Positions 1 through 64,000 of a stretch of DNA of 64,000 nucleotides are shown here, piece by piece. Origin of the DNA: Atopsyche davidsoni (Eukaryota; Arthropoda; Insecta; Trichoptera; Hydrobiosidae); the NCBI GenBank assembly GCA_022113835.1, contig JAILWY010000010.1, positions 3,187,501 through 3,251,500 on the forward strand, given 5' to 3'. Each line of letters begins with the position of its first letter. Within the stretch, counting starts at the first letter, position 1. A program made the translations under genes and the position numbers. The notes under the pieces were generated by a model. That model saw nothing but the letters and a program-made list of their open reading frames with translations, ran no database searches and was not told the origin of the DNA.

Positions 1-519
1 AACATTTGTTATAAGACCTGTTTTAGTAATCTAACAAAAAGATATTGCTTGAAACATAGAAATTACAACAATTGAATATGCTTTATTACAAAAATTACAT
101 GTTTTTAACGGCTCAAAAGAAATCTTACTTTATTTTGATTCTATTTTGTAAATATTTAAATTTACTGCTGACTACAAGACAAGAATAAATCGTTTCTTAG
201 ATGTTATGAAATGTAGTTGATTTCAACGTTTTGATTCCAGCACTGAGGCCATTTCAGGGATGAACAAAACCAAAGCGTATAAAAGTTCAAGCAATTCAAA
301 AAAAAAAAAAAAAAATAAAATTATTATACAATTTCAGTTTATATTCATGCTCTTCAACATAATAAACATATGTACGTTCGACTCGTATCAGATTTGAAAC
401 GTGATAAAGCGAAAAAAAAAAAAAAAAACACGGAACGGGGCGGCCTGGAACTTTTCTGTTTATCTTAAAAAATAAACACATTCTCTTATTGAATATCTGT
501 CACAGAAGACGGCGTCATC
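1..519. other. AT-rich non-coding DNA with two poly-A runs
   Basis: No coding signal is seen here. Adenine runs lie at about 300-316 and 412-428. The short open frames across them are phenylalanine or lysine runs caused by the homopolymers. The runs could be tails of old retroposed copies, but no element body is recognisable. Confidence 0.6.
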
Positions 520-725
520 GAATTGATTCCGTCTCGGGGGGACGCCCCTGGGCTCCTCGGCCCCGCCAGCCGCCCCCCTCACGCGCCGCCACTGGCGATA
601 ATGACCCACATACGGCGGGTACTTAAGACGCCTTTGTACTCTTGCAACAGTGGCGTCGGTCGATACGTCTTGAGAGACGCGCCTCGTGTGAGCACCTCTC
701 GCGACTACCATTGCCGTCGCTAAAA
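520..725. other. GC- and CpG-rich island, function unknown
   Basis: A compact GC-rich block with many CG dinucleotides sits in AT-rich flanks. Frames of 66 and 83 residues are open on the two strands, but neither looks like a known domain and GC-richness alone lowers stop frequency. It could be a promoter-associated island, a 5' non-coding exon or a fragment of a mobile element. I see no TATA box or splice site that decides between these. Confidence 0.35.
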
Positions 726-791
726 AACTCTAAAACGCAAAAAAAAATTATAAAATTTACGCTCCAATATTGTAATGATAAAAAGTAACTT

Positions 792-860
792 TGCATGACT
801 AAACTGAGTTTAGTCGTGCATCTGATGATGACCCGGCGTATAGGGTCGAAACTAGTTATG
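792..860 (+). other. Hammerhead-ribozyme-like motif with palindromic stem
   Basis: A 14-bp near-perfect hairpin (792-805 with 807-820, one G:T pair) is followed at 822-828 by CTGATGA. After one extra T comes a 5-bp stem, GACCC (830-834) with GGGTC (843-847), then GAAAC (848-852). CTGANGA, a stem II and GAAA in this order are the conserved core of hammerhead ribozymes, which are known from Penelope-like elements and satellites. The extra T before stem II and the absence of a clear cleavage-site partner argue that it is degenerate or coincidental. A TG microsatellite follows at about 886-899. Confidence 0.3.
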
Positions 861-1760
861 CAAATCTACTATAATAATAGCCACTGTGTGTGTGTGTGTA
901 TGTTTCATTTTTTGGTTCTCTATAGAATATCTTAAAAGATACAACGCTGATTTTTTGCACGTAAGTTTTTCCGCAGTTATGTGCCGAATTTCAAGATAAT
1001 ATTTTCATTCATAAACTAATTAAATAAAACTATCAAATATGCTTTATGTACGAATCATATGATTCTGTTGTTCACAGCGAGAATTTCAAATTTAGTATTT
1101 AAGAAAAAAAACAAAATATGATGCTTCTAAGAAATTTCTTATGTCAGCTTGACACAAGTACCAATTTTATTTTTTAGTTGCGTTAGAAATTATTAATCAC
1201 ATCATTAATAACTTAAAATGCCTCTTAAAAAAATAACACCGTCTAAGCCCAGCAAACGTAATTAAAAAAGAATAGCACAATTGAACGTGATAAAGACTGC
1301 ATCTAATAAAGAACAGTGCAGTGAAAGTGATTCGTTGTTTGTGACGCGAAATGTGATATTTCCTAGAGTGGCTTTGCTTTCGAAATTAATATCCGGTTAT
1401 TCAAAATATATGTGTACAAAATGAAATCAAATATTCATCTAATTGTCAGCCAAACATATGTTCAAACACTATTGCATCGTTCATCGAATACGTCATTTTA
1501 AGACGGGCTACATTTCTAGTATGAATATAATATGCATGATAAACTCATGTTTCGTTTTTTTAGTAAAAATATGAAATGTTACCTTAACACATTCGGTGTT
1601 TATTATTAGTGATAACGTGCATATTTTTAACCTGACACGGTTAACATTGTTGAAACTGAAAAAAAAAATTTTATCTTGCAAATTGTATCGGGTATTTATT
1701 ATATTATTAATGTTGGATAAAAGCTATTGCTGAAATACTCGTAGAAACATTTTCGCTAGA
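861..1760. other. AT-rich non-coding DNA with a TG microsatellite
   Basis: Apart from the short TG run at about 886-899, this is AT-rich sequence without a frame, splice pair or repeat that I can name. It may be the decayed body of the element that carries the hammerhead-like motif just upstream. Confidence 0.5.
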
Positions 1761-2230
1761 GACAGGTGGTCCTGCACACTGGAGAGTCAGGATTGCCTAA
1801 GATCTCATGAAAGGCTTACGTCCACGAGTATCACTATGAAATTTTCCGACCATGATGGGGTGTATAGATTTCACCAGAGTGCAAACTCGGCACTCTGTAG
1901 ACACGCGTCACACTTTCTCCTTTGAACCCAAGGCGCTCGCCACAGCCAAAGGCAAATATGCGCGTTTAGCTAGAGAGGCGGTGGAGAAATACAAACTACC
2001 GGCAACATCAACATAAACGACGGCCCAAGAGACGGCAGGACAGCTCGGCTAACAAATCCACGCGAGCTCGGAGAGGTGCGCCCGGTGGGGGGTACCCAGG
2101 AAACTGGAGTTCCGAGAGGTGCGCTTAGCTTAGAATCCCATAAAAACCACTCGGGTGCACAAGTAAAATTGACATACTCAAATCACAAATCGACTTGGCA
2201 CTACTCCGACAAAAAACTGAAAATAACTTA
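1761..2230. other. GC-richer non-coding patch beside a SINE
   Basis: Base composition rises here, with several CG dinucleotides and short purine-rich phrases, but all six frames are broken. It adjoins the SINE at 2241-2479. A similar GC-rich patch adjoins the SINE copies near 20.8-21.2 kb, so this may be part of a composite or decayed element. No family is recognised. Confidence 0.35.
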
Positions 2231-2240
2231 ATACATAATT

Positions 2241-2479
2241 ACTAATATGATTAGGCACATTAGTTCATACATAGAAGATGATTTAAAGAAACTCTCAGAA
2301 AAATATCATCGTGATTTGTGTGGGATTTGAGCCCACATCCCTTGGTTTACATGACCGGTGTACTAACGAATCATTTCCGTTTATCGATATTATTAGTTAA
2401 TCATATTAGTTATAATATAATAAACCCGTAATGGGTAATAAATACGCATCTGATTGACGTTAAATCAAAAAATAGACAA
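2241..2479 (-). mobile_element. tRNA-derived SINE-like element with 10-bp target-site duplication
   Basis: The element is flanked by the direct repeat ATACATAATT at 2231-2240 and 2480-2489, a textbook retroposition footprint. Its interior, read on the minus strand, matches the tRNA-like core of the element near 21.5 kb, including a T-arm-like GTGGG..CCCAC region. A 13-bp inverted repeat (2241-2253 with 2398-2410) brackets that core. The tail at about 2425-2479 is shared with the copy at 21603-21662. It belongs to the same family as the copies at 20.2-20.8 and 21.3-21.7 kb. Confidence 0.75.
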
Positions 2480-2489
2480 ATACATAATT

Positions 2490-4504
2490 GCTAAGTATGT
2501 AGGTCACACGAATTCACGGAGAGATTACCAGTCAATATTCAAGTTAACAAGTTAATGAAAATGCTCGAGAAAATTTCTTGAATAATATATCAATTATATC
2601 AAGTTTTACTTCTACTGCAATATGACATGATTTAAGTAGTTAAAGTGTTAAAAAAAATTCTTAAAAAAGTAACGAATGTCGGATTATTTCAGTGGTGTAA
2701 GTTTTCTTAAAAATAACCATGATTTTGACGTGCGATAATACTTACTTTATTAGTTGGATAGGGCCAGTAAAGCTTCGTAAACATTGAATAACTAACATTC
2801 ATTATTAGTCAGGACGCATCCGGTAGTAGAGCTGCAAAATTGATAATTATATCAAATGAAAATAGTTTATTTTAATTAAAATTATGGGCATGTTATTTTC
2901 ATATAAAATGTTTCACATCCCCGGTATTTTCATCAAATAAAGTGGCATAATATATGACATGTATACGTGAGAAAAAAAGACGCGGATAAAAAAGAAAGGT
3001 TACATTTTTTACATAAGTGGGATGTTTTCAGGACCAGAAGCGTCCTTCTTCAGGATTTTACCCCGTAAACGTTTGGACGAAGCACCACTTTGTTTGCCAC
3101 TGATAACTATGCACTGCCTGGAAGTGAACGTGAATATTGAAGTGATATTAGCAAATATGCTTCACGTGGAATTAAGTGAGACTTCTAAATTTTCAAGGGT
3201 CATCATAACCTGTACAATATTCTAGCTTATTATAACCCAAACAGTATTACGGCAATTATAAAAAAAAACTTAATGGAATTTCATTTTTAGTATTATTATG
3301 CTAAATATTTTTAACTGAAGATACTTAGCGAAATTAATTAATTAATTTTGGTAAAGCGATATTCCGGATTATTTTTATTTTTTGATTCTACCGATTTCGC
3401 CAGCATGCTAAAATATATATTTCTTTTGAAACGGTAATTTATCCCTTTTCTTAAAATGTGTTAGTGATCACATCAATACCAATAATATTGATTATACTTT
3501 TTCTTTATAATTCAATGTAATATTTATAAATAATGCACACCTATTTAGTACCTGTTTTTATATATATATTTTTAAATCAAATATAAGTATTTAACTTTTA
3601 TTGTTTTTACTTATTGACAAATGTATTTATATTGTATTTATCCAGTAAAATAAATCGTCATGTATATTTTAAAATCATTTCATAGCGGATTAGACCGTAG
3701 TAGCCACGACAGTGCTTCCACCTTAAGCTATGGAAGGAGTTGAGAACCTTGTAGACAAACAAATTCCCAGTGAAAGTGATCGTGTTCCCGGGTTTGCAGT
3801 CTATTAGACTAATTTAGAAGTTCGCCTTGATAGTTCCTACTGGATGGCTCGATTTCTAATGCAATGTGAATACTGCAAAATAGTTAATCGTTCGAAATCC
3901 CCACGAGCAATATCGTGGCCACACTTATGAAAATTAGCGAAACTTTGTAATATAAATATATATATTGATATCAAATTCTAAGTAAAGCCAATAAATTTAC
4001 CTCCTTGTTGTCTAGTGGCCAACACCGTTGAATTCAAAATAAACAACTTAAATAAATAATATATAATTTTATCAATAAATAACATAAGTCTTCTTAACAA
4101 CCTTTTTCGATTCAACTTTTCTATAAACAGGGTAAATACTGAAGACTTATGTCTCCGCAATTGATTTTGAATACTTTCAATCGCTTGTTGTTTTACGGGT
4201 CGTATTATTATTCTATTATTCTATTATTCTCACTCACAAATGTGCTTTCAGATGCTTTGGATTAAATATATCTTAGTAGTTAATAATATAATCATATATA
4301 TATAAAGTAATTTACAAAGGTTTTTTTGCCCAAATGGCACATTGTTCGTTAGTTATTATAATTAAAACAGGTTTAGTAATGACTTCGCGGGATAGTTCAG
4401 ATGGAAAAAGACATGTGCAAAGGGATTCGAAAATTATACTTCGTTAATATAATATAGAAGTTAGTATATGAATAATTGAAAATGTGTCACTTTCATTGTT
4501 GCAG
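2490..4504. other. AT-rich intergenic or intronic DNA upstream of the 4505 exon
   Basis: Mostly AT-rich sequence with a short TTATTC tandem run near 4205-4231. If the gene ending at 4855 is real, part of this stretch is its intron, ending in the acceptor TTGTTGCAG at 4496-4504. No upstream coding exon could be fixed. The short open frame at 3022-3225 has no supporting donor and acceptor pair. Confidence 0.5.
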
Positions 4505-4855
4505 AAGGAAGACATAATTTACTCGGAGGTTGTGCACGGCGCCCCCACAATTCCCATGGTCTGCGTCCCTCGCGCGCCTCCCAACCCCAGACAGATGATG
4601 ATGACCGACAATCAGGTAAATATACAACACTTCATCATTCCTACGAAACACGTACAAATTGTTTCATCATTCTTGATCATACCGCGAACGGTACATTCTC
4701 GCAATACATACCACGAGCCCGTTTTTCCGAAATACTTACCCCAAAAAATACGTACATATTTTTTTTTTGCCCAGCAGCAGATGATGGTGATGCAGCCCAT
4801 GGTCGACTTCCGTTTCCGCCAGGCTCAAATGCCTATGGAGCCGGAGAGGTTCTGA
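4505..4855 (+). CDS. Last two coding exons of an unidentified spliced gene
   Basis: Exon A is 4505-4615 (37 codons, acceptor TTGTTGCAG, donor CAG|GTAAAT). Exon B is 4775-4855 (26 codons plus TGA, acceptor TTTTGCCCAG after a pyrimidine tract). Both are phase 0, so joining them keeps one frame and gives a 63-residue C-terminus. It starts KEDIIYSEVV, then is rich in proline, methionine and glutamine and ends MEPERF. The 159-nt intron has no in-frame stop, so retention would add 53 residues. IIYSEV fits the pattern of a tyrosine-based (ITIM-like) cytoplasmic motif, which would suit a receptor tail, but this is only a guess. Upstream exons are outside the region I could resolve. I do not recognise the family. 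Confidence 0.65.
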   Translation, partial: KEDIIYSEVVHGAPTIPMVCVPRAPPNPRQMMMTDNQVNIQHFIIPTKHVQIVSSFLIIPRTVHSRNTYHEPVFPKYLPQKIRTYFFFAQQQMMVMQPMVDFRFRQAQMPMEPERF

Positions 4856-7665
4856 CAGGAACGCCTTCACCACACCACGAGCATCAACTAAAGACCACGG
4901 CGTCCCCGCATCCAGAATCCGAAGTCTCTCATCCAGTCTTGCCGAAATCCCCACAATCCCACTGTAACTACAATCTTTTTATCTTTCACGTTCATGAAAT
5001 AGATATCGAATATATTATATCTTCTTAATACGAGTATTCAACGTTGAATGTATGTCGATTACTCTGAAATATTCGTATTCACCAAATCTAATAAGAAAAG
5101 ATACGTCAAAATCGTGTGGTTGTGTCCCTATGATTGAGAAAATTCTTCTTTCTGTCTAGGATCATAATACAACAATCCTTATATTATCATAGAGCCTCTT
5201 TTTGTATTTTATTAAATACATTTTAAGTTCTTTTTTCATTTATTCGTATTCTTTGTTAGCTTTGATCCATAATACTAAAAGTTTCCAAAGACTCTATCGA
5301 CCACGATAATATTGGATTATCAAAATGTGAAGATTCCAAGAACCCAAATATAGAAGATTTCCAATATTGCTTTATAAATCCGAAACGTCCCTTTCAGAGT
5401 GTTTAAAGTAATCCGGTTTATGCATTAACAGCTCAAATCTTTGCTTCCTGAATATCAAATTTAGAGCTTCGAGATTTGATGAAATTACGCAAATTCCCAA
5501 GAGCGATGAAATGTTTCACGGACGTAGCTTCACGCAGTCAGACTAGCGGAAGCTCTAAAAAATAGAAAATCGTATAGTTTTTCTCAATGCTTACCTTGAC
5601 ATTCCAGTTTAGTGAGTGATTTACCAATAGATAATGCTGTATTTAATAAACTAGTATCTTCGTTTGTCAATATGCCAATACCGTCAGTATAGTTAACTGT
5701 TTATTTCTATAGAATAATATACTATGTGGATGTACTCTAAATGTGTTTAAATACGGTAAATATCCATGATTTTCAGTCGTCTCAGTAAAGGGCGGCATTA
5801 CTCGATGTATACTCCTCTACCAGATATCTCCATTGTCAACGGTAATAATATTATGTGTTTTTGATATAAAATTACGAATTATTTGTGCCAAATCGCCAAG
5901 TTTATCAGTATTGTTATGTTAATTACCTGGCAGGTGTACGAATAATTGATGACTTTTAATTTTAAATCATTACTATTTAACATACCCAGAATTGATGTAA
6001 GTAATTATTTAAGAAGGTGAATGTCCATTATTACAGGAACTATAGCATTCTGTACCAATGTTATACAATGTTTGTAAATATCTAACTGTACTTTGCATTT
6101 TAATGGTTCAAGGCCTAAGCGATTATTTAAATGATCGATTTTTTATTCGACTTTGTATATAATATTTCGGTCGACTGATTTCTTTCCAAATCTGATTTCT
6201 AGCTTGTTAAATTTTTTCTGAAAAATAAGTTTTTGAATTTGACTGTGGCAATTTTTCTATTTACGTGAAATAATTTTTTTCCTAATTTTTTTTAATCGTT
6301 TTTAAATGATATTATATTAAAGTATGATTAAGTATCTTTAATTTATTTGTTGGTTCTGTATTCAAGTATATAACAGGGTAATTGAGAATGTGTGTTGGTT
6401 GCTTCTACCAGCGTAATGTAAAGGATTCCAGATTCGATGGAGGTTGAAAAGAGTTGAGAGAGTTTAATTATACTTCACTTTATTTCTGATTTATAATTAT
6501 TATTACTTGTTATAAAACATTACTCTTTATCGTATAACATATATTGTTTTAGGATTATATAATAATCATACAATTAAAATTTTCTTGTAGAAATAAATGT
6601 TTGGATCAATTAAAATTGTTTTTGACGTATTTAAAGACGAGAAACCACCAAAAAAACGTTTTATTTAAAACTTTATAAGTTAGGATGTATTGTTTTTGCT
6701 ATAGTTTAATTTATACATACAAATTATAATCAACACTTTTATAATTTGTTTTAAAAAAACTTTTGAATAGTAACGTAATTCCGTATATAATTAATGAACA
6801 ATGAATATATTATAAAAATATGACCTTGTTTTGACGTAATTTTTAGAGTACATATAATTTAAACTCTAAAGTGTATTTATTAATGAAATGAAAATTATTA
6901 TGATTCATTGGTTTAGAAAATATTTATAACTTATAAATGTTCATAAAAGACTGTTAAACTAAAGTCGGTGGGAGTTGAGTCAGTCGAGGCGGGATGTTCT
7001 CTCGACATTATGTATAAGATTGATGTATAAATCTAGTTACCTAATGACATTCTTATTTAACGTGGAAAGAACAGGCTATTAAAATGTAAATATACCTATA
7101 ATATATAGATATAATATTTTTTATTTCACAATTTATAATTGTGATATTAATATTTTAAATTGAAAATTATGAACCGTCTCAATATTATTACTGGACAGTA
7201 ATGATAATATTTAAAAAAATTATTAATGGTTTTTCAGTAAATATATATAAAATTAGGTGAATAATGTTTACATGCTGCATGCACAGCAAATTAACGATTT
7301 ATGATTTGATGACGGTTATGATTGAACGGTCAGTTTGGTTTTCACTCCTCGATGTAATGTTTCACGTCAGTATCCGCGAGTCGATACTGTTATATTATAT
7401 GTGTACTCCGTAATCAGGCATACTAGTGTCGGTGGTTTAAGACGATTTGGTTAATGAAGTTTTATGGTCATTATTAATTCTGTGTACAACTATTTCTGAC
7501 AAATAAATAGAATGCGTACTTTTATATGTGTCATTTATTTTTACAGAACAACCTCGCATAACTTAAACAACCCTCGCAGTCAATATCCTGTCAATATTCC
7601 TGTAACATTTAAAAAATGTGGTTCTGCGTAAATACATGAATCAATAAGAGAAACCCTGAAATGTG
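4856..7665. other. Probable 3' UTR followed by AT-rich intergenic DNA
   Basis: The sequence after the TGA is moderately GC-rich for about 100 nt and then strongly AT-rich. Candidate AATAAA signals lie at 5645-5650 and 6592-6597, so a long 3' UTR is possible, but no cleavage site can be fixed. Beyond that I see no gene or recognisable element. Confidence 0.45.
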
Positions 7666-9240
7666 TTTGTAGGCTACTTTCACAGATGGAACCTGTGAAG
7701 GTAGCTTCTCATCACTTCGTGTCCCGTGAGGAACTGGGTCGACTAGAAGCTAACTCTGCAGATGTCTCTGGAATTTGCTGCATCCGTAACATATTTGAAA
7801 CATATTTTTCTTGTGTTACCCTGCGTGAATTCTTCATATCGATGGTTCCATGTAACAAACGTGTATCTCCTAAAGCATTTCTTGAAATCTGAAAAAACGG
7901 GAGCAGTCTTTTTCTTCGTAACCATTTGGGCTTTTTCATTTCTTTTGTGTTCTTATGTGGGCTCTCACCCAGCAGACGATGGTCATGTCTTTGGATTCTA
8001 TCGATTCCATTGATTATTCGATATCAAATATCAGGGGATTGACAGATACTCTATATGCTGTCCACAGATTTGGGTTCGTAGCTATCTAAAATGTCGATTT
8101 GTAGCCCACTCGAGCTCATCGATTAGGTACCCCTCCTCACGGAAAACAACAAATAAACAACTGCGTCCGTATTACTAAGAGAGCTACTAACAAGAGTCTC
8201 TCGATCTCTGGGATTGTTCACTCTTATGAACAAATACGGCAAGACTCTGATCTTAAATAATCAAAAGTCACGACAAATACAATGGTCTAAACTGCTTAGC
8301 ACCCGACTACTGGACTTGCTCTTCAAGGCTTCAGTTCTTGATTCCAGTGGACACCAGTGCTTCCCAATTGGGCTAGGGTACAGCCTTCACCGACAACCTA
8401 GAGCACATTAGAGATGTTCCTAAGTAAGAACTGCGCCGCGCCGCCAAGTGGTAGACTGAGTTCCTCCAATTCACGGCACAGGGCAGATACGAAAATAATA
8501 AAATCAAATCTGCGCTCGAATCATAACTGGACATCCATATAATGACCCAGAAGGACAACGAGAGAAGGGAATGACTGAAAAACAACGCGTGACCTCCAAG
8601 GAATGCGTTTTCTCTCTGATTTACATCAGTCGAAAAAAATAAAGAAAAAATAAATTAATAAAATTAAAATTAAATTGATAGATCTAAATAACGGTCTTTC
8701 AGATGTCAAAATGACCGCAAATGAACTATCAGATAGAGTAAGCCTACACATAAACAAAGAATAGAGCCAAAAACAAAAACAATTAATTATTAATGTTGCG
8801 CCTAGTGACAGGCAAACCGCAAAACACCTAAATTCTGGTAAAACAGCAGACTGTAATTTTTTTGTTGCGCTTCAACTACAACCCAAAGAGAACAAGCTGG
8901 AATGAAATCTGTATATATATCGGAAATTCTTGAGCAGATCAACCCAAAATTTTGGCTGCACTGAGAACGCCCGAAAGTGACAGATGGTATGAGCGGGTTT
9001 TGAGGGATCTCACATCTTGAGTGGTCACAAGATACAGTTAGACGAAAAGCTAAATTACTCAAAAACCATTCATCGGTGCATCGGTTGGACAACATTCGTA
9101 GATCTTGGGATCGACACACTCAACACTAATACGGTTAACTGTCAGTCGGATGGCCGATATTATATATATAATTCCAAAAAATGTTCGGACCTCACCGACT
9201 ATACGTGTCACTGTTACTTCAACCAACAATGAATAAAGTT
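7666..9240. other. GC-richer island, probably decayed mobile element
   Basis: Composition differs from both flanks, and fragments of open frames occur on both strands (for example 7743-7925 and 8802-9119 on the minus strand), all interrupted. A 12-bp imperfect inverted repeat lies at about 7675-7703. The texture is that of an old retroelement or transposon, but no catalytic motif is left that I can name. Confidence 0.35.
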
Positions 9241-9891
9241 TGCGCTGAGATATGATCCTATTGGATTCAAATAAAAAATGTGTTAGGCTAAGCGTCGTCC
9301 GTTAAATCTTACAACCTTACCTATTTTAAAGAATAAAATTCAGCACCTCACCAATTCAATATTTAAAGCTATGAATAATCCATAAATCAAAACAATTCAA
9401 CTATTCTTATTGTATACACTTATACAAGATACTAAAAAGAATTGAATTGGATGTGTTGGTTCCAACTAGATGTTTATTGGTCAATTTTACATGCTATGAA
9501 AATATAAATTGGGAATGCAATATATCTACTGCAAGACGCACGTGTTCAATGGCCTGAAGACTTATCGACTGTCCATGGAAACTCGGCCCGATTATCGAAA
9601 TATTTTAAATAAGTTATTATAAAATTATTTGTTTCGAATAATAAGTCGAGTTTCGTATTTATATTTATTACATTTTTAGAAGAGTAAACAGGGAAATTTG
9701 TAAACGTAGTTATCACAATATAAGTAATGCAGAGATTCATCGACACCACATACAAGAAGAAATGATTTCAGGCCTACAAAAATACAACCCCTGGTGTGGG
9801 AAAGCAGTATTTCATTTATTTCATGCTTTGTAGCATAAACACGTTTGTGAAATATAAAAACAGTACCCTGAAACTTTTTAAATGGTTGATG
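9241..9891. other. AT-rich non-coding DNA
   Basis: No frame, RNA gene or repeat is supported in this stretch. It ends at the target-site duplication of the hAT element that follows. Confidence 0.5.
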
Positions 9892-9899
9892 CTATATAG

Positions 9900-10443
9900 C
9901 ATAGTTTCCCAAACTATTTTGTCCCGTCGACCCCTTGTCGAGTTTTCCTGTTTTCCGTCGTGCCTTGCTAATATTGAATTTTTACAAATTCATCAATTTC
10001 AAACATATTTTTGACATCTTATATAGAACCACTCATTTTCATAGGGTTTACTGTACAGTGGGCTTAAAAATGAAAAAGTGAATTATACCTTTATTAATTA
10101 AAAACACACAAAATGCAAATATAGTAACATTCAGAAAATCAATATTTTTGATAGAGAATACTTGGTGGAATTCCATTTTAATATCTTAAATAAAATACAT
10201 TAATTAAAAACATACAAAATACTTCTACGCTTCAGGGCTTCGATTCGTCACAAAGTACATATGTACAATCTGTGTTCGGTGCATTATGACATTTACGAAA
10301 TGTCTAAATTTTGGTGATGACCTGCTTAAATGGGATCCACTCTCGTAGACCCCCATTTACAGTTCATAGACCCCCAATTTTATTTTTCGCTCTCATCAAA
10401 ATCGACCTCTGGGGGTCAATATCGACCACTTTGGGAACTTCTG
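9900..10443. mobile_element. Non-autonomous hAT element (MITE) with 8-bp TSD
   Basis: Terminal inverted repeats are CATAGTTTCCCAAA on the left and, read inward, CAGAAGTTCCCAAA on the right. They are flanked by 8-bp duplications CTATATAG (9892-9899) and CTATACAG (10444-10451), the length typical of the hAT superfamily. Its left 100 bp is the reverse complement of the right end of the element at 26926-28001. Its right 110 bp matches that element's internal left end, so both belong to one family. No transposase frame remains in the 544 bp. Confidence 0.88.
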
Positions 10444-10555
10444 CTATACAGCATATATAATGCGTATATTACCATGTAATTTGGGGGTAATCATAAATTT
10501 TAGATGAAATTAATTAAACACAAACTTATCCAGAAATATACTGTTGTAGTATTAA

Positions 10556-11480
10556 CCCTTTACACTCCTATGTGGACTCTACATTCAACAGTGTTTGGCA
10601 AAAGTATATTTATTATTATTGTTATTACTATTATTTTATCAAATCTTTTTTGTGTGTATTGTGAAAGACATACATTAGTAATTTCGTGATATTTTGGTAA
10701 GTTATTCAAAAGTATTATTAGCTAAATATTTACGAGAATGTAGCACTTTTTACGATTTGTCATTCGACGGAGACGGGCGGTTGCCGCCGTAAAGAGTCAG
10801 GTAGCAAGACCATTCAAACAATAACAGATACAGAGTATGTTTGTTATCTATGAACAGTTAGTTAATCAGATAATATAAATATGGGCGAGGTGGTTGTCGC
10901 AGACCAATACGCAACATTCTATTGTTTTATGCGAATAACATTAAAATGGTGGAGAAAACTGTTTTTCTAGGGTGCAGAAACCTCGATAGAAAATGCATAT
11001 ATATTGTATAAAGAATGCAATAATAATGCAAATCCAATAAGCTATAAAGCATTTAGAGAAAAGTTGTTACTGGAGCTCACAGGAGACTTTCGTGCTCCGA
11101 TATCAAAATCAGGGCGATTATCCACAGGTGACACTGTTCAGCGCTTAGATGAGAAAAGTCATTTTATATTTTCTAATTCTCAGAAAAAACATAAAGATTG
11201 CATGGTGTGTCCAATAGGAATGTTCCTGGAGGAAGAATAGAAACCACATTCTATTGCGAGACCTGTGAAAGGAAACCAGGCCAGGAGAATTTTTAAAAAA
11301 ATACCACACCAAAATAAATTTTTAACTTTAAATTGTATGCAAAATAAATTATTGATAGACTCTTATCTCTTTTTTTTTATAACTTTACAACTAAATAACA
11401 TCTTATTTATTAACAAAAATCTCATAATTACCTCGGAGTTGGCAAACGGAAAAATTAAAAAAATCAAAGAGTGCAAAGGG
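10556..11480 (+). mobile_element. piggyBac-like element, internally deleted, TTAA on both sides
   Basis: TTAA at 10552-10555 and 11481-11484 flanks inverted ends that read CCCTTTACACTC on the left and CCCTTTGCACTC inward from the right (11 of 12 match). TTAA target duplication and CCY-starting ends are hallmarks of piggyBac elements. The 925-bp body retains only the C-terminal part of a transposase frame (10893-11295), so most of the transposase has been deleted. Confidence 0.9.
10893..11295 (+). pseudogene. piggyBac transposase C-terminal remnant
   Basis: The frame from 10893 reads VVADQYATFYCF..LKWWRKLFF, a stop (TAG at 10968-10970, where the family has tryptophan), then GAETSIENAYILYKE. 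This matches the D-A-D-Q and WW-K-FF segments and the N-A-ILYK segment of piggyBac (DDE_Tnp_1_7) transposases. A frameshift near 11215 moves the cysteine-rich end, KDCMVC..ETTFYCETCERKPG, into another frame. The zinc-binding-like C-terminal tail is therefore visible but split. It is non-functional. It lies wholly inside the TTAA-flanked element. Confidence 0.85.
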
Positions 11481-11484
11481 TTAA

Positions 11485-11735
11485 GCCCCTTGATAAATGG
11501 GATCCCCTGTTAGCCCGGAGTCGAGAGTGGTGTGCTAGCGAGCCTGGGTGCAATTGGATTTACTTCAGTCGACTGTATCGAGTGTCAGTTTCAGCAGCCC
11601 AGTCAGCCCAGTCAGCCCAGTCAGCCCAGTCAGCCCAGTCAGCCCCAGACAGCAGGCGAGCCCACGCGTCAGCGCCGCTCCCTCTTCACACATCGGCTCG
11701 GGAAGACACTGACGAAGACCCCCTTTTTCATTTAT
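11485..11735. repeat. 9-bp tandem repeat (CAGCCCAGT) in a GC-rich patch
   Basis: Five perfect copies of CAGCCCAGT lie at 11595-11639, with a sixth partial copy after them. Because the unit is a multiple of three, several frames stay open as short serine/glutamine/proline or leucine/threonine/glycine runs. These are not convincing genes. The GC-rich surrounding sequence could be a promoter or element remnant. Confidence 0.7.
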
Positions 11736-11739
11736 TTTA

Positions 11740-12395
11740 ACAACAAAACTCTTTTCAAACAAGCACTTATTGCGTTTTGTGAATTGTTAAGAGGTCTCAA
11801 AGGCTGTGTTATTTCAGTAAAAAGTTCAATAAAAGGATATATTGCTTTTTTTATAAATACGAGATATCGTCTAAAAATTTTTTTTTTCGTCAAGTGCCTC
11901 TCCTCGTAGGAGGCTGGCGACCATTTCACTGAGCATATACACATGCTGAACCAGTGATCATTGTTTTCTTAGAATGTAGTGGGTTTTATGTAGGAAGGAA
12001 ATGTCATAATCCTTTCCTTACAAAGCTCTGGCGTTTAGATGTGATACTCTTTCTGCAGCAAGCTACAGAAACAAGGTACTTCCAGAGCACATCCCTCCAC
12101 AATCATTCCAAGTCACTCCATTACCGATCCTTTACACACGCTCAGGTTACAGAATGGCAGCTATGCACAAGCAACATAATGGAACGATTGGGGAAGTCTA
12201 AGATTCAAAAACCGTTAGTTAAATATCAATTATTTAGTAAAGTCCAAAGTACGCTGTGCTCTTCTTGCCGTGAGGTTATGACGCATTTTCATGCACATTG
12301 CACTATTGCACAATATCGAGGGACAGTTACAGGTAATTTCAGCAGTACGTGCATATCAAAGCGGCGATGCATGCATACGCTGAGATAAAGATAAA
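11740..12395. other. Non-coding DNA between the 9-bp repeat and a SINE
   Basis: Frames of 125 and 144 residues are open here, but they switch abruptly between low-complexity and unrelated composition and lack splice context or known motifs. I treat the stretch as non-coding. Confidence 0.4.
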
Positions 12396-12399
12396 CAAG

Positions 12400-12760
12400 A
12401 TGCATTGCCTGTTCGCATATTTATGGGGAACTCTGCATGTTTATGCAGCGGCGAGGAGTGTCTCCGGCCGGCACGTGCTGCACACGGTGACGACAATAAA
12501 TTCCTGGGGACGTTTTCATTTCGACGCCGCTGGCTCCGTGAAATCGCCGCCTGGTGCCGGTCAATTCACTCCCTTTATTACCCCGCCCGTGCCGCGTGTT
12601 GCCATTCGCAAAAATTTATCATCCATACAATATTTAGGTTATCAATTTGCGAGCGAAAAACCCTCGAACAGGTGGGATTCGAATCCGCATCTTCACGGAC
12701 TTGCAGCCAGATGCTCTAACCAGCCGTGGAGGTGTGGGTTCTAATTCTACTAGTGGTGTG
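12400..12760 (-). mobile_element. tRNA-derived SINE (second family)
   Basis: Read on the minus strand, about 12735-12662 looks like a tRNA. It has GGCTGGTTAGAGC (A box, D arm), an anticodon-like loop CTGCAAG and GATTCGAATCC (B box, 12674-12684). T-stem pairing is imperfect, as expected for a SINE head rather than a functional tRNA. The GC-rich body continues to about 12400. It differs from the family at 2.2, 20.5 and 21.5 kb. Confidence 0.65.
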
Positions 12761-14485
12761 AATTCGTTTCGTGTGTAAATCGATAACGTAAATATTTATT
12801 ACATTGTGTGCATTATATTGGCTTCATGACATCATGAGACATCTGAGCTTAGATTATTTTGACAGTGAATTAATATCACTCCACCTCACCTGGAGATAAC
12901 TTATATAAAATTTACATGAACACTTCTTTAAAATCATAAACTAAGGTTTGCTTAGATAATGCATTAGCATACTATGCATGCTTTAGCGATTATTATCTTT
13001 GTTTTTGCACTTTGCACAATCATTAAAAATATGTTTTTATAGTTTGAACGGTTTATTTTAACACAAACTTTGCTATAATCGTCGTCTTTTCTACGAAAAA
13101 ATGTAAAAGTCATAAAAATAAACTGAAAATATAAGGGTCTTGCCGACATATGCCATATTGTCATTACTGATTTTATGTTGGGAGTGCACAGACCCCAACC
13201 TTCAGTCCTCGCCCCGCCGGCAATGCCCGGCATGTGGTGTTTCTACCCTATCGGCTTACGTTAGCCAAATACTTTCTTTAACTATGCTTCTATTCTTTCT
13301 CTTTCAATAAAATCTCGAATATTTTACTGAAAAAAGAGAGCGTATTTCAGTTGGAGTAATATGAAATACTCTTCATAAAAGAGTAGTCTTGCTAGTAACG
13401 CCGGTGTTAAATTGCCTTTTAAAGTGCTTCTTTAAAAGATAAATTAAACATACGAAATATATGTCTGAAATATTCTAAACGTCTCCATTACATTCTGGAT
13501 ATATATATTTTTTTAAGTCAAACCATACAAATAATTATAACCGTAGAGGCAAATATATATACATATTTTTTAGGAGGGATTTATAATAAAAATAAAGCAC
13601 AATTACAATAAAATAATTTACTTCAAACAAGAATGATTAAGGATAAGTATATTAAAATAAGAAATACTAAAAAGTGATTAGGTATTTATGCGTTTTGTTT
13701 GATTTAAAAAGTTTTATATATACGAGTATTATAGCTTGTTCTACATAAAATATTTATCTTTTATGTTATGTTTAATGGAACATGTATGCGAACACATACA
13801 TATTCTATTAAGATATTTTAAATAATGTATACAATGCGCTGTTTTTACAAATAATAATATATTCGTTTTTTTTTTATATGGATGTATTCATATTATTCAT
13901 TTTAGTTTTAATGTATGCAGTTTAGTGAGTTTGGATTTTTTAAGATAAGGGATGGGCGGGAGGTGTAGACATTATGATCACTCTCGAGGGGGGCGTAAGG
14001 ACAAAAAGGTGAAGAACCCTAGCACCGGGGGTTAATATATTGTAATTTATTACTTTGAGCATCTTACTTTTGAAATAGGTGCCAATATTACTAAAAAATA
14101 TTTTCTTATACATAATAATAAATAAACTGCATTTTTTCTAAAGGTTTTTACGAGTGCTGAGTATGTTCAGAAAAACCATTGGCATATATTAAAATAAACG
14201 GATCAGTTATATTAATTTTATTCAGAGTGCTTTTGAATATGAAAATTTATATGCAAGCTTTTATCGGATGTACTTACTGCTAGATTACTTTATTTTCTAG
14301 GAATTTTTACTGTAGTGTCGTGTTTGAATTTATTACATTATATATAGATAGAATCATTGCACTAACGGTACCGCTGAGAATTTATCTTTCCCAATTCATT
14401 TGAAAATATAATATTCACGTGAGCATTTTTTTGCGTTTTATTTCCGGGTAAACTTCAGCGGTTTCACTGCGACACTTGGTATGTG
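12761..14485. other. AT-rich non-coding DNA
   Basis: No gene or recognisable repeat is supported. A short GC-rich patch near 13185-13235 is too small to classify. Confidence 0.5.
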
Positions 14486-14489
14486 TTTG

Positions 14490-14850
14490 AGGCATGAAAC
14501 CCTGTGCAAAAAAAAATAGAACAAACGGCTTCATCAAATCGCCCCGTCAACATGGCGACGTTGCATTTTCCGGCGGCCATGACAGTCGGGTGTTTAATTC
14601 CTGACAGCATCAAAGGATTGCCCGACGATGTTTATTGCGAATTACGTCACGTTCCTCCGTGGCGTGAATCCAAAAAAGAGCGTCGTTTTGGATGAGGAAT
14701 TTCATCCAAAACAACGGCGGGCGAAAAAAACATGTCAACTGCGTCCGCCTATAGAAATCGACGATTGTTTGCGGTCGGTATTGAATAAACAACACCGGAT
14801 TCAATGTGCTTCGATAGATGCTGCATCTGTACCAAAATCAACATGACTGT
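14490..14850. other. Moderately GC-rich island, unassigned
   Basis: Open frames of 60-72 residues occur on both strands without a known motif. A near-perfect inverted repeat (GTCGTTTTGGATGA with TCATCCAAAACAAC, about 14682-14715) forms a hairpin and causes some of the opposing open frames. This could be a conserved non-coding element or a MITE remnant. Confidence 0.3.
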
Positions 14851-15455
14851 ATTATTTGCATGCAATCGAAGTTACACGGCTCCTAGCAACGATATGGTGT
14901 AATATACAAGTAAAACAATGATTAATTTTTACATGTAAATGAACTCGATAAAAGTCTAATGAATTGTTTTATAATCGCACGTGTAAGAAAACCCCACGAA
15001 ATCGATTTGTTTTGTGAATTGGCAATTACTCAGTAAGATTTAATCACAATTAAATTTGAAATCACTGCTCCATTCATATGGAAGTAATGTATGCGGAAAA
15101 CATGACGCAATAGACATAAATTGAGAAATCATGGTCGGTAAAAACGATGTAAATATTTTGTTTTCGCAATATATTAAATACTTGCTCTCGGTATTACAAT
15201 TCAATGCTCGCCTTAAGAGATTATTCTCGAAATAATTCAATCTCCGTTCACAATATTATGTAAAGAAGCTTCCAGATTTGAGATATTTAAGCGCTCGGCT
15301 CAGAAAATAATGTCCCTTCCGTTAAATTATACCTAAAATAAAAGTGATGAAGTGTTTCGTACGGTATTACATTAATATTAAAGTGATTAAGCGGACTTTT
15401 AAAAATTTAGCCGCTCCCGGTCTTGCGGGGGGGGCGGGGATTTAAAATTTATAGG
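14851..15455. other. AT-rich non-coding DNA
   Basis: Nothing beyond a short G run at 15426-15434 stands out. No coding or RNA feature is supported. Confidence 0.45.
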
Positions 15456-15784
15456 TTAATTGGAATTCGCTCCTCCGGCTAATCCATCACAGCGGCGCCG
15501 CGGCCATGTTTGTTTTGAAGACGATAAATGGCTGCTTGACCTTTCGGCCCTCGCAGCTGCCAGCGACGGACCCGAGCAGCTGTTGAAGAACCGCGGACCA
15601 ATCACAAAAAAGAAGCTGGCCAGACTGAGCCTGCCCACGTCAAAACCGGTTCGAGATAAGCATCTCGACCGATTTGGTCATATCGCCCATATTTGGTTAA
15701 TCACCCAATAGCGTCCATTTATTTTGAGTTTTTTTTTTTGTGGTTACGCCTTAGTGGTCAAAGCAAAGTAGAACGCTATTGGGT
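15456..15784. other. GC-rich island followed by a 12-bp perfect inverted repeat
   Basis: An 83-residue plus-strand frame (15460-15711) and a 60-residue minus-strand frame are both open. Neither has a splice site or motif that I can support. ACCCAATAGCGT (15703-15714) and its exact reverse complement (15773-15784) are 58 bp apart and overlap the frame's end, which argues for a small foldback element or cruciform site. Confidence 0.35.
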
Positions 15785-18700
15785 CGCTAGTTGTGCGTTG
15801 ATCTGCGTTATCTGGTTTAGCGTTCATACATTGTATAATATGTACGCAGAATCGAATGTATACAGGCTTTTTAGGCGAATAAATGTGTATTGAACATATT
15901 CTAATCTATTCTGATCAATAAGATCAAATTAATAATACATCAAGTAAAACGAAGATTTTTCTCAGTCCGTCAGTTTGTTTTCGTGGTGTGTAATTTATTT
16001 TAGTGCAATTTGTTTCCAAGCCACTTGTAGTGTTAGTGCAAACATAATGACTTTCTTTTGTATAAACTAATGGTTTTATTTAACAAACATCAAATTCGTG
16101 GAAAACCCGAACGCAGTTATTTTTTCCAATATTTTTAATTAAGAATATGTTTTGTATCTATGGAATATCAATAAGCCACCCACAAACTGCAATTTTACTA
16201 AACAGACAATGCATCATATTTCACTATACGTATTTTTTTTTAAATATTCATGTAAAATTTTAGAGTTTTACACATTTATTAAAAAAGTGTACGTTTTATA
16301 AAACATGAAGCCGGTGCGGTTTTTTGGGAGTTTTAATCTGAATCATTTATATCACCTAATAAATAATTTAACATTTATCCAATATTTACAACTTTTAATA
16401 ATTAAAATATAAACAATATTATTTTCATAACAAAACAGTGCGATTAAATTCTATTGATAATTTACCGGGGTTTAAACAAATAATTAATCATGATTCAAAG
16501 CCTAATTGAATATACAGATTTTCTTGGCACGACATATGAGTATATAAAAACTAAATTACTCACGACTGGACATCTAAAAGGGGTCAGGGAAAAAAGCAAA
16601 GGCAAAATGACAATCAACAATATTGTGGCAAGTCTAGACATTATTGTCTGCTAACTTTAACAGCTTGTGTTGGTCAAATGCTTCTTTTCACAAGGAGAAT
16701 CATTTACCCTTTAAGGTCACGAAGGGCAGCGATATTATCTTAAGACAATTGTTTGTAAGATTTTCGATATAACCAATATTATATTAAATAATTTATTTGA
16801 TTATAAATTTATGAAACGTGAAAGTACAAAAATACGTTATCTTAATTTAAATAAAACAAAATATCATTAAGTGTTGATGTCCGATTTTTTTCTGTTTTAC
16901 CAGCGAGCCTTTTTCCTTAACATCAATCAACCTCACTTTATAATATTTCACAACTATTATGATATTTCAGAGTTTTATTTTTTTCTATTCGTGGTATTTT
17001 CGACCCATAAAGGTATCACAGCATTGTTGTGTTTTGATTATCTCAAAAAAAATGTGTTCATGTTTTAAGTACAACAACTTAAATACGAGAAATTTTGTTA
17101 TACTTAAAATTAATTTACACGTATAATTTACAGAAAAATACAATATAAATATGAACGTTTTATGGTATGCATGAGAGTAAATATTTTGAGACCTCTAAAT
17201 TTTTAGGCTTTGGAGCTAGATCAGCAAGCATTTTTTTAAATATACAAAAATGGTAATCAAATAACTTAACAATCCAATGGTTTTATTATCAAAAGCACGT
17301 AGTACAACCTAATAAAAATAACTCATCAAATTCTCGGTACATCGTAAATAGAGAAGATATCTCAGTTACAGCTTTAAAACATTCATCGGAAAAATCTTGG
17401 CTTCCGATAAAACTTTCAACATTTCAGATTTCTTTACAGCCGAGCGACGCGACGTGACGACTGAAAAGTAATCGGCCCCCGTGGAGACAATGCGGAAGCA
17501 AATAATGTTCTAAAGTCCCAACCTGAAAGAAACTATACTATTTATAGCTAGGGAAATTTATTTTAAACATTTATTCCCTACTTTTAATGTTTTAAGCAAT
17601 GAACAAAACCGATGATGCGCATTTAAAAAATATTGTAAGGATTTTCGCGATGAGAATAATCGCGACACTTATATTCATGATTATGTAATATCAAAGATTT
17701 GATGTTAAAGGAGTGTGAGTATAAATTCAAAAATGTTACAAAAAAAAAACGAAGGTTATCTCGTCGTTTCATGCGTGAATCGTTTCCCTTAAAACATATT
17801 GTTAAACCTAACCGAGTCAAACTACCATCACGAAAGTTTGCCAACGCAGTTTATTAGCGCTCGGAACGGGAATTTATTCCAAGGTATCCATAAAACACTG
17901 CAAAACTTAAGCTCTCCGAATCCGCCGTCGACGAAAGTTAACTTGACGTGTAAGGCCCCGGGTAACTCGGATGTCGAACCAGCATTACCAGGATGGAAGT
18001 TCTGCGAGGCTCTACTTAGCCAATGGCCGGGAGGGATGAAGACCCCTTCGGAGGGGGTGACATTACCGACATGGGGTGGATCACAAGGCCTAAGTTTACA
18101 ATACTAGCATAGCTACAGACTGGAAACATCGTCTGCTTATACACTGTGTTTCTACACTTAATATAAATTACAAGCATATAAATATTATTTGTGAACAATA
18201 TATTATATAAGTATATATTCTTAATTTTGATTTTCCTTAAAAAATATTTTTTTTTCATTTCCAGTACCAACGAGTCACAGATAACAAACTTGTAGCACAG
18301 AAAAAACAGCTTGAATAAGTAAGCTTAAACTCCATGGTTTTTAAAATTGTAAAAAAAGGACTTAAATCCAACTTGCTGTCGGTTTTTTTTATTATTTTTA
18401 TGTCATGAAAACAAAACGCGCTTCATCGATTAAAATAATCGGCGTGAATTTATTGCTTTGAATGTAACAGCACCGTTAACTGCTTCTCCTACTTTTAATA
18501 TTGAGAAAATAGTGCTGTCGAAGACAAAATGGCTGGGTTTTATTGCTTTGTATGTTACAGATAATCAATTTATGGTACTTTTTAGTAAACAAATAACAGC
18601 GACTAAAGAATCTATCTCATTTAGTTTAATTCCTCCATTTTATTAGAGCTGGGTATATTATAAAGCAGTTTATGCTTCTTAACCTACTTTTAATTTTGTG

Positions 18701-20204
18701 ATAATAATCTGTTTCATTAAACTAAATTAAATCCAAATTCTAAATGAAGCAAATTTTACCTCATATCCTTTTAAAAAGCCGCAACATTTGAAAAAAAGCT
18801 TTAAACTGCTTTTGTATCTTTAACCCAATGCTATTATAAAAATCTTATAATTCGTTTAATAGAAATATCTTTGTTTAAATACATCAAGTATAGAAAATTC
18901 TTTATACACATATGTTTAATAAACCCGTTTTACTTGCTGTAAAAAAACAGGTGGGTTGTGCATTGATTGCATTTATAATTATATACTAAAATCAACAAAA
19001 ATAATGCGGATTTAGCATCCAGTAGATTATTTGAAGGCCTAATGCTTTTTGACCTTCGGTTGATATCAAATTAGTGTTGACATAACATCGTCTCACTACA
19101 GCAATACAAGGCCCAGGAGCTAAATTCTCAGTCTCATACTATACTAACCTAAATTATCTAGGATGTTCTTGTTTAAAATCTGTAATATTCTGGAAACTCG
19201 TGTTAAGTTCTAGCAATCTGAACTTTGATAGACTTGTTGAGCCTGCCAACTAACTGTATAAATAAGTTTTATAATATCGTTTCACGTTATTAATTCGTCT
19301 CTGTACTATTAGGCGCACATAACCGCCGGTTCGCGGACTAAGTACGTGCTTATAGCAACACCCCTATCCACGCACTCCTACCCTTCCTAATTATTAAACG
19401 TTTCAAATGAGAATGGATCATTAACACCATTCACAATTATACATTTCATAAACAAAAGATACGTTCCTTAGATATGCGCATTTATGTTAATACGGAGTAC
19501 AAAATTAATTCACACATTATTAAAAAATAATACGTAATATTTTATGCTAATAGATAATCCAATTCCGTTTCTACGATAATGCGAATTCAAAACACCAATA
19601 CGGTTACGGAGTCATAATTACGTAATGAAATAGCAAATAGAAGCACTTTCATCGTTGCCAAGAGTAATCTCCCTTTGCTTGGTTATTTCATTGTTATTAT
19701 TAAAAATCAAATTTTTCAACCGTGAACATGATCTTTAAGACTTAAATCTTCTTCTTCTTCTGATGCATATCCTCATAGGAGACCATCAGAAGAAGACCAT
19801 TGATGGCGACGGCCGCTAAATATACTCTTTGACAGTCGTTCGACTTCTTCGGGATGATTTCGCCAAAGGGTTCGTGAATAATAGTGGACTATATAATTTC
19901 ATTTTAATGCAATTTATTTTAGACTTTTTCATTAAAGTAAATTAGCTCTGGGGTGTGCTCTTGGGTGTGCTTAGCTCTGGCCATTGTGTTTTCCTGTTCA
20001 CACGTCTGGTTATCTTTTTAATACTATTAATAACTCCTCGACTCCATCCATAACACAAATAATTGATACTTTTAATTGTTACTTAGCTTAATATATCGCC
20101 TTACTCGCTTATCACTTTAACAATTATAAATTATAGCCAGATATAATTCAATTTCAAAGGAATTTATCGTGTCATCGAGTTGGTAACAACCATTTTACCA
20201 GACG
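15785..20204. other. AT-rich non-coding DNA with a few compositional islands
   Basis: No gene is supported. Islands of higher complexity lie at about 16565-16760 (several ACAAT/ATTGT motifs and AAGGTCA), 17430-17490 and 17860-18110. The last has a 102-residue open frame on the plus strand without known motif. A 12-bp hairpin lies at 19754-19765 with 19784-19795. These islands could be conserved regulatory elements; that needs comparison with related genomes. Confidence 0.4.
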
Positions 20205-20209
20205 TGGAG

Positions 20210-20805
20210 GATTATGATAAACTAAGAAAAAGACGATTAAAGAAGTTTTTAGAAAAATATAATCGTGAGTTGTGTGGAATTTGAACCCATATCTCCAGGC
20301 TTACATGGCCGGTGTACTAACCATTGTACTAACGAACCACTTCCATAAATCGAGAATTTTTAACAATCATACTCCACGTATGACAACCAATATTTAGTGG
20401 TTTGCAAGCACTGGGTTTTTTAATCAAAGTAACAAGTGAAGCGTTGAACGTCAATAAAGTGCGTTTTTATTACCTATTACAGGTTTATATTATTACTATA
20501 TTCAATCAAAAAATAGACATACATATATGATGGTGCGCGTCTTGGCTAAATTAATAGATTTTTTAAATAATATCCAGATTGGATTAAAAACGCTTCACTT
20601 GATACTTTGATTAAAAACTCCAGTGCTTGCAAATCACTAATTATTGATTGGCCTAGGCATATTGGTTCATATGTGGAGTATAATTGTTAAAAATTGTCGA
20701 TTTATGGATGTGGTTCGTTAGTACAAGGATTAATACACCGGCCATTTAAGCCTGGGGATGTGGGTTGATATTTTTCTGAGAATTTCTTTAATCATCTTCT
20801 ATGTG
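20210..20805. repeat. Large imperfect inverted repeat of two SINE copies
   Basis: The segment at about 20210-20442 and the reverse complement of about 20587-20805 align over roughly 220 bp with scattered mismatches, separated by about 145 bp. Both arms contain the tRNA-like core with the GGCCGGTGTACTAA phrase or its complement, so two SINE copies of the 2.2-kb family lie in opposite orientation. Transcription through it would give a long hairpin RNA. No TSD was found around the pair. Confidence 0.75.
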
Positions 20806-21200
20806 TGAAATTATGTGCCTTATCATATTAGTAAAAGAAATACGCACTTGATTGACGTTCAATTCAAAAAATAGATTAGGTTGAAAATACTGAGTAGCAT
20901 GCAGTAATTTGTGATTTTTGTCGAGTTGCGAATCTGATGCGTCATGGGGTAGGTGTTCCGAGGGTGGCCGCGGATTTTCATGAATGCGCCTCACGTACCG
21001 CAGCGATGCACCCCTGAAAGCGGCCCAGCATCCCCCGGTCAGGCTCTCGGGCGTGCGGAACAAATCTTCAGGATGTATCGACGTGCACGTTGCACCCCGA
21101 TCATACAGCGATAAATATATTCAGCACCATTAGAAAAGCGCACCCCCCCATCGCCACTCGGGGAAGAAGTGCCGGTGTGAATTTGTACAATTGAATTGGT
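20806..21200. other. GC-rich patch between SINE copies, unassigned
   Basis: A compositionally distinct patch with CG dinucleotides begins with the SINE tail phrase at about 20840-20875. A 91-residue minus-strand frame (20788-21063) is open, but it runs through the SINE tail and is not credible as a gene. Confidence 0.35.
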
Positions 21201-21345
21201 TATGTAAAAAAAACGATTTTAAGTGTATTTTATCAACTGTAGCCTCGTGATAATGTTGCGAGCGTGACACATTTAAACACTATTTTGTAACAGCCTTTTT
21301 ATCATACATGTGATATGATCATGTTACAGTTATTACTAATATGAT

Positions 21346-21662
21346 TAGGCATATTAGTTCATACATAGAAGATGGTTTAAAGAAACTCTCAGAAAAACAT
21401 CTTAGGTTAAATATAGGTTGGCCTGGGCACATTGGTTCATATGTAGAGTATGATTGTTAAAAATTCTCGATAAACGAAAGTGATTCGTTAGTACACCGGC
21501 CATGTAAGCCAGGGGATGTGGGTTCAAATCCCACACAAATCACGATGATATTTTTCTGAGAGTTTCTTTAAATCATCTTCTATGTATGAACTAATGTGCC
21601 TAACCCGTAATGGGTAATAAATACGCATCTGATTGACGTCCAATCCCCAAAAAATAGACACA
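21346..21662 (+). mobile_element. SINE-like element with foldback arms around a tRNA-like core
   Basis: Arms at 21346-21401 and 21544-21602 are nearly perfect reverse complements (about 56 bp). Between them is a tRNA-like core. The tail (21603-21662) is shared with the copy at 2425-2479. An imperfect flanking repeat around ACAGTT (near 21324-21333 and 21663-21673) may be a decayed target duplication. Combining inverted-repeat arms with a tRNA head is unusual for a simple SINE. Confidence 0.7.
21480..21543 (+). other. tRNA-Thr-like core of the SINE
   Basis: A 6-bp acceptor-like stem pairs GTGATT (21480-21485) with AATCAC (21538-21543). The T arm has a perfect 5-bp stem, GTGGG TTCAAAT CCCAC. 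The anticodon-like loop CATGTAA would carry TGT (threonine), on a stem with one mismatch. The D arm is truncated to about GTTAGTAC, so this is not a functional tRNA gene but the polymerase III-type head of the repeat. Confidence 0.65.
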
Positions 21663-24600
21663 AGTAACAGTTCATATTAGGGAAATGAATTTGCTTTCCC
21701 GGGTGTAAAATCACGTAATTATATTATTATAGCTTCAACTTGTATACTAGCGGAATTTTCAGTATTAAATCCGAAGCTTGCCAACGAATTATTCGTTTTA
21801 AAAAAACAATTTTTAAAAAATCGTGTGAGATCGTACTCAAGCCAGCATTATCTCTCTACAAAGGAACAAAATAATAATCGCATTTGAAAATTTTATTTAT
21901 GTTTAAGAAATATGTTTAACCACAAAAGCATGAACAGTATGAAATGAAGCACGTTGTTTCAACGCCATATATAAATATTAAGTTACATCAAACGTTAATA
22001 TTACACTACCCTTAGTATGGATCCAAAGCACTACACACCCTTCTTGGAATTTAAGATTCATTCTATACCGGCACTCCCAAAGAGAAAACTTGTAGTCGCG
22101 AAAAACAATACAATAATTTCTATGAAGATTCAAGGATATTGTGTGCTATACACTTGCTATGCACTTTTTAGTATACTCCTTGGTTTTGGCAGCCGTTGTG
22201 ATGAAAAAATTTAGTTTCTCCAAATTTTTAGTACTATAGAGATACGCAGTAGTATAAGAATTGGAATAGAAATACCCTAAAATAATTCCAGAAATATCAA
22301 AACTCAACACCCAAGAATGCATATAAATTTAATACATTAAATGTTATCTTTTGTGATTGAACATAGCATTATCACGAGTTCATATTTTAATTATTCTGAG
22401 CGACATTTTTTCCACCCCGTGTTATTTTTACATTCTGCTTTCTATTTTGACGATTCACAATAGTGATATGATGTTTTTTGCGTTCTATTGTTGAGAGCTC
22501 AGAGTGTAGATATTTTTCTCACATCCAGTATCAGCCCGTTAAATTGCAGCTTTTTTGAGCTTTCTCGTGTCGCTTTGCGTGATTTTATGCTGTTCTCCCG
22601 TTACTTCGTGGATTCAGTCTCTCTTTGTGTACTTTTTTTGATTTGACAATGCGCGATCGGAATTTTGCATACCTCCGTTGATAATGAGATGAGTCTTTTT
22701 TTTATTAAAAAATGCTCTGTTTTGTTTTTAAAAAAATCGGGTATATTCGTAAAAGCATGTAATAAAAGCTCAACATACCCAAGATCATAAAATATTAAAC
22801 ACAAAAGAAGACATTTTTCTCCTCTTTCTTTGTGTTTTATTTAATGACTATTTAAGAATGATTTAAAATATGTAGTAATAAATATATTTTTCTTTTATCT
22901 TAACGAATAGTCACGTATATTTAAACCACTAATAGTCCTTATCAGATGAGAGAAGCACTCCAACACGAAAATTAAATTATAATTAAGTTCTCTTTTCGTC
23001 TCTTGACCTAAATACTTTTTACTTCACTGTTCTGAACAATAAAAAAATTGCTAAAATAACCACTTAAAGGCCGCATGTTTAAGCCAATCACTTATTACAA
23101 ACAAGTTACACCATCCTGCCATTTGGACAGATTTTAATCTATCTATAATCCTGAAAGCAAATAATATTTTAAAATCAAAGAAAACTCGAAACATTAATTT
23201 AACAATAATTCAAAAAAAAAAAAAAATTATTATTTTTTTCAAAGGGCTCACACATCTAGGCAAAGCTTTATTGGTGATTTTTTAAATAAAATATTGATAA
23301 AATTGTACGAGTCGGCTGTTGAAATAGGCTGCACCCCGGACCCAGAGACTTCGCTGGCAAATATCAATAGTGGCTACTTGCGGAGGATTTTTTCGCCCTT
23401 GTAATATTTTCCTTCTCGACATTTTCAGCGTTTTACAAAAATTCGCTCCTGTTTTTCCGTCATTATTGACATTCTCATAAATCAAAAAATACTTTGTTTT
23501 TTATTGGAATAAGCCCGGAAGAACGCAGTGTTGCGCGGGTCCGTGCTGATTTGACAGCCGAAATTAAAAAAAATAAAGAACATTGGAAAGCGGAAATAGA
23601 AAAGAGAAGGTTTAATATTATTTTAATACTCCCTTATATCCAATAACACGCAATTTACTTTCATGGTGAAAAATTATTGCTTATTTTACTGAATCGAGCT
23701 ATGTTTTTGAAACCGTCACATTATCAAAAAGTAAACAAGGTTATTTCGACAATCGATTCAAATAATAATATAATCATAATCTATTAGCTATTTGGCTACT
23801 AACTTTTGTTGTTCAACTTTGGAGTATTACAAATATGAACCAGTCTGTCGTGAATAATCGATTTACAAAAGAAATGACGATAAAAATAATCGAGATTACT
23901 TCAGTATTGTAGATGCGATATACTTGTTGGGGTAAAAAATTCAGGTATTGAAAATAATATTAATAATTGTAACATATATATTATGTGGGTTTTTTTGTCG
24001 ATTTTATTTTTCTTTATTGTAATCTATAGTGTAATTTTTATTAACTGTTTTTGTTTCAAAAATCCAGACGATTTTTTTTAATTCAAGATTTGTTTCATAA
24101 CGGGTATTTTTAGAGACGGTGTGTATATGGACTCAAATAGATTGGCAGTGGAAAACCGATTCTATCAAAAAGATGCCTGGCGATGCACTTTGTATTATTG
24201 ATGCTCCTTTGCGAAGTGGTGCGAATCCCATCCAGTTTGCATGCCACTAGAAGTATGCGAAATACCCGGAAAAACATCACACCAGGCTGTATCGATTCAC
24301 CTCAAAGGTTTCCACAAAGGTAGCAACAAGAGCCTCCGATACGAAGTCGCTTAAGAGATTTATATAATAATTCTTTTTATATTTTTATTTCTGCGATAAT
24401 CTGTGAATGAACTTTCTTTAACTACACTGTTCTTTGGGATAGAAGGTCGTAAGAGATAAGGCAAGAAAACAAGTTTTAAGAGTCTGGGTATATATTGTAT
24501 ATAAAACCTTGCATAGGACGTGTTTTTATGCTTGGACCTGAAGGCAATTCTTGAAATTAATTTAAATCATTGTACTGTCTTTATTTTATTGGACAAATCA

Positions 24601-26380
24601 AAATATCTTTATAATTATACACGGACACTGAAATATACTATAAATTTAGGTTGATTATAATTTCTAATAAAACGTATTTACTCCGTGGCTCTTATACGAT
24701 AACGATAACAAAAAAGGTTGTTTCTAAACTGAGTAAGCAAATTATTTTTTCCTCAGCCATGTATGTAGTAGCCGTAGTCATTCCCACCTGTGCAAATAGA
24801 AAGTTAGAGAGGAGTTTTGCAAGCGATACGAGTCTACACTAGGGTGCTTTGATTTCAGATTTAATTGGTCCAATTTAATGTGTGTGCTTTTGTTACTGTT
24901 CGGATGTAGACCGCTAATATAAACACCTGCAAGTTTGTGTAATGTAATTAACACAGCCATGTTTGCTTACCAAGTAATGCACCTTCCACAATAGAACGAA
25001 GAAAAACAGTGATTGTATTGTTTTAAACAAAAGTAATTTAAACAATATGTTGTTAATTATATATTAACTGATCCAAAGACACGTATGTATTATCTAGTTT
25101 ACTAATAATTCATATTATTTAAATATACTACAGCCTATCATAAATAAAAATATTTTACTAATGAGATCAAGTCATATAGACGTATAAGTCTAAATTCTTT
25201 TCAGTCATTATAATGACTGAAGGGCTCGAATTCTTTAGTTTCTATATCCATAAAACGTTTTATAATAAATTGTTTTGCTTACACAAAAATCTATACGAGT
25301 ATCGGAACATACAAATTATAATGTTTGCTGTGAACTAATTACAAAATTTATAATTATCCTCGGTAACATCAAAACTTAAAATTATTAATCGAAAAGTCGC
25401 TTTATTAAAATTGTTTTTTTTTTGAGATCTGGAATCATGAAATATTTATTAAAATTTTGAAAAATGTAACTATATTCCGCAGAAATTTTTAAAAATTAAT
25501 AATATAATTTAGAGTTACAAAAAAAAAATAATTATTAATAAATAAAAATAAAATAAAAATAATACAAAAATAAATTTTAAAAAGTAATCAACTATCCGTG
25601 TCTTGTTTATGAACGTGATATGTTTTATATACACATCGATAGGCAGCTTTTCTACTTGCTTTTATTTTTATTACACTTTACGAAAAAGTATATAAAAATC
25701 CCTCTCTTTATATACAGGGCAACAAAACAGCGGTTAGACGACACCACTAGGCCTCTTAATGCGCACCCCCTATCGACTGATGGTTATATTTACTAAGGGC
25801 GAACCATGAAATAAAAAGCTGTAAAAGTTTTACTCTCGACCCAATCCCCGGGTTACTATCTCAATACATTTCCGCGGCAATCGTTTACATCCACTTAGAT
25901 CGTTAAAATAATTCACACTAACGTAAGGTCTCAATAAAAATCCTCACATAAATGTACAAATAATGTACTCTCGGATTGTTACACACGGTCGTTAAACTTA
26001 ATTCCTTTGCACTCCGTTTTTTAAAACGCCGCAAGACATTTGGCTACAACGTGCCCTGAAAAATAACCTTTTTCTAATAGACGCACAGATTAGATTGAAC
26101 ATTTGCTCGCATAACCTAACCCAGTTATTCTCAAATAAGTAGAAAAATTTCCAACATAAACCATACTTAAAAATTCTAACATAAATTATCCACACAACTT
26201 TCCAATAGAACGCAACAGATGAAACGTAGAAAAAACTTTAGTGATTTATTTTAATTTGTACAAAAAACGTTGCGTTCTGGTAAAACGGCACTAAAACGAA
26301 AAAAATGCAGACTATTTTAAAAAAAATATCACAGACGAACTTAAAAGAGTTCAAGTGTGTGAAAGCTTTAAAATTGCACT
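21663..26380. other. AT-rich non-coding DNA
   Basis: No gene is supported over this 4.7 kb. Poly-A lies near 23214-23226. Higher-complexity patches at about 23290-23600 and 24130-24350 have broken frames and could be conserved non-coding or decayed element sequence. An AAATA-rich stretch lies at about 25515-25580. Confidence 0.45.
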
Positions 26381-26588
26381 AGATTATTTGTGATTGGGGG
26401 TGGAGTGGACAAAGCTGGATAAAATATTATTCGGGGGTACCGGGGCGGAGCGCCAGCGCGCTGCTCCACTCGCATGGCCGTAACAGATCGCGCCAGTTAA
26501 GCTGAGAAATACCATAGCCTGTGTAGTGCCATCCTGTCGGATTGAGCAATTTGACATCGCCGTCGGGGTGGAGAGTGGCCGCTCGCGA

Positions 26589-26799
26589 GCCCCTGGGTCC
26601 CACATCCTTGCACCCCACGCCCCTGGGTCCCACATCCTTGCACCCCGCGCCCCTGGGTCCCACATCCTTGCACCCCGCGCCCCTGGGTCCCACATCCTTG
26701 CACCCCGCGCCCCTGGGTCCCACATCCTTGCACCCCGCGCCCCTGGGTCCCACATCCTTGCACCCCGCGCCCCTGGGTCCCACATCCTTGCACCCCCGC
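26589..26799. repeat. 30-bp GC-rich minisatellite, 7 copies
   Basis: Seven nearly identical copies of a 30-bp unit beginning GCCCCTGGGTCCCACATCCT start at 26589 and then every 30 bp. The unit is a multiple of three and lacks stops in most frames, so five overlapping frames of 98-184 residues stay open on both strands (minus-strand repeats such as GARMWDPGAR). This explains the large ORFs without a gene. A flanking minus-strand stretch at about 26430-26580 is also stop-free. Confidence 0.85.
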
Positions 26800-26925
26800 G
26801 CCCCTGCGCCCCCAGGGTCCCCGGTCCCCAGAGCTCCGCCAGCCCGGGGACCCCGGCGGTCACCGGCTTTTCTGCAACGTCAATTTTACACATGGACAAT
26901 GATAAAATCGCGTTACGTTTTAAAC

Positions 26926-28001
26926 CATAGGTTCCCAAAGTGGTCCGGGGTCGATATTATAATATTTTCAATCTCACCGCGAAATTGATAAGATTGACAT
27001 TTTAGTATTTTTTTAAATCGAAAATCAATCGTGCCCTTATATAAAGACATATTTTTTTAATAAAAAGTAGAAATATATTGTGTGACGATTGAGCATTTGC
27101 CTCGTCGTTACATGTATTACAGTTTTTTTTGTTTTTTGTAGACTTATGTCGACTTATCGCATTTCAAAAGTTATGAATATTTCTAGAATTCTTTTGCATT
27201 ATTGTGAATTCCTAGAATGGCGGAATTGCCGTTTACCCGAGTATTTTTTTCGATGGTTTTTCCTAAACAGTTTCGTATGTAAATTTAATTGATGATTGGT
27301 GAAAGTGTTTATTAATATAAAGCATAGGTTCTCAAAGTGGTCAATATCGACCCCCTGCGGTCGATTCCGCCTTGCAAGGGGTCGATGACAGCGAAAAATT
27401 AAATTGGGGGTCTACGAGAGTGGATCCCATTTAAGCAGGTCATCACCAAAATACCGCAGTGGATTATCAATCTATACGGTGACATTGAAGAATCGAAAGT
27501 CATACTACAAGAAGAACTAATCGGAATAAGCACTAATGAAGAACTGAAGGTGCAGTTTAGAAAGGGATATCACCAATTTTGACTTTAGAGAGACATACCT
27601 GTATTTATCCTGCATTATGGACTATTACAAGAAGGTTTTTGATAGCTTTGCTATCTTCATTCCTCGTGGAAAGGAGTTTCAATGCGGTTGCTATTCTTCT
27701 TACAAAAAAAGAAATAGATTGGAAATCACTGGGCGAAGAGATTTAAAGTTAAATCTGACTTATTTGAAGCCTCATATTGAAAATTTGCTATCAAGGCATC
27801 AGACCCATCCCTCCCATTAAAAGTATTGATTTTTTTAGCGAATGTTACTATGTTTGCATTTTGTGTGTTTTGATTTCGGATATAACGGACAAAAAATTCG
27901 GTCAAATATTAAAATTAAAGATTAGCAAGGCTCCGAAACGTCTACGAAAAACAAGAAAACTCGACAAGGGATCGACGGGACAAAAAGTTTGGGAACCTCT
28001 G
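26926..28001 (+). mobile_element. hAT element relic with 8-bp TSD and a doubled left end
   Basis: Perfect 8-bp duplications TTTTAAAC flank it (26918-26925 and 28002-28009). The ends are CATAGGTTCCCAAAG on the left and, read inward, CAGAGGTTCCCAAAC on the right. A second left-type end, CATAGGTTCTCAAAG, occurs inside at 27323 and is followed by the subterminal sequence shared with the 9.9-10.4 kb MITE. The outer 397 bp thus sit between two left ends. A transposase remnant lies at 27481-27820. Confidence 0.88.
27481..27820 (+). pseudogene. hAT transposase C-terminal remnant (ZBED5/SCAND3-like)
   Basis: Two frames carry pieces of the family's C-terminal dimerisation region. 27481-27582 reads VILQEELIGISTNEELKVQF and ends in TGA after FRKGYHQF. 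27617-27820, in another frame, ends KKRNRL..DLKLNLTYLKPHIENLL..QTHPSH. The order 'LQEEL - KxRNRL - DL - L - P+I..L - Q..PSH' is that of hAT transposases of the ZBED5/SCAND3 group. A frameshift and small deletions make it non-functional. Confidence 0.82.
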
Positions 28002-28009
28002 TTTTAAAC

Positions 28010-31000
28010 GAATAAAATAATTCGCCTGCCTCTGTGGATATGTGACTCTCTTGTTATTTTTTTTAAGTTTCATCAAATATTTATTTATGCATGTCATATT
28101 ACATTTATTACAACTTACAAGTCAATTCACAATTCACTGGGTTTTTTTACACAATAAATATGAAAAGCGAAAAAACATTTATGTGTGATTAACGGAGCCT
28201 TTAAAAGGCAAAAACTAAGTAGAGTACTCAATTATAATATTGAAAATTAAATAAATATATGATACCCTCTTACTTATTGTCTCATTTTATGTAATCAAAA
28301 TATTTATTGTGAAATAGCGTTGCTTATACAATTCAAACAAATATTATATAAATACTTTGACTGACGACCGATTGAAAGCTTGATTCAAATTCATATTAGA
28401 TTTATAAACAATTTAAAACTTTATCGTCGACGTTATGAGCGAGTGGTGTTTTGTGGTTTCTATAGCCCGTTAGAAGGTTTCGTTTGAGAACCATAGAAAT
28501 GTCGATTCTATCAATAAGAAAATTATAGAATTCAATACGATCCTTTGTAAGCAGAAACAATTCAATCACATTAAAAAAAAACAAAAATACCATATTTTGT
28601 TCTCAGTAGAATCTAAATTATATTATGGTAAATATGTGTAAAAAATAGTTCCGTCTTTAATTTATCTGCTTCAAAAAAAAGAAAATATAATATCAAGACA
28701 TTGTAAACAAAGGTTTTATCATGGGTTCAAAAATATATTACAGTAATAATGAAATAAAAGGCAGGGAGCACTGACGGAAATTGTATCAAGAAGGGAAGAG
28801 GATATTACATGAAAGTAAGAATGTTGGAAATATTGGTTACTCTGTACGATCTAGAGAAAATATCTAATTTATTATTATATAGATATTAATTGTTTGATAG
28901 AAAATCTTCGCATACGTAACTCACAGAACATGTTTTATCAAAAACTTATTTTGTTCAAAGTATAACGACCATGAACATTTAATAAATCTCAAATAAATGT
29001 GGTATAAAAGTGGGAAAACATGTGACATAGATGCATAAATCATTTAAAATTCTTACATAGTAAAACGCAACACACAGCTGATACCTGTGCCGTGATTACC
29101 TTAAATTTATAGATAAGTTTGTTTAAACTCACCAGTTTCAAAATACTGTATTAATTGCGTAAATTTTATTGCATCTGAGCTTTAGAGTCTTGCTCTGGGA
29201 AAAATGATTATTGCGTATAATTTTATACAAATAAAAGTTAAAACAAGCTTGATAAAATTTTCACCCCTTCTTTTTAAACTCGTATACATTAAAATAAGTT
29301 TTCATTGGTAAAATTACAATGATCCCAGTTTCAGCTAAGGACTGGGTGGACACGTGTTCTTTATTGTGACCATCCCCGACAGTTACAATATCCGAGATGA
29401 GAAAGGGTCTTTCCTGTGAAGAAAGCCAGTCCTCGCTTTCATGAGACACATTCACTTTATAAAACATTTCACACACAGCGGAAGCTTCAGGAAGACGCTA
29501 AATTATTCTCTCCTTCCCTCTCCCAACTCCTAAATCAGCCACACGCCAGGAATAACAGTATAATTCTCAAAAACGTTCACGCCGCCATAACTCAAGTGTT
29601 TAATTTTTATTATTGTACTAAAAATCTATAAATTATGTAGAAATAAAAAAAAATAATAACGCTGTAAATGTACTGATGTTGTATGTATAAATGTATAATG
29701 TTGAGTTTGAGTTTCTTTTCATCAACTAGTGATTTATCAACACGGTACAAAAATCAATTTTAAAAAAGACGAGATATCTTATTAAAATTATAAGCGAAAG
29801 TATTGCAGAAAATTATTTTTAAGTGCTAATTTTCACCGACTTATATCTCGTGGCTTTATGCTGCAATTTCTCAGGTAGATTAAAAAATAAAACGGGTCGT
29901 TTAGACACAAATGCATACACGGTGGACATTACCTTGCAACACAAAGCAGGTAATGTAAAGGCAGGTAGCCGGCCTGGTCCCGCCTTCTCATTATAAACTT
30001 CTTTGTTTTCCCAGCGACGATAAATCAACGGGCCGTTGATGCTTTTGTAAGCGAAACCATTTAGGTGTATTTAAATATGCAAATATTTTAAAAATATATT
30101 CACGGCTAAAAAGGGAAGAATGACATAGCCGCAGTTAATATTTTGTATCGTTGGAGAGCGGGCGTTAATTTTCGGCTAATAAAAATCATTCGTTCCCTCG
30201 CCTATCTTCGCTGAAACCACCTCAAAGTCAGATCATTTATACGACGAATGTGTTACAAAAAAAACTGAGTCATACTAAAGCTGTCTACACATGGTAAAAT
30301 ACAACCGACCGCTCGTTTTAATATTGCAAAAGAAGATTGGTTGCATGGACAGTGAGCATGCTGTGACCGATATGATACGTCTTCGAAGTTTGCTTTGTTG
30401 AGGAGAGATTTATCAAATGTTTATTTAGTATAATTTAATAAATCGTGACCTTACTTTTATTTATAATATCTTAAGACATTCCACCGTTTCTGAGAAAATA
30501 TCCCTGTATCACACAATCAACGCCGAAACGATTCAAGTTCGATTGAATCAAATTTCAAAGATCAATAATATCGGTTTTGAACGGTACGGTAAAACACAGA
30601 CAAGCCAAACAAAATAACCTCAATACCTATAAATAACAATGAAGACGTAACTTGGCCTTGATAGATGATATAGACAACAAGTAATTTTAAATTAATTGAA
30701 ATATGATATTGAAACCCCAGGCTTAAAAACAATAACTTTGCGAAACCGTAAAAAATTTTGGAAATTCTTTAACATCTTACAATTAATATTTTTTAACATA
30801 CACACATACGATATACAAAAAAATAGTACTGATCGTTACAAATAGTTTTTCACGAAACCGAAATAGCCGTGAGCACAATTACGTTAGCTCAGGATTCGTC
30901 TGTTAGGGAGGAAATCGAAGTAGATAACTTTAGGTCCAGAGTCAACTATTTAATCACAGTGCAAACATGTTAACTGAACACACTAACAACAAAATAGTAG

Positions 31001-32655
31001 AACCTGCCAGATACGAGTGCCTTTAAAATTTTAAGTACGGTTATCAGAATTCAAATGATAGCATGTTTTAGATCAGATGTAACAGGCATAATATAAACAG
31101 GCAAACAAAATCGCATCAAATAAATGTAAATTAATAGAGAAGAGATTATATGCACAATAGAGATGACATCAATTTGATTCATACATATTATATATATTAT
31201 ACAGAACCTTAACTTTTTAGGACATCTAATAAATTTAAAAAAAAATTATACTCAAACTTTTTTCAATTACGTTTTAGTTCAATTAGTACTGCAATATCTC
31301 CACACTCAATCATTTCTATAATCCATTGTCAGCTCGATACCTTTTATCCCTTTTCTTTTCAGGGAAAGGGTTCGTATCGATTATGCGTTATTATAAATAT
31401 ATTTCTTTATAAGAGCGTATCAGATAATCGAAAATTTCTTTTGAATTGGAGGTTTACTTGTATTACACAATGAAATTGACGCGGTACTGAAATTTGGTAC
31501 ATTTTTCGATCGTATTATACTTTATCAAATATTTTGTATATTTAAAGATCATCAACGATTAACATTATTTTAATTGTGATTAAAAAAATAGAATTTTTTT
31601 ATTTCATTAATGTACAAGTCCTAAAAATTTATACTGAAGTTTCTCATTACCTCTATTTACCTTAAATCGTCTATAGAATCAACTGTGATAATTTTTTTTT
31701 TTTTAATATTATTATTCCCATATTGAAATCATAGATCTCATGATCGATCGGCAGGCGTATGAACCAAATGATAGTTAATTTGATTAACATTTTAAATTAT
31801 ATATATTGCATATCGTTAAAGTTGTTAAAACGGTCTACTACAAAAAACATTTTGATGGTAAATTTAATTAAGTTAATCTCCGTTCGTGTGCATTTTGCTA
31901 AAAAGGCTGTTCACAAACTAATTTTCGACAGTGTGAACTTGCAAACTAGTCTGTTGGCCTCGGTAAAGCTCAAGTCTACCAATTAAGAGCTTTTCGCGAA
32001 GAGCTTTGACACCAATGTGATAAGAGACGAACCGAGTGTGTAAAATACAGAACTTGTTTACAAGCGCACCGTGATTTAATTGCGTTGACTTTGAAAATTA
32101 GTTTGAATAAACTATTTACATATTTGACTTAAACGTAGAAGTACAGCCTTAAAGCACTGTTATTTGACCAAACTACCGTATAATCTTTTGATTTTATGAG
32201 AGAAATTTAGAAAAGTCTAGACACTGAATTCGCGATTCTAGATTCGCGAAACTTCATTATGCTCTCATACTCAATACTATCGGTGTTTAAAATATTAAAA
32301 CTATTGAATGTACATTTGGTGTGAGTGCCTCCAAAAAGTTGTACATTGAAAAAGAAAAGCTTATTAAATCAGTCTCGTCTTGTAACATTCGTAATCGTAG
32401 AACCTAAGCTACTTTTTAATTTGATAACTGGTACATTTAAAATCTTAGAATGATTTACATGAGCTCCTAGAGAAGTTCCAAGAGACTTGTATATTCTTGT
32501 ACAGACTGCACGTTTCTTCAATATAAAGTTGACACGGTCGACATGAAAAAGCCACACCGAAGATTTAAGTACGTGAGAATGAAGTTGTAGAACCCATAGC
32601 AGTTGTTATTTTCGTTTCATGTTTATGTTTATATTAAAATATATATGTTATATAA
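28010..32655. other. AT-rich non-coding DNA
   Basis: No gene is supported. A patch of higher complexity at about 29820-30200, including an octamer-like ATGCAAAT context near 30077, could be regulatory. A T run lies at 31692-31704. Short open frames here lack splice context and composition typical of genes. Confidence 0.45.
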
Positions 32656-32659
32656 CCAA

Positions 32660-33150
32660 GAACAGATAATATTGAAGAGAAGAAGCGCACTGAGTAGTCT
32701 CGTAAGTACAGCTGGTTTAATAAGAGCCGACATCCTGACCAAGAAATCAAAGTGAGAATTAAGACAGACGGTAGTGTTAAGCCAAAAAAATATAGCACTG
32801 AAATCTTGCTGGAAATTCACCAAGTGCTATATCGACTCAGTTCTTCTTTATAGAGTTGAAGCTTGAACACTCAAGACAGCTACTATGCGAAGAATTGAGG
32901 CGTTTGAAATGAGGCTGTATAAGAGAAGCCTTGTCTTTCAAACAGAACTGACGTTGGTAAAGAAGCAGAAGAGTTATTTTGGGTAATAATTGGGTAATAG
33001 TAACAGCATTCTAAAGCTTATTGTGCAAGGAAAAATTGAAGGGAAAAGGGTATTGGAAGGAGGAGTATACGCCAGGGGTTGGAGGTTAGAAGTACAGCTG
33101 AATTAGTGAGACAAGCTTAAGATAAAAATATGTTCGATGAAATGGTATGA
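32660..33150 (+). pseudogene. Non-LTR retrotransposon reverse transcriptase C-terminal fragment
   Basis: The frame from 32810 reads CYIDSVLLYRVEA, stop, TLKTATMRRIEAFEMRLYKR. This matches the 'LLYG.E.WTL....RLEAFEMWLYRR' segment at the end of reverse transcriptase ORFs in LINE elements often mislabelled as craniofacial development protein 2. LIVQGKIEGKR (from about 33017) matches the following 'I..GKIEGKRG.GRR' block. Stops and frameshifts show it is dead. 5' parts and target duplications were not found. Confidence 0.75.
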
Positions 33151-33303
33151 GGACTAGAAAGCACTAAAAGAAAAAGACAGAAATTTTTATATGTACAGTG
33201 TGTCCAAAAAGAGTATCGGGTATTTGTTATTTCAGTAAAACAAAAATTACTAGTAATCAAGTTTTATTTTTTATTGTTGATTATAAGAACACAAAATGGA
33301 AAA

Positions 33304-33719
33304 TTATTTCAAATAAATGATGCTATCCAAATGGTGACCGTTACGCTGCTGGCAACGAAGATTGCTGGGAACACGCTGACACATAGCCCTCGATATTGCT
33401 GCCATTTCTGACCTGATGTTTTGTTTCAATTCCGTTAGGTTCGTCGGATTATTCTCATAAACCCTACTTTTAAGGTATCTCCATACAATACAGTCAAGAG
33501 GGCTAAGGTCGGGGCTTCTGGGAGGCCAGTTGATGTTACCTTATTAGGGAATGATCCGTTGACAGCTTCAACAGATTGATTGGATGTATGGCAAGTTGGA
33601 ACCACGCGAAACTCCTGCAACTCTGCGCCCAAAAATTTACGCAGCATATCGCAATAACGCTCACTAAAACAAACACCCGATACGAAGCTTTCCAGAACGA
33701 GACAGTAATGAGACAGCAA
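33304..33719 (-). pseudogene. Tc1/mariner-type (DDE_3) transposase C-terminal fragment
   Basis: On the minus strand one frame reads ERYCDMLRKFLGAELQEF and then CHTSNQSVEAVNGSFP. After a frameshift near 33540 another frame reads NINWPPRSPDLSPLDCIVW, YLKSRVYENNP, and ends DSIIYLK with TAA at 33304-33306. The W-P-P-R-S-P-D-L-x-P-L-D block is the second catalytic-aspartate region of IS630/Tc1/mariner transposases. A possible element end lies near 33195 (GTGTGTCCAAAAAGAG). The N-terminal part is missing. Confidence 0.82.
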
Positions 33720-36360
33720 CCCTGCAGCTTCTGGAATGCAGATCCAGAGACTTGCTCATATTCAATGACGCTACGAGGGTAGTAATCTGTATTAGCATGC
33801 GCGCTGGCACGGCGAAGGTCCTGGCCGCGCAGCTCAAGGGGTGGGCAGTAAATCAGCCCGGGGCAGAATTTACACGTCCCCCTGCACCGGCGATAACAAA
33901 GCCCGCCCCCGAAACTATTACACGCTAACCGAAACAATTTGCGAAAGTTCGGTTGCTCGCGAGGGGTGTGGCGTGATTCGCCGTTATCCCGTATTCTCTA
34001 TTGATTCCGTGCAGGGCTGAGGTATCTGGGAGGCGCCAGGGTTCTTACCGCTTTTTTATTTCTCCTAATGTTAGATCAGAAGATCAATGCTACCGCCGTG
34101 TGCCCTTGAAAAACAATTCATGTCGCTTGATCTTAGATCAGAAACATAGCACGTTACGAGCGACTCGGATACACTGTCGGCACTGAAAAAGTTATATTCT
34201 ATTATTCTTATTTGAGATCAGAAGATATACGTTGAGCGGGTTTGAACATACTTTATGTACATAAAATTAATTTTAAAAAGTATGTTTTATTTAAATATTT
34301 AAGGCAGTTGCTCCCAGCCTTTTAATTGCCTCTGGTGAGGCAGAGGCAGTCCATTACCTGGCGAAATCGTGTCATTTAATTATTTTAATTGTCACTTTAG
34401 TTTTCTATATCGAAAGTTGATTTTTTTAAATAGTATTAAAAAAAGTATAAATTATATTTATCTATTTTTTGTTATTTAATTAAAGTCCTTTTTCAAGGTA
34501 AAATAAAATCTTGAAGATGTTGAAAAATTGGATAAAATGACGACTTTTCAAAACCAAAGTTTGTTAAAAAATTTTTTTTTTGATTTTTAAATTTATAAGA
34601 CGCACATACATGGTTTATATTTAATCTTTTAATTCCAATTGAAAAAAAGACTTTTAAATGTTTAGGATTCTTGGAAAATGAACCAGACGAATCTCCAAAT
34701 TCCTACACTTCAATCGGAAAAACACACATTTATCATATCAATAATAAATTTATAAGAAATAAAAATATATTGTGTTTGGAAGAAGAGATATATCAAACTT
34801 TTTACATTTAAATATTTTTGATTGGTGCAGTCAAGTTGTCGCAAAACGGACAAGAAAATGATCAAAAAAACTTGATTATGGGACCTAGACCCTTAAGCAG
34901 CTTCTATGACTTCAATGTGTGGAATGTGACCTGTTGTTGTTACTGTTTGTAACAAGATGAAATACAGCCATAAGCAATGTTAAATCTTTATACAGGTTAA
35001 AATATAAATCTTTTAGATTAAAAAAACATTGCTATTAAAAAAGTTTTGATTGCGCCAGTCAAAAAATATGTAAATGGATAAAGAATTAATAAATTATTAA
35101 GTCTAAGGTAGTCGTGTATTACATATTAAAAGGTACACCAAATTATAATGGTAAATATACTAAAAATTCCAGAATTTTTTTTTAATAAATACAAACAAAA
35201 CAAGATTTTTATAAAATTGCGTAATTTAATAACTTTGTGTAAATTAAAAAAAAACAACATAACAACTGCGTGATAATAATGATTTTATATCACTAGCCGA
35301 AATATAACTTTAAAGACCTTTTACTTTATTTCATGTTTTATAAAATAATTGAGAAAATACTGATTGATTTATATTTTATAAATCTTTAACGGATATTATT
35401 AAACATTTTTTTAAATTCAACGAAATTCGGTTATAAAAAGTTTTCAGAATCTATATGTGTCTCTTTTAATCGGAAGATCAGTTTTATTACAGCGTGTTAT
35501 TGAAAATCTTCATACTGATTAAGCCTTCAATAATTGACGAATATCTAAATTTAAACTGAATTCATTTTTATGTCAATCGACTGATTAAGTATAAATAAGA
35601 GTTTAAAAATTAATAAACTAAACAAAATTCTACGGTTTCCCATATAAACAAGTTAAAATCTAAATCATTTACTATGTTTTAAAATGATTTTTTTTTCATT
35701 TTAACCTTCAAAATGATGATAGTTAACAAATATAAGATTACGTGTAGTTGTGAAAAATGCAGAATGTATAAATATAAACTGAATCCACCTGTTGAGCTTT
35801 CAGCTGTTGCTGACATTTCAAACACTTCATTCGTAAATATATCTATAAAGAATTCATTTTTACTAAGGAATCAATCAACAAACTATACAAATTTAACATC
35901 ACTAAATACTCATAACTAATTATTGAATAAATTATTTAATAAACAAGGTCTGTCCTAAAACTACGAAAGATTTCTTTTAACTAAAATCGCATTATATAAT
36001 TTTTATTTGTTAAAACAGGCTTCTAAAAAAACAGAACTAAAAGGTAGATGCTTTCACATTCTCTTGAGGTAGGACAAAATAAATATATTGATATGTGATA
36101 GTTAACAAAAAAATAGTTTTGTCTTCACAGTGGTTATAAAGTCATTCTTTTATCATTAGTAAATGTGTTCGTAAATATTAGCAGCCGTTGTTTTTGGATC
36201 CTAGAAGCAAGAAAGAAACGTCGGTAGATATTATGTAATTCGCAGCATAAAACCCAAGAAATTCAAAGGTAAAACAGTAATTAGATATTACTAATGATCA
36301 ATGTATATTAGCTTTAAGTAAGAGTTATCTGTTTATTATGTAACAGCTTTTAATATTAAG
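33720..36360. other. Non-coding DNA, GC-richer to 34.2 kb then AT-rich
   Basis: The first 470 bp are GC-richer with broken frames. GATCAGAA recurs three times between about 34074 and 34224. A perfect 8-bp hairpin (TGCCTCTG with CAGAGGCA) lies at about 34328-34349. From 34.4 kb to the mariner element the sequence is very AT-rich and holds nothing I can identify. Confidence 0.45.
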
Positions 36361-36362
36361 TA

Positions 36363-36985
36363 TACGGTGTGTGCGTAAATTTTTTCGGATTTTTTCGTGA
36401 AATTGGAGCTTTATTATAAAAAATTGGTACACTATATTCTATTTAAAGTATTGTCCTTCGCTAGCCACTACTTTTCCCCATCTTTCAGATAAATTGTGGA
36501 TTCCATCCCAAAAGAACTGTTCGTCTTTTGAAGCCAAGAAAGATCAATTCCCAATGATTCTGCGAGCTCCACTTGCGTTTGAAATGAGTCTTTATCGAGC
36601 AATGCCTCTAATTCTTCATCTTCAAAATTTTTTGTTTGGCCTGGACGTTATTTATCAACCACGTCGAAATCAGTTCTCACACGTTTTTTGTGATGGAGTA
36701 TGTTCACCATAAACTTCACTCAGCAAACAGTGACCTTCAGCTGGTTTTTTCTTTCAATTGAAACAGAAAAGTAAAGCTTCCCGCAAATTGCGTTTCGTTG
36801 GTACAAAAGTTGACATGCTGAGAGCTCAAAAAAAAATGATGCATACACTTCAGCGATATGACATATACTGAAATCAAAAGCGCAATAATGACGCTTCACA
36901 ATGAAATGTTAAAGTATAGCCTGATACTATTCAATACTAGTAACGCCATCTATTAGAAAATCCGAAAAATTAATGCACAACCGTA
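36363..36985 (-). mobile_element. mariner element, internally deleted, TA target duplication
   Basis: Terminal inverted repeats begin TACGGTGTGTGCG on the left and, read inward, TACGGTTGTGCAT on the right, and each is flanked by TA (36361-36362 and 36986-36987). The minus strand carries a mariner transposase start at 36814-36816 (MSTFVPTKRNLREALLFCFN) followed by the helix-turn-helix region with TGA stops in place of tryptophan codons. Sequence then jumps to the mariner C-terminal end (KVVASEGQYF then stop). The catalytic core is missing. This is the only copy in the window with both ends; the tandem array begins inside it. Confidence 0.9.
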
Positions 36986-37418
36986 TACATTAAAATTTCC
37001 GGTAAATACAGCTAGACTCAGGCCTCCGAGTCTCTGTGCAAGGCTTATATTTTCTATTTATTTGGATAGTAGTATGCGTATTTAATATACATAAGTTTAT
37101 GCGATAAATTGTACAATGCTGATTGAGTTAAAAGTGGCCAAAAGCATTAAATTCAACGTGAAGATATTTGTAACATAAGTTAAAACAACCCCAAAATCCG
37201 ATTGCTATAATAATTCCACAGGTACACTGCATACATCACAACACAACTGGAACTGAAGTTTTTGTGTCTGTTTATTGTGATTGAATATTAACACGTAAGA
37301 CTCATAGAATATGATGTTTAAAGGTAAAACACTTGTGTTTAAAATTCATCGTTTATCCAATTATTCAATATAAATTTTATTTCTCTCAAACATTTATAAA
37401 CTATTTTTAGTAAAATTA

Positions 37419-37783
37419 CTGTAATACTCCGCTTTACGCGAGGGATACATTCTGTGAGATTCGTGTATATCGGGACTTACGATTAAATATTGTATAGTCA
37501 AAACTTAATACAAAAAAGTACGAATCACTTATGCAGTATTACGTGTTATTTTTATTGAAAAATACATCTATTGTCTTTTATGTAGCGTTTAAATTCATAA
37601 CAACATAGCGTTCATAACAACCAACGCTGTTTTTAATATTTATGAGAAGTCAATTTACATTATGTTCATACACATTCTTAAAATAAGAAATTCGCGTAAT
37701 GCGAGGCATTTTTTTGCGAAATTTGAAATTCGCGTTATAGTGAAACCGCGCATAACGGGGTCGCGTAAAGCGGGGTATTACTG
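37419..37783. mobile_element. pogo/Tigger-like MITE, unit 1
   Basis: Ends read CTGTAATACTCCGCTTTACG on the left and, inward from the right, CAGTAATACCCCGCTTTACG, flanked by TA on both sides. CAGTA-starting ends with TA duplication fit the pogo/Tigger branch of the Tc1/mariner superfamily. The 365-bp body has no transposase frame. Confidence 0.82.
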
Positions 37784-38915
37784 TATATGTTTAATATTTT
37801 TTTTTACAAAACATCAAAATACTGAAATATGACATTGCATTATAAACGCAGTCTTGCCCATGGTCGGCGAGCTCCAGTAGTCTGCTTCTCCCACCCTGTC
37901 TCCCTGCCACCCACCCCTGGAGTTGAATACTTAACGCAGGGGTGGTGCAGAATGGCGTCTGCGGTGCTGATCTCGTATTGCCCAGCACACCTTGCTCTAT
38001 ACACTTGGTATTGACCAGCCGTGCAGTCAGGGTAGCAAGTCTCCAGGGATATTCCCACTTACTTATAAAATCTGCCCATCACCCCGGCATGGCCGCATGA
38101 AGCCTTCACGCCTGGGCCAGAAGTCAAAATCGTCTGGATTTAAACTCAAAGTCAAGATATCATAAGTCAGGGGCAAAATAAAAAAAGTCATTTAAATTTT
38201 ACAATAAGCTTAAGTAGTTTTTAATGAAAGTAATTAAACACAAGTTATCTCATAAATCAGACAGAATTGCATAAACAAAAACATGCAGTATAAACAAAAT
38301 GGTGACCACCAAAAGGAAATTTTTACAAATACTTTAACAAAAACTTTTTACATAAGTTTAGCAAATAGTTTTAGTTTTATACATTCAACATTAATCAAAG
38401 CAGTGCAATCAAAAATTATCCACAGTATTTATTTAAAAAAGATATTTAATATATCCAGAAATGAAAGGCAAGCACTGGGGAATATAGGTTCTCTGGCTTT
38501 AACGGCTGCGTATCAATAACGGATTTTCGCAATCATGTGTACTGACTATTGTCGAGAATCTACACTTGAAAACAAAATAAACGATATATAACGATCACAC
38601 TGACAATACACGAAATTTTCAACATTTATGTCTTATTCGACTTCATTGATAATAACAAAAGGAAGGTTGTAAATGTCTGTGAAAATCAATATGAACAATT
38701 GTACATGAACAAGTATTTTAAATACTATATTTATATTGTAGATCGGTGTTTTCCAACCGTTTTGAATACGCGACCATTTGAAAGTTTAAAAAAACAGGCG
38801 CCTAGGCCTAGAGACTGAATAAAGCTGTCAGTGAACTTTATGACAAAACAAAAGATTAATAATCTGTATCGAACTAATTCGTCGAATATTCTCTTCGTTC
38901 GGCAATTCTTGAGAA

Positions 38916-40626
38916 TCACCAATTGACTTTTTCACTGACTCCGATATCTACCGATGACATATCGGACGAGTCGTCAGAAGACTCGTCGCATCTGCCGGCA
39001 ATTACGGATGGGCCTTGGTGGGAATACAATGATTCGTTATCCTGAAATATAATATTTATTCAGTAAATTGTTTGAAAATTCAAATTTAAGGACAAAATCA
39101 AAGAAAAGTAATATGTTTACCGAGGTAATGTCGATAGTTTTGCGATGATCAATTTCGCCTCCCTGGGAAATTTTTAAAAGTATGTAAAACATGCGTATTA
39201 ATTGAAATATGTGAAAAGAGAAAATAAAAACACTTCATGCACAATTGATTCAAGTCATGCAGCGTGTCATGTAACTTACCCCATACCTAGAGACGCAGGT
39301 TGGGAAATTCTTATACAAATCGTCATCGTCATCTGACTGAAAAAAAAAATAGTAATTGAGTAAAGTCTAAAAAAAATCCGAATTTGTAGACAACATCAAA
39401 GATAAGTAAACTGTTTACATTAGTCAAGTCTATGACTTGTTTCAATTTTTTTATTCTGTCATCTTCGTTTGCTGGAGTATCGTCTTTGCATAGCTGAAAG
39501 ATTTTTATAATGAATGTGTAAAATGTATTAATTTGACTATGTGAAAACAGTGAAGAAAAACACTTCATGCACATTTGAATCGAGTTATGCAGCATGTCAT
39601 GCAACTTACTTCGAGCCAGGAGCGTACCATCTCTGGGTCGCGAGACATCTTTTCTAATATATCATAAAGCTCAGATATATCTCCCATCCTTTCTTGCCAT
39701 CGGAAATCAGCTTCCGAAAGCTGAAAAATTTTCATAGTGAGTATGTAAAATGTATTTATTTAAATATGAGAAAACATTCTTAATTGATTAAATGTTTTTT
39801 ATATGACGATAAACAGAAAAAACCAATTCTAGTTAGAACTGTCGTTAGTTTTCAAGTTGAACGCTACGCACGTGGCCTCTAGCGTCCGGGTTTTATACTG
39901 GAATTTAGAATGTATTAGCTCCCATAACTTCTTATTGGGAAATAAAGCCGTAATCTCCCGAGTTAATTGATCAAATCAAATATCAGTGGACACTGACAAA
40001 ATTCGGCATAATTCACCATCCAAGTATATTCGTTTTGACACGAAATATTCAACGCAAGCCAACAGCGCCGCCATTACAGGGACGCGGCGGGGACGCCATT
40101 TTGAAGTTGAGAATTTGAAAACTTTTTCACACCCTGATATTCCGCATAACATTGACACTTGCAACTCTACTCTCACTAATAAATACATGGAATTAACACA
40201 TACCTGCATAACCAAATTCGGATAGATTATTTCGACCATTCTACGAGGTGCTTTCGGCAATTTTCGACGACTGGTCGTAATGAAATTAAAAGATGGATAC
40301 GATTTATGCTCGTCTTCCTTTTGCCACCTACGAAAATTCACTGAAAACAACATACGGTGTCATTGCATGTCAATATATTTACATTATATACTTATAAAAT
40401 AGCATAAAATACGCAAAAACAATGCGATTGCGTATAGAAAGTAACACGCGGGAAAGCATCTACGAGCGCGTCGGCAGCGGAAAAGTTCGTTTCGCTCAGA
40501 CAAATTCGAGCTAGTCCGCCACAATTCCGCCCCCGGGTATCTCTACACGAGGCCCGAGCACTCGTGGACCTGCAATATATTATTAATTAACTAACCTCCA
40601 TGTTTGTATTCGGGTTGATCATCCAT
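38916..40626 (-). CDS. Array gene copy 1: seven-exon gene for an unknown 192-residue protein
   Basis: Coding exons in transcript order: 40596-40626 (ATG at 40624-40626; donor GTTAGT), 40204-40340, 39610-39720, 39419-39493, 39280-39336, 39121-39162, 38916-39041 (stop TGA). Every acceptor ends in CAG and donors are GTTAGT, GTATGT, GTAAGT or GTAAAC. The first intron is phase 1; all later ones are phase 0. The frame is open throughout: 11+45+37+25+19+14+41 residues. It starts MDDQPEYKHGVNFRRWQKED. The N-terminal half is basic (RRKLPKAPRR), the C-terminal half acidic with DDDDD and a DESSDDSSDMSSVD stretch suited to casein kinase 2. No signal peptide, membrane segment or known domain is seen. Five tandem copies and mostly silent differences in exon 6 support a real gene. 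Function unknown. Confidence 0.82.
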
Positions 40627-40730
40627 TTCAACGACGCTGTTGCACTTTTTAACTTGAAGACCGCTTTGCCGCCGGAGGGCGCGAGACTCGCGGCAGCGCA
40701 AATCTTGCTTTTTTTTTTCCTCCCAAACGG

Positions 40731-40738
40731 CTATATAG
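40731..40738 (-). promoter_or_regulatory. TATA box of gene copy 1
   Basis: CTATATAG lies 105 nt upstream of the ATG. A start site 25-30 nt downstream would fall at about 40700-40706 and give a short 5' UTR through a CpG-rich stretch. The same box is kept in all five units (45942, 51153, 56829, 61432). Similar boxes occur in degenerate form in the subrepeats further upstream. Confidence 0.6.
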
Positions 40739-40789
40739 TGAAGCGGTTTTATTGTTTATTGCTAAATTATTTTATTCAATTCGTTTAAT

Positions 40790-41313
40790 AGTTTTATTAG
40801 CGTTGTAATATTTTTAGGGTTAGCATATTAAATATTAGATTCAGTCTAATTCATAATATATTTTGCACTGTAAACTGTAATATTAATATATTTAGTCTCG
40901 CATGCTTCATGTGATTGTCTTTGGTTTGGAGCTTCTTAATTTGAATTTTAATTCGTTATTTCACGCGCAGGTCCTTTTGTTTTTTTTTTGATAAACGGCT
41001 ATTGAGTGACGCTTTCTTTTTTAAATTGAAAAATAATTTATTAAATTCGTTGAATATTTTAATAACGTAATGCACATTATTGATTTAAATGTGTTACGGC
41101 TTAACATATAAAATATAAGATTCAGTCTAATTCATCATATCTTATGCCGAAAACAATGCTTTAACTATAATTTTGACATATCAAATTTCGCATTCTTTTT
41201 GTGGATAGTCTTACGCCGGGGGCTTTCAAATTTTATTTGATGTATATGTTATTATTTTTTTTAATATTTTACGCAAATTACTAAATAGTTTAGACATGAA
41301 ATATATAAAATTA
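40790..41313 (-). repeat. Promoter-proximal subrepeats of unit 1
   Basis: Two related blocks share a marker phrase, ATTCAGTCTAATTCAT, about 270 bp apart. Each follows an AAACGGCTA-type phrase that also sits at the gene's TATA region. The unit ends inside the second block and is joined directly to the mariner fragment of unit 2. Confidence 0.75.
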
Positions 41314-41891
41314 ACACTATATTCTATTAAAAGTATTGTCCATCGCTAGCCACTACTTTTCCCCATCTTTCAGATAAATTGTGGATTCCATCCCAAAAGA
41401 ACTGTTCGTCTTTTGAAGCCAAGAAAGATCAATTCCCAATGATTCTGCTAGCTCTACTTGCGTTTGAAATGAGTTTTAATCGAGCAATGCCTCTAATTCT
41501 TCATCTTCGATTTTTTTTGGTTGGCCTGGACGTACATTGTCATCCACATCGAAATCACCATTGTTAAAGCGTCGATATCAGTTCTCACACGTTTTTTGTG
41601 ATGGAGCATGTTCACCATAAACTTCACTCAGCAATCAGTGACCTTCAGCTGGTTTTTTCTTCCAATTGAAACAGAAAAGTAAAGCTTCCCGCAAATTGCG
41701 TTTCGTTGGTACAAAAGTTGACATGCTGAGAGCTCAAAAAAAAATGATGTACACCTCAGCGATATGACATATACTGAAATCAAAAGCGCAATAATGACGC
41801 TTCACAATGAAATGTTAAAGTATAGCCTGATACTATTCAATACTAGTAACGCCATCTATTAGAAAATCCGAAAAATTAATGCACAACCGTA
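41314..41891 (-). mobile_element. Truncated mariner, unit 2
   Basis: The left inverted repeat is missing because the unit junction falls inside the element; the right end with TA is kept. This version retains the minus-strand segment RRFNNGDFDVDDNVRPGQP of the mariner N-terminal region, where units 1, 4 and 5 have a small deletion. Stops remain, so it is dead. Confidence 0.85.
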
Positions 41892-42326
41892 TACATTAAA
41901 ATTTCCGGTAAATACAGCTAGACTCAGGCCTCCGAGTCTCTGTGCAAGGCTTATATTTTCTATTTATTTGGATAGTAGTATGCGTATTTAATATACATAA
42001 GTTTATGCGGTAAATTGTACAATGCTGATTGAGTTAAAAGTGGCCAAAAGCATTAAATTCAACGTGAAGATATTTGTAACATAAGTTAAAACAACCCCAA
42101 AATCCGATTGCTATAATAATTCCACAGGTACACTGCATACATCACAACACAACTGGAACTGAAGTTTTTGTGTCTGTTTATTGTGATTGAAAATTAACAC
42201 GTAAGACTCATAGAATATGATGTTTAAAAGTAAAACACTTGTGTTTAAAATTCATCGTTTATCCAATTATTCAATATAAATTTTATTTCTCTCAAACATT
42301 TATAAACACTATTTTTAGTAAAATTA

Positions 42327-42679
42327 CTGCAATACTCCGCTTTACGCGAGGGATACATTCTGTGAAATTCGTGTATATCGGGATTTACGATTGAATATTG
42401 TATAGTCAAAACTTAATACAAATAAGTACGAATCACTTTATGCAGTATTACGTGTTATTTTTATTGAAAAATACATCTATTGTCTTTTATGTAGCGTTTA
42501 AATGCGTTCATAACACCCAACGCTGTTTTTAATATTTATGAGAAGTCAATTTACATTATGTTCATACACATTCTTAAAATAAGAAATTCGCGTAATGCGA
42601 GGCATTTTATTGCGACATTTGAAATTCGCGTTATAGTGAAACCGCGCATAACGGGGTCGCGTAAAGCGGGGTATTTCTG
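42327..42679. mobile_element. pogo-like MITE, unit 2
   Basis: Same element as in unit 1, with a point change at each end and a small internal deletion (353 bp). Confidence 0.78.
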
Positions 42680-44126
42680 AATATGTTTAATATTTCTTTT
42701 TACAAAACATCAAAATACTGAAATATGACATTGCATTATAAACGCAGTCTTGCCCATGGTCGGCGAGCTCCAGTAGTCTGCTTCTCCCACCCTGTCTCCC
42801 TGCCACCCACCCCTGGAGTTGAATACTTAACGCAGGGGTGGTGCAGAATGGCGTCTGCGGTGCTGATCTCGTATTGCCCAGCACACCTTGCTCTATACAC
42901 TTGGTATTGACCAGCCGTGCAGTCAGGGTAGCAAGTCTCCAGGGATATTCCCACTTACTTATAAAATCTGCCCATCACCCCGGCATGGCCGCATGAAGCC
43001 TTCACGCCTGGGCCAGAAGTCAAATCGTATGGATTTTAACTCAAAGTCAAGATATCATAAGTCAGGGGCAAAATAAAAAAGTCATTTAAATTTTACAATA
43101 AGCTTAAGTATATTTTAATGAAAGTAATTAAACACAAGTTATCTCATAAATCAGACAGAATTGCATAATCAAAAACATGCAGTATAAACAAAATGGTGAC
43201 CACCAAAAGGAAATTTTTACAAATACTTTAACAAAATCTTTTTACATAAGTTAAGCAAATAGTTTTAGTTTTATACATCCAACATTAATCAAAGCAGTGC
43301 AATCAAAAATTATCCACAGTATTTATTTATTTGACGCCTGGGCCAGAAGTCAAAATCGTCTGGATTTAAACTCAAAGTCATGGGGCAAAATAAAAAAAGT
43401 CATTTAAATTTTACAATAAGTTTAAGTAGTTTTTAATGAAAGTAATGAAACACAAGTTATCTCATAAAACAGACAAAATTGCATACACAAGGACATGCAG
43501 TATAAACAAATGGTGACCACCAAAAGGAAATTTTTACAAATACTTTAACAAAAAATTTTTACATAAGTTTAGCAAATAGTTTTAGTTTTATACATTCAAC
43601 ATTAATCAAAGCAGTGCAATCAAAAATTATCCACAGTATTTATTTAAAAAAGATATTTAATATATCCAGAAATGAAAGGCAAGCACTGGGGAATATAGGT
43701 TCTCTGGCTTTAACGGCTGCGTATCAATAACGGATTTTCGCAATCATGTGTACTGACTATTGTCAAGAATCTACACTTGAAAACAATATAAACGATATAT
43801 GACGATCACACTGACAATACACGAAATTTTCAACATTTATGTCTTATTCGACTTCATTGATAATAACAAAAGGAAGGTTGTAAATGTCTGTGAAAATCAA
43901 TATGAACAATTGTACATGAACAAGTATTGTAAATACTATATTTATATTGTAGATCGGTGTTTTCCAACCGTTTTGAATACGCGACCATTTGAAAGTTTAA
44001 AAAAACAGGCGCCTAGGCCTAGAGACTGAATAAAGCTGTCAGTGAACTTTATGACAAAACAAAAGATTTATAATCTGTATCGAACTAATTCGTCGAATAT
44101 TTTCTTCGTTCGGCAATTATTGAGAA

Positions 44127-45837
44127 TCACCAATTGACTTTTTCACTGACTCCGATATCTACCGATGACATATCGGACGAGTCGTCAGAAGACTCGTCGC
44201 ATCTGCCGGCAATTACGGATGGGCCTTGGTGGGAATACAATGATTCGTTATCCTGAAAAATAATATTTATTCAGTAAATTGTTTGAAAATTCAAATTTAA
44301 GGACAAAATCAAAGAAAAGTAATATGTTTACCGAGGTAATGTCGATAGTCTTACGGTGATCAATTTCGCCTCCCTGGGAAATTTTTAAAAGTATGTAAAA
44401 CATGCGTATTAATTGAAATATGTGAAAAGAGAAAATAAAAACACTTCATGCACAATTGATTCAAGTCATGCAGCGTGTCATGTAACTTACCCCATACCTA
44501 GAGACGCAGGTTGGGAAATTCTTATACAAATCGTCATCGTCATCTGACTGAAAAAAAAAATAGTAATTGAGTAAAGTCTAAAAAAAATCCGAATTTGTAG
44601 ACAACATCAAAGATAAGTAAACTGTTTACATTAGTCAAGTCTATGACTTGTTTCAATTTTTTTATTCTGTCATCTTCGTTTGCTGGAGTATCGTCTTTGC
44701 ATAGCTGAAAGATTTTTATAATGAATGTGTAAAATGTATTAATTTGACTATGTGAAAACAGTGAAGAAAAACACTTCATGCACATTTGAATCGAGTTATG
44801 CAGCATGTCATGCAACTTACTTCGAGCCAGGAGCGTACCATCTCTGGGTCGCGAGACATCTTTTCTAATAAATCATAAAGCTCAGATATATCTCCCATCC
44901 TTTCTTGCCATCGGAAATCAGCTTCCGAAAGCTGAAAAATTTTCATAGTGAGTATGTAAAATGTATTTATTTAAATATGAGAAAACATTCTTAATTGATT
45001 AAATGTTTTTTATATGACGATAAACAGAAAAAACCAATTCTAGTTAGAACTGTCGTTAATTTTCAAATTGAACGCTACGCACGTGGCCTCTAGCGTCCGG
45101 GTTTTATACTGGAATTTAGAATGTATTAGCTCCCATAACTTCTTATTGGGAAATAAAGCCGTAATCTCCCGAGTTAATTGATCAAATCAAATATCAGTGG
45201 ACACTGACAAAATTCGGCATAATTCACCATCCAAGTATATTCGTTTTGACACGAAATATTCAACGCAAGCCAACAGCGCCGCCATTACAGGGACGCGGCG
45301 GGGACGCCATTTTGAAGTTGAGAATTTGAAAACTTTTTCACACCCTGATATTCCGCATAACATTGACACTTGCAACTCTACTCTCACTAATAAATACATG
45401 GAATTAACACATACCTGCATAACCAAATTCGGATAGATTATTTCGACCATTCTACGAGGTGCTTTCGGCAATTTTCGACGACTGGTCGTAATGAAATTAA
45501 AAGATGGATACGATTTATGCTCGTCTTCCTTTTGCCACCTACGAAAATTCACTGAAAACAACATACGGTGTCATTGCATGTCAATATATTTACATTATAT
45601 ACTTATAAAATAGCATAAAATACGCAAAAACAATGCGATTGCGTATAGAAAGTAACACGCGGGAAAGCATCTACGAGCGCGTCGGCAGCGGAAAAGTTCG
45701 TTTCGCTCAGACAAATTCGAGCTAGTCCGCCACAATTCCGCCCCCGGGTATCTCTACACGAGGCCCGAGCACTCGTGGACCTGCAATATATTATTAATTA
45801 ACTAACCTCCATGTTTGTATTCGGGTTGATCATCCAT
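44127..45837 (-). CDS. Array gene copy 2: unknown 192-residue protein
   Basis: Exons in transcript order: 45807-45837, 45415-45551, 44821-44931, 44630-44704, 44491-44547, 44332-44373, 44127-44252. All splice sites and phases are as in copy 1. Against copy 1, exon 6 carries three changes, all synonymous (CAT/CAC, CGC/CGT, AAA/AAG codons). Exon 3 has one conservative isoleucine-to-leucine change, and exons 1, 2 and 7 appear identical. That pattern suits purifying selection plus recent homogenisation. Function unknown. Confidence 0.82.
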
Positions 45838-45941
45838 TTCAACGACGCTGTTGCACTTTTTAACTTGAAGACCGCTTTGCCGCCGGAGGGCGCGAGACTC
45901 GCGGCAGCGCAAATCTTGCTTTTTTTTTTCCTCCCAAACGG

Positions 45942-45949
45942 CTATATAG
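45942..45949 (-). promoter_or_regulatory. TATA box of gene copy 2
   Basis: CTATATAG at the same distance (105 nt) from the ATG as in copy 1. Confidence 0.58.
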
Positions 45950-46524
45950 TGAAGCGGTTTTATTGTTTATTGCTAAATTATTTTATTCAATTCGTTTAAT
46001 AGTTTTATTAGCGTTGTAATATTTTTAGGGTTAGCATATTAAATATTAGATTCAGTCTAATTCATAATATATTTTGCACTGTAAACTGTAATATTGATAT
46101 ATTTAGTCTCGCATGCTTCATGTGATTGTCTTTGGTTTGGAGCTTCTTAATTTGAATTTTAATTCGTTATTTCACGCGCAGGTCCTTTTGTTTTTTTTTT
46201 GATAAACGGCTATTGAGTGACGCTTTCTTTTTTAAATTGAAAAATAATTTATTAAATTCGTTGAATATTTTAATAACGTAATGCACATTATTGATTTAAA
46301 TGTGTTACGGCTTAACATATAAAATATAAGATTCAGTCTAATTCATCATATCTTATGCCGAAAACAATGCTTTAACTATAATTTTGACATATCAAATTTC
46401 GCATTCTTTTTGTGGATAGTCTTACGCCGGGGGCTTTCAAATTTTATTTGATGTATATGTTATTATTTTTTTTAATATTTTACGCAAATTACTAAATAGT
46501 TTAGACATGAAATATATAAAATTA

Positions 46525-47102
46525 ACACTATATTCTATTAAAAGTATTGTCCATCGCTAGCCACTACTTTTCCCCATCTTTCAGATAAATTGTGGATTCC
46601 ATCCCAAAAGAACTGTTCGTCTTTTGAAGCCAAGAAAGATCAATTCCCAATGATTCTGCTAGCTCTACTTGCGTTTGAAATGAGTTTTAATCGAGCAATG
46701 CCTCTAATTCTTCATCTTCGATTTTTTTTGGTTGGCCTGGACGTACATTGTCATCCACATCGAAATCACCATTGTTAAAGCGTCGATATCAGTTCTCACA
46801 CGTTTTTTGTGATGGAGCATGTTCACCATAAACTTCACTCAGCAATCAGTGACCTTCAGCTGGTTTTTTCTTCCAATTGAAACAGAAAAGTAAAGCTTCC
46901 CGCAAATTGCGTTTCGTTGGTACAAAAGTTGACATGCTGAGAGCTCAAAAAAAAATGATGTACACCTCAGCGATATGACATATACTGAAATCAAAAGCGC
47001 AATAATGACGCTTCACAATGAAATGTTAAAGTATAGCCTGATACTATTCAATACTAGTAACGCCATCTATTAGAAAATCCGAAAAATTAATGCACAACCG
47101 TA
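46525..47102 (-). mobile_element. Truncated mariner, unit 3
   Basis: Copy of the unit 2 version, lacking the left end. Confidence 0.85.
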
Positions 47103-47537
47103 TACATTAAAATTTCCGGTAAATACAGCTAGACTCAGGCCTCCGAGTCTCTGTGCAAGGCTTATATTTTCTATTTATTTGGATAGTAGTATGCGTATTT
47201 AATATACATAAGTTTATGCGGTAAATTGTACAATGCTGATTGAGTTAAAAGTGGCCAAAAGCATTAAATTCAACGTGAAGATATTTGTAACATAAGTTAA
47301 AACAACCCCAAAATCCGATTGCTATAATAATTCCACAGGTACACTGCATACATCACAACACAACTGGAACTGAAGTTTTTGTGTCTGTTTATTGTGATTG
47401 AAAATTAACACGTAAGACTCATAGAATATGATGTTTAAAAGTAAAACACTTGTGTTTAAAATTCATCGTTTATCCAATTATTCAATATAAATTTTATTTC
47501 TCTCAAACATTTATAAACACTATTTTTAGTAAAATTA

Positions 47538-47890
47538 CTGCAATACTCCGCTTTACGCGAGGGATACATTCTGTGAAATTCGTGTATATCGGGATTTACG
47601 ATTGAATATTGTATAGTCAAAACTTAATACAAATAAGTACGAATCACTTTATGCAGTATTACGTGTTATTTTTATTGAAAAATACATCTATTGTCTTTTA
47701 TGTAGCGTTTAAATGCGTTCATAACACCCAACGCTGTTTTTAATATTTATGAGAAGTCAATTTACATTATGTTCATACACATTCTTAAAATAAGAAATTC
47801 GCGTAATGCGAGGCATTTTATTGCGACATTTGAAATTCGCGTTATAGTGAAACCGCGCATAACGGGGTCGCGTAAAGCGGGGTATTTCTG
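47538..47890. mobile_element. pogo-like MITE, unit 3
   Basis: Identical in layout to the unit 2 copy. Confidence 0.78.
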
Positions 47891-49337
47891 AATATGTTTA
47901 ATATTTCTTTTTACAAAACATCAAAATACTGAAATATGACATTGCATTATAAACGCAGTCTTGCCCATGGTCGGCGAGCTCCAGTAGTCTGCTTCTCCCA
48001 CCCTGTCTCCCTGCCACCCACCCCTGGAGTTGAATACTTAACGCAGGGGTGGTGCAGAATGGCGTCTGCGGTGCTGATCTCGTATTGCCCAGCACACCTT
48101 GCTCTATACACTTGGTATTGACCAGCCGTGCAGTCAGGGTAGCAAGTCTCCAGGGATATTCCCACTTACTTATAAAATCTGCCCATCACCCCGGCATGGC
48201 CGCATGAAGCCTTCACGCCTGGGCCAGAAGTCAAATCGTATGGATTTTAACTCAAAGTCAAGATATCATAAGTCAGGGGCAAAATAAAAAAGTCATTTAA
48301 ATTTTACAATAAGCTTAAGTATATTTTAATGAAAGTAATTAAACACAAGTTATCTCATAAATCAGACAGAATTGCATAATCAAAAACATGCAGTATAAAC
48401 AAAATGGTGACCACCAAAAGGAAATTTTTACAAATACTTTAACAAAATCTTTTTACATAAGTTAAGCAAATAGTTTTAGTTTTATACATCCAACATTAAT
48501 CAAAGCAGTGCAATCAAAAATTATCCACAGTATTTATTTATTTGACGCCTGGGCCAGAAGTCAAAATCGTCTGGATTTAAACTCAAAGTCATGGGGCAAA
48601 ATAAAAAAAGTCATTTAAATTTTACAATAAGTTTAAGTAGTTTTTAATGAAAGTAATGAAACACAAGTTATCTCATAAAACAGACAAAATTGCATACACA
48701 AGGACATGCAGTATAAACAAATGGTGACCACCAAAAGGAAATTTTTACAAATACTTTAACAAAAAATTTTTACATAAGTTTAGCAAATAGTTTTAGTTTT
48801 ATACATTCAACATTAATCAAAGCAGTGCAATCAAAAATTATCCACAGTATTTATTTAAAAAAGATATTTAATATATCCAGAAATGAAAGGCAAGCACTGG
48901 GGAATATAGGTTCTCTGGCTTTAACGGCTGCGTATCAATAACGGATTTTCGCAATCATGTGTACTGACTATTGTCAAGAATCTACACTTGAAAACAATAT
49001 AAACGATATATGACGATCACACTGACAATACACGAAATTTTCAACATTTATGTCTTATTCGACTTCATTGATAATAACAAAAGGAAGGTTGTAAATGTCT
49101 GTGAAAATCAATATGAACAATTGTACATGAACAAGTATTGTAAATACTATATTTATATTGTAGATCGGTGTTTTCCAACCGTTTTGAATACGCGACCATT
49201 TGAAAGTTTAAAAAAACAGGCGCCTAGGCCTAGAGACTGAATAAAGCTGTCAGTGAACTTTATGACAAAACAAAAGATTTATAATCTGTATCGAACTAAT
49301 TCGTCGAATATTTTCTTCGTTCGGCAATTATTGAGAA

Positions 49338-51048
49338 TCACCAATTGACTTTTTCACTGACTCCGATATCTACCGATGACATATCGGACGAGTCGTCAGA
49401 AGACTCGTCGCATCTGCCGGCAATTACGGATGGGCCTTGGTGGGAATACAATGATTCGTTATCCTGAAAAATAATATTTATTCAGTAAATTGTTTGAAAA
49501 TTCAAATTTAAGGACAAAATCAAAGAAAAGTAATATGTTTACCGAGGTAATGTCGATAGTCTTACGGTGATCAATTTCGCCTCCCTGGGAAATTTTTAAA
49601 AGTATGTAAAACATGCGTATTAATTGAAATATGTGAAAAGAGAAAATAAAAACACTTCATGCACAATTGATTCAAGTCATGCAGCGTGTCATGTAACTTA
49701 CCCCATACCTAGAGACGCAGGTTGGGAAATTCTTATACAAATCGTCATCGTCATCTGACTGAAAAAAAAAATAGTAATTGAGTAAAGTCTAAAAAAAATC
49801 CGAATTTGTAGACAACATCAAAGATAAGTAAACTGTTTACATTAGTCAAGTCTATGACTTGTTTCAATTTTTTTATTCTGTCATCTTCGTTTGCTGGAGT
49901 ATCGTCTTTGCATAGCTGAAAGATTTTTATAATGAATGTGTAAAATGTATTAATTTGACTATGTGAAAACAGTGAAGAAAAACACTTCATGCACATTTGA
50001 ATCGAGTTATGCAGCATGTCATGCAACTTACTTCGAGCCAGGAGCGTACCATCTCTGGGTCGCGAGACATCTTTTCTAATAAATCATAAAGCTCAGATAT
50101 ATCTCCCATCCTTTCTTGCCATCGGAAATCAGCTTCCGAAAGCTGAAAAATTTTCATAGTGAGTATGTAAAATGTATTTATTTAAATATGAGAAAACATT
50201 CTTAATTGATTAAATGTTTTTTATATGACGATAAACAGAAAAAACCAATTCTAGTTAGAACTGTCGTTAATTTTCAAATTGAACGCTACGCACGTGGCCT
50301 CTAGCGTCCGGGTTTTATACTGGAATTTAGAATGTATTAGCTCCCATAACTTCTTATTGGGAAATAAAGCCGTAATCTCCCGAGTTAATTGATCAAATCA
50401 AATATCAGTGGACACTGACAAAATTCGGCATAATTCACCATCCAAGTATATTCGTTTTGACACGAAATATTCAACGCAAGCCAACAGCGCCGCCATTACA
50501 GGGACGCGGCGGGGACGCCATTTTGAAGTTGAGAATTTGAAAACTTTTTCACACCCTGATATTCCGCATAACATTGACACTTGCAACTCTACTCTCACTA
50601 ATAAATACATGGAATTAACACATACCTGCATAACCAAATTCGGATAGATTATTTCGACCATTCTACGAGGTGCTTTCGGCAATTTTCGACGACTGGTCGT
50701 AATGAAATTAAAAGATGGATACGATTTATGCTCGTCTTCCTTTTGCCACCTACGAAAATTCACTGAAAACAACATACGGTGTCATTGCATGTCAATATAT
50801 TTACATTATATACTTATAAAATAGCATAAAATACGCAAAAACAATGCGATTGCGTATAGAAAGTAACACGCGGGAAAGCATCTACGAGCGCGTCGGCAGC
50901 GGAAAAGTTCGTTTCGCTCAGACAAATTCGAGCTAGTCCGCCACAATTCCGCCCCCGGGTATCTCTACACGAGGCCCGAGCACTCGTGGACCTGCAATAT
51001 ATTATTAATTAACTAACCTCCATGTTTGTATTCGGGTTGATCATCCAT
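49338..51048 (-). CDS. Array gene copy 3: unknown 192-residue protein
   Basis: Exons in transcript order: 51018-51048, 50626-50762, 50032-50142, 49841-49915, 49702-49758, 49543-49584, 49338-49463. I see no coding difference from copy 2. Its upstream region differs: it has two additional promoter subrepeats (about 51.72-52.52 kb), so any difference in expression from copy 2 would point to those subrepeats. Confidence 0.82.
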
Positions 51049-51152
51049 TTCAACGACGCTGTTGCACTTTTTAACTTGAAGACCGCTTTGCCGCCGGAGG
51101 GCGCGAGACTCGCGGCAGCGCAAATCTTGCTTTTTTTTTTCCTCCCAAACGG

Positions 51153-51160
51153 CTATATAG
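51153..51160 (-). promoter_or_regulatory. TATA box of gene copy 3
   Basis: CTATATAG, 105 nt upstream of the ATG. Confidence 0.58.
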
Positions 51161-51179
51161 TGAAGCGGTTTTATTGTTT

Positions 51180-52520
51180 ATTGCTAAATTATTTTATTCA
51201 ATTCGTTTAATAGTTTTATTAGCGTTGTAATATTTTTAGGGTTAGCATATTAAATATTAGATTCAGTCTAATTCATAATATATTTTGCACTGTAAACTGT
51301 AATATTGATATATTTAGTCTCGCATGCTTCATGTGATTGTCTTTGGTTTGGAGCTTCTTAATTTGAATTTTAATTCGTTATTTCACGCGCAGGTCCTTTT
51401 GTTTTTTTTTTGATAAACGGCTATTGAGTGACGCTTTCTTTTTTAAATTGAAAAATAATTTATTAAATTCGTTGAATATTTTAATAACGTAATGCACATT
51501 ATTGATTTAAATGTGTTACGGCTTAACATATAAAATATAAGATTCAGTCTAATTCATCATATCTTATGCCGAAAACAATGCTTTAACTATAATTTTGACA
51601 TATCAAATTCGCATTCTTTTTGTGGATAGTCTTACGCCGGGGGCTTTCAAATTTTATTTGATGTATATGTTATTATTTTTTTTAATATTTTACGCAAATT
51701 CCTACATAGTTTAGACATGAAATATATAAAATTAAAAAAACTGCCCCGTGACACGAATTAATTATCACAATGCCTGGTGAGATGGCGCGGGGCACTCGAA
51801 TTGCAGATCATGTTGTTTTTTTTGTGTCAAACGGCTATTTTTCAATTGAATTATTTATTTCGTTGAATATTTTAATGACGCAATGCACATTATTGATTTA
51901 AATATGTTACGGCTTAACATATAAAATATAAGATTCAGTCTAATTCATTGTATCTTATACCGAAAACAATGCTTTAACTATAATTTTGACATATCAAATT
52001 TCGCATCATTTTTGTGATAGTCCTACGCTGGGGGCTTTTATATTTTAATTAATGTATATGTTATTATTTTTTTGTAATAATGTACGCAAATTCCTATTAA
52101 GTTTAGGCATAAAAACATATAAAATCAATAAAAACTGACCCGTGACACTAATTAATTATCACAATGCTTGGTGAGATGGCGCGGGGCACTCGAATTGCAG
52201 ATCATGTTGTTTTTTCTGTGACAAACGGCTACTTTTCAATTGAATTATTTATTTCGTTGAATATTTTAATGACGTAATGCACATTATTGATTTAAATATG
52301 TTACGGCTTAGCATATAAAATATAAGATTCAGTCTAATTCATCATATCTTATGCCGAAAACAATGCTTTAACTATGATTTTGACATATCAAATTTCGCAT
52401 TCTTTTTGTGGATAGTCTTACGCCGGGGGCTTTCAAATTTTATTTGATGTATATGTTATTTTTTTTTTAAATATTTTACGCAAATTCCTACATAGTTTAG
52501 ACAAGAAATATATAAAATTA
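51180..52520 (-). repeat. Expanded promoter-like subrepeats, unit 3
   Basis: The marker ATTCAGTCTAATTCAT recurs at 51261, 51542, 51933 and 52327, spacings of 281, 391 and 394 bp. The longer blocks include GAGATGGCGCGGGGCACTCG followed by a T run and AAACGGCTA, mirroring the order seen at the gene's own promoter. Confidence 0.8.
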
Positions 52521-53077
52521 ACACTATATTCTATTCAAAGTGTTGTCCATCGCTAGCCACTACTTTTCCCCATCTTTCAGATAAATTGTGGATTCCATCC
52601 CAAAAGAACTGTTCGTCTTTTGAAGCCAAGAAAGATCAATTCCCAATGATTCTGCGAGCTCTACTTGCGTTTGAAATGAGTCTTTATCGAGCAATGCCTC
52701 TAATTTTTCATCTTCGATATTTTTTGTTTGGCCTGGACGTTATTTATCAACCACGTCGAAATCAGTTCTCACACGTTTTTTGTGATGGAGTATGTTCACC
52801 ATAAACTTCACTCAGCAAACAGTGACCTTCAGCTGGTTTTTTCTTTCAATTGAAACAGAAAAGTAAAGCTTCCCGCAAATTGCGTTTCGTTGGTACAAAA
52901 GTTGACATGCTGAGAGCTCAAAAAAAAATGATGCATACACTTCAGCGATATGACATATACTGAAATCAAAAGCGCAATAATGACGCTTCACAATGAAATG
53001 TTAAAGTATAGCCTGATACTATTCAATACTAGTAACGCCATCTATTAGAAAATCCGAAAAATTAATGCACAACCGTA
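52521..53077 (-). mobile_element. Truncated mariner, unit 4
   Basis: Lacks the left end and has the same small deletion as the unit 1 element. Confidence 0.85.
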
Positions 53078-53510
53078 TACATTAAAATTTCCGGTAAATA
53101 CAGCTAGACTCAGGCCTCCGAGTCTCTGTGCAAGGCTTATATTTTCTATTTATTTGGATAGTAGTATGCGTATTTAATATACATAAGTTTATGCGATAAA
53201 TTGTACAATGCTGATTGAGTTAAAAGTGGCCAAAAGCATTAAATTCAACGTGAAGATATTTGTAACATAAGTTAAAACAACCCCAAAATCCGATTGCTAT
53301 AATAATTCCACAGGTACACTGCATACATCACAACACAACTGGAACTGAAGTTTTTGTGTCTGTTTATTGTGATTGAAAATTAACACGTAAGACTCATAGA
53401 ATATGATGTTTAAAAGTAAAACACTTGTGTTTAAAATTCATCGTTTATCCAATTATTCAATATAAATTTTATTTCTCTCAAACATTTATAAACTATTTTT
53501 AGTAAAATTA

Positions 53511-53877
53511 CTGTAATACTCCGCTTTACGCGAGGGATACATTCTGTGAAATTCGTGTATATCGGGACTTACGATTAAATATTGTATAGTCAAAACTTAA
53601 TACAAAAAAGTACGAATCACTTATGCAGTATTACGTGTTATTTTTATTGAAAAATACATTTATTATCTTTTATGTAGCGTTTCTTTGCGTTCTTGTAAAA
53701 TGCGTTCATAACAACCAACGCTGTTTTTAATATTTATGAGAAGTCAATTTACATTATGTTCATACACATTCTTAAAATAAGAAATTCGCGTAATGCGAGG
53801 CATTTTATTGCGACATTTGAAATTCGCGTTATAGTGAAACCGCGCATAATGGGGTCGCGTAAAGCGGGGTATTACTG
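53511..53877. mobile_element. pogo-like MITE, unit 4
   Basis: Same ends as unit 1, still flanked by TA. A short insertion lies near 53682-53700. Confidence 0.78.
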
Positions 53878-55014
53878 TATATGTTTAACATTTTTTTTTA
53901 CAAAACATCAAAATACTGAAATATGATATTGCATTATAAACGCAGTCTTGCCCATGGTCGGCGAGCTCCAGTAGTCTGCTTCTCCCACCCTGTCTCCCTG
54001 CCACCCACCCCTGGAGTTGAATACTTAACGCAGGGGTGGTGCAGAATGGCGTCTGCGGTGCTGATCTCGTATTGCCCAGCACACCTTGCTCTATACACTT
54101 GGTATTGACCAGCCGTGCAGTCAGGGTAGCAAGTCTCCAGGGATATTCCCACTTACTTATAAAATCTGCCCATCACCCCGGCATGGCCGCATGAAGCCTT
54201 CACGCCTGGGCCAGAAGTCAAATCGTATGGATTTAAACTCAAAGTCAAGATATCATAAGTCAGGGGCAAAATAAAAAAGTCATTTAAATTTTACAATAAG
54301 CTTAAGTAATTTTTAATGAAAGTAATTAAACACAAGGTATCTCATATCTCATAAAATAGACAGAATTGCATAAACAAAAACATGCAGTATAAATAAATTG
54401 GTGACCACCAAAAGGAAATTTTTACAAATACTTTAACAAAAACTTTTTACACAAGTTTAGCAAATAGTTATAGTTTTATACATTCAACATTAATCAAAGC
54501 AGTGCAATCAAAAATTATCCACAGTATTTATTTAAAAAAGATATTTAATATATCCAGAAATGAAAGGCAAGCACTGGGGAATATAGGTTCTCTGGCTTTA
54601 ACGGCTGCGTATCAATAACGGATTTTCGCAATCATGTGTACTGACTATTGTCAAGAATCTACACTTGAAAACAATATAAACGATATATGACGATCACACT
54701 GACAATACACGAAATTTTCAACATTTATGTCTTATTCGACTTCATTGATAATAACAAAAGGAAGGTTGTAAATGTCTGTGAAAATCAATATGAACAATTG
54801 TACATGAACAAGTATTTTAAATACTATATTTATATTGTAGATCGGTGTTTTCCAACCGTTTTGAATACGCGACCATTTGAAAGTTTAAAAAAACAGGCGC
54901 CTAGGCCTAGAGACTGAATAAAGCTGTCAGTGAGCTTTATGACAAAACAAAAGATTAATAATCTGTATCGAACTAATTCGTCGAATATTCTCTTCGGTCG
55001 GCAATTATTGAGAA

Positions 55015-56724
55015 TCACCAATTGACTTTTTCACTGACTCCGATATCTACCGATGACATATCGGACGAGTCGTCAGAAGACTCGTCGCATCTGCCGGCAA
55101 TTACGGATGGGCCTTGGTGGGAATACAATGATTCGTTATCCTGAAAAATAATATTTATTCAGTAAATTGTTTGAAAATTCAAATTTAAGGACAAAATCAA
55201 AGAAAAGTAATATGTTTACCGAGGTAATGTCGATAGTCTTACGGTGATCAATTTCGCCTCCCTGGGAAATTTTTAAAAGTATGTAAAACATGCGTATTAA
55301 TTGAAATATGTGAAAAGAGAAAATAAAAACACTTCATGCACAATTGATTCAAGTCATGCAGCGTGTCATGTAACTTACCCCATACCTAGAGACGCAGGTT
55401 GGGAAATTCTTATACAAATCGTCATCGTCATCTGACTGAAAAAAAAATAGTAATTGAGTAAAGTCTAAAAAAAATCCAAATTTGTAGACAACATCAAAGA
55501 TAAGTAAACTGTTTACATATGTCAAGTCTATGACTTGTTTATTTTTTTTTATTCTGTCATCTTCGTCTGCTGGAGTATCGTCTTTGCATAGCTGAAAGAT
55601 TTTTATAATGAATGTGTAAAATGTATTAATTTGACTATGTGAAAACAGTGAAGAAAAACACTTCATGCACATTTGAATCGAGTTATGCAGCATGTCATGC
55701 AACTTACTTCGAGCCAGGAGCGTACCATCTCTGGGTCGCGAGACATCTTTTCTAATAAATCATAAAGCTCAGATATATCTCCCATCCTTTCTTGCCATCG
55801 GAAATCAGCTTCCGAAAGCTGAAAAATTTTCATAGTGAGTATGTAAAATGTATTTATTTAAATATGAGAAAACATTCTTAATTGATTAAATGTTTTTTAT
55901 ATGACGATAAACAGAAAAAACCAATTCTAGTTAGAACTGTCGTTAATTTTCAAATTGAACGCTACGCACGTGGCCTCTAGCGTCCGGGTTTTATACTGGA
56001 ATTTAGAATGTATTAGCTCCCATAACTTCTTATTGGGAAATAAAGCCGTAATCTCCCGAGTTAATTGATCAAATCAAATATCAGTGGACACTGACAAAAT
56101 TCGGCATAATTCACCATCCAAGTATATTCGTTTTGACACGAAATATTCAACGCAAGCCAACAGCGCCGCCATTACAGGGACGCGGCGGGGACGCCATTTT
56201 GAAGTTGAGAATTTGAAAACTTTTTCACACCCTGATATTCCGCATAACATTGACACTTGCAACTCTACTCTCACTAATAAATACATGGAATTAACACATA
56301 CCTGCATAACCAAATTCGGATAGATTATTTCGACCATTCTACGAGGTGCTTTCGGCAATTTTCGACGACTGGTCGTAATGAAATTAAAAGATGGATACGA
56401 TTTATGCTCGTCTTCCTTTTGCCACCTACGAAAATTCACTGAAAACAACATACGGTGTCATTGCATGTCAATATATTTACATTATATACTTATAAAATAG
56501 CATAAAATACGCAAAAACAATGCGATTGCGTATAGAAAGTAACACGCGGGAAAGCATCTACGAGCGCGTCGGCAGCGGAAAAGTTCGTTTCGCTCAGACA
56601 AATTCGAGCTAGTCCGCCACAATTCCGCCCCCGGGTATCTCTACACGAGGCCCGAGCACTCGTGGACCTGCAATATATTATTAATTAACTAACCTCCATG
56701 TTTGTATTCGGGTTGATCATCCAT
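55015..56724 (-). CDS. Array gene copy 4: unknown 192-residue protein, divergent exon 4
   Basis: Exons in transcript order: 56694-56724, 56302-56438, 55708-55818, 55517-55591, 55379-55435, 55220-55261, 55015-55140. All junctions stay in phase. Exon 4 has three amino acid changes against copies 1-3 (N to D, L to N, N to Y) and one silent change, while exon 2 is unchanged. The intron between exons 4 and 5 is one nucleotide shorter, which fuses the two exons into one open frame, so failure to splice it would still be translatable here only. Confidence 0.82.
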
Positions 56725-56828
56725 TTCAACGACGCTGTTGCACTTTTTAACTTGAAGACCGCTTTGCCGCCGGAGGGCGCGAGACTCGCGGCAGCGCAAA
56801 TCTTGCTTTTTTTTTTCCTCCCAAACGG

Positions 56829-56836
56829 CTATATAG
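56829..56836 (-). promoter_or_regulatory. TATA box of gene copy 4
   Basis: CTATATAG, 105 nt upstream of the ATG. Confidence 0.58.
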
Positions 56837-56855
56837 TGAAGCGGTTTTATTGTTT

Positions 56856-58196
56856 ATTGCTAAATTATTTTATTCAATTCGTTTAATAGTTTTATTAGCG
56901 TTGTAATATTTTTAGGGTTAGCATATTAAATATTAGATTCAGTCTAATTCATAATATATTTTGCACTGTAAACTGTAATATTGATATATTTAGTCTCGCA
57001 TGCTTCATGTGATTGTCTTTGGTTTGGAGCTTCTTAATTTGAATTTTAATTCGTTATTTCACGCGCAGGTCCTTTTGTTTTTTTTTTGATAAACGGCTAT
57101 TGAGTGACGCTTTCTTTTTTAAATTGAAAAATAATTTATTAAATTCGTTGAATATTTTAATAACGTAATGCACATTATTGATTTAAATGTGTTACGGCTT
57201 AACATATAAAATATAAGATTCAGTCTAATTCATCATATCTTATGCCGAAAACAATGCTTTAACTATAATTTTGACATATCAAATTCGCATTCTTTTTGTG
57301 GATAGTCTTACGCCGGGGGCTTTCAAATTTTATTTGATGTATATGTTATTATTTTTTTTAATATTTTACGCAAATTCCTACATAGTTTAGACATGAAATA
57401 TATAAAATTAAAAAAACTGCCCCGTGACACGAATTAATTATCACAATGCCTGGTGAGATGGCGCGGGGCACTCGAATTGCAGATCATGTTGTTTTTTTTG
57501 TGTCAAACGGCTATTTTTCAATTGAATTATTTATTTCGTTGAATATTTTAATGACGCAATGCACATTATTGATTTAAATATGTTACGGCTTAACATATAA
57601 AATATAAGATTCAGTCTAATTCATTGTATCTTATACCGAAAACAATGCTTTAACTATAATTTTGACATATCAAATTTCGCATCATTTTTGTGATAGTCCT
57701 ACGCTGGGGGCTTTTATATTTTAATTAATGTATATGTTATTATTTTTTTGTAATAATGTACGCAAATTCCTATTAAGTTTAGGCATAAAAACATATAAAA
57801 TCAATAAAAACTGACCCGTGACACTAATTAATTATCACAATGCTTGGTGAGATGGCGCGGGGCACTCGAATTGCAGATCATGTTGTTTTTTCTGTGACAA
57901 ACGGCTACTTTTCAATTGAATTATTTATTTCGTTGAATATTTTAATGACGTAATGCACATTATTGATTTAAATATGTTACGGCTTAGCATATAAAATATA
58001 AGATTCAGTCTAATTCATCATATCTTATGCCGAAAACAATGCTTTAACTATGATTTTGACATATCAAATTTCGCATTCTTTTTGTGGATAGTCTTACGCC
58101 GGGGGCTTTCAAATTTTATTTGATGTATATGTTATTTTTTTTTTAAATATTTTACGCAAATTCCTACATAGTTTAGACAAGAAATATATAAAATTA
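56856..58196 (-). repeat. Expanded promoter-like subrepeats, unit 4
   Basis: Same arrangement as in unit 3 at a 5676-bp offset: one short and two long blocks before the unit junction. Confidence 0.8.
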
Positions 58197-58753
58197 ACAC
58201 TATATTCTATTCAAAGTGTTGTCCATCGCTAGCCACTACTTTTCCCCATCTTTCAGATAAATTGTGGATTCCATCCCAAAAGAACTGTTCGTCTTTTGAA
58301 GCCAAGAAAGATCAATTCCCAATGATTCTGCGAGCTCTACTTGCGTTTGAAATGAGTCTTTATCGAGCAATGCCTCTAATTTTTCATCTTCGATATTTTT
58401 TGTTTGGCCTGGACGTTATTTATCAACCACGTCGAAATCAGTTCTCACACGTTTTTTGTGATGGAGTATGTTCACCATAAACTTCACTCAGCAAACAGTG
58501 ACCTTCAGCTGGTTTTTTCTTTCAATTGAAACAGAAAAGTAAAGCTTCCCGCAAATTGCGTTTCGTTGGTACAAAAGTTGACATGCTGAGAGCTCAAAAA
58601 AAAATGATGCATACACTTCAGCGATATGACATATACTGAAATCAAAAGCGCAATAATGACGCTTCACAATGAAATGTTAAAGTATAGCCTGATACTATTC
58701 AATACTAGTAACGCCATCTATTAGAAAATCCGAAAAATTAATGCACAACCGTA
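58197..58753 (-). mobile_element. Truncated mariner, unit 5
   Basis: Copy of the unit 4 version. Confidence 0.85.
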
Positions 58754-59186
58754 TACATTAAAATTTCCGGTAAATACAGCTAGACTCAGGCCTCCGAGTC
58801 TCTGTGCAAGGCTTATATTTTCTATTTATTTGGATAGTAGTATGCGTATTTAATATACATAAGTTTATGCGATAAATTGTACAATGCTGATTGAGTTAAA
58901 AGTGGCCAAAAGCATTAAATTCAACGTGAAGATATTTGTAACATAAGTTAAAACAACCCCAAAATCCGATTGCTATAATAATTCCACAGGTACACTGCAT
59001 ACATCACAACACAACTGGAACTGAAGTTTTTGTGTCTGTTTATTGTGATTGAAAATTAACACGTAAGACTCATAGAATATGATGTTTAAAAGTAAAACAC
59101 TTGTGTTTAAAATTCATCGTTTATCCAATTATTCAATATAAATTTTATTTCTCTCAAACATTTATAAACTATTTTTAGTAAAATTA

Positions 59187-59553
59187 CTGTAATACTCCGC
59201 TTTACGCGAGGGATACATTCTGTGAAATTCGTGTATATCGGGACTTACGATTAAATATTGTATAGTCAAAACTTAATACAAAAAAGTACGAATCACTTAT
59301 GCAGTATTACGTGTTATTTTTATTGAAAAATACATTTATTATCTTTTATGTAGCGTTTCTTTGCGTTCTTGTAAAATGCGTTCATAACAACCAACGCTGT
59401 TTTTAATATTTATGAGAAGTCAATTTACATTATGTTCATACACATTCTTAAAATAAGAAATTCGCGTAATGCGAGGCATTTTATTGCGACATTTGAAATT
59501 CGCGTTATAGTGAAACCGCGCATAATGGGGTCGCGTAAAGCGGGGTATTACTG
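59187..59553. mobile_element. pogo-like MITE, unit 5
   Basis: Copy of the unit 4 element. Confidence 0.78.
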
Positions 59554-60690
59554 TATATGTTTAACATTTTTTTTTACAAAACATCAAAATACTGAAATAT
59601 GATATTGCATTATAAACGCAGTCTTGCCCATGGTCGGCGAGCTCCAGTAGTCTGCTTCTCCCACCCTGTCTCCCTGCCACCCACCCCTGGAGTTGAATAC
59701 TTAACGCAGGGGTGGTGCAGAATGGCGTCTGCGGTGCTGATCTCGTATTGCCCAGCACACCTTGCTCTATACACTTGGTATTGACCAGCCGTGCAGTCAG
59801 GGTAGCAAGTCTCCAGGGATATTCCCACTTACTTATAAAATCTGCCCATCACCCCGGCATGGCCGCATGAAGCCTTCACGCCTGGGCCAGAAGTCAAATC
59901 GTATGGATTTAAACTCAAAGTCAAGATATCATAAGTCAGGGGCAAAATAAAAAAGTCATTTAAATTTTACAATAAGCTTAAGTAATTTTTAATGAAAGTA
60001 ATTAAACACAAGGTATCTCATATCTCATAAAATAGACAGAATTGCATAAACAAAAACATGCAGTATAAATAAATTGGTGACCACCAAAAGGAAATTTTTA
60101 CAAATACTTTAACAAAAACTTTTTACACAAGTTTAGCAAATAGTTATAGTTTTATACATTCAACATTAATCAAAGCAGTGCAATCAAAAATTATCCACAG
60201 TATTTATTTAAAAAAGATATTTAATATATCCAGAAATGAAAGGCAAGCACTGGGGAATATAGGTTCTCTGGCTTTAACGGCTGCGTATCAATAACGGATT
60301 TTCGCAATCATGTGTACTGACTATTGTCAAGAATCTACACTTGAAAACAATATAAACGATATATGACGATCACACTGACAATACACGAAATTTTCAACAT
60401 TTATGTCTTATTCGACTTCATTGATAATAACAAAAGGAAGGTTGTAAATGTCTGTGAAAATCAATATGAACAATTGTACATGAACAAGTATTTTAAATAC
60501 TATATTTATATTGTAGATCGGTGTTTTCCAACCGTTTTGAATACGCGACCATTTGAAAGTTTAAAAAAACAGGCGCCTAGGCCTAGAGACTGAATAAAGC
60601 TGTCAGTGAGCTTTATGACAAAACAAAAGATTAATAATCTGTATCGAACTAATTCGTCGAATATTCTCTTCGGTCGGCAATTATTGAGAA

Positions 60691-61327
60691 TCACCAATTG
60701 ACTTTTTCACTGACTCCGATATCTACCGATGACATATCGGACGAGTCGTCAGAAGACTCGTCGCATCTGCCGGCAATTACGGATGGGCCTTGGTGGGAAT
60801 ACAATGATTCGTTATCCTGAAAAATAATATTTATTCAGTAAATTGTTTGAAAATTCAAATTTAAGGACAAAATCAAAGAAAAGTAATATGTTTACCGAGG
60901 TAATGTCGATAGTCTTACGGTGATCAATTTCGCCTCCCTGGGAAATTTTTAAAAGTATGTAAAACATGCGACTGGTCGTAATGAAATTAAAAGATGGATA
61001 CGATTTATGTTCGTCATCCTTTTGCCACCTACGAAAATTCACTGAAAACAACATACGGTGTCATTGCATGTCAATATATTTACATTATATACTTATAAAA
61101 TAGCATAAAATACGCAAAAACAATGCGATTGCGTATAGAAAGTAACACGCGGGAAAGCATCTACGAGCGCGTCGGCAGCGGAAAAGTTCGTTTCGCTCAG
61201 ACAAATTCGAGCTAGTCCGCCACAATTCCGCCCCCGGGTATCTCTACACGAGGCCCGAGCACTCGTGGACCTGCAATATATTATTAATTAACTAACCTCC
61301 ATGTTTGTATTCGGGTTGATCATCCAT
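60691..61327 (-). CDS. Array gene copy 5: shortened in-frame variant, 100 residues
   Basis: Exon 1 is 61297-61327 and the last exon 60691-60816. Between them exon 2 (from 61041) is cut after FITTSR and joined, through ten codons of former intron ending at the old acceptor, to exon 6. The result is one fused exon, 60896-61041 (146 nt). Exon 1 plus this exon is 177 nt, a multiple of three, so the whole frame stays open. Exons 3, 4 and 5 are lost. One E-to-D change lies in exon 2. It may be a pseudogene that happens to be open or a functional short form. Confidence 0.6.
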
Positions 61328-61431
61328 TTCAACGACGCTGTTGCACTTTTTAACTTGAAGACCGCTTTGCCGCCGGAGGGCGCGAGACTCGCGGCAGCGC
61401 AAATCTTGCTTTTTTTTTTCCTCCCAAACGG

Positions 61432-61439
61432 CTATATAG
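61432..61439 (-). promoter_or_regulatory. TATA box of gene copy 5
   Basis: CTATATAG, 105 nt upstream of the ATG, so the shortened copy keeps its promoter. Confidence 0.55.
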
Positions 61440-61454
61440 TGAAGCGGTTTTATT

Positions 61455-62960
61455 GTTTATTGCTAAATTATTTTATTCAATTCGTTTAATAGTTTTATTA
61501 GCGTTGTAATATATTTAGGGTTAGCATATTAAATATTAGATTCAGTCTAATTCATAATATATTTTGCACTGTAAACTGTAATATTGATATATTTAATCTG
61601 GCATGCTTCATGTGATTGTCTTTGGTTTGGAGCTTCTTAATTTGAATTTGAATTCGTTATTTCACGCGCAGGTCCTTTTGTTTTTTTTTTGATAAACGGC
61701 TATTGAGTGACGCTTTCTTTTTTAAATTGAAAAATAATTTATTAAATTCGTTGAATGTTTTAATGACGTAATGCACATTATTGATTTAAATATGTTACGG
61801 CTTAACATATAAAATATAAGATTCAGTCTAATTCATCATATCTTATGCCGAAAACAATGCTTTAACTATAATTTTGACATATCAAATTCGCATTCTTTTT
61901 GTGGATAGTCTTACGCCGGGGGCTTTCAAATTTTATTTGATGTATATGTTATTATTTTTTTTAATATTTTACGCAAATTCCCACATAGTTTAGACATAAA
62001 ATATATAAAATTAAAAAAACTGCCCCGTGACACGAATTAATTATCACAATGCCTGGTGAGATGGCGCGGGGCACTCGAATTGCAGATCATGTTGTTTTTT
62101 CTGTGACAAACGGCTATTTTTCAATTGAATTATTTATTTCGTTGAATATTTTAATGACGCAATGCACATTGTTGATTTAAATATGTTACGGCTTAACATA
62201 TAAAATATATGATTCAGTCTAATTCATTGTATCTTATACCGAAAACAATGCTTTTAATATAATTTTGACATATCAAATTTCGCATCATTTTTGTGATAGT
62301 CCTACGCTGGGGGCTTTTATATTTTTTATTCATGTATATGTTATTATTTTTTTGTAATATTGTACGCAAATTCCTATTAAGTTTAGGCACAAAAACATAT
62401 AAAATCAATAAAAACTGACCCGTGACACTAATTAATTATCACAATGCCTGGTGAGATGGCGCGGGGCACTCGAATTGCAGGTCTTTTTGTTTTTTTCTGT
62501 GACCAACGGCTATTTTTAAATTTAATTATTTATTTATTTTGTTGAATATTTTAATGACGTAATGCACATTATTGATTTAAATATTTTACGGCTTAACATA
62601 TAAAATATAAGATTCAGTCTAATTCAATGTATCTTATGCCGAAAACTATGCTTTAACTATAATTTTGACATATCAAATTTCGCATTCCTTTTGTGATAGC
62701 TTTACGCTGGGGGCTTTATAATATTAATTTGTGTAATTTTTTTTTTTTTTTTTTTAATGTTTTACGCTAATTACTATTTCGTTTAGGCTTGAAATATATT
62801 TAATTAAAAAAACTGACACGTGACACAAATTAATTATCACAATACCTGAAGGGATGGCGCGGGGCTCGCCTTAGAGCAGGTCCTATTTTTTTTTTCTCCC
62901 AATCAGCTATAAAGTGAAGCGGTTTTTTTTTTTAAGTTGAAAATCATTTAATAATATCCG
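61455..62960 (-). repeat. Terminal, progressively diverged promoter-like subrepeats
   Basis: The marker phrase lies at 61540, 61821, 62212 and 62612, and the GATGGCGCGGGGC block at about 62051, 62455 and 62843. The blocks grow less alike toward the right. The last (about 62843-62935) has a T run and AGCTATAAAGTGAAGCGG, close to the gene's own TATA region, although no gene follows it. Confidence 0.78.
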
Positions 62961-63760
62961 TATAACATTTTGATTGTATAATTTTATTTAAATTCTAAGT
63001 ATATCACGGCGTAATTTAAAAAAATATTAAAATACAAACATGCATAATGTGAACATTCAAAATGTTTGTTGTTATTTTATAAAACATCGGTTGCAACTAA
63101 CTTACGCGTAATGGTTAGGTTGTTTTATCAATTTTATTAATATTCAATGTAAATTATTTTAATTATTTCATTAGTATCAATAGTGTATCCACCTATGAAT
63201 CTTCCAATCACCTCGGCATGGCTGCATGAAGTCTTCACGCCTGGGTCAGAAGTCAAAGTCGTCTGGATATTAATGCAAAACTACAGTGTTCTAAGCGATA
63301 TCATAAATCAAGAGAAATATAAAAGTCATCTAAATTTTACAAATACTTTTATTATTATAATTTTTAAATGAATGTTATTAACACAAGTAATATCATAAAA
63401 TAGACACAATGCCATAAACAAGTTACAGCAGTATATACGAAATGGTGTCACCAAAAAAAACTTAATTGAAAAATAAGTTTAAATTAAAATAATTAGGTCA
63501 TGAAGTTTTAGTTTTATATATTAATAGTTGTTAAGTGAAAGTAATTTAACACGAGTAGTCTCATAAAGCAGACAGACACAAAGGCATAAATAAGGAATAG
63601 CAGTATATGCGATATAGTGTCACAAAAAATATAGTTTTAGTTTTTAAATGAAAGTAATTAAATACAAGTTATTTCAATGAAAAAATACTGTACTTATTTA
63701 TAAGGAAATTGTAAGTATTATAAGAATAGGCTTTAAGATGAAGGAAATTCATATAGAATG
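62961..63760. repeat. Diverged relics of unit sequence at the right flank
   Basis: CTTCACGCCTGGGTCAGAAG near 63233 and two rough copies of the AGCAGTATA..GTGTCACC segment (about 63425-63460 and 63598-63630) match the part of the unit that lies downstream of the gene (38108-38310 in unit 1). Old array sequence thus persists outside the homogenised block. Confidence 0.6.
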
Positions 63761-63946
63761 AAGTAATTTCGGCTGCACGCCCCTGGTGCAAGATGGACTC
63801 TGGTCTTCTTCGCCTCGTCACTTGAAACTTAAAAACTAATGTTCACTTAACTTCTAATAGAGGTTTCCACCAGTCCTCTCGACAATTCTTCTGGATATGT
63901 TTATTATCCACAAGATGTTTATGAGAGCGACTTATGAGGTGCAGTT

Positions 63947-64000
63947 TTAATCGCCTTCGGCGGGCGGTTTCTGGGAAGATGACTCCTCACCTTCGATCTG
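63947..64000 (-). CDS. Possible C-terminal exon of another gene, cut by the window edge
   Basis: On the minus strand the frame from the edge reads QIEGEESSSQKPPAEGD followed by TAA (63947-63949). It is hydrophilic, uses GC-rich codons and is unlike its AT-rich surroundings, as a true last exon would be. Only 17 residues are visible, the acceptor is outside or at the edge, and the product is not recognised. Confidence 0.4.
   Translation of the reverse strand, partial: QIEGEESSSQKPPAEGD

Follow-up and report, generated by a model that had tools for sequence, protein, structure and literature searches.

The array occupies positions 38916–61327 of the 64-kb window (the whole stretch of Atopsyche davidsoni DNA analysed here), from the stop codon of copy 1 to the ATG of copy 5, and consists of five tandem minus-strand occurrences of one seven-exon gene, four intact and one shortened. 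In copy 1 (38916–40626), the exons lie at 40626–40596, 40340–40204, 39720–39610, 39493–39419, 39336–39280, 39162–39121 and 39041–38916. Every exon of copy 2 (44127–45837) is displaced from its copy 1 counterpart by 5211 bases, copy 3 (49338–51048) is displaced by 10422, and copy 4 (55015–56724) was placed with anchors and offset. Exon ends were located with 14 sequence anchors, seven of which match all five copies and six of which match four; the one that matches only copies 1–3 is the end of exon 4, which is altered in copy 4 and was read there by offset. In copies 1–4, the exons measure 31, 137, 111, 75, 57, 42 and 126 nt, all six introns are GT-AG, the running phase across the six junctions is 1,0,0,0,0,0, and the spliced frame of 579 nt is open, giving 192 amino acids and a stop. 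The initial annotation had proposed a tandemly amplified gene with short exons (31–137 nt), six junctions in phase and a 192-residue protein, and this gene model is borne out in copies 1–4. It had also counted five copies; four are intact, but the fifth (60691–61327) carries a deletion of approximately 1.07 kb that takes the end of exon 2, exons 3–5 and part of intron 5. As it stands, copy 5 is open over 100 amino acids, with exon 1 (61327–61297), a fused exon (61041–60896) composed of the shortened exon 2, the tail of intron 5 and exon 6, and exon 7 (60816–60691). No further gene copies were found in the 64-kb window by tblastn, where matches outside the genes had E-values of 1.8 or worse.

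Upstream of the genes lies a subrepeat with a period of approximately 394 bp (41018–41314, minus strand), which is present once before genes 1 and 2 and about three times before genes 3, 4 and 5. A diverged relative lies closer to the gene (40748–40960, minus strand; 163 of 243 aligned columns identical). Ten neighbouring ORFs, picked by eye from 94, were compared with Pfam; one gave a sub-threshold DDE_3 match and nine gave nothing.

Taken by itself, the open frame supports a gene only modestly, because shuffled sequence yields equal chains and the real sequence holds longer ones that read through introns. When splice rules were loose, dinucleotide shuffling produced chains of 579 nt or more in 12 and 4 of 100 sequences under two settings. 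The seven-exon model is surpassed in the real sequence by chains of 882 and 699 nt that read through introns, lengths attained in 0 and 2 of 100 shuffles, respectively. Under the stricter setting, three of the six acceptors used in the model are left out. Read in its other two forward frames, the spliced sequence contains 9 and 18 stops. Since the copies are nearly identical, the agreement of copies 1–4 amounts to about one observation, not four. Stronger support than the open frame comes from homology between introns 3 and 5 and between introns 4 and 6, which is bounded by the predicted splice sites.

Introns 3 and 5 are identical at 94 of 115 bases (z 17 versus shuffles) and introns 4 and 6 at 60 of 79 (z 10), in both cases from splice site to splice site. 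With nhmmer, the first pair gave an E-value of 7.5e-13, and the second was weak (0.019 from intron 6, 0.97 from intron 4). As judged from the sequence, these homologies demonstrate that the gene underwent an internal duplication of a module of the form intron A, exon, intron B. Module 1 (39337–39609, minus strand) comprises intron 3 (39609–39494), exon 4 and intron 4 (39418–39337), and module 2 (39042–39279, minus strand) comprises intron 5 (39279–39163), exon 6 and intron 6 (39120–39042). The exons between the duplicated introns cannot be aligned with each other (z 0.5 and -0.4): the best alignments match 25 of 41 bases for exons 4 and 6 and 30 of 50 for exons 3 and 5, below the pooled intron identity of 154/194 (binomial 0.005 and 0.001, assuming that the exons are homologous). 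At the protein level, the similarity of exons 4 and 6 has a value of 0.0235 by shuffling, and joining the exons as 4+5 and 6+7 before comparison gives a borderline 0.0585. Exons 2, 5 and 7 were considered as a third module and this is not claimed (0.026 for exons 2 and 5, 0.0985 for 5 and 7, 0.95 for 2 and 7, by shuffling). The exon-over-intron GC contrast is limited to introns 3–6; introns 1 and 2 (43% and 36%) resemble exons 1–3 (39–45%).

Both modules encode, at the same position, the core I-D-[LI]-T with acidic residues after it. In the first, KQVIDLTN is separated by intron 4 from SDDDDDLY (39313–39442, minus strand); in the second, RKTIDITS is separated by intron 6 from DNESLY (39024–39144, minus strand; a post-hoc motif match). 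The unlike exons around them suggest rapid change in the flanking sequence and retention of the cores themselves. The sections of PMC12751080 that define SUMO-interacting motifs (SIMs) describe a four-residue core, typically with at least three hydrophobic residues, beside acidic or phosphorylatable residues, and also CK2 phosphorylation of SIMs and the avidity of repeated SIMs. The first motif (VIDLT plus SDDDDD; VIDLTNSDDDDD) agrees with that definition, and the second core, TIDIT, falls outside its usual form with two rather than three of Val/Leu/Ile. A general SIM pattern matches the first motif only, and at least one match occurs in 28% of protein shuffles. The second motif is matched only by the form [VI]D[VIL]T, picked post hoc, for which two matches with acidic residues occur in a fraction 2e-5 of 200,000 protein shuffles. 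The IDLT form is known from PIAS SIMs. When KQVIDLTN is scored against RKTIDITS, 10 of 15,576 octamer pairs score equal or higher. The first motif had no matches among PDB sequences at E ≤ 10. An acidic serine-rich tail with S-x-x-D sites, DESSDDSSDMSSVD, lies at 38946–38987 on the minus strand. The tail had been described earlier as CK2-like and acidic; it is indeed acidic and serine-containing, with the refinement that part of the acidic sequence comes after the IDLT and IDIT cores, which suggests SIMs, one good and one weak. Among the open-licence PMC papers listed by literature searches, none showed a SIM or SUMO gene family of this kind.

Copies 2 and 3 have no differences across the compared gene region. 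From ATG to stop, copy 4 differs from both by seven substitutions and a one-base deletion: six substitutions fall in exon 4 (55591–55517), around an unchanged VIDLT core, and the remaining one lies with the deletion in intron 4. The coding changes between copies 1 and 3 are three synonymous and one nonsynonymous (I/L), and those between copies 3 and 4 are one synonymous and five amino-acid-changing. Variable sites in copies 1–4 number 10 of 579 in exons and 4 of 1132 in introns (Fisher p 0.007), though they are clustered and so not independent. Positive selection among the copies is unsupported, the coding changes being without a bias that would mark current selection. Copy 5 retains only the second, weaker SIM-like motif.

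The net charge of the protein is +4 for residues 1–56, -6 for residues 57–118 and -11 for residues 119–192, so that the basic N-terminal half proposed initially shrinks to the first 56 residues, residues 57–118 being acidic. Modelled by itself, exon 3 is predicted to form two helices (mean pLDDT 85), and a Foldseek search with this model returned 0 matches; the model of exon 2 by itself is of lower quality (pLDDT 73). The absence of a known domain was confirmed: Pfam gave no above-threshold match to the 192-residue protein and no RING, with one sub-threshold coiled-coil match (E 0.095). Four PDB sequence matches (E 0.7–5) were judged to be chance. A search of 5.8 billion proteins, in which arthropod coverage is thin, yielded 29 candidates, none at E ≤ 10, and in viral contigs eight stretches fit a pattern and none was confirmed. 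As a control, a 78-residue transposase-like ORF from the same window found three relatives (49–78% identical), suggesting that some similar genomes are represented, but thinly, and that the failure to find relatives of the array protein carries little weight. The N-terminus has no signal-peptide-like start (top 9-mer mean hydropathy 0.17). A search for an alternative first exon, covering ATG-to-donor stretches 25–200 nt long within the 1.26 kb that precede exon 2, gave two that fit the tried phase and donor patterns, namely exon 1 itself and one of eight residues.

We tentatively favour, at somewhat below even confidence, a genuine gene family, amplified recently and confined to its lineage, whose product would be a small, unsecreted SUMO-binding adaptor. 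The first motif would act as the SIM, perhaps aided by the second and tuned by CK2 phosphorylation of nearby serines, and the N-terminal part, with its short basic stretch and predicted exon-3 helical hairpin, would contact a partner. The protein could then recruit this partner to SUMOylated complexes in the nucleus, or act as a competitor for them, and tandem amplification would raise its dose. Multi-SIM SUMO readers such as RNF4 (four SIMs; PMC12751080) likewise have a hydrophobic core followed by acidic residues, and the array protein shares with them a second, similar core, here approximately 33 residues on. It departs from RNF4-type readers in its weak second core and its orphan status, in that neither a RING nor any other domain was found, and in that its SUMO binding is predicted. 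A SUMO-targeted ubiquitin ligase, in which a RING would be expected beside several SIMs, was rejected on the Pfam result.

A doubtful but substantial alternative is a dying or never-functional array, in which a gene fragment was copied along with transposon-like and satellite-like DNA, is not expressed and carries its motifs by chance. The lack of homologues in Pfam, PDB, the 5.8 billion proteins and the viral contigs would fit this, as would the one broken copy in five, the equally long chains in 4–12 of 100 shuffles and the five-to-one excess of amino-acid-changing over synonymous changes in exon 4 of copy 4. However, four copies are intact with all splice sites present, copies 1 and 3 are separated by three synonymous changes and one I/L exchange, the intron homologies end at splice sites, and the I-D-[LI]-T core is retained at the same place in both modules.

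It is unlikely, though compatible with the SUMO reading, that this is a germline or sex-chromosome conflict gene (for example in sperm chromatin, or a driver or suppressor) amplified for dose. PMC9917458, PMC6690552 and PMC10618873 deal with multicopy gene families in conflict, and near-identical tandem copies, a short orphan protein, a basic start and an acidic tail are all in keeping with such a gene, but copies of this type arise without conflict too.

Much less probable is that introns 3/5 and 4/6 are alike through insertion of two families of intron-making elements, with no module duplication. Likeness that spans introns and is missing from the flanking exons is the signature by which introners are called, according to the part of PMC9860276 that treats it, and the array shares it. 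Unlike the introners described there, however, the array has two pairs only, in one gene, in an A-B-A-B order that is most simply one duplication, with a core beside intron B common to both modules. Elsewhere in the 64-kb window, introns 3–6 have no nhmmer match at E ≤ 1 in a search that recovers the array introns, and the blastn matches are all short and AT-rich, the best (E 0.002, 39 columns) being for the end of intron 2.

Bicycle proteins of aphids have a signal peptide and paired C-Y-C motifs; the array protein lacks the former, and no C-Y-C motif is present in its 192 residues. What it has in common with bicycle genes (PMC9168663) is orphan sequence and a gene structure that outlasts the coding sequence. 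That the array encodes a salivary protein or other secreted effector of the bicycle or Hessian fly SSSGP kind, with conserved introns and diversified exons, is a very improbable reading. The tandem cluster and the conservation of noncoding over coding sequence recall the SSSGP genes (PMC2955719), but the protein has no signal peptide and the limited first-exon search supplied no candidate beyond exon 1 and the eight-residue one. In the SSSGP genes, moreover, which encode a signal peptide, the contrast lies between genes (PMC2955719), whereas here it is mainly between modules within a gene. With ASSET in snake venom genes (PMC2711939), the array shares exon segments turned into unrelated sequence; ASSET concerns venom proteins, whereas positive selection is unsupported among the array copies.

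Returning to the SUMO-binding adaptor, its furthest-reaching form, which we regard as improbable, is an undescribed arthropod family whose members are minimal SUMO-binding proteins. A SIM module would have been duplicated within the gene before tandem amplification of the gene as a whole, and the exon sequence next to the cores would have outpaced the introns; such a protein might be a SUMO reader or decoy whose opponent in an arms race is a parasite, transposons or a selfish chromosome. The array illustrates how genes of this type can escape both long-ORF reading and protein homology searches. If expressed, it would offer a compact and clear example of gene construction from a repeated SUMO-binding-like module, in which the introns and not the exons preserve the record of duplication, and it would make SUMO-dependent conflict in arthropods accessible to testing.

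A head-to-tail array spans approximately 36.4 to 62.9 kb of the window, with units repeating at distances of 5211, 5211, 5676 and 4603 bp. Each of four units includes an intact gene on the minus strand (copies 1 to 4; 38916..40626, 44127..45837, 49338..51048 and 55015..56724), and the remaining unit has a shortened gene (copy 5; 60691..61327). Of 14 exon-end anchors, 7 were matched in five copies, 6 in four and 1 in three. The joined exons of copies 1 to 4 give 579 nt and 192 aa, with GT-AG at 6 of 6 introns and junction phases in agreement, bearing out the six in-phase junctions and 192-residue protein of the initial annotation. Its count of five tandem copies has to be amended: the array and copies 1 to 4 stand, but in copy 5 approximately 1.07 kb is missing, beginning within exon 2 and ending within intron 5. 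As it stands, copy 5 still has an open frame of 100 aa, made up of exon 1, a fused exon of 146 nt and exon 7. A search of the 64-kb window revealed no further gene copy. The original observation is correct, and the gene itself is probably real.

Over the part of the gene compared, copies 2 and 3 are identical, and copies 1 and 4 show few differences, so that four concordant copies count as almost one observation. Under two settings, the longest spliceable open chains in the real sequence were 882 and 699 nt, attained by 0/100 and 2/100 dinucleotide shuffles, while 579 nt was attained by 12/100 and 4/100. Since the longest chains run through introns, and the stricter setting rejects 3 of the 6 acceptors of the seven-exon model, the open frame is modest evidence. 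GC content separates exons 4–7 (33–48%) from introns 3–6 (19–30%), but introns 1 and 2 (43% and 36%) are not distinct from exons 1–3 (39–45%).

Homology among the introns is stronger evidence for the gene than the open frame. Introns 3 and 5 are identical at 94 of 115 bases, from GTAAGTT through CAG, and introns 4 and 6 at 60 of 79, from GTAAACA through CAG; both matches exceed all 300 shuffles (z 17 and 10), with nhmmer support clear for 3/5 (E 7.5e-13) and weak for 4/6 (E 0.019 and 0.97). Intron 2 is related as well at its 3' end (z 6.7 to intron 3, z 4.6 to intron 5). From these matches, a module of intron A (3 or 5), exon and intron B (4 or 6) was probably duplicated within the gene, and the edges of this module support the splice sites without recourse to the reading frame.

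The exons between the matching introns have not kept pace. Alignments of exon 4 with 6 and of exon 3 with 5 were not above shuffles, and their matches (25/41 and 30/50) amount to a lower identity than the 154/194 of the introns taken together (binomial 0.005 and 0.001, assuming that the exons are homologous). What the two modules have in common is the coding sequence flanking intron B, at the close of one exon and the opening of the following one: KQVIDLTN-SDDDDDLY in module 1 and RKTIDITS-DNESLY in module 2, the hyphen marking intron B. The score of KQVIDLTN against RKTIDITS was equalled or exceeded by 10 of 15,576 octamer pairs; shuffling gave 0.0235 for exon 4 versus 6 and 0.0585 for joined 4+5 versus 6+7. 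The copy 5 protein retains the second motif only.

Both shared cores look like SUMO-interacting motifs (SIMs), which usually consist of four residues, three or more of them typically hydrophobic, next to acidic or phosphorylatable positions (PMC12751080). The first, VIDL followed by acidic residues, fits the SIM definition; the second, TIDI, with two Val/Leu/Ile, falls slightly short. Two [VI]D[VIL]T-plus-acidic matches occurred in a fraction 2e-5 of 200,000 shuffles, for a pattern chosen post hoc; a general SIM pattern matched the first motif only, and at least one match arises in 28% of shuffles. Queried with the first motif, the PDB returned no matches. As described in an excerpt of PMC12751080, SIMs can be CK2-phosphorylated, and repeated SIMs can bind polySUMO through avidity; from the motifs, we infer that the predicted protein may bind SUMO. 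It contains seven S/T-x-x-D/E sites. The proposed basic N-terminal half and CK2-like acidic tail hold for residues 1–56 (net charge +4) and 119–192 (−11), but residues 57–118 are acidic (−6). Exon 3 by itself is predicted to form two helices (mean pLDDT 85), a fold with no PDB match. No signal peptide was seen in the 192-aa protein and a limited upstream search found no hydrophobic alternative first exon, which argues against secretion.

Among copies 1 to 4, 10 of 579 exon sites vary versus 4 of 1132 intron sites (Fisher p 0.007), an exon excess that the test overstates because changes are clustered. Exon 4 of copy 4 holds six of the changes and exon 6 of copy 1 another three, all synonymous, a pattern resembling short conversion tracts. 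Synonymous to other changes number 3:1 between copies 1 and 3 and 1:5 between copies 3 and 4, counts that do not support current positive selection among the copies. Copy 4 retains an intact VIDLT core, with altered flanks on both sides. Intron 4 of this copy (55436-55516, minus strand) is 81 nt long with no in-frame stop; if retained, it would leave the frame unbroken, unlike the 82-nt intron of copies 1 to 3.

Upstream of each gene lie 1 to 3 copies of a subrepeat of approximately 394 bp period (41018-41314, 46229-46525, 51440-52521, 57116-58197 and 61719-62865), as though DNA near the promoter had been amplified; a diverged relative (40748-40960) adjoins gene 1. A 317-bp tandem repeat of 1.9 copies lies downstream of genes 2 and 3 (43059-43646 and 48270-48857) and is absent from the TRF listing at the corresponding place of the other genes. 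The segment at 41350-41724 (minus strand) and its repeats, which by eye we take to be a mariner-like transposase fragment, carries at least one internal stop; the array repeat match at 36415 starts opposite 41302, close to the fragment's edge. Such mariner-like sequence, together with the initial annotation, is the basis on which an arthropod host is presumed. Elsewhere, a minus-strand transposase-like ORF (33307-33540) has a sub-threshold DDE_3 match and three relatives in the protein collection, and a GC-rich minisatellite (26589-26806; 30-bp unit, 7.2 copies, 98% match) sits within the sole listed start-to-stop ORF of 150 aa or more. Two Rfam tRNA matches (20266-20338, minus; 21482-21542, plus), uncalled by ARAGORN under bacterial settings, are possibly tRNA-derived repeats.

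Searches for relatives of the gene were negative in Pfam, in agreement with the claim of no known domain, and likewise in the PDB, among 5.8 billion predicted proteins and in viral contigs. When an ORF of the window was searched as a control, no more than three relatives came up, indicating that these collections hold few comparable genomes. PMC2955719 describes introns that are conserved while exons diverge, as seen when genes of the Hessian fly SSSGP families are compared. The likeness to the present gene is that same pattern, but here the contrast lies between modules of one gene, and the protein is without a signal peptide. The preferred reading is a lineage-restricted family, amplified recently, whose small SUMO-binding-like proteins carry a good motif and a weaker one; the family may have a germline or conflict role.
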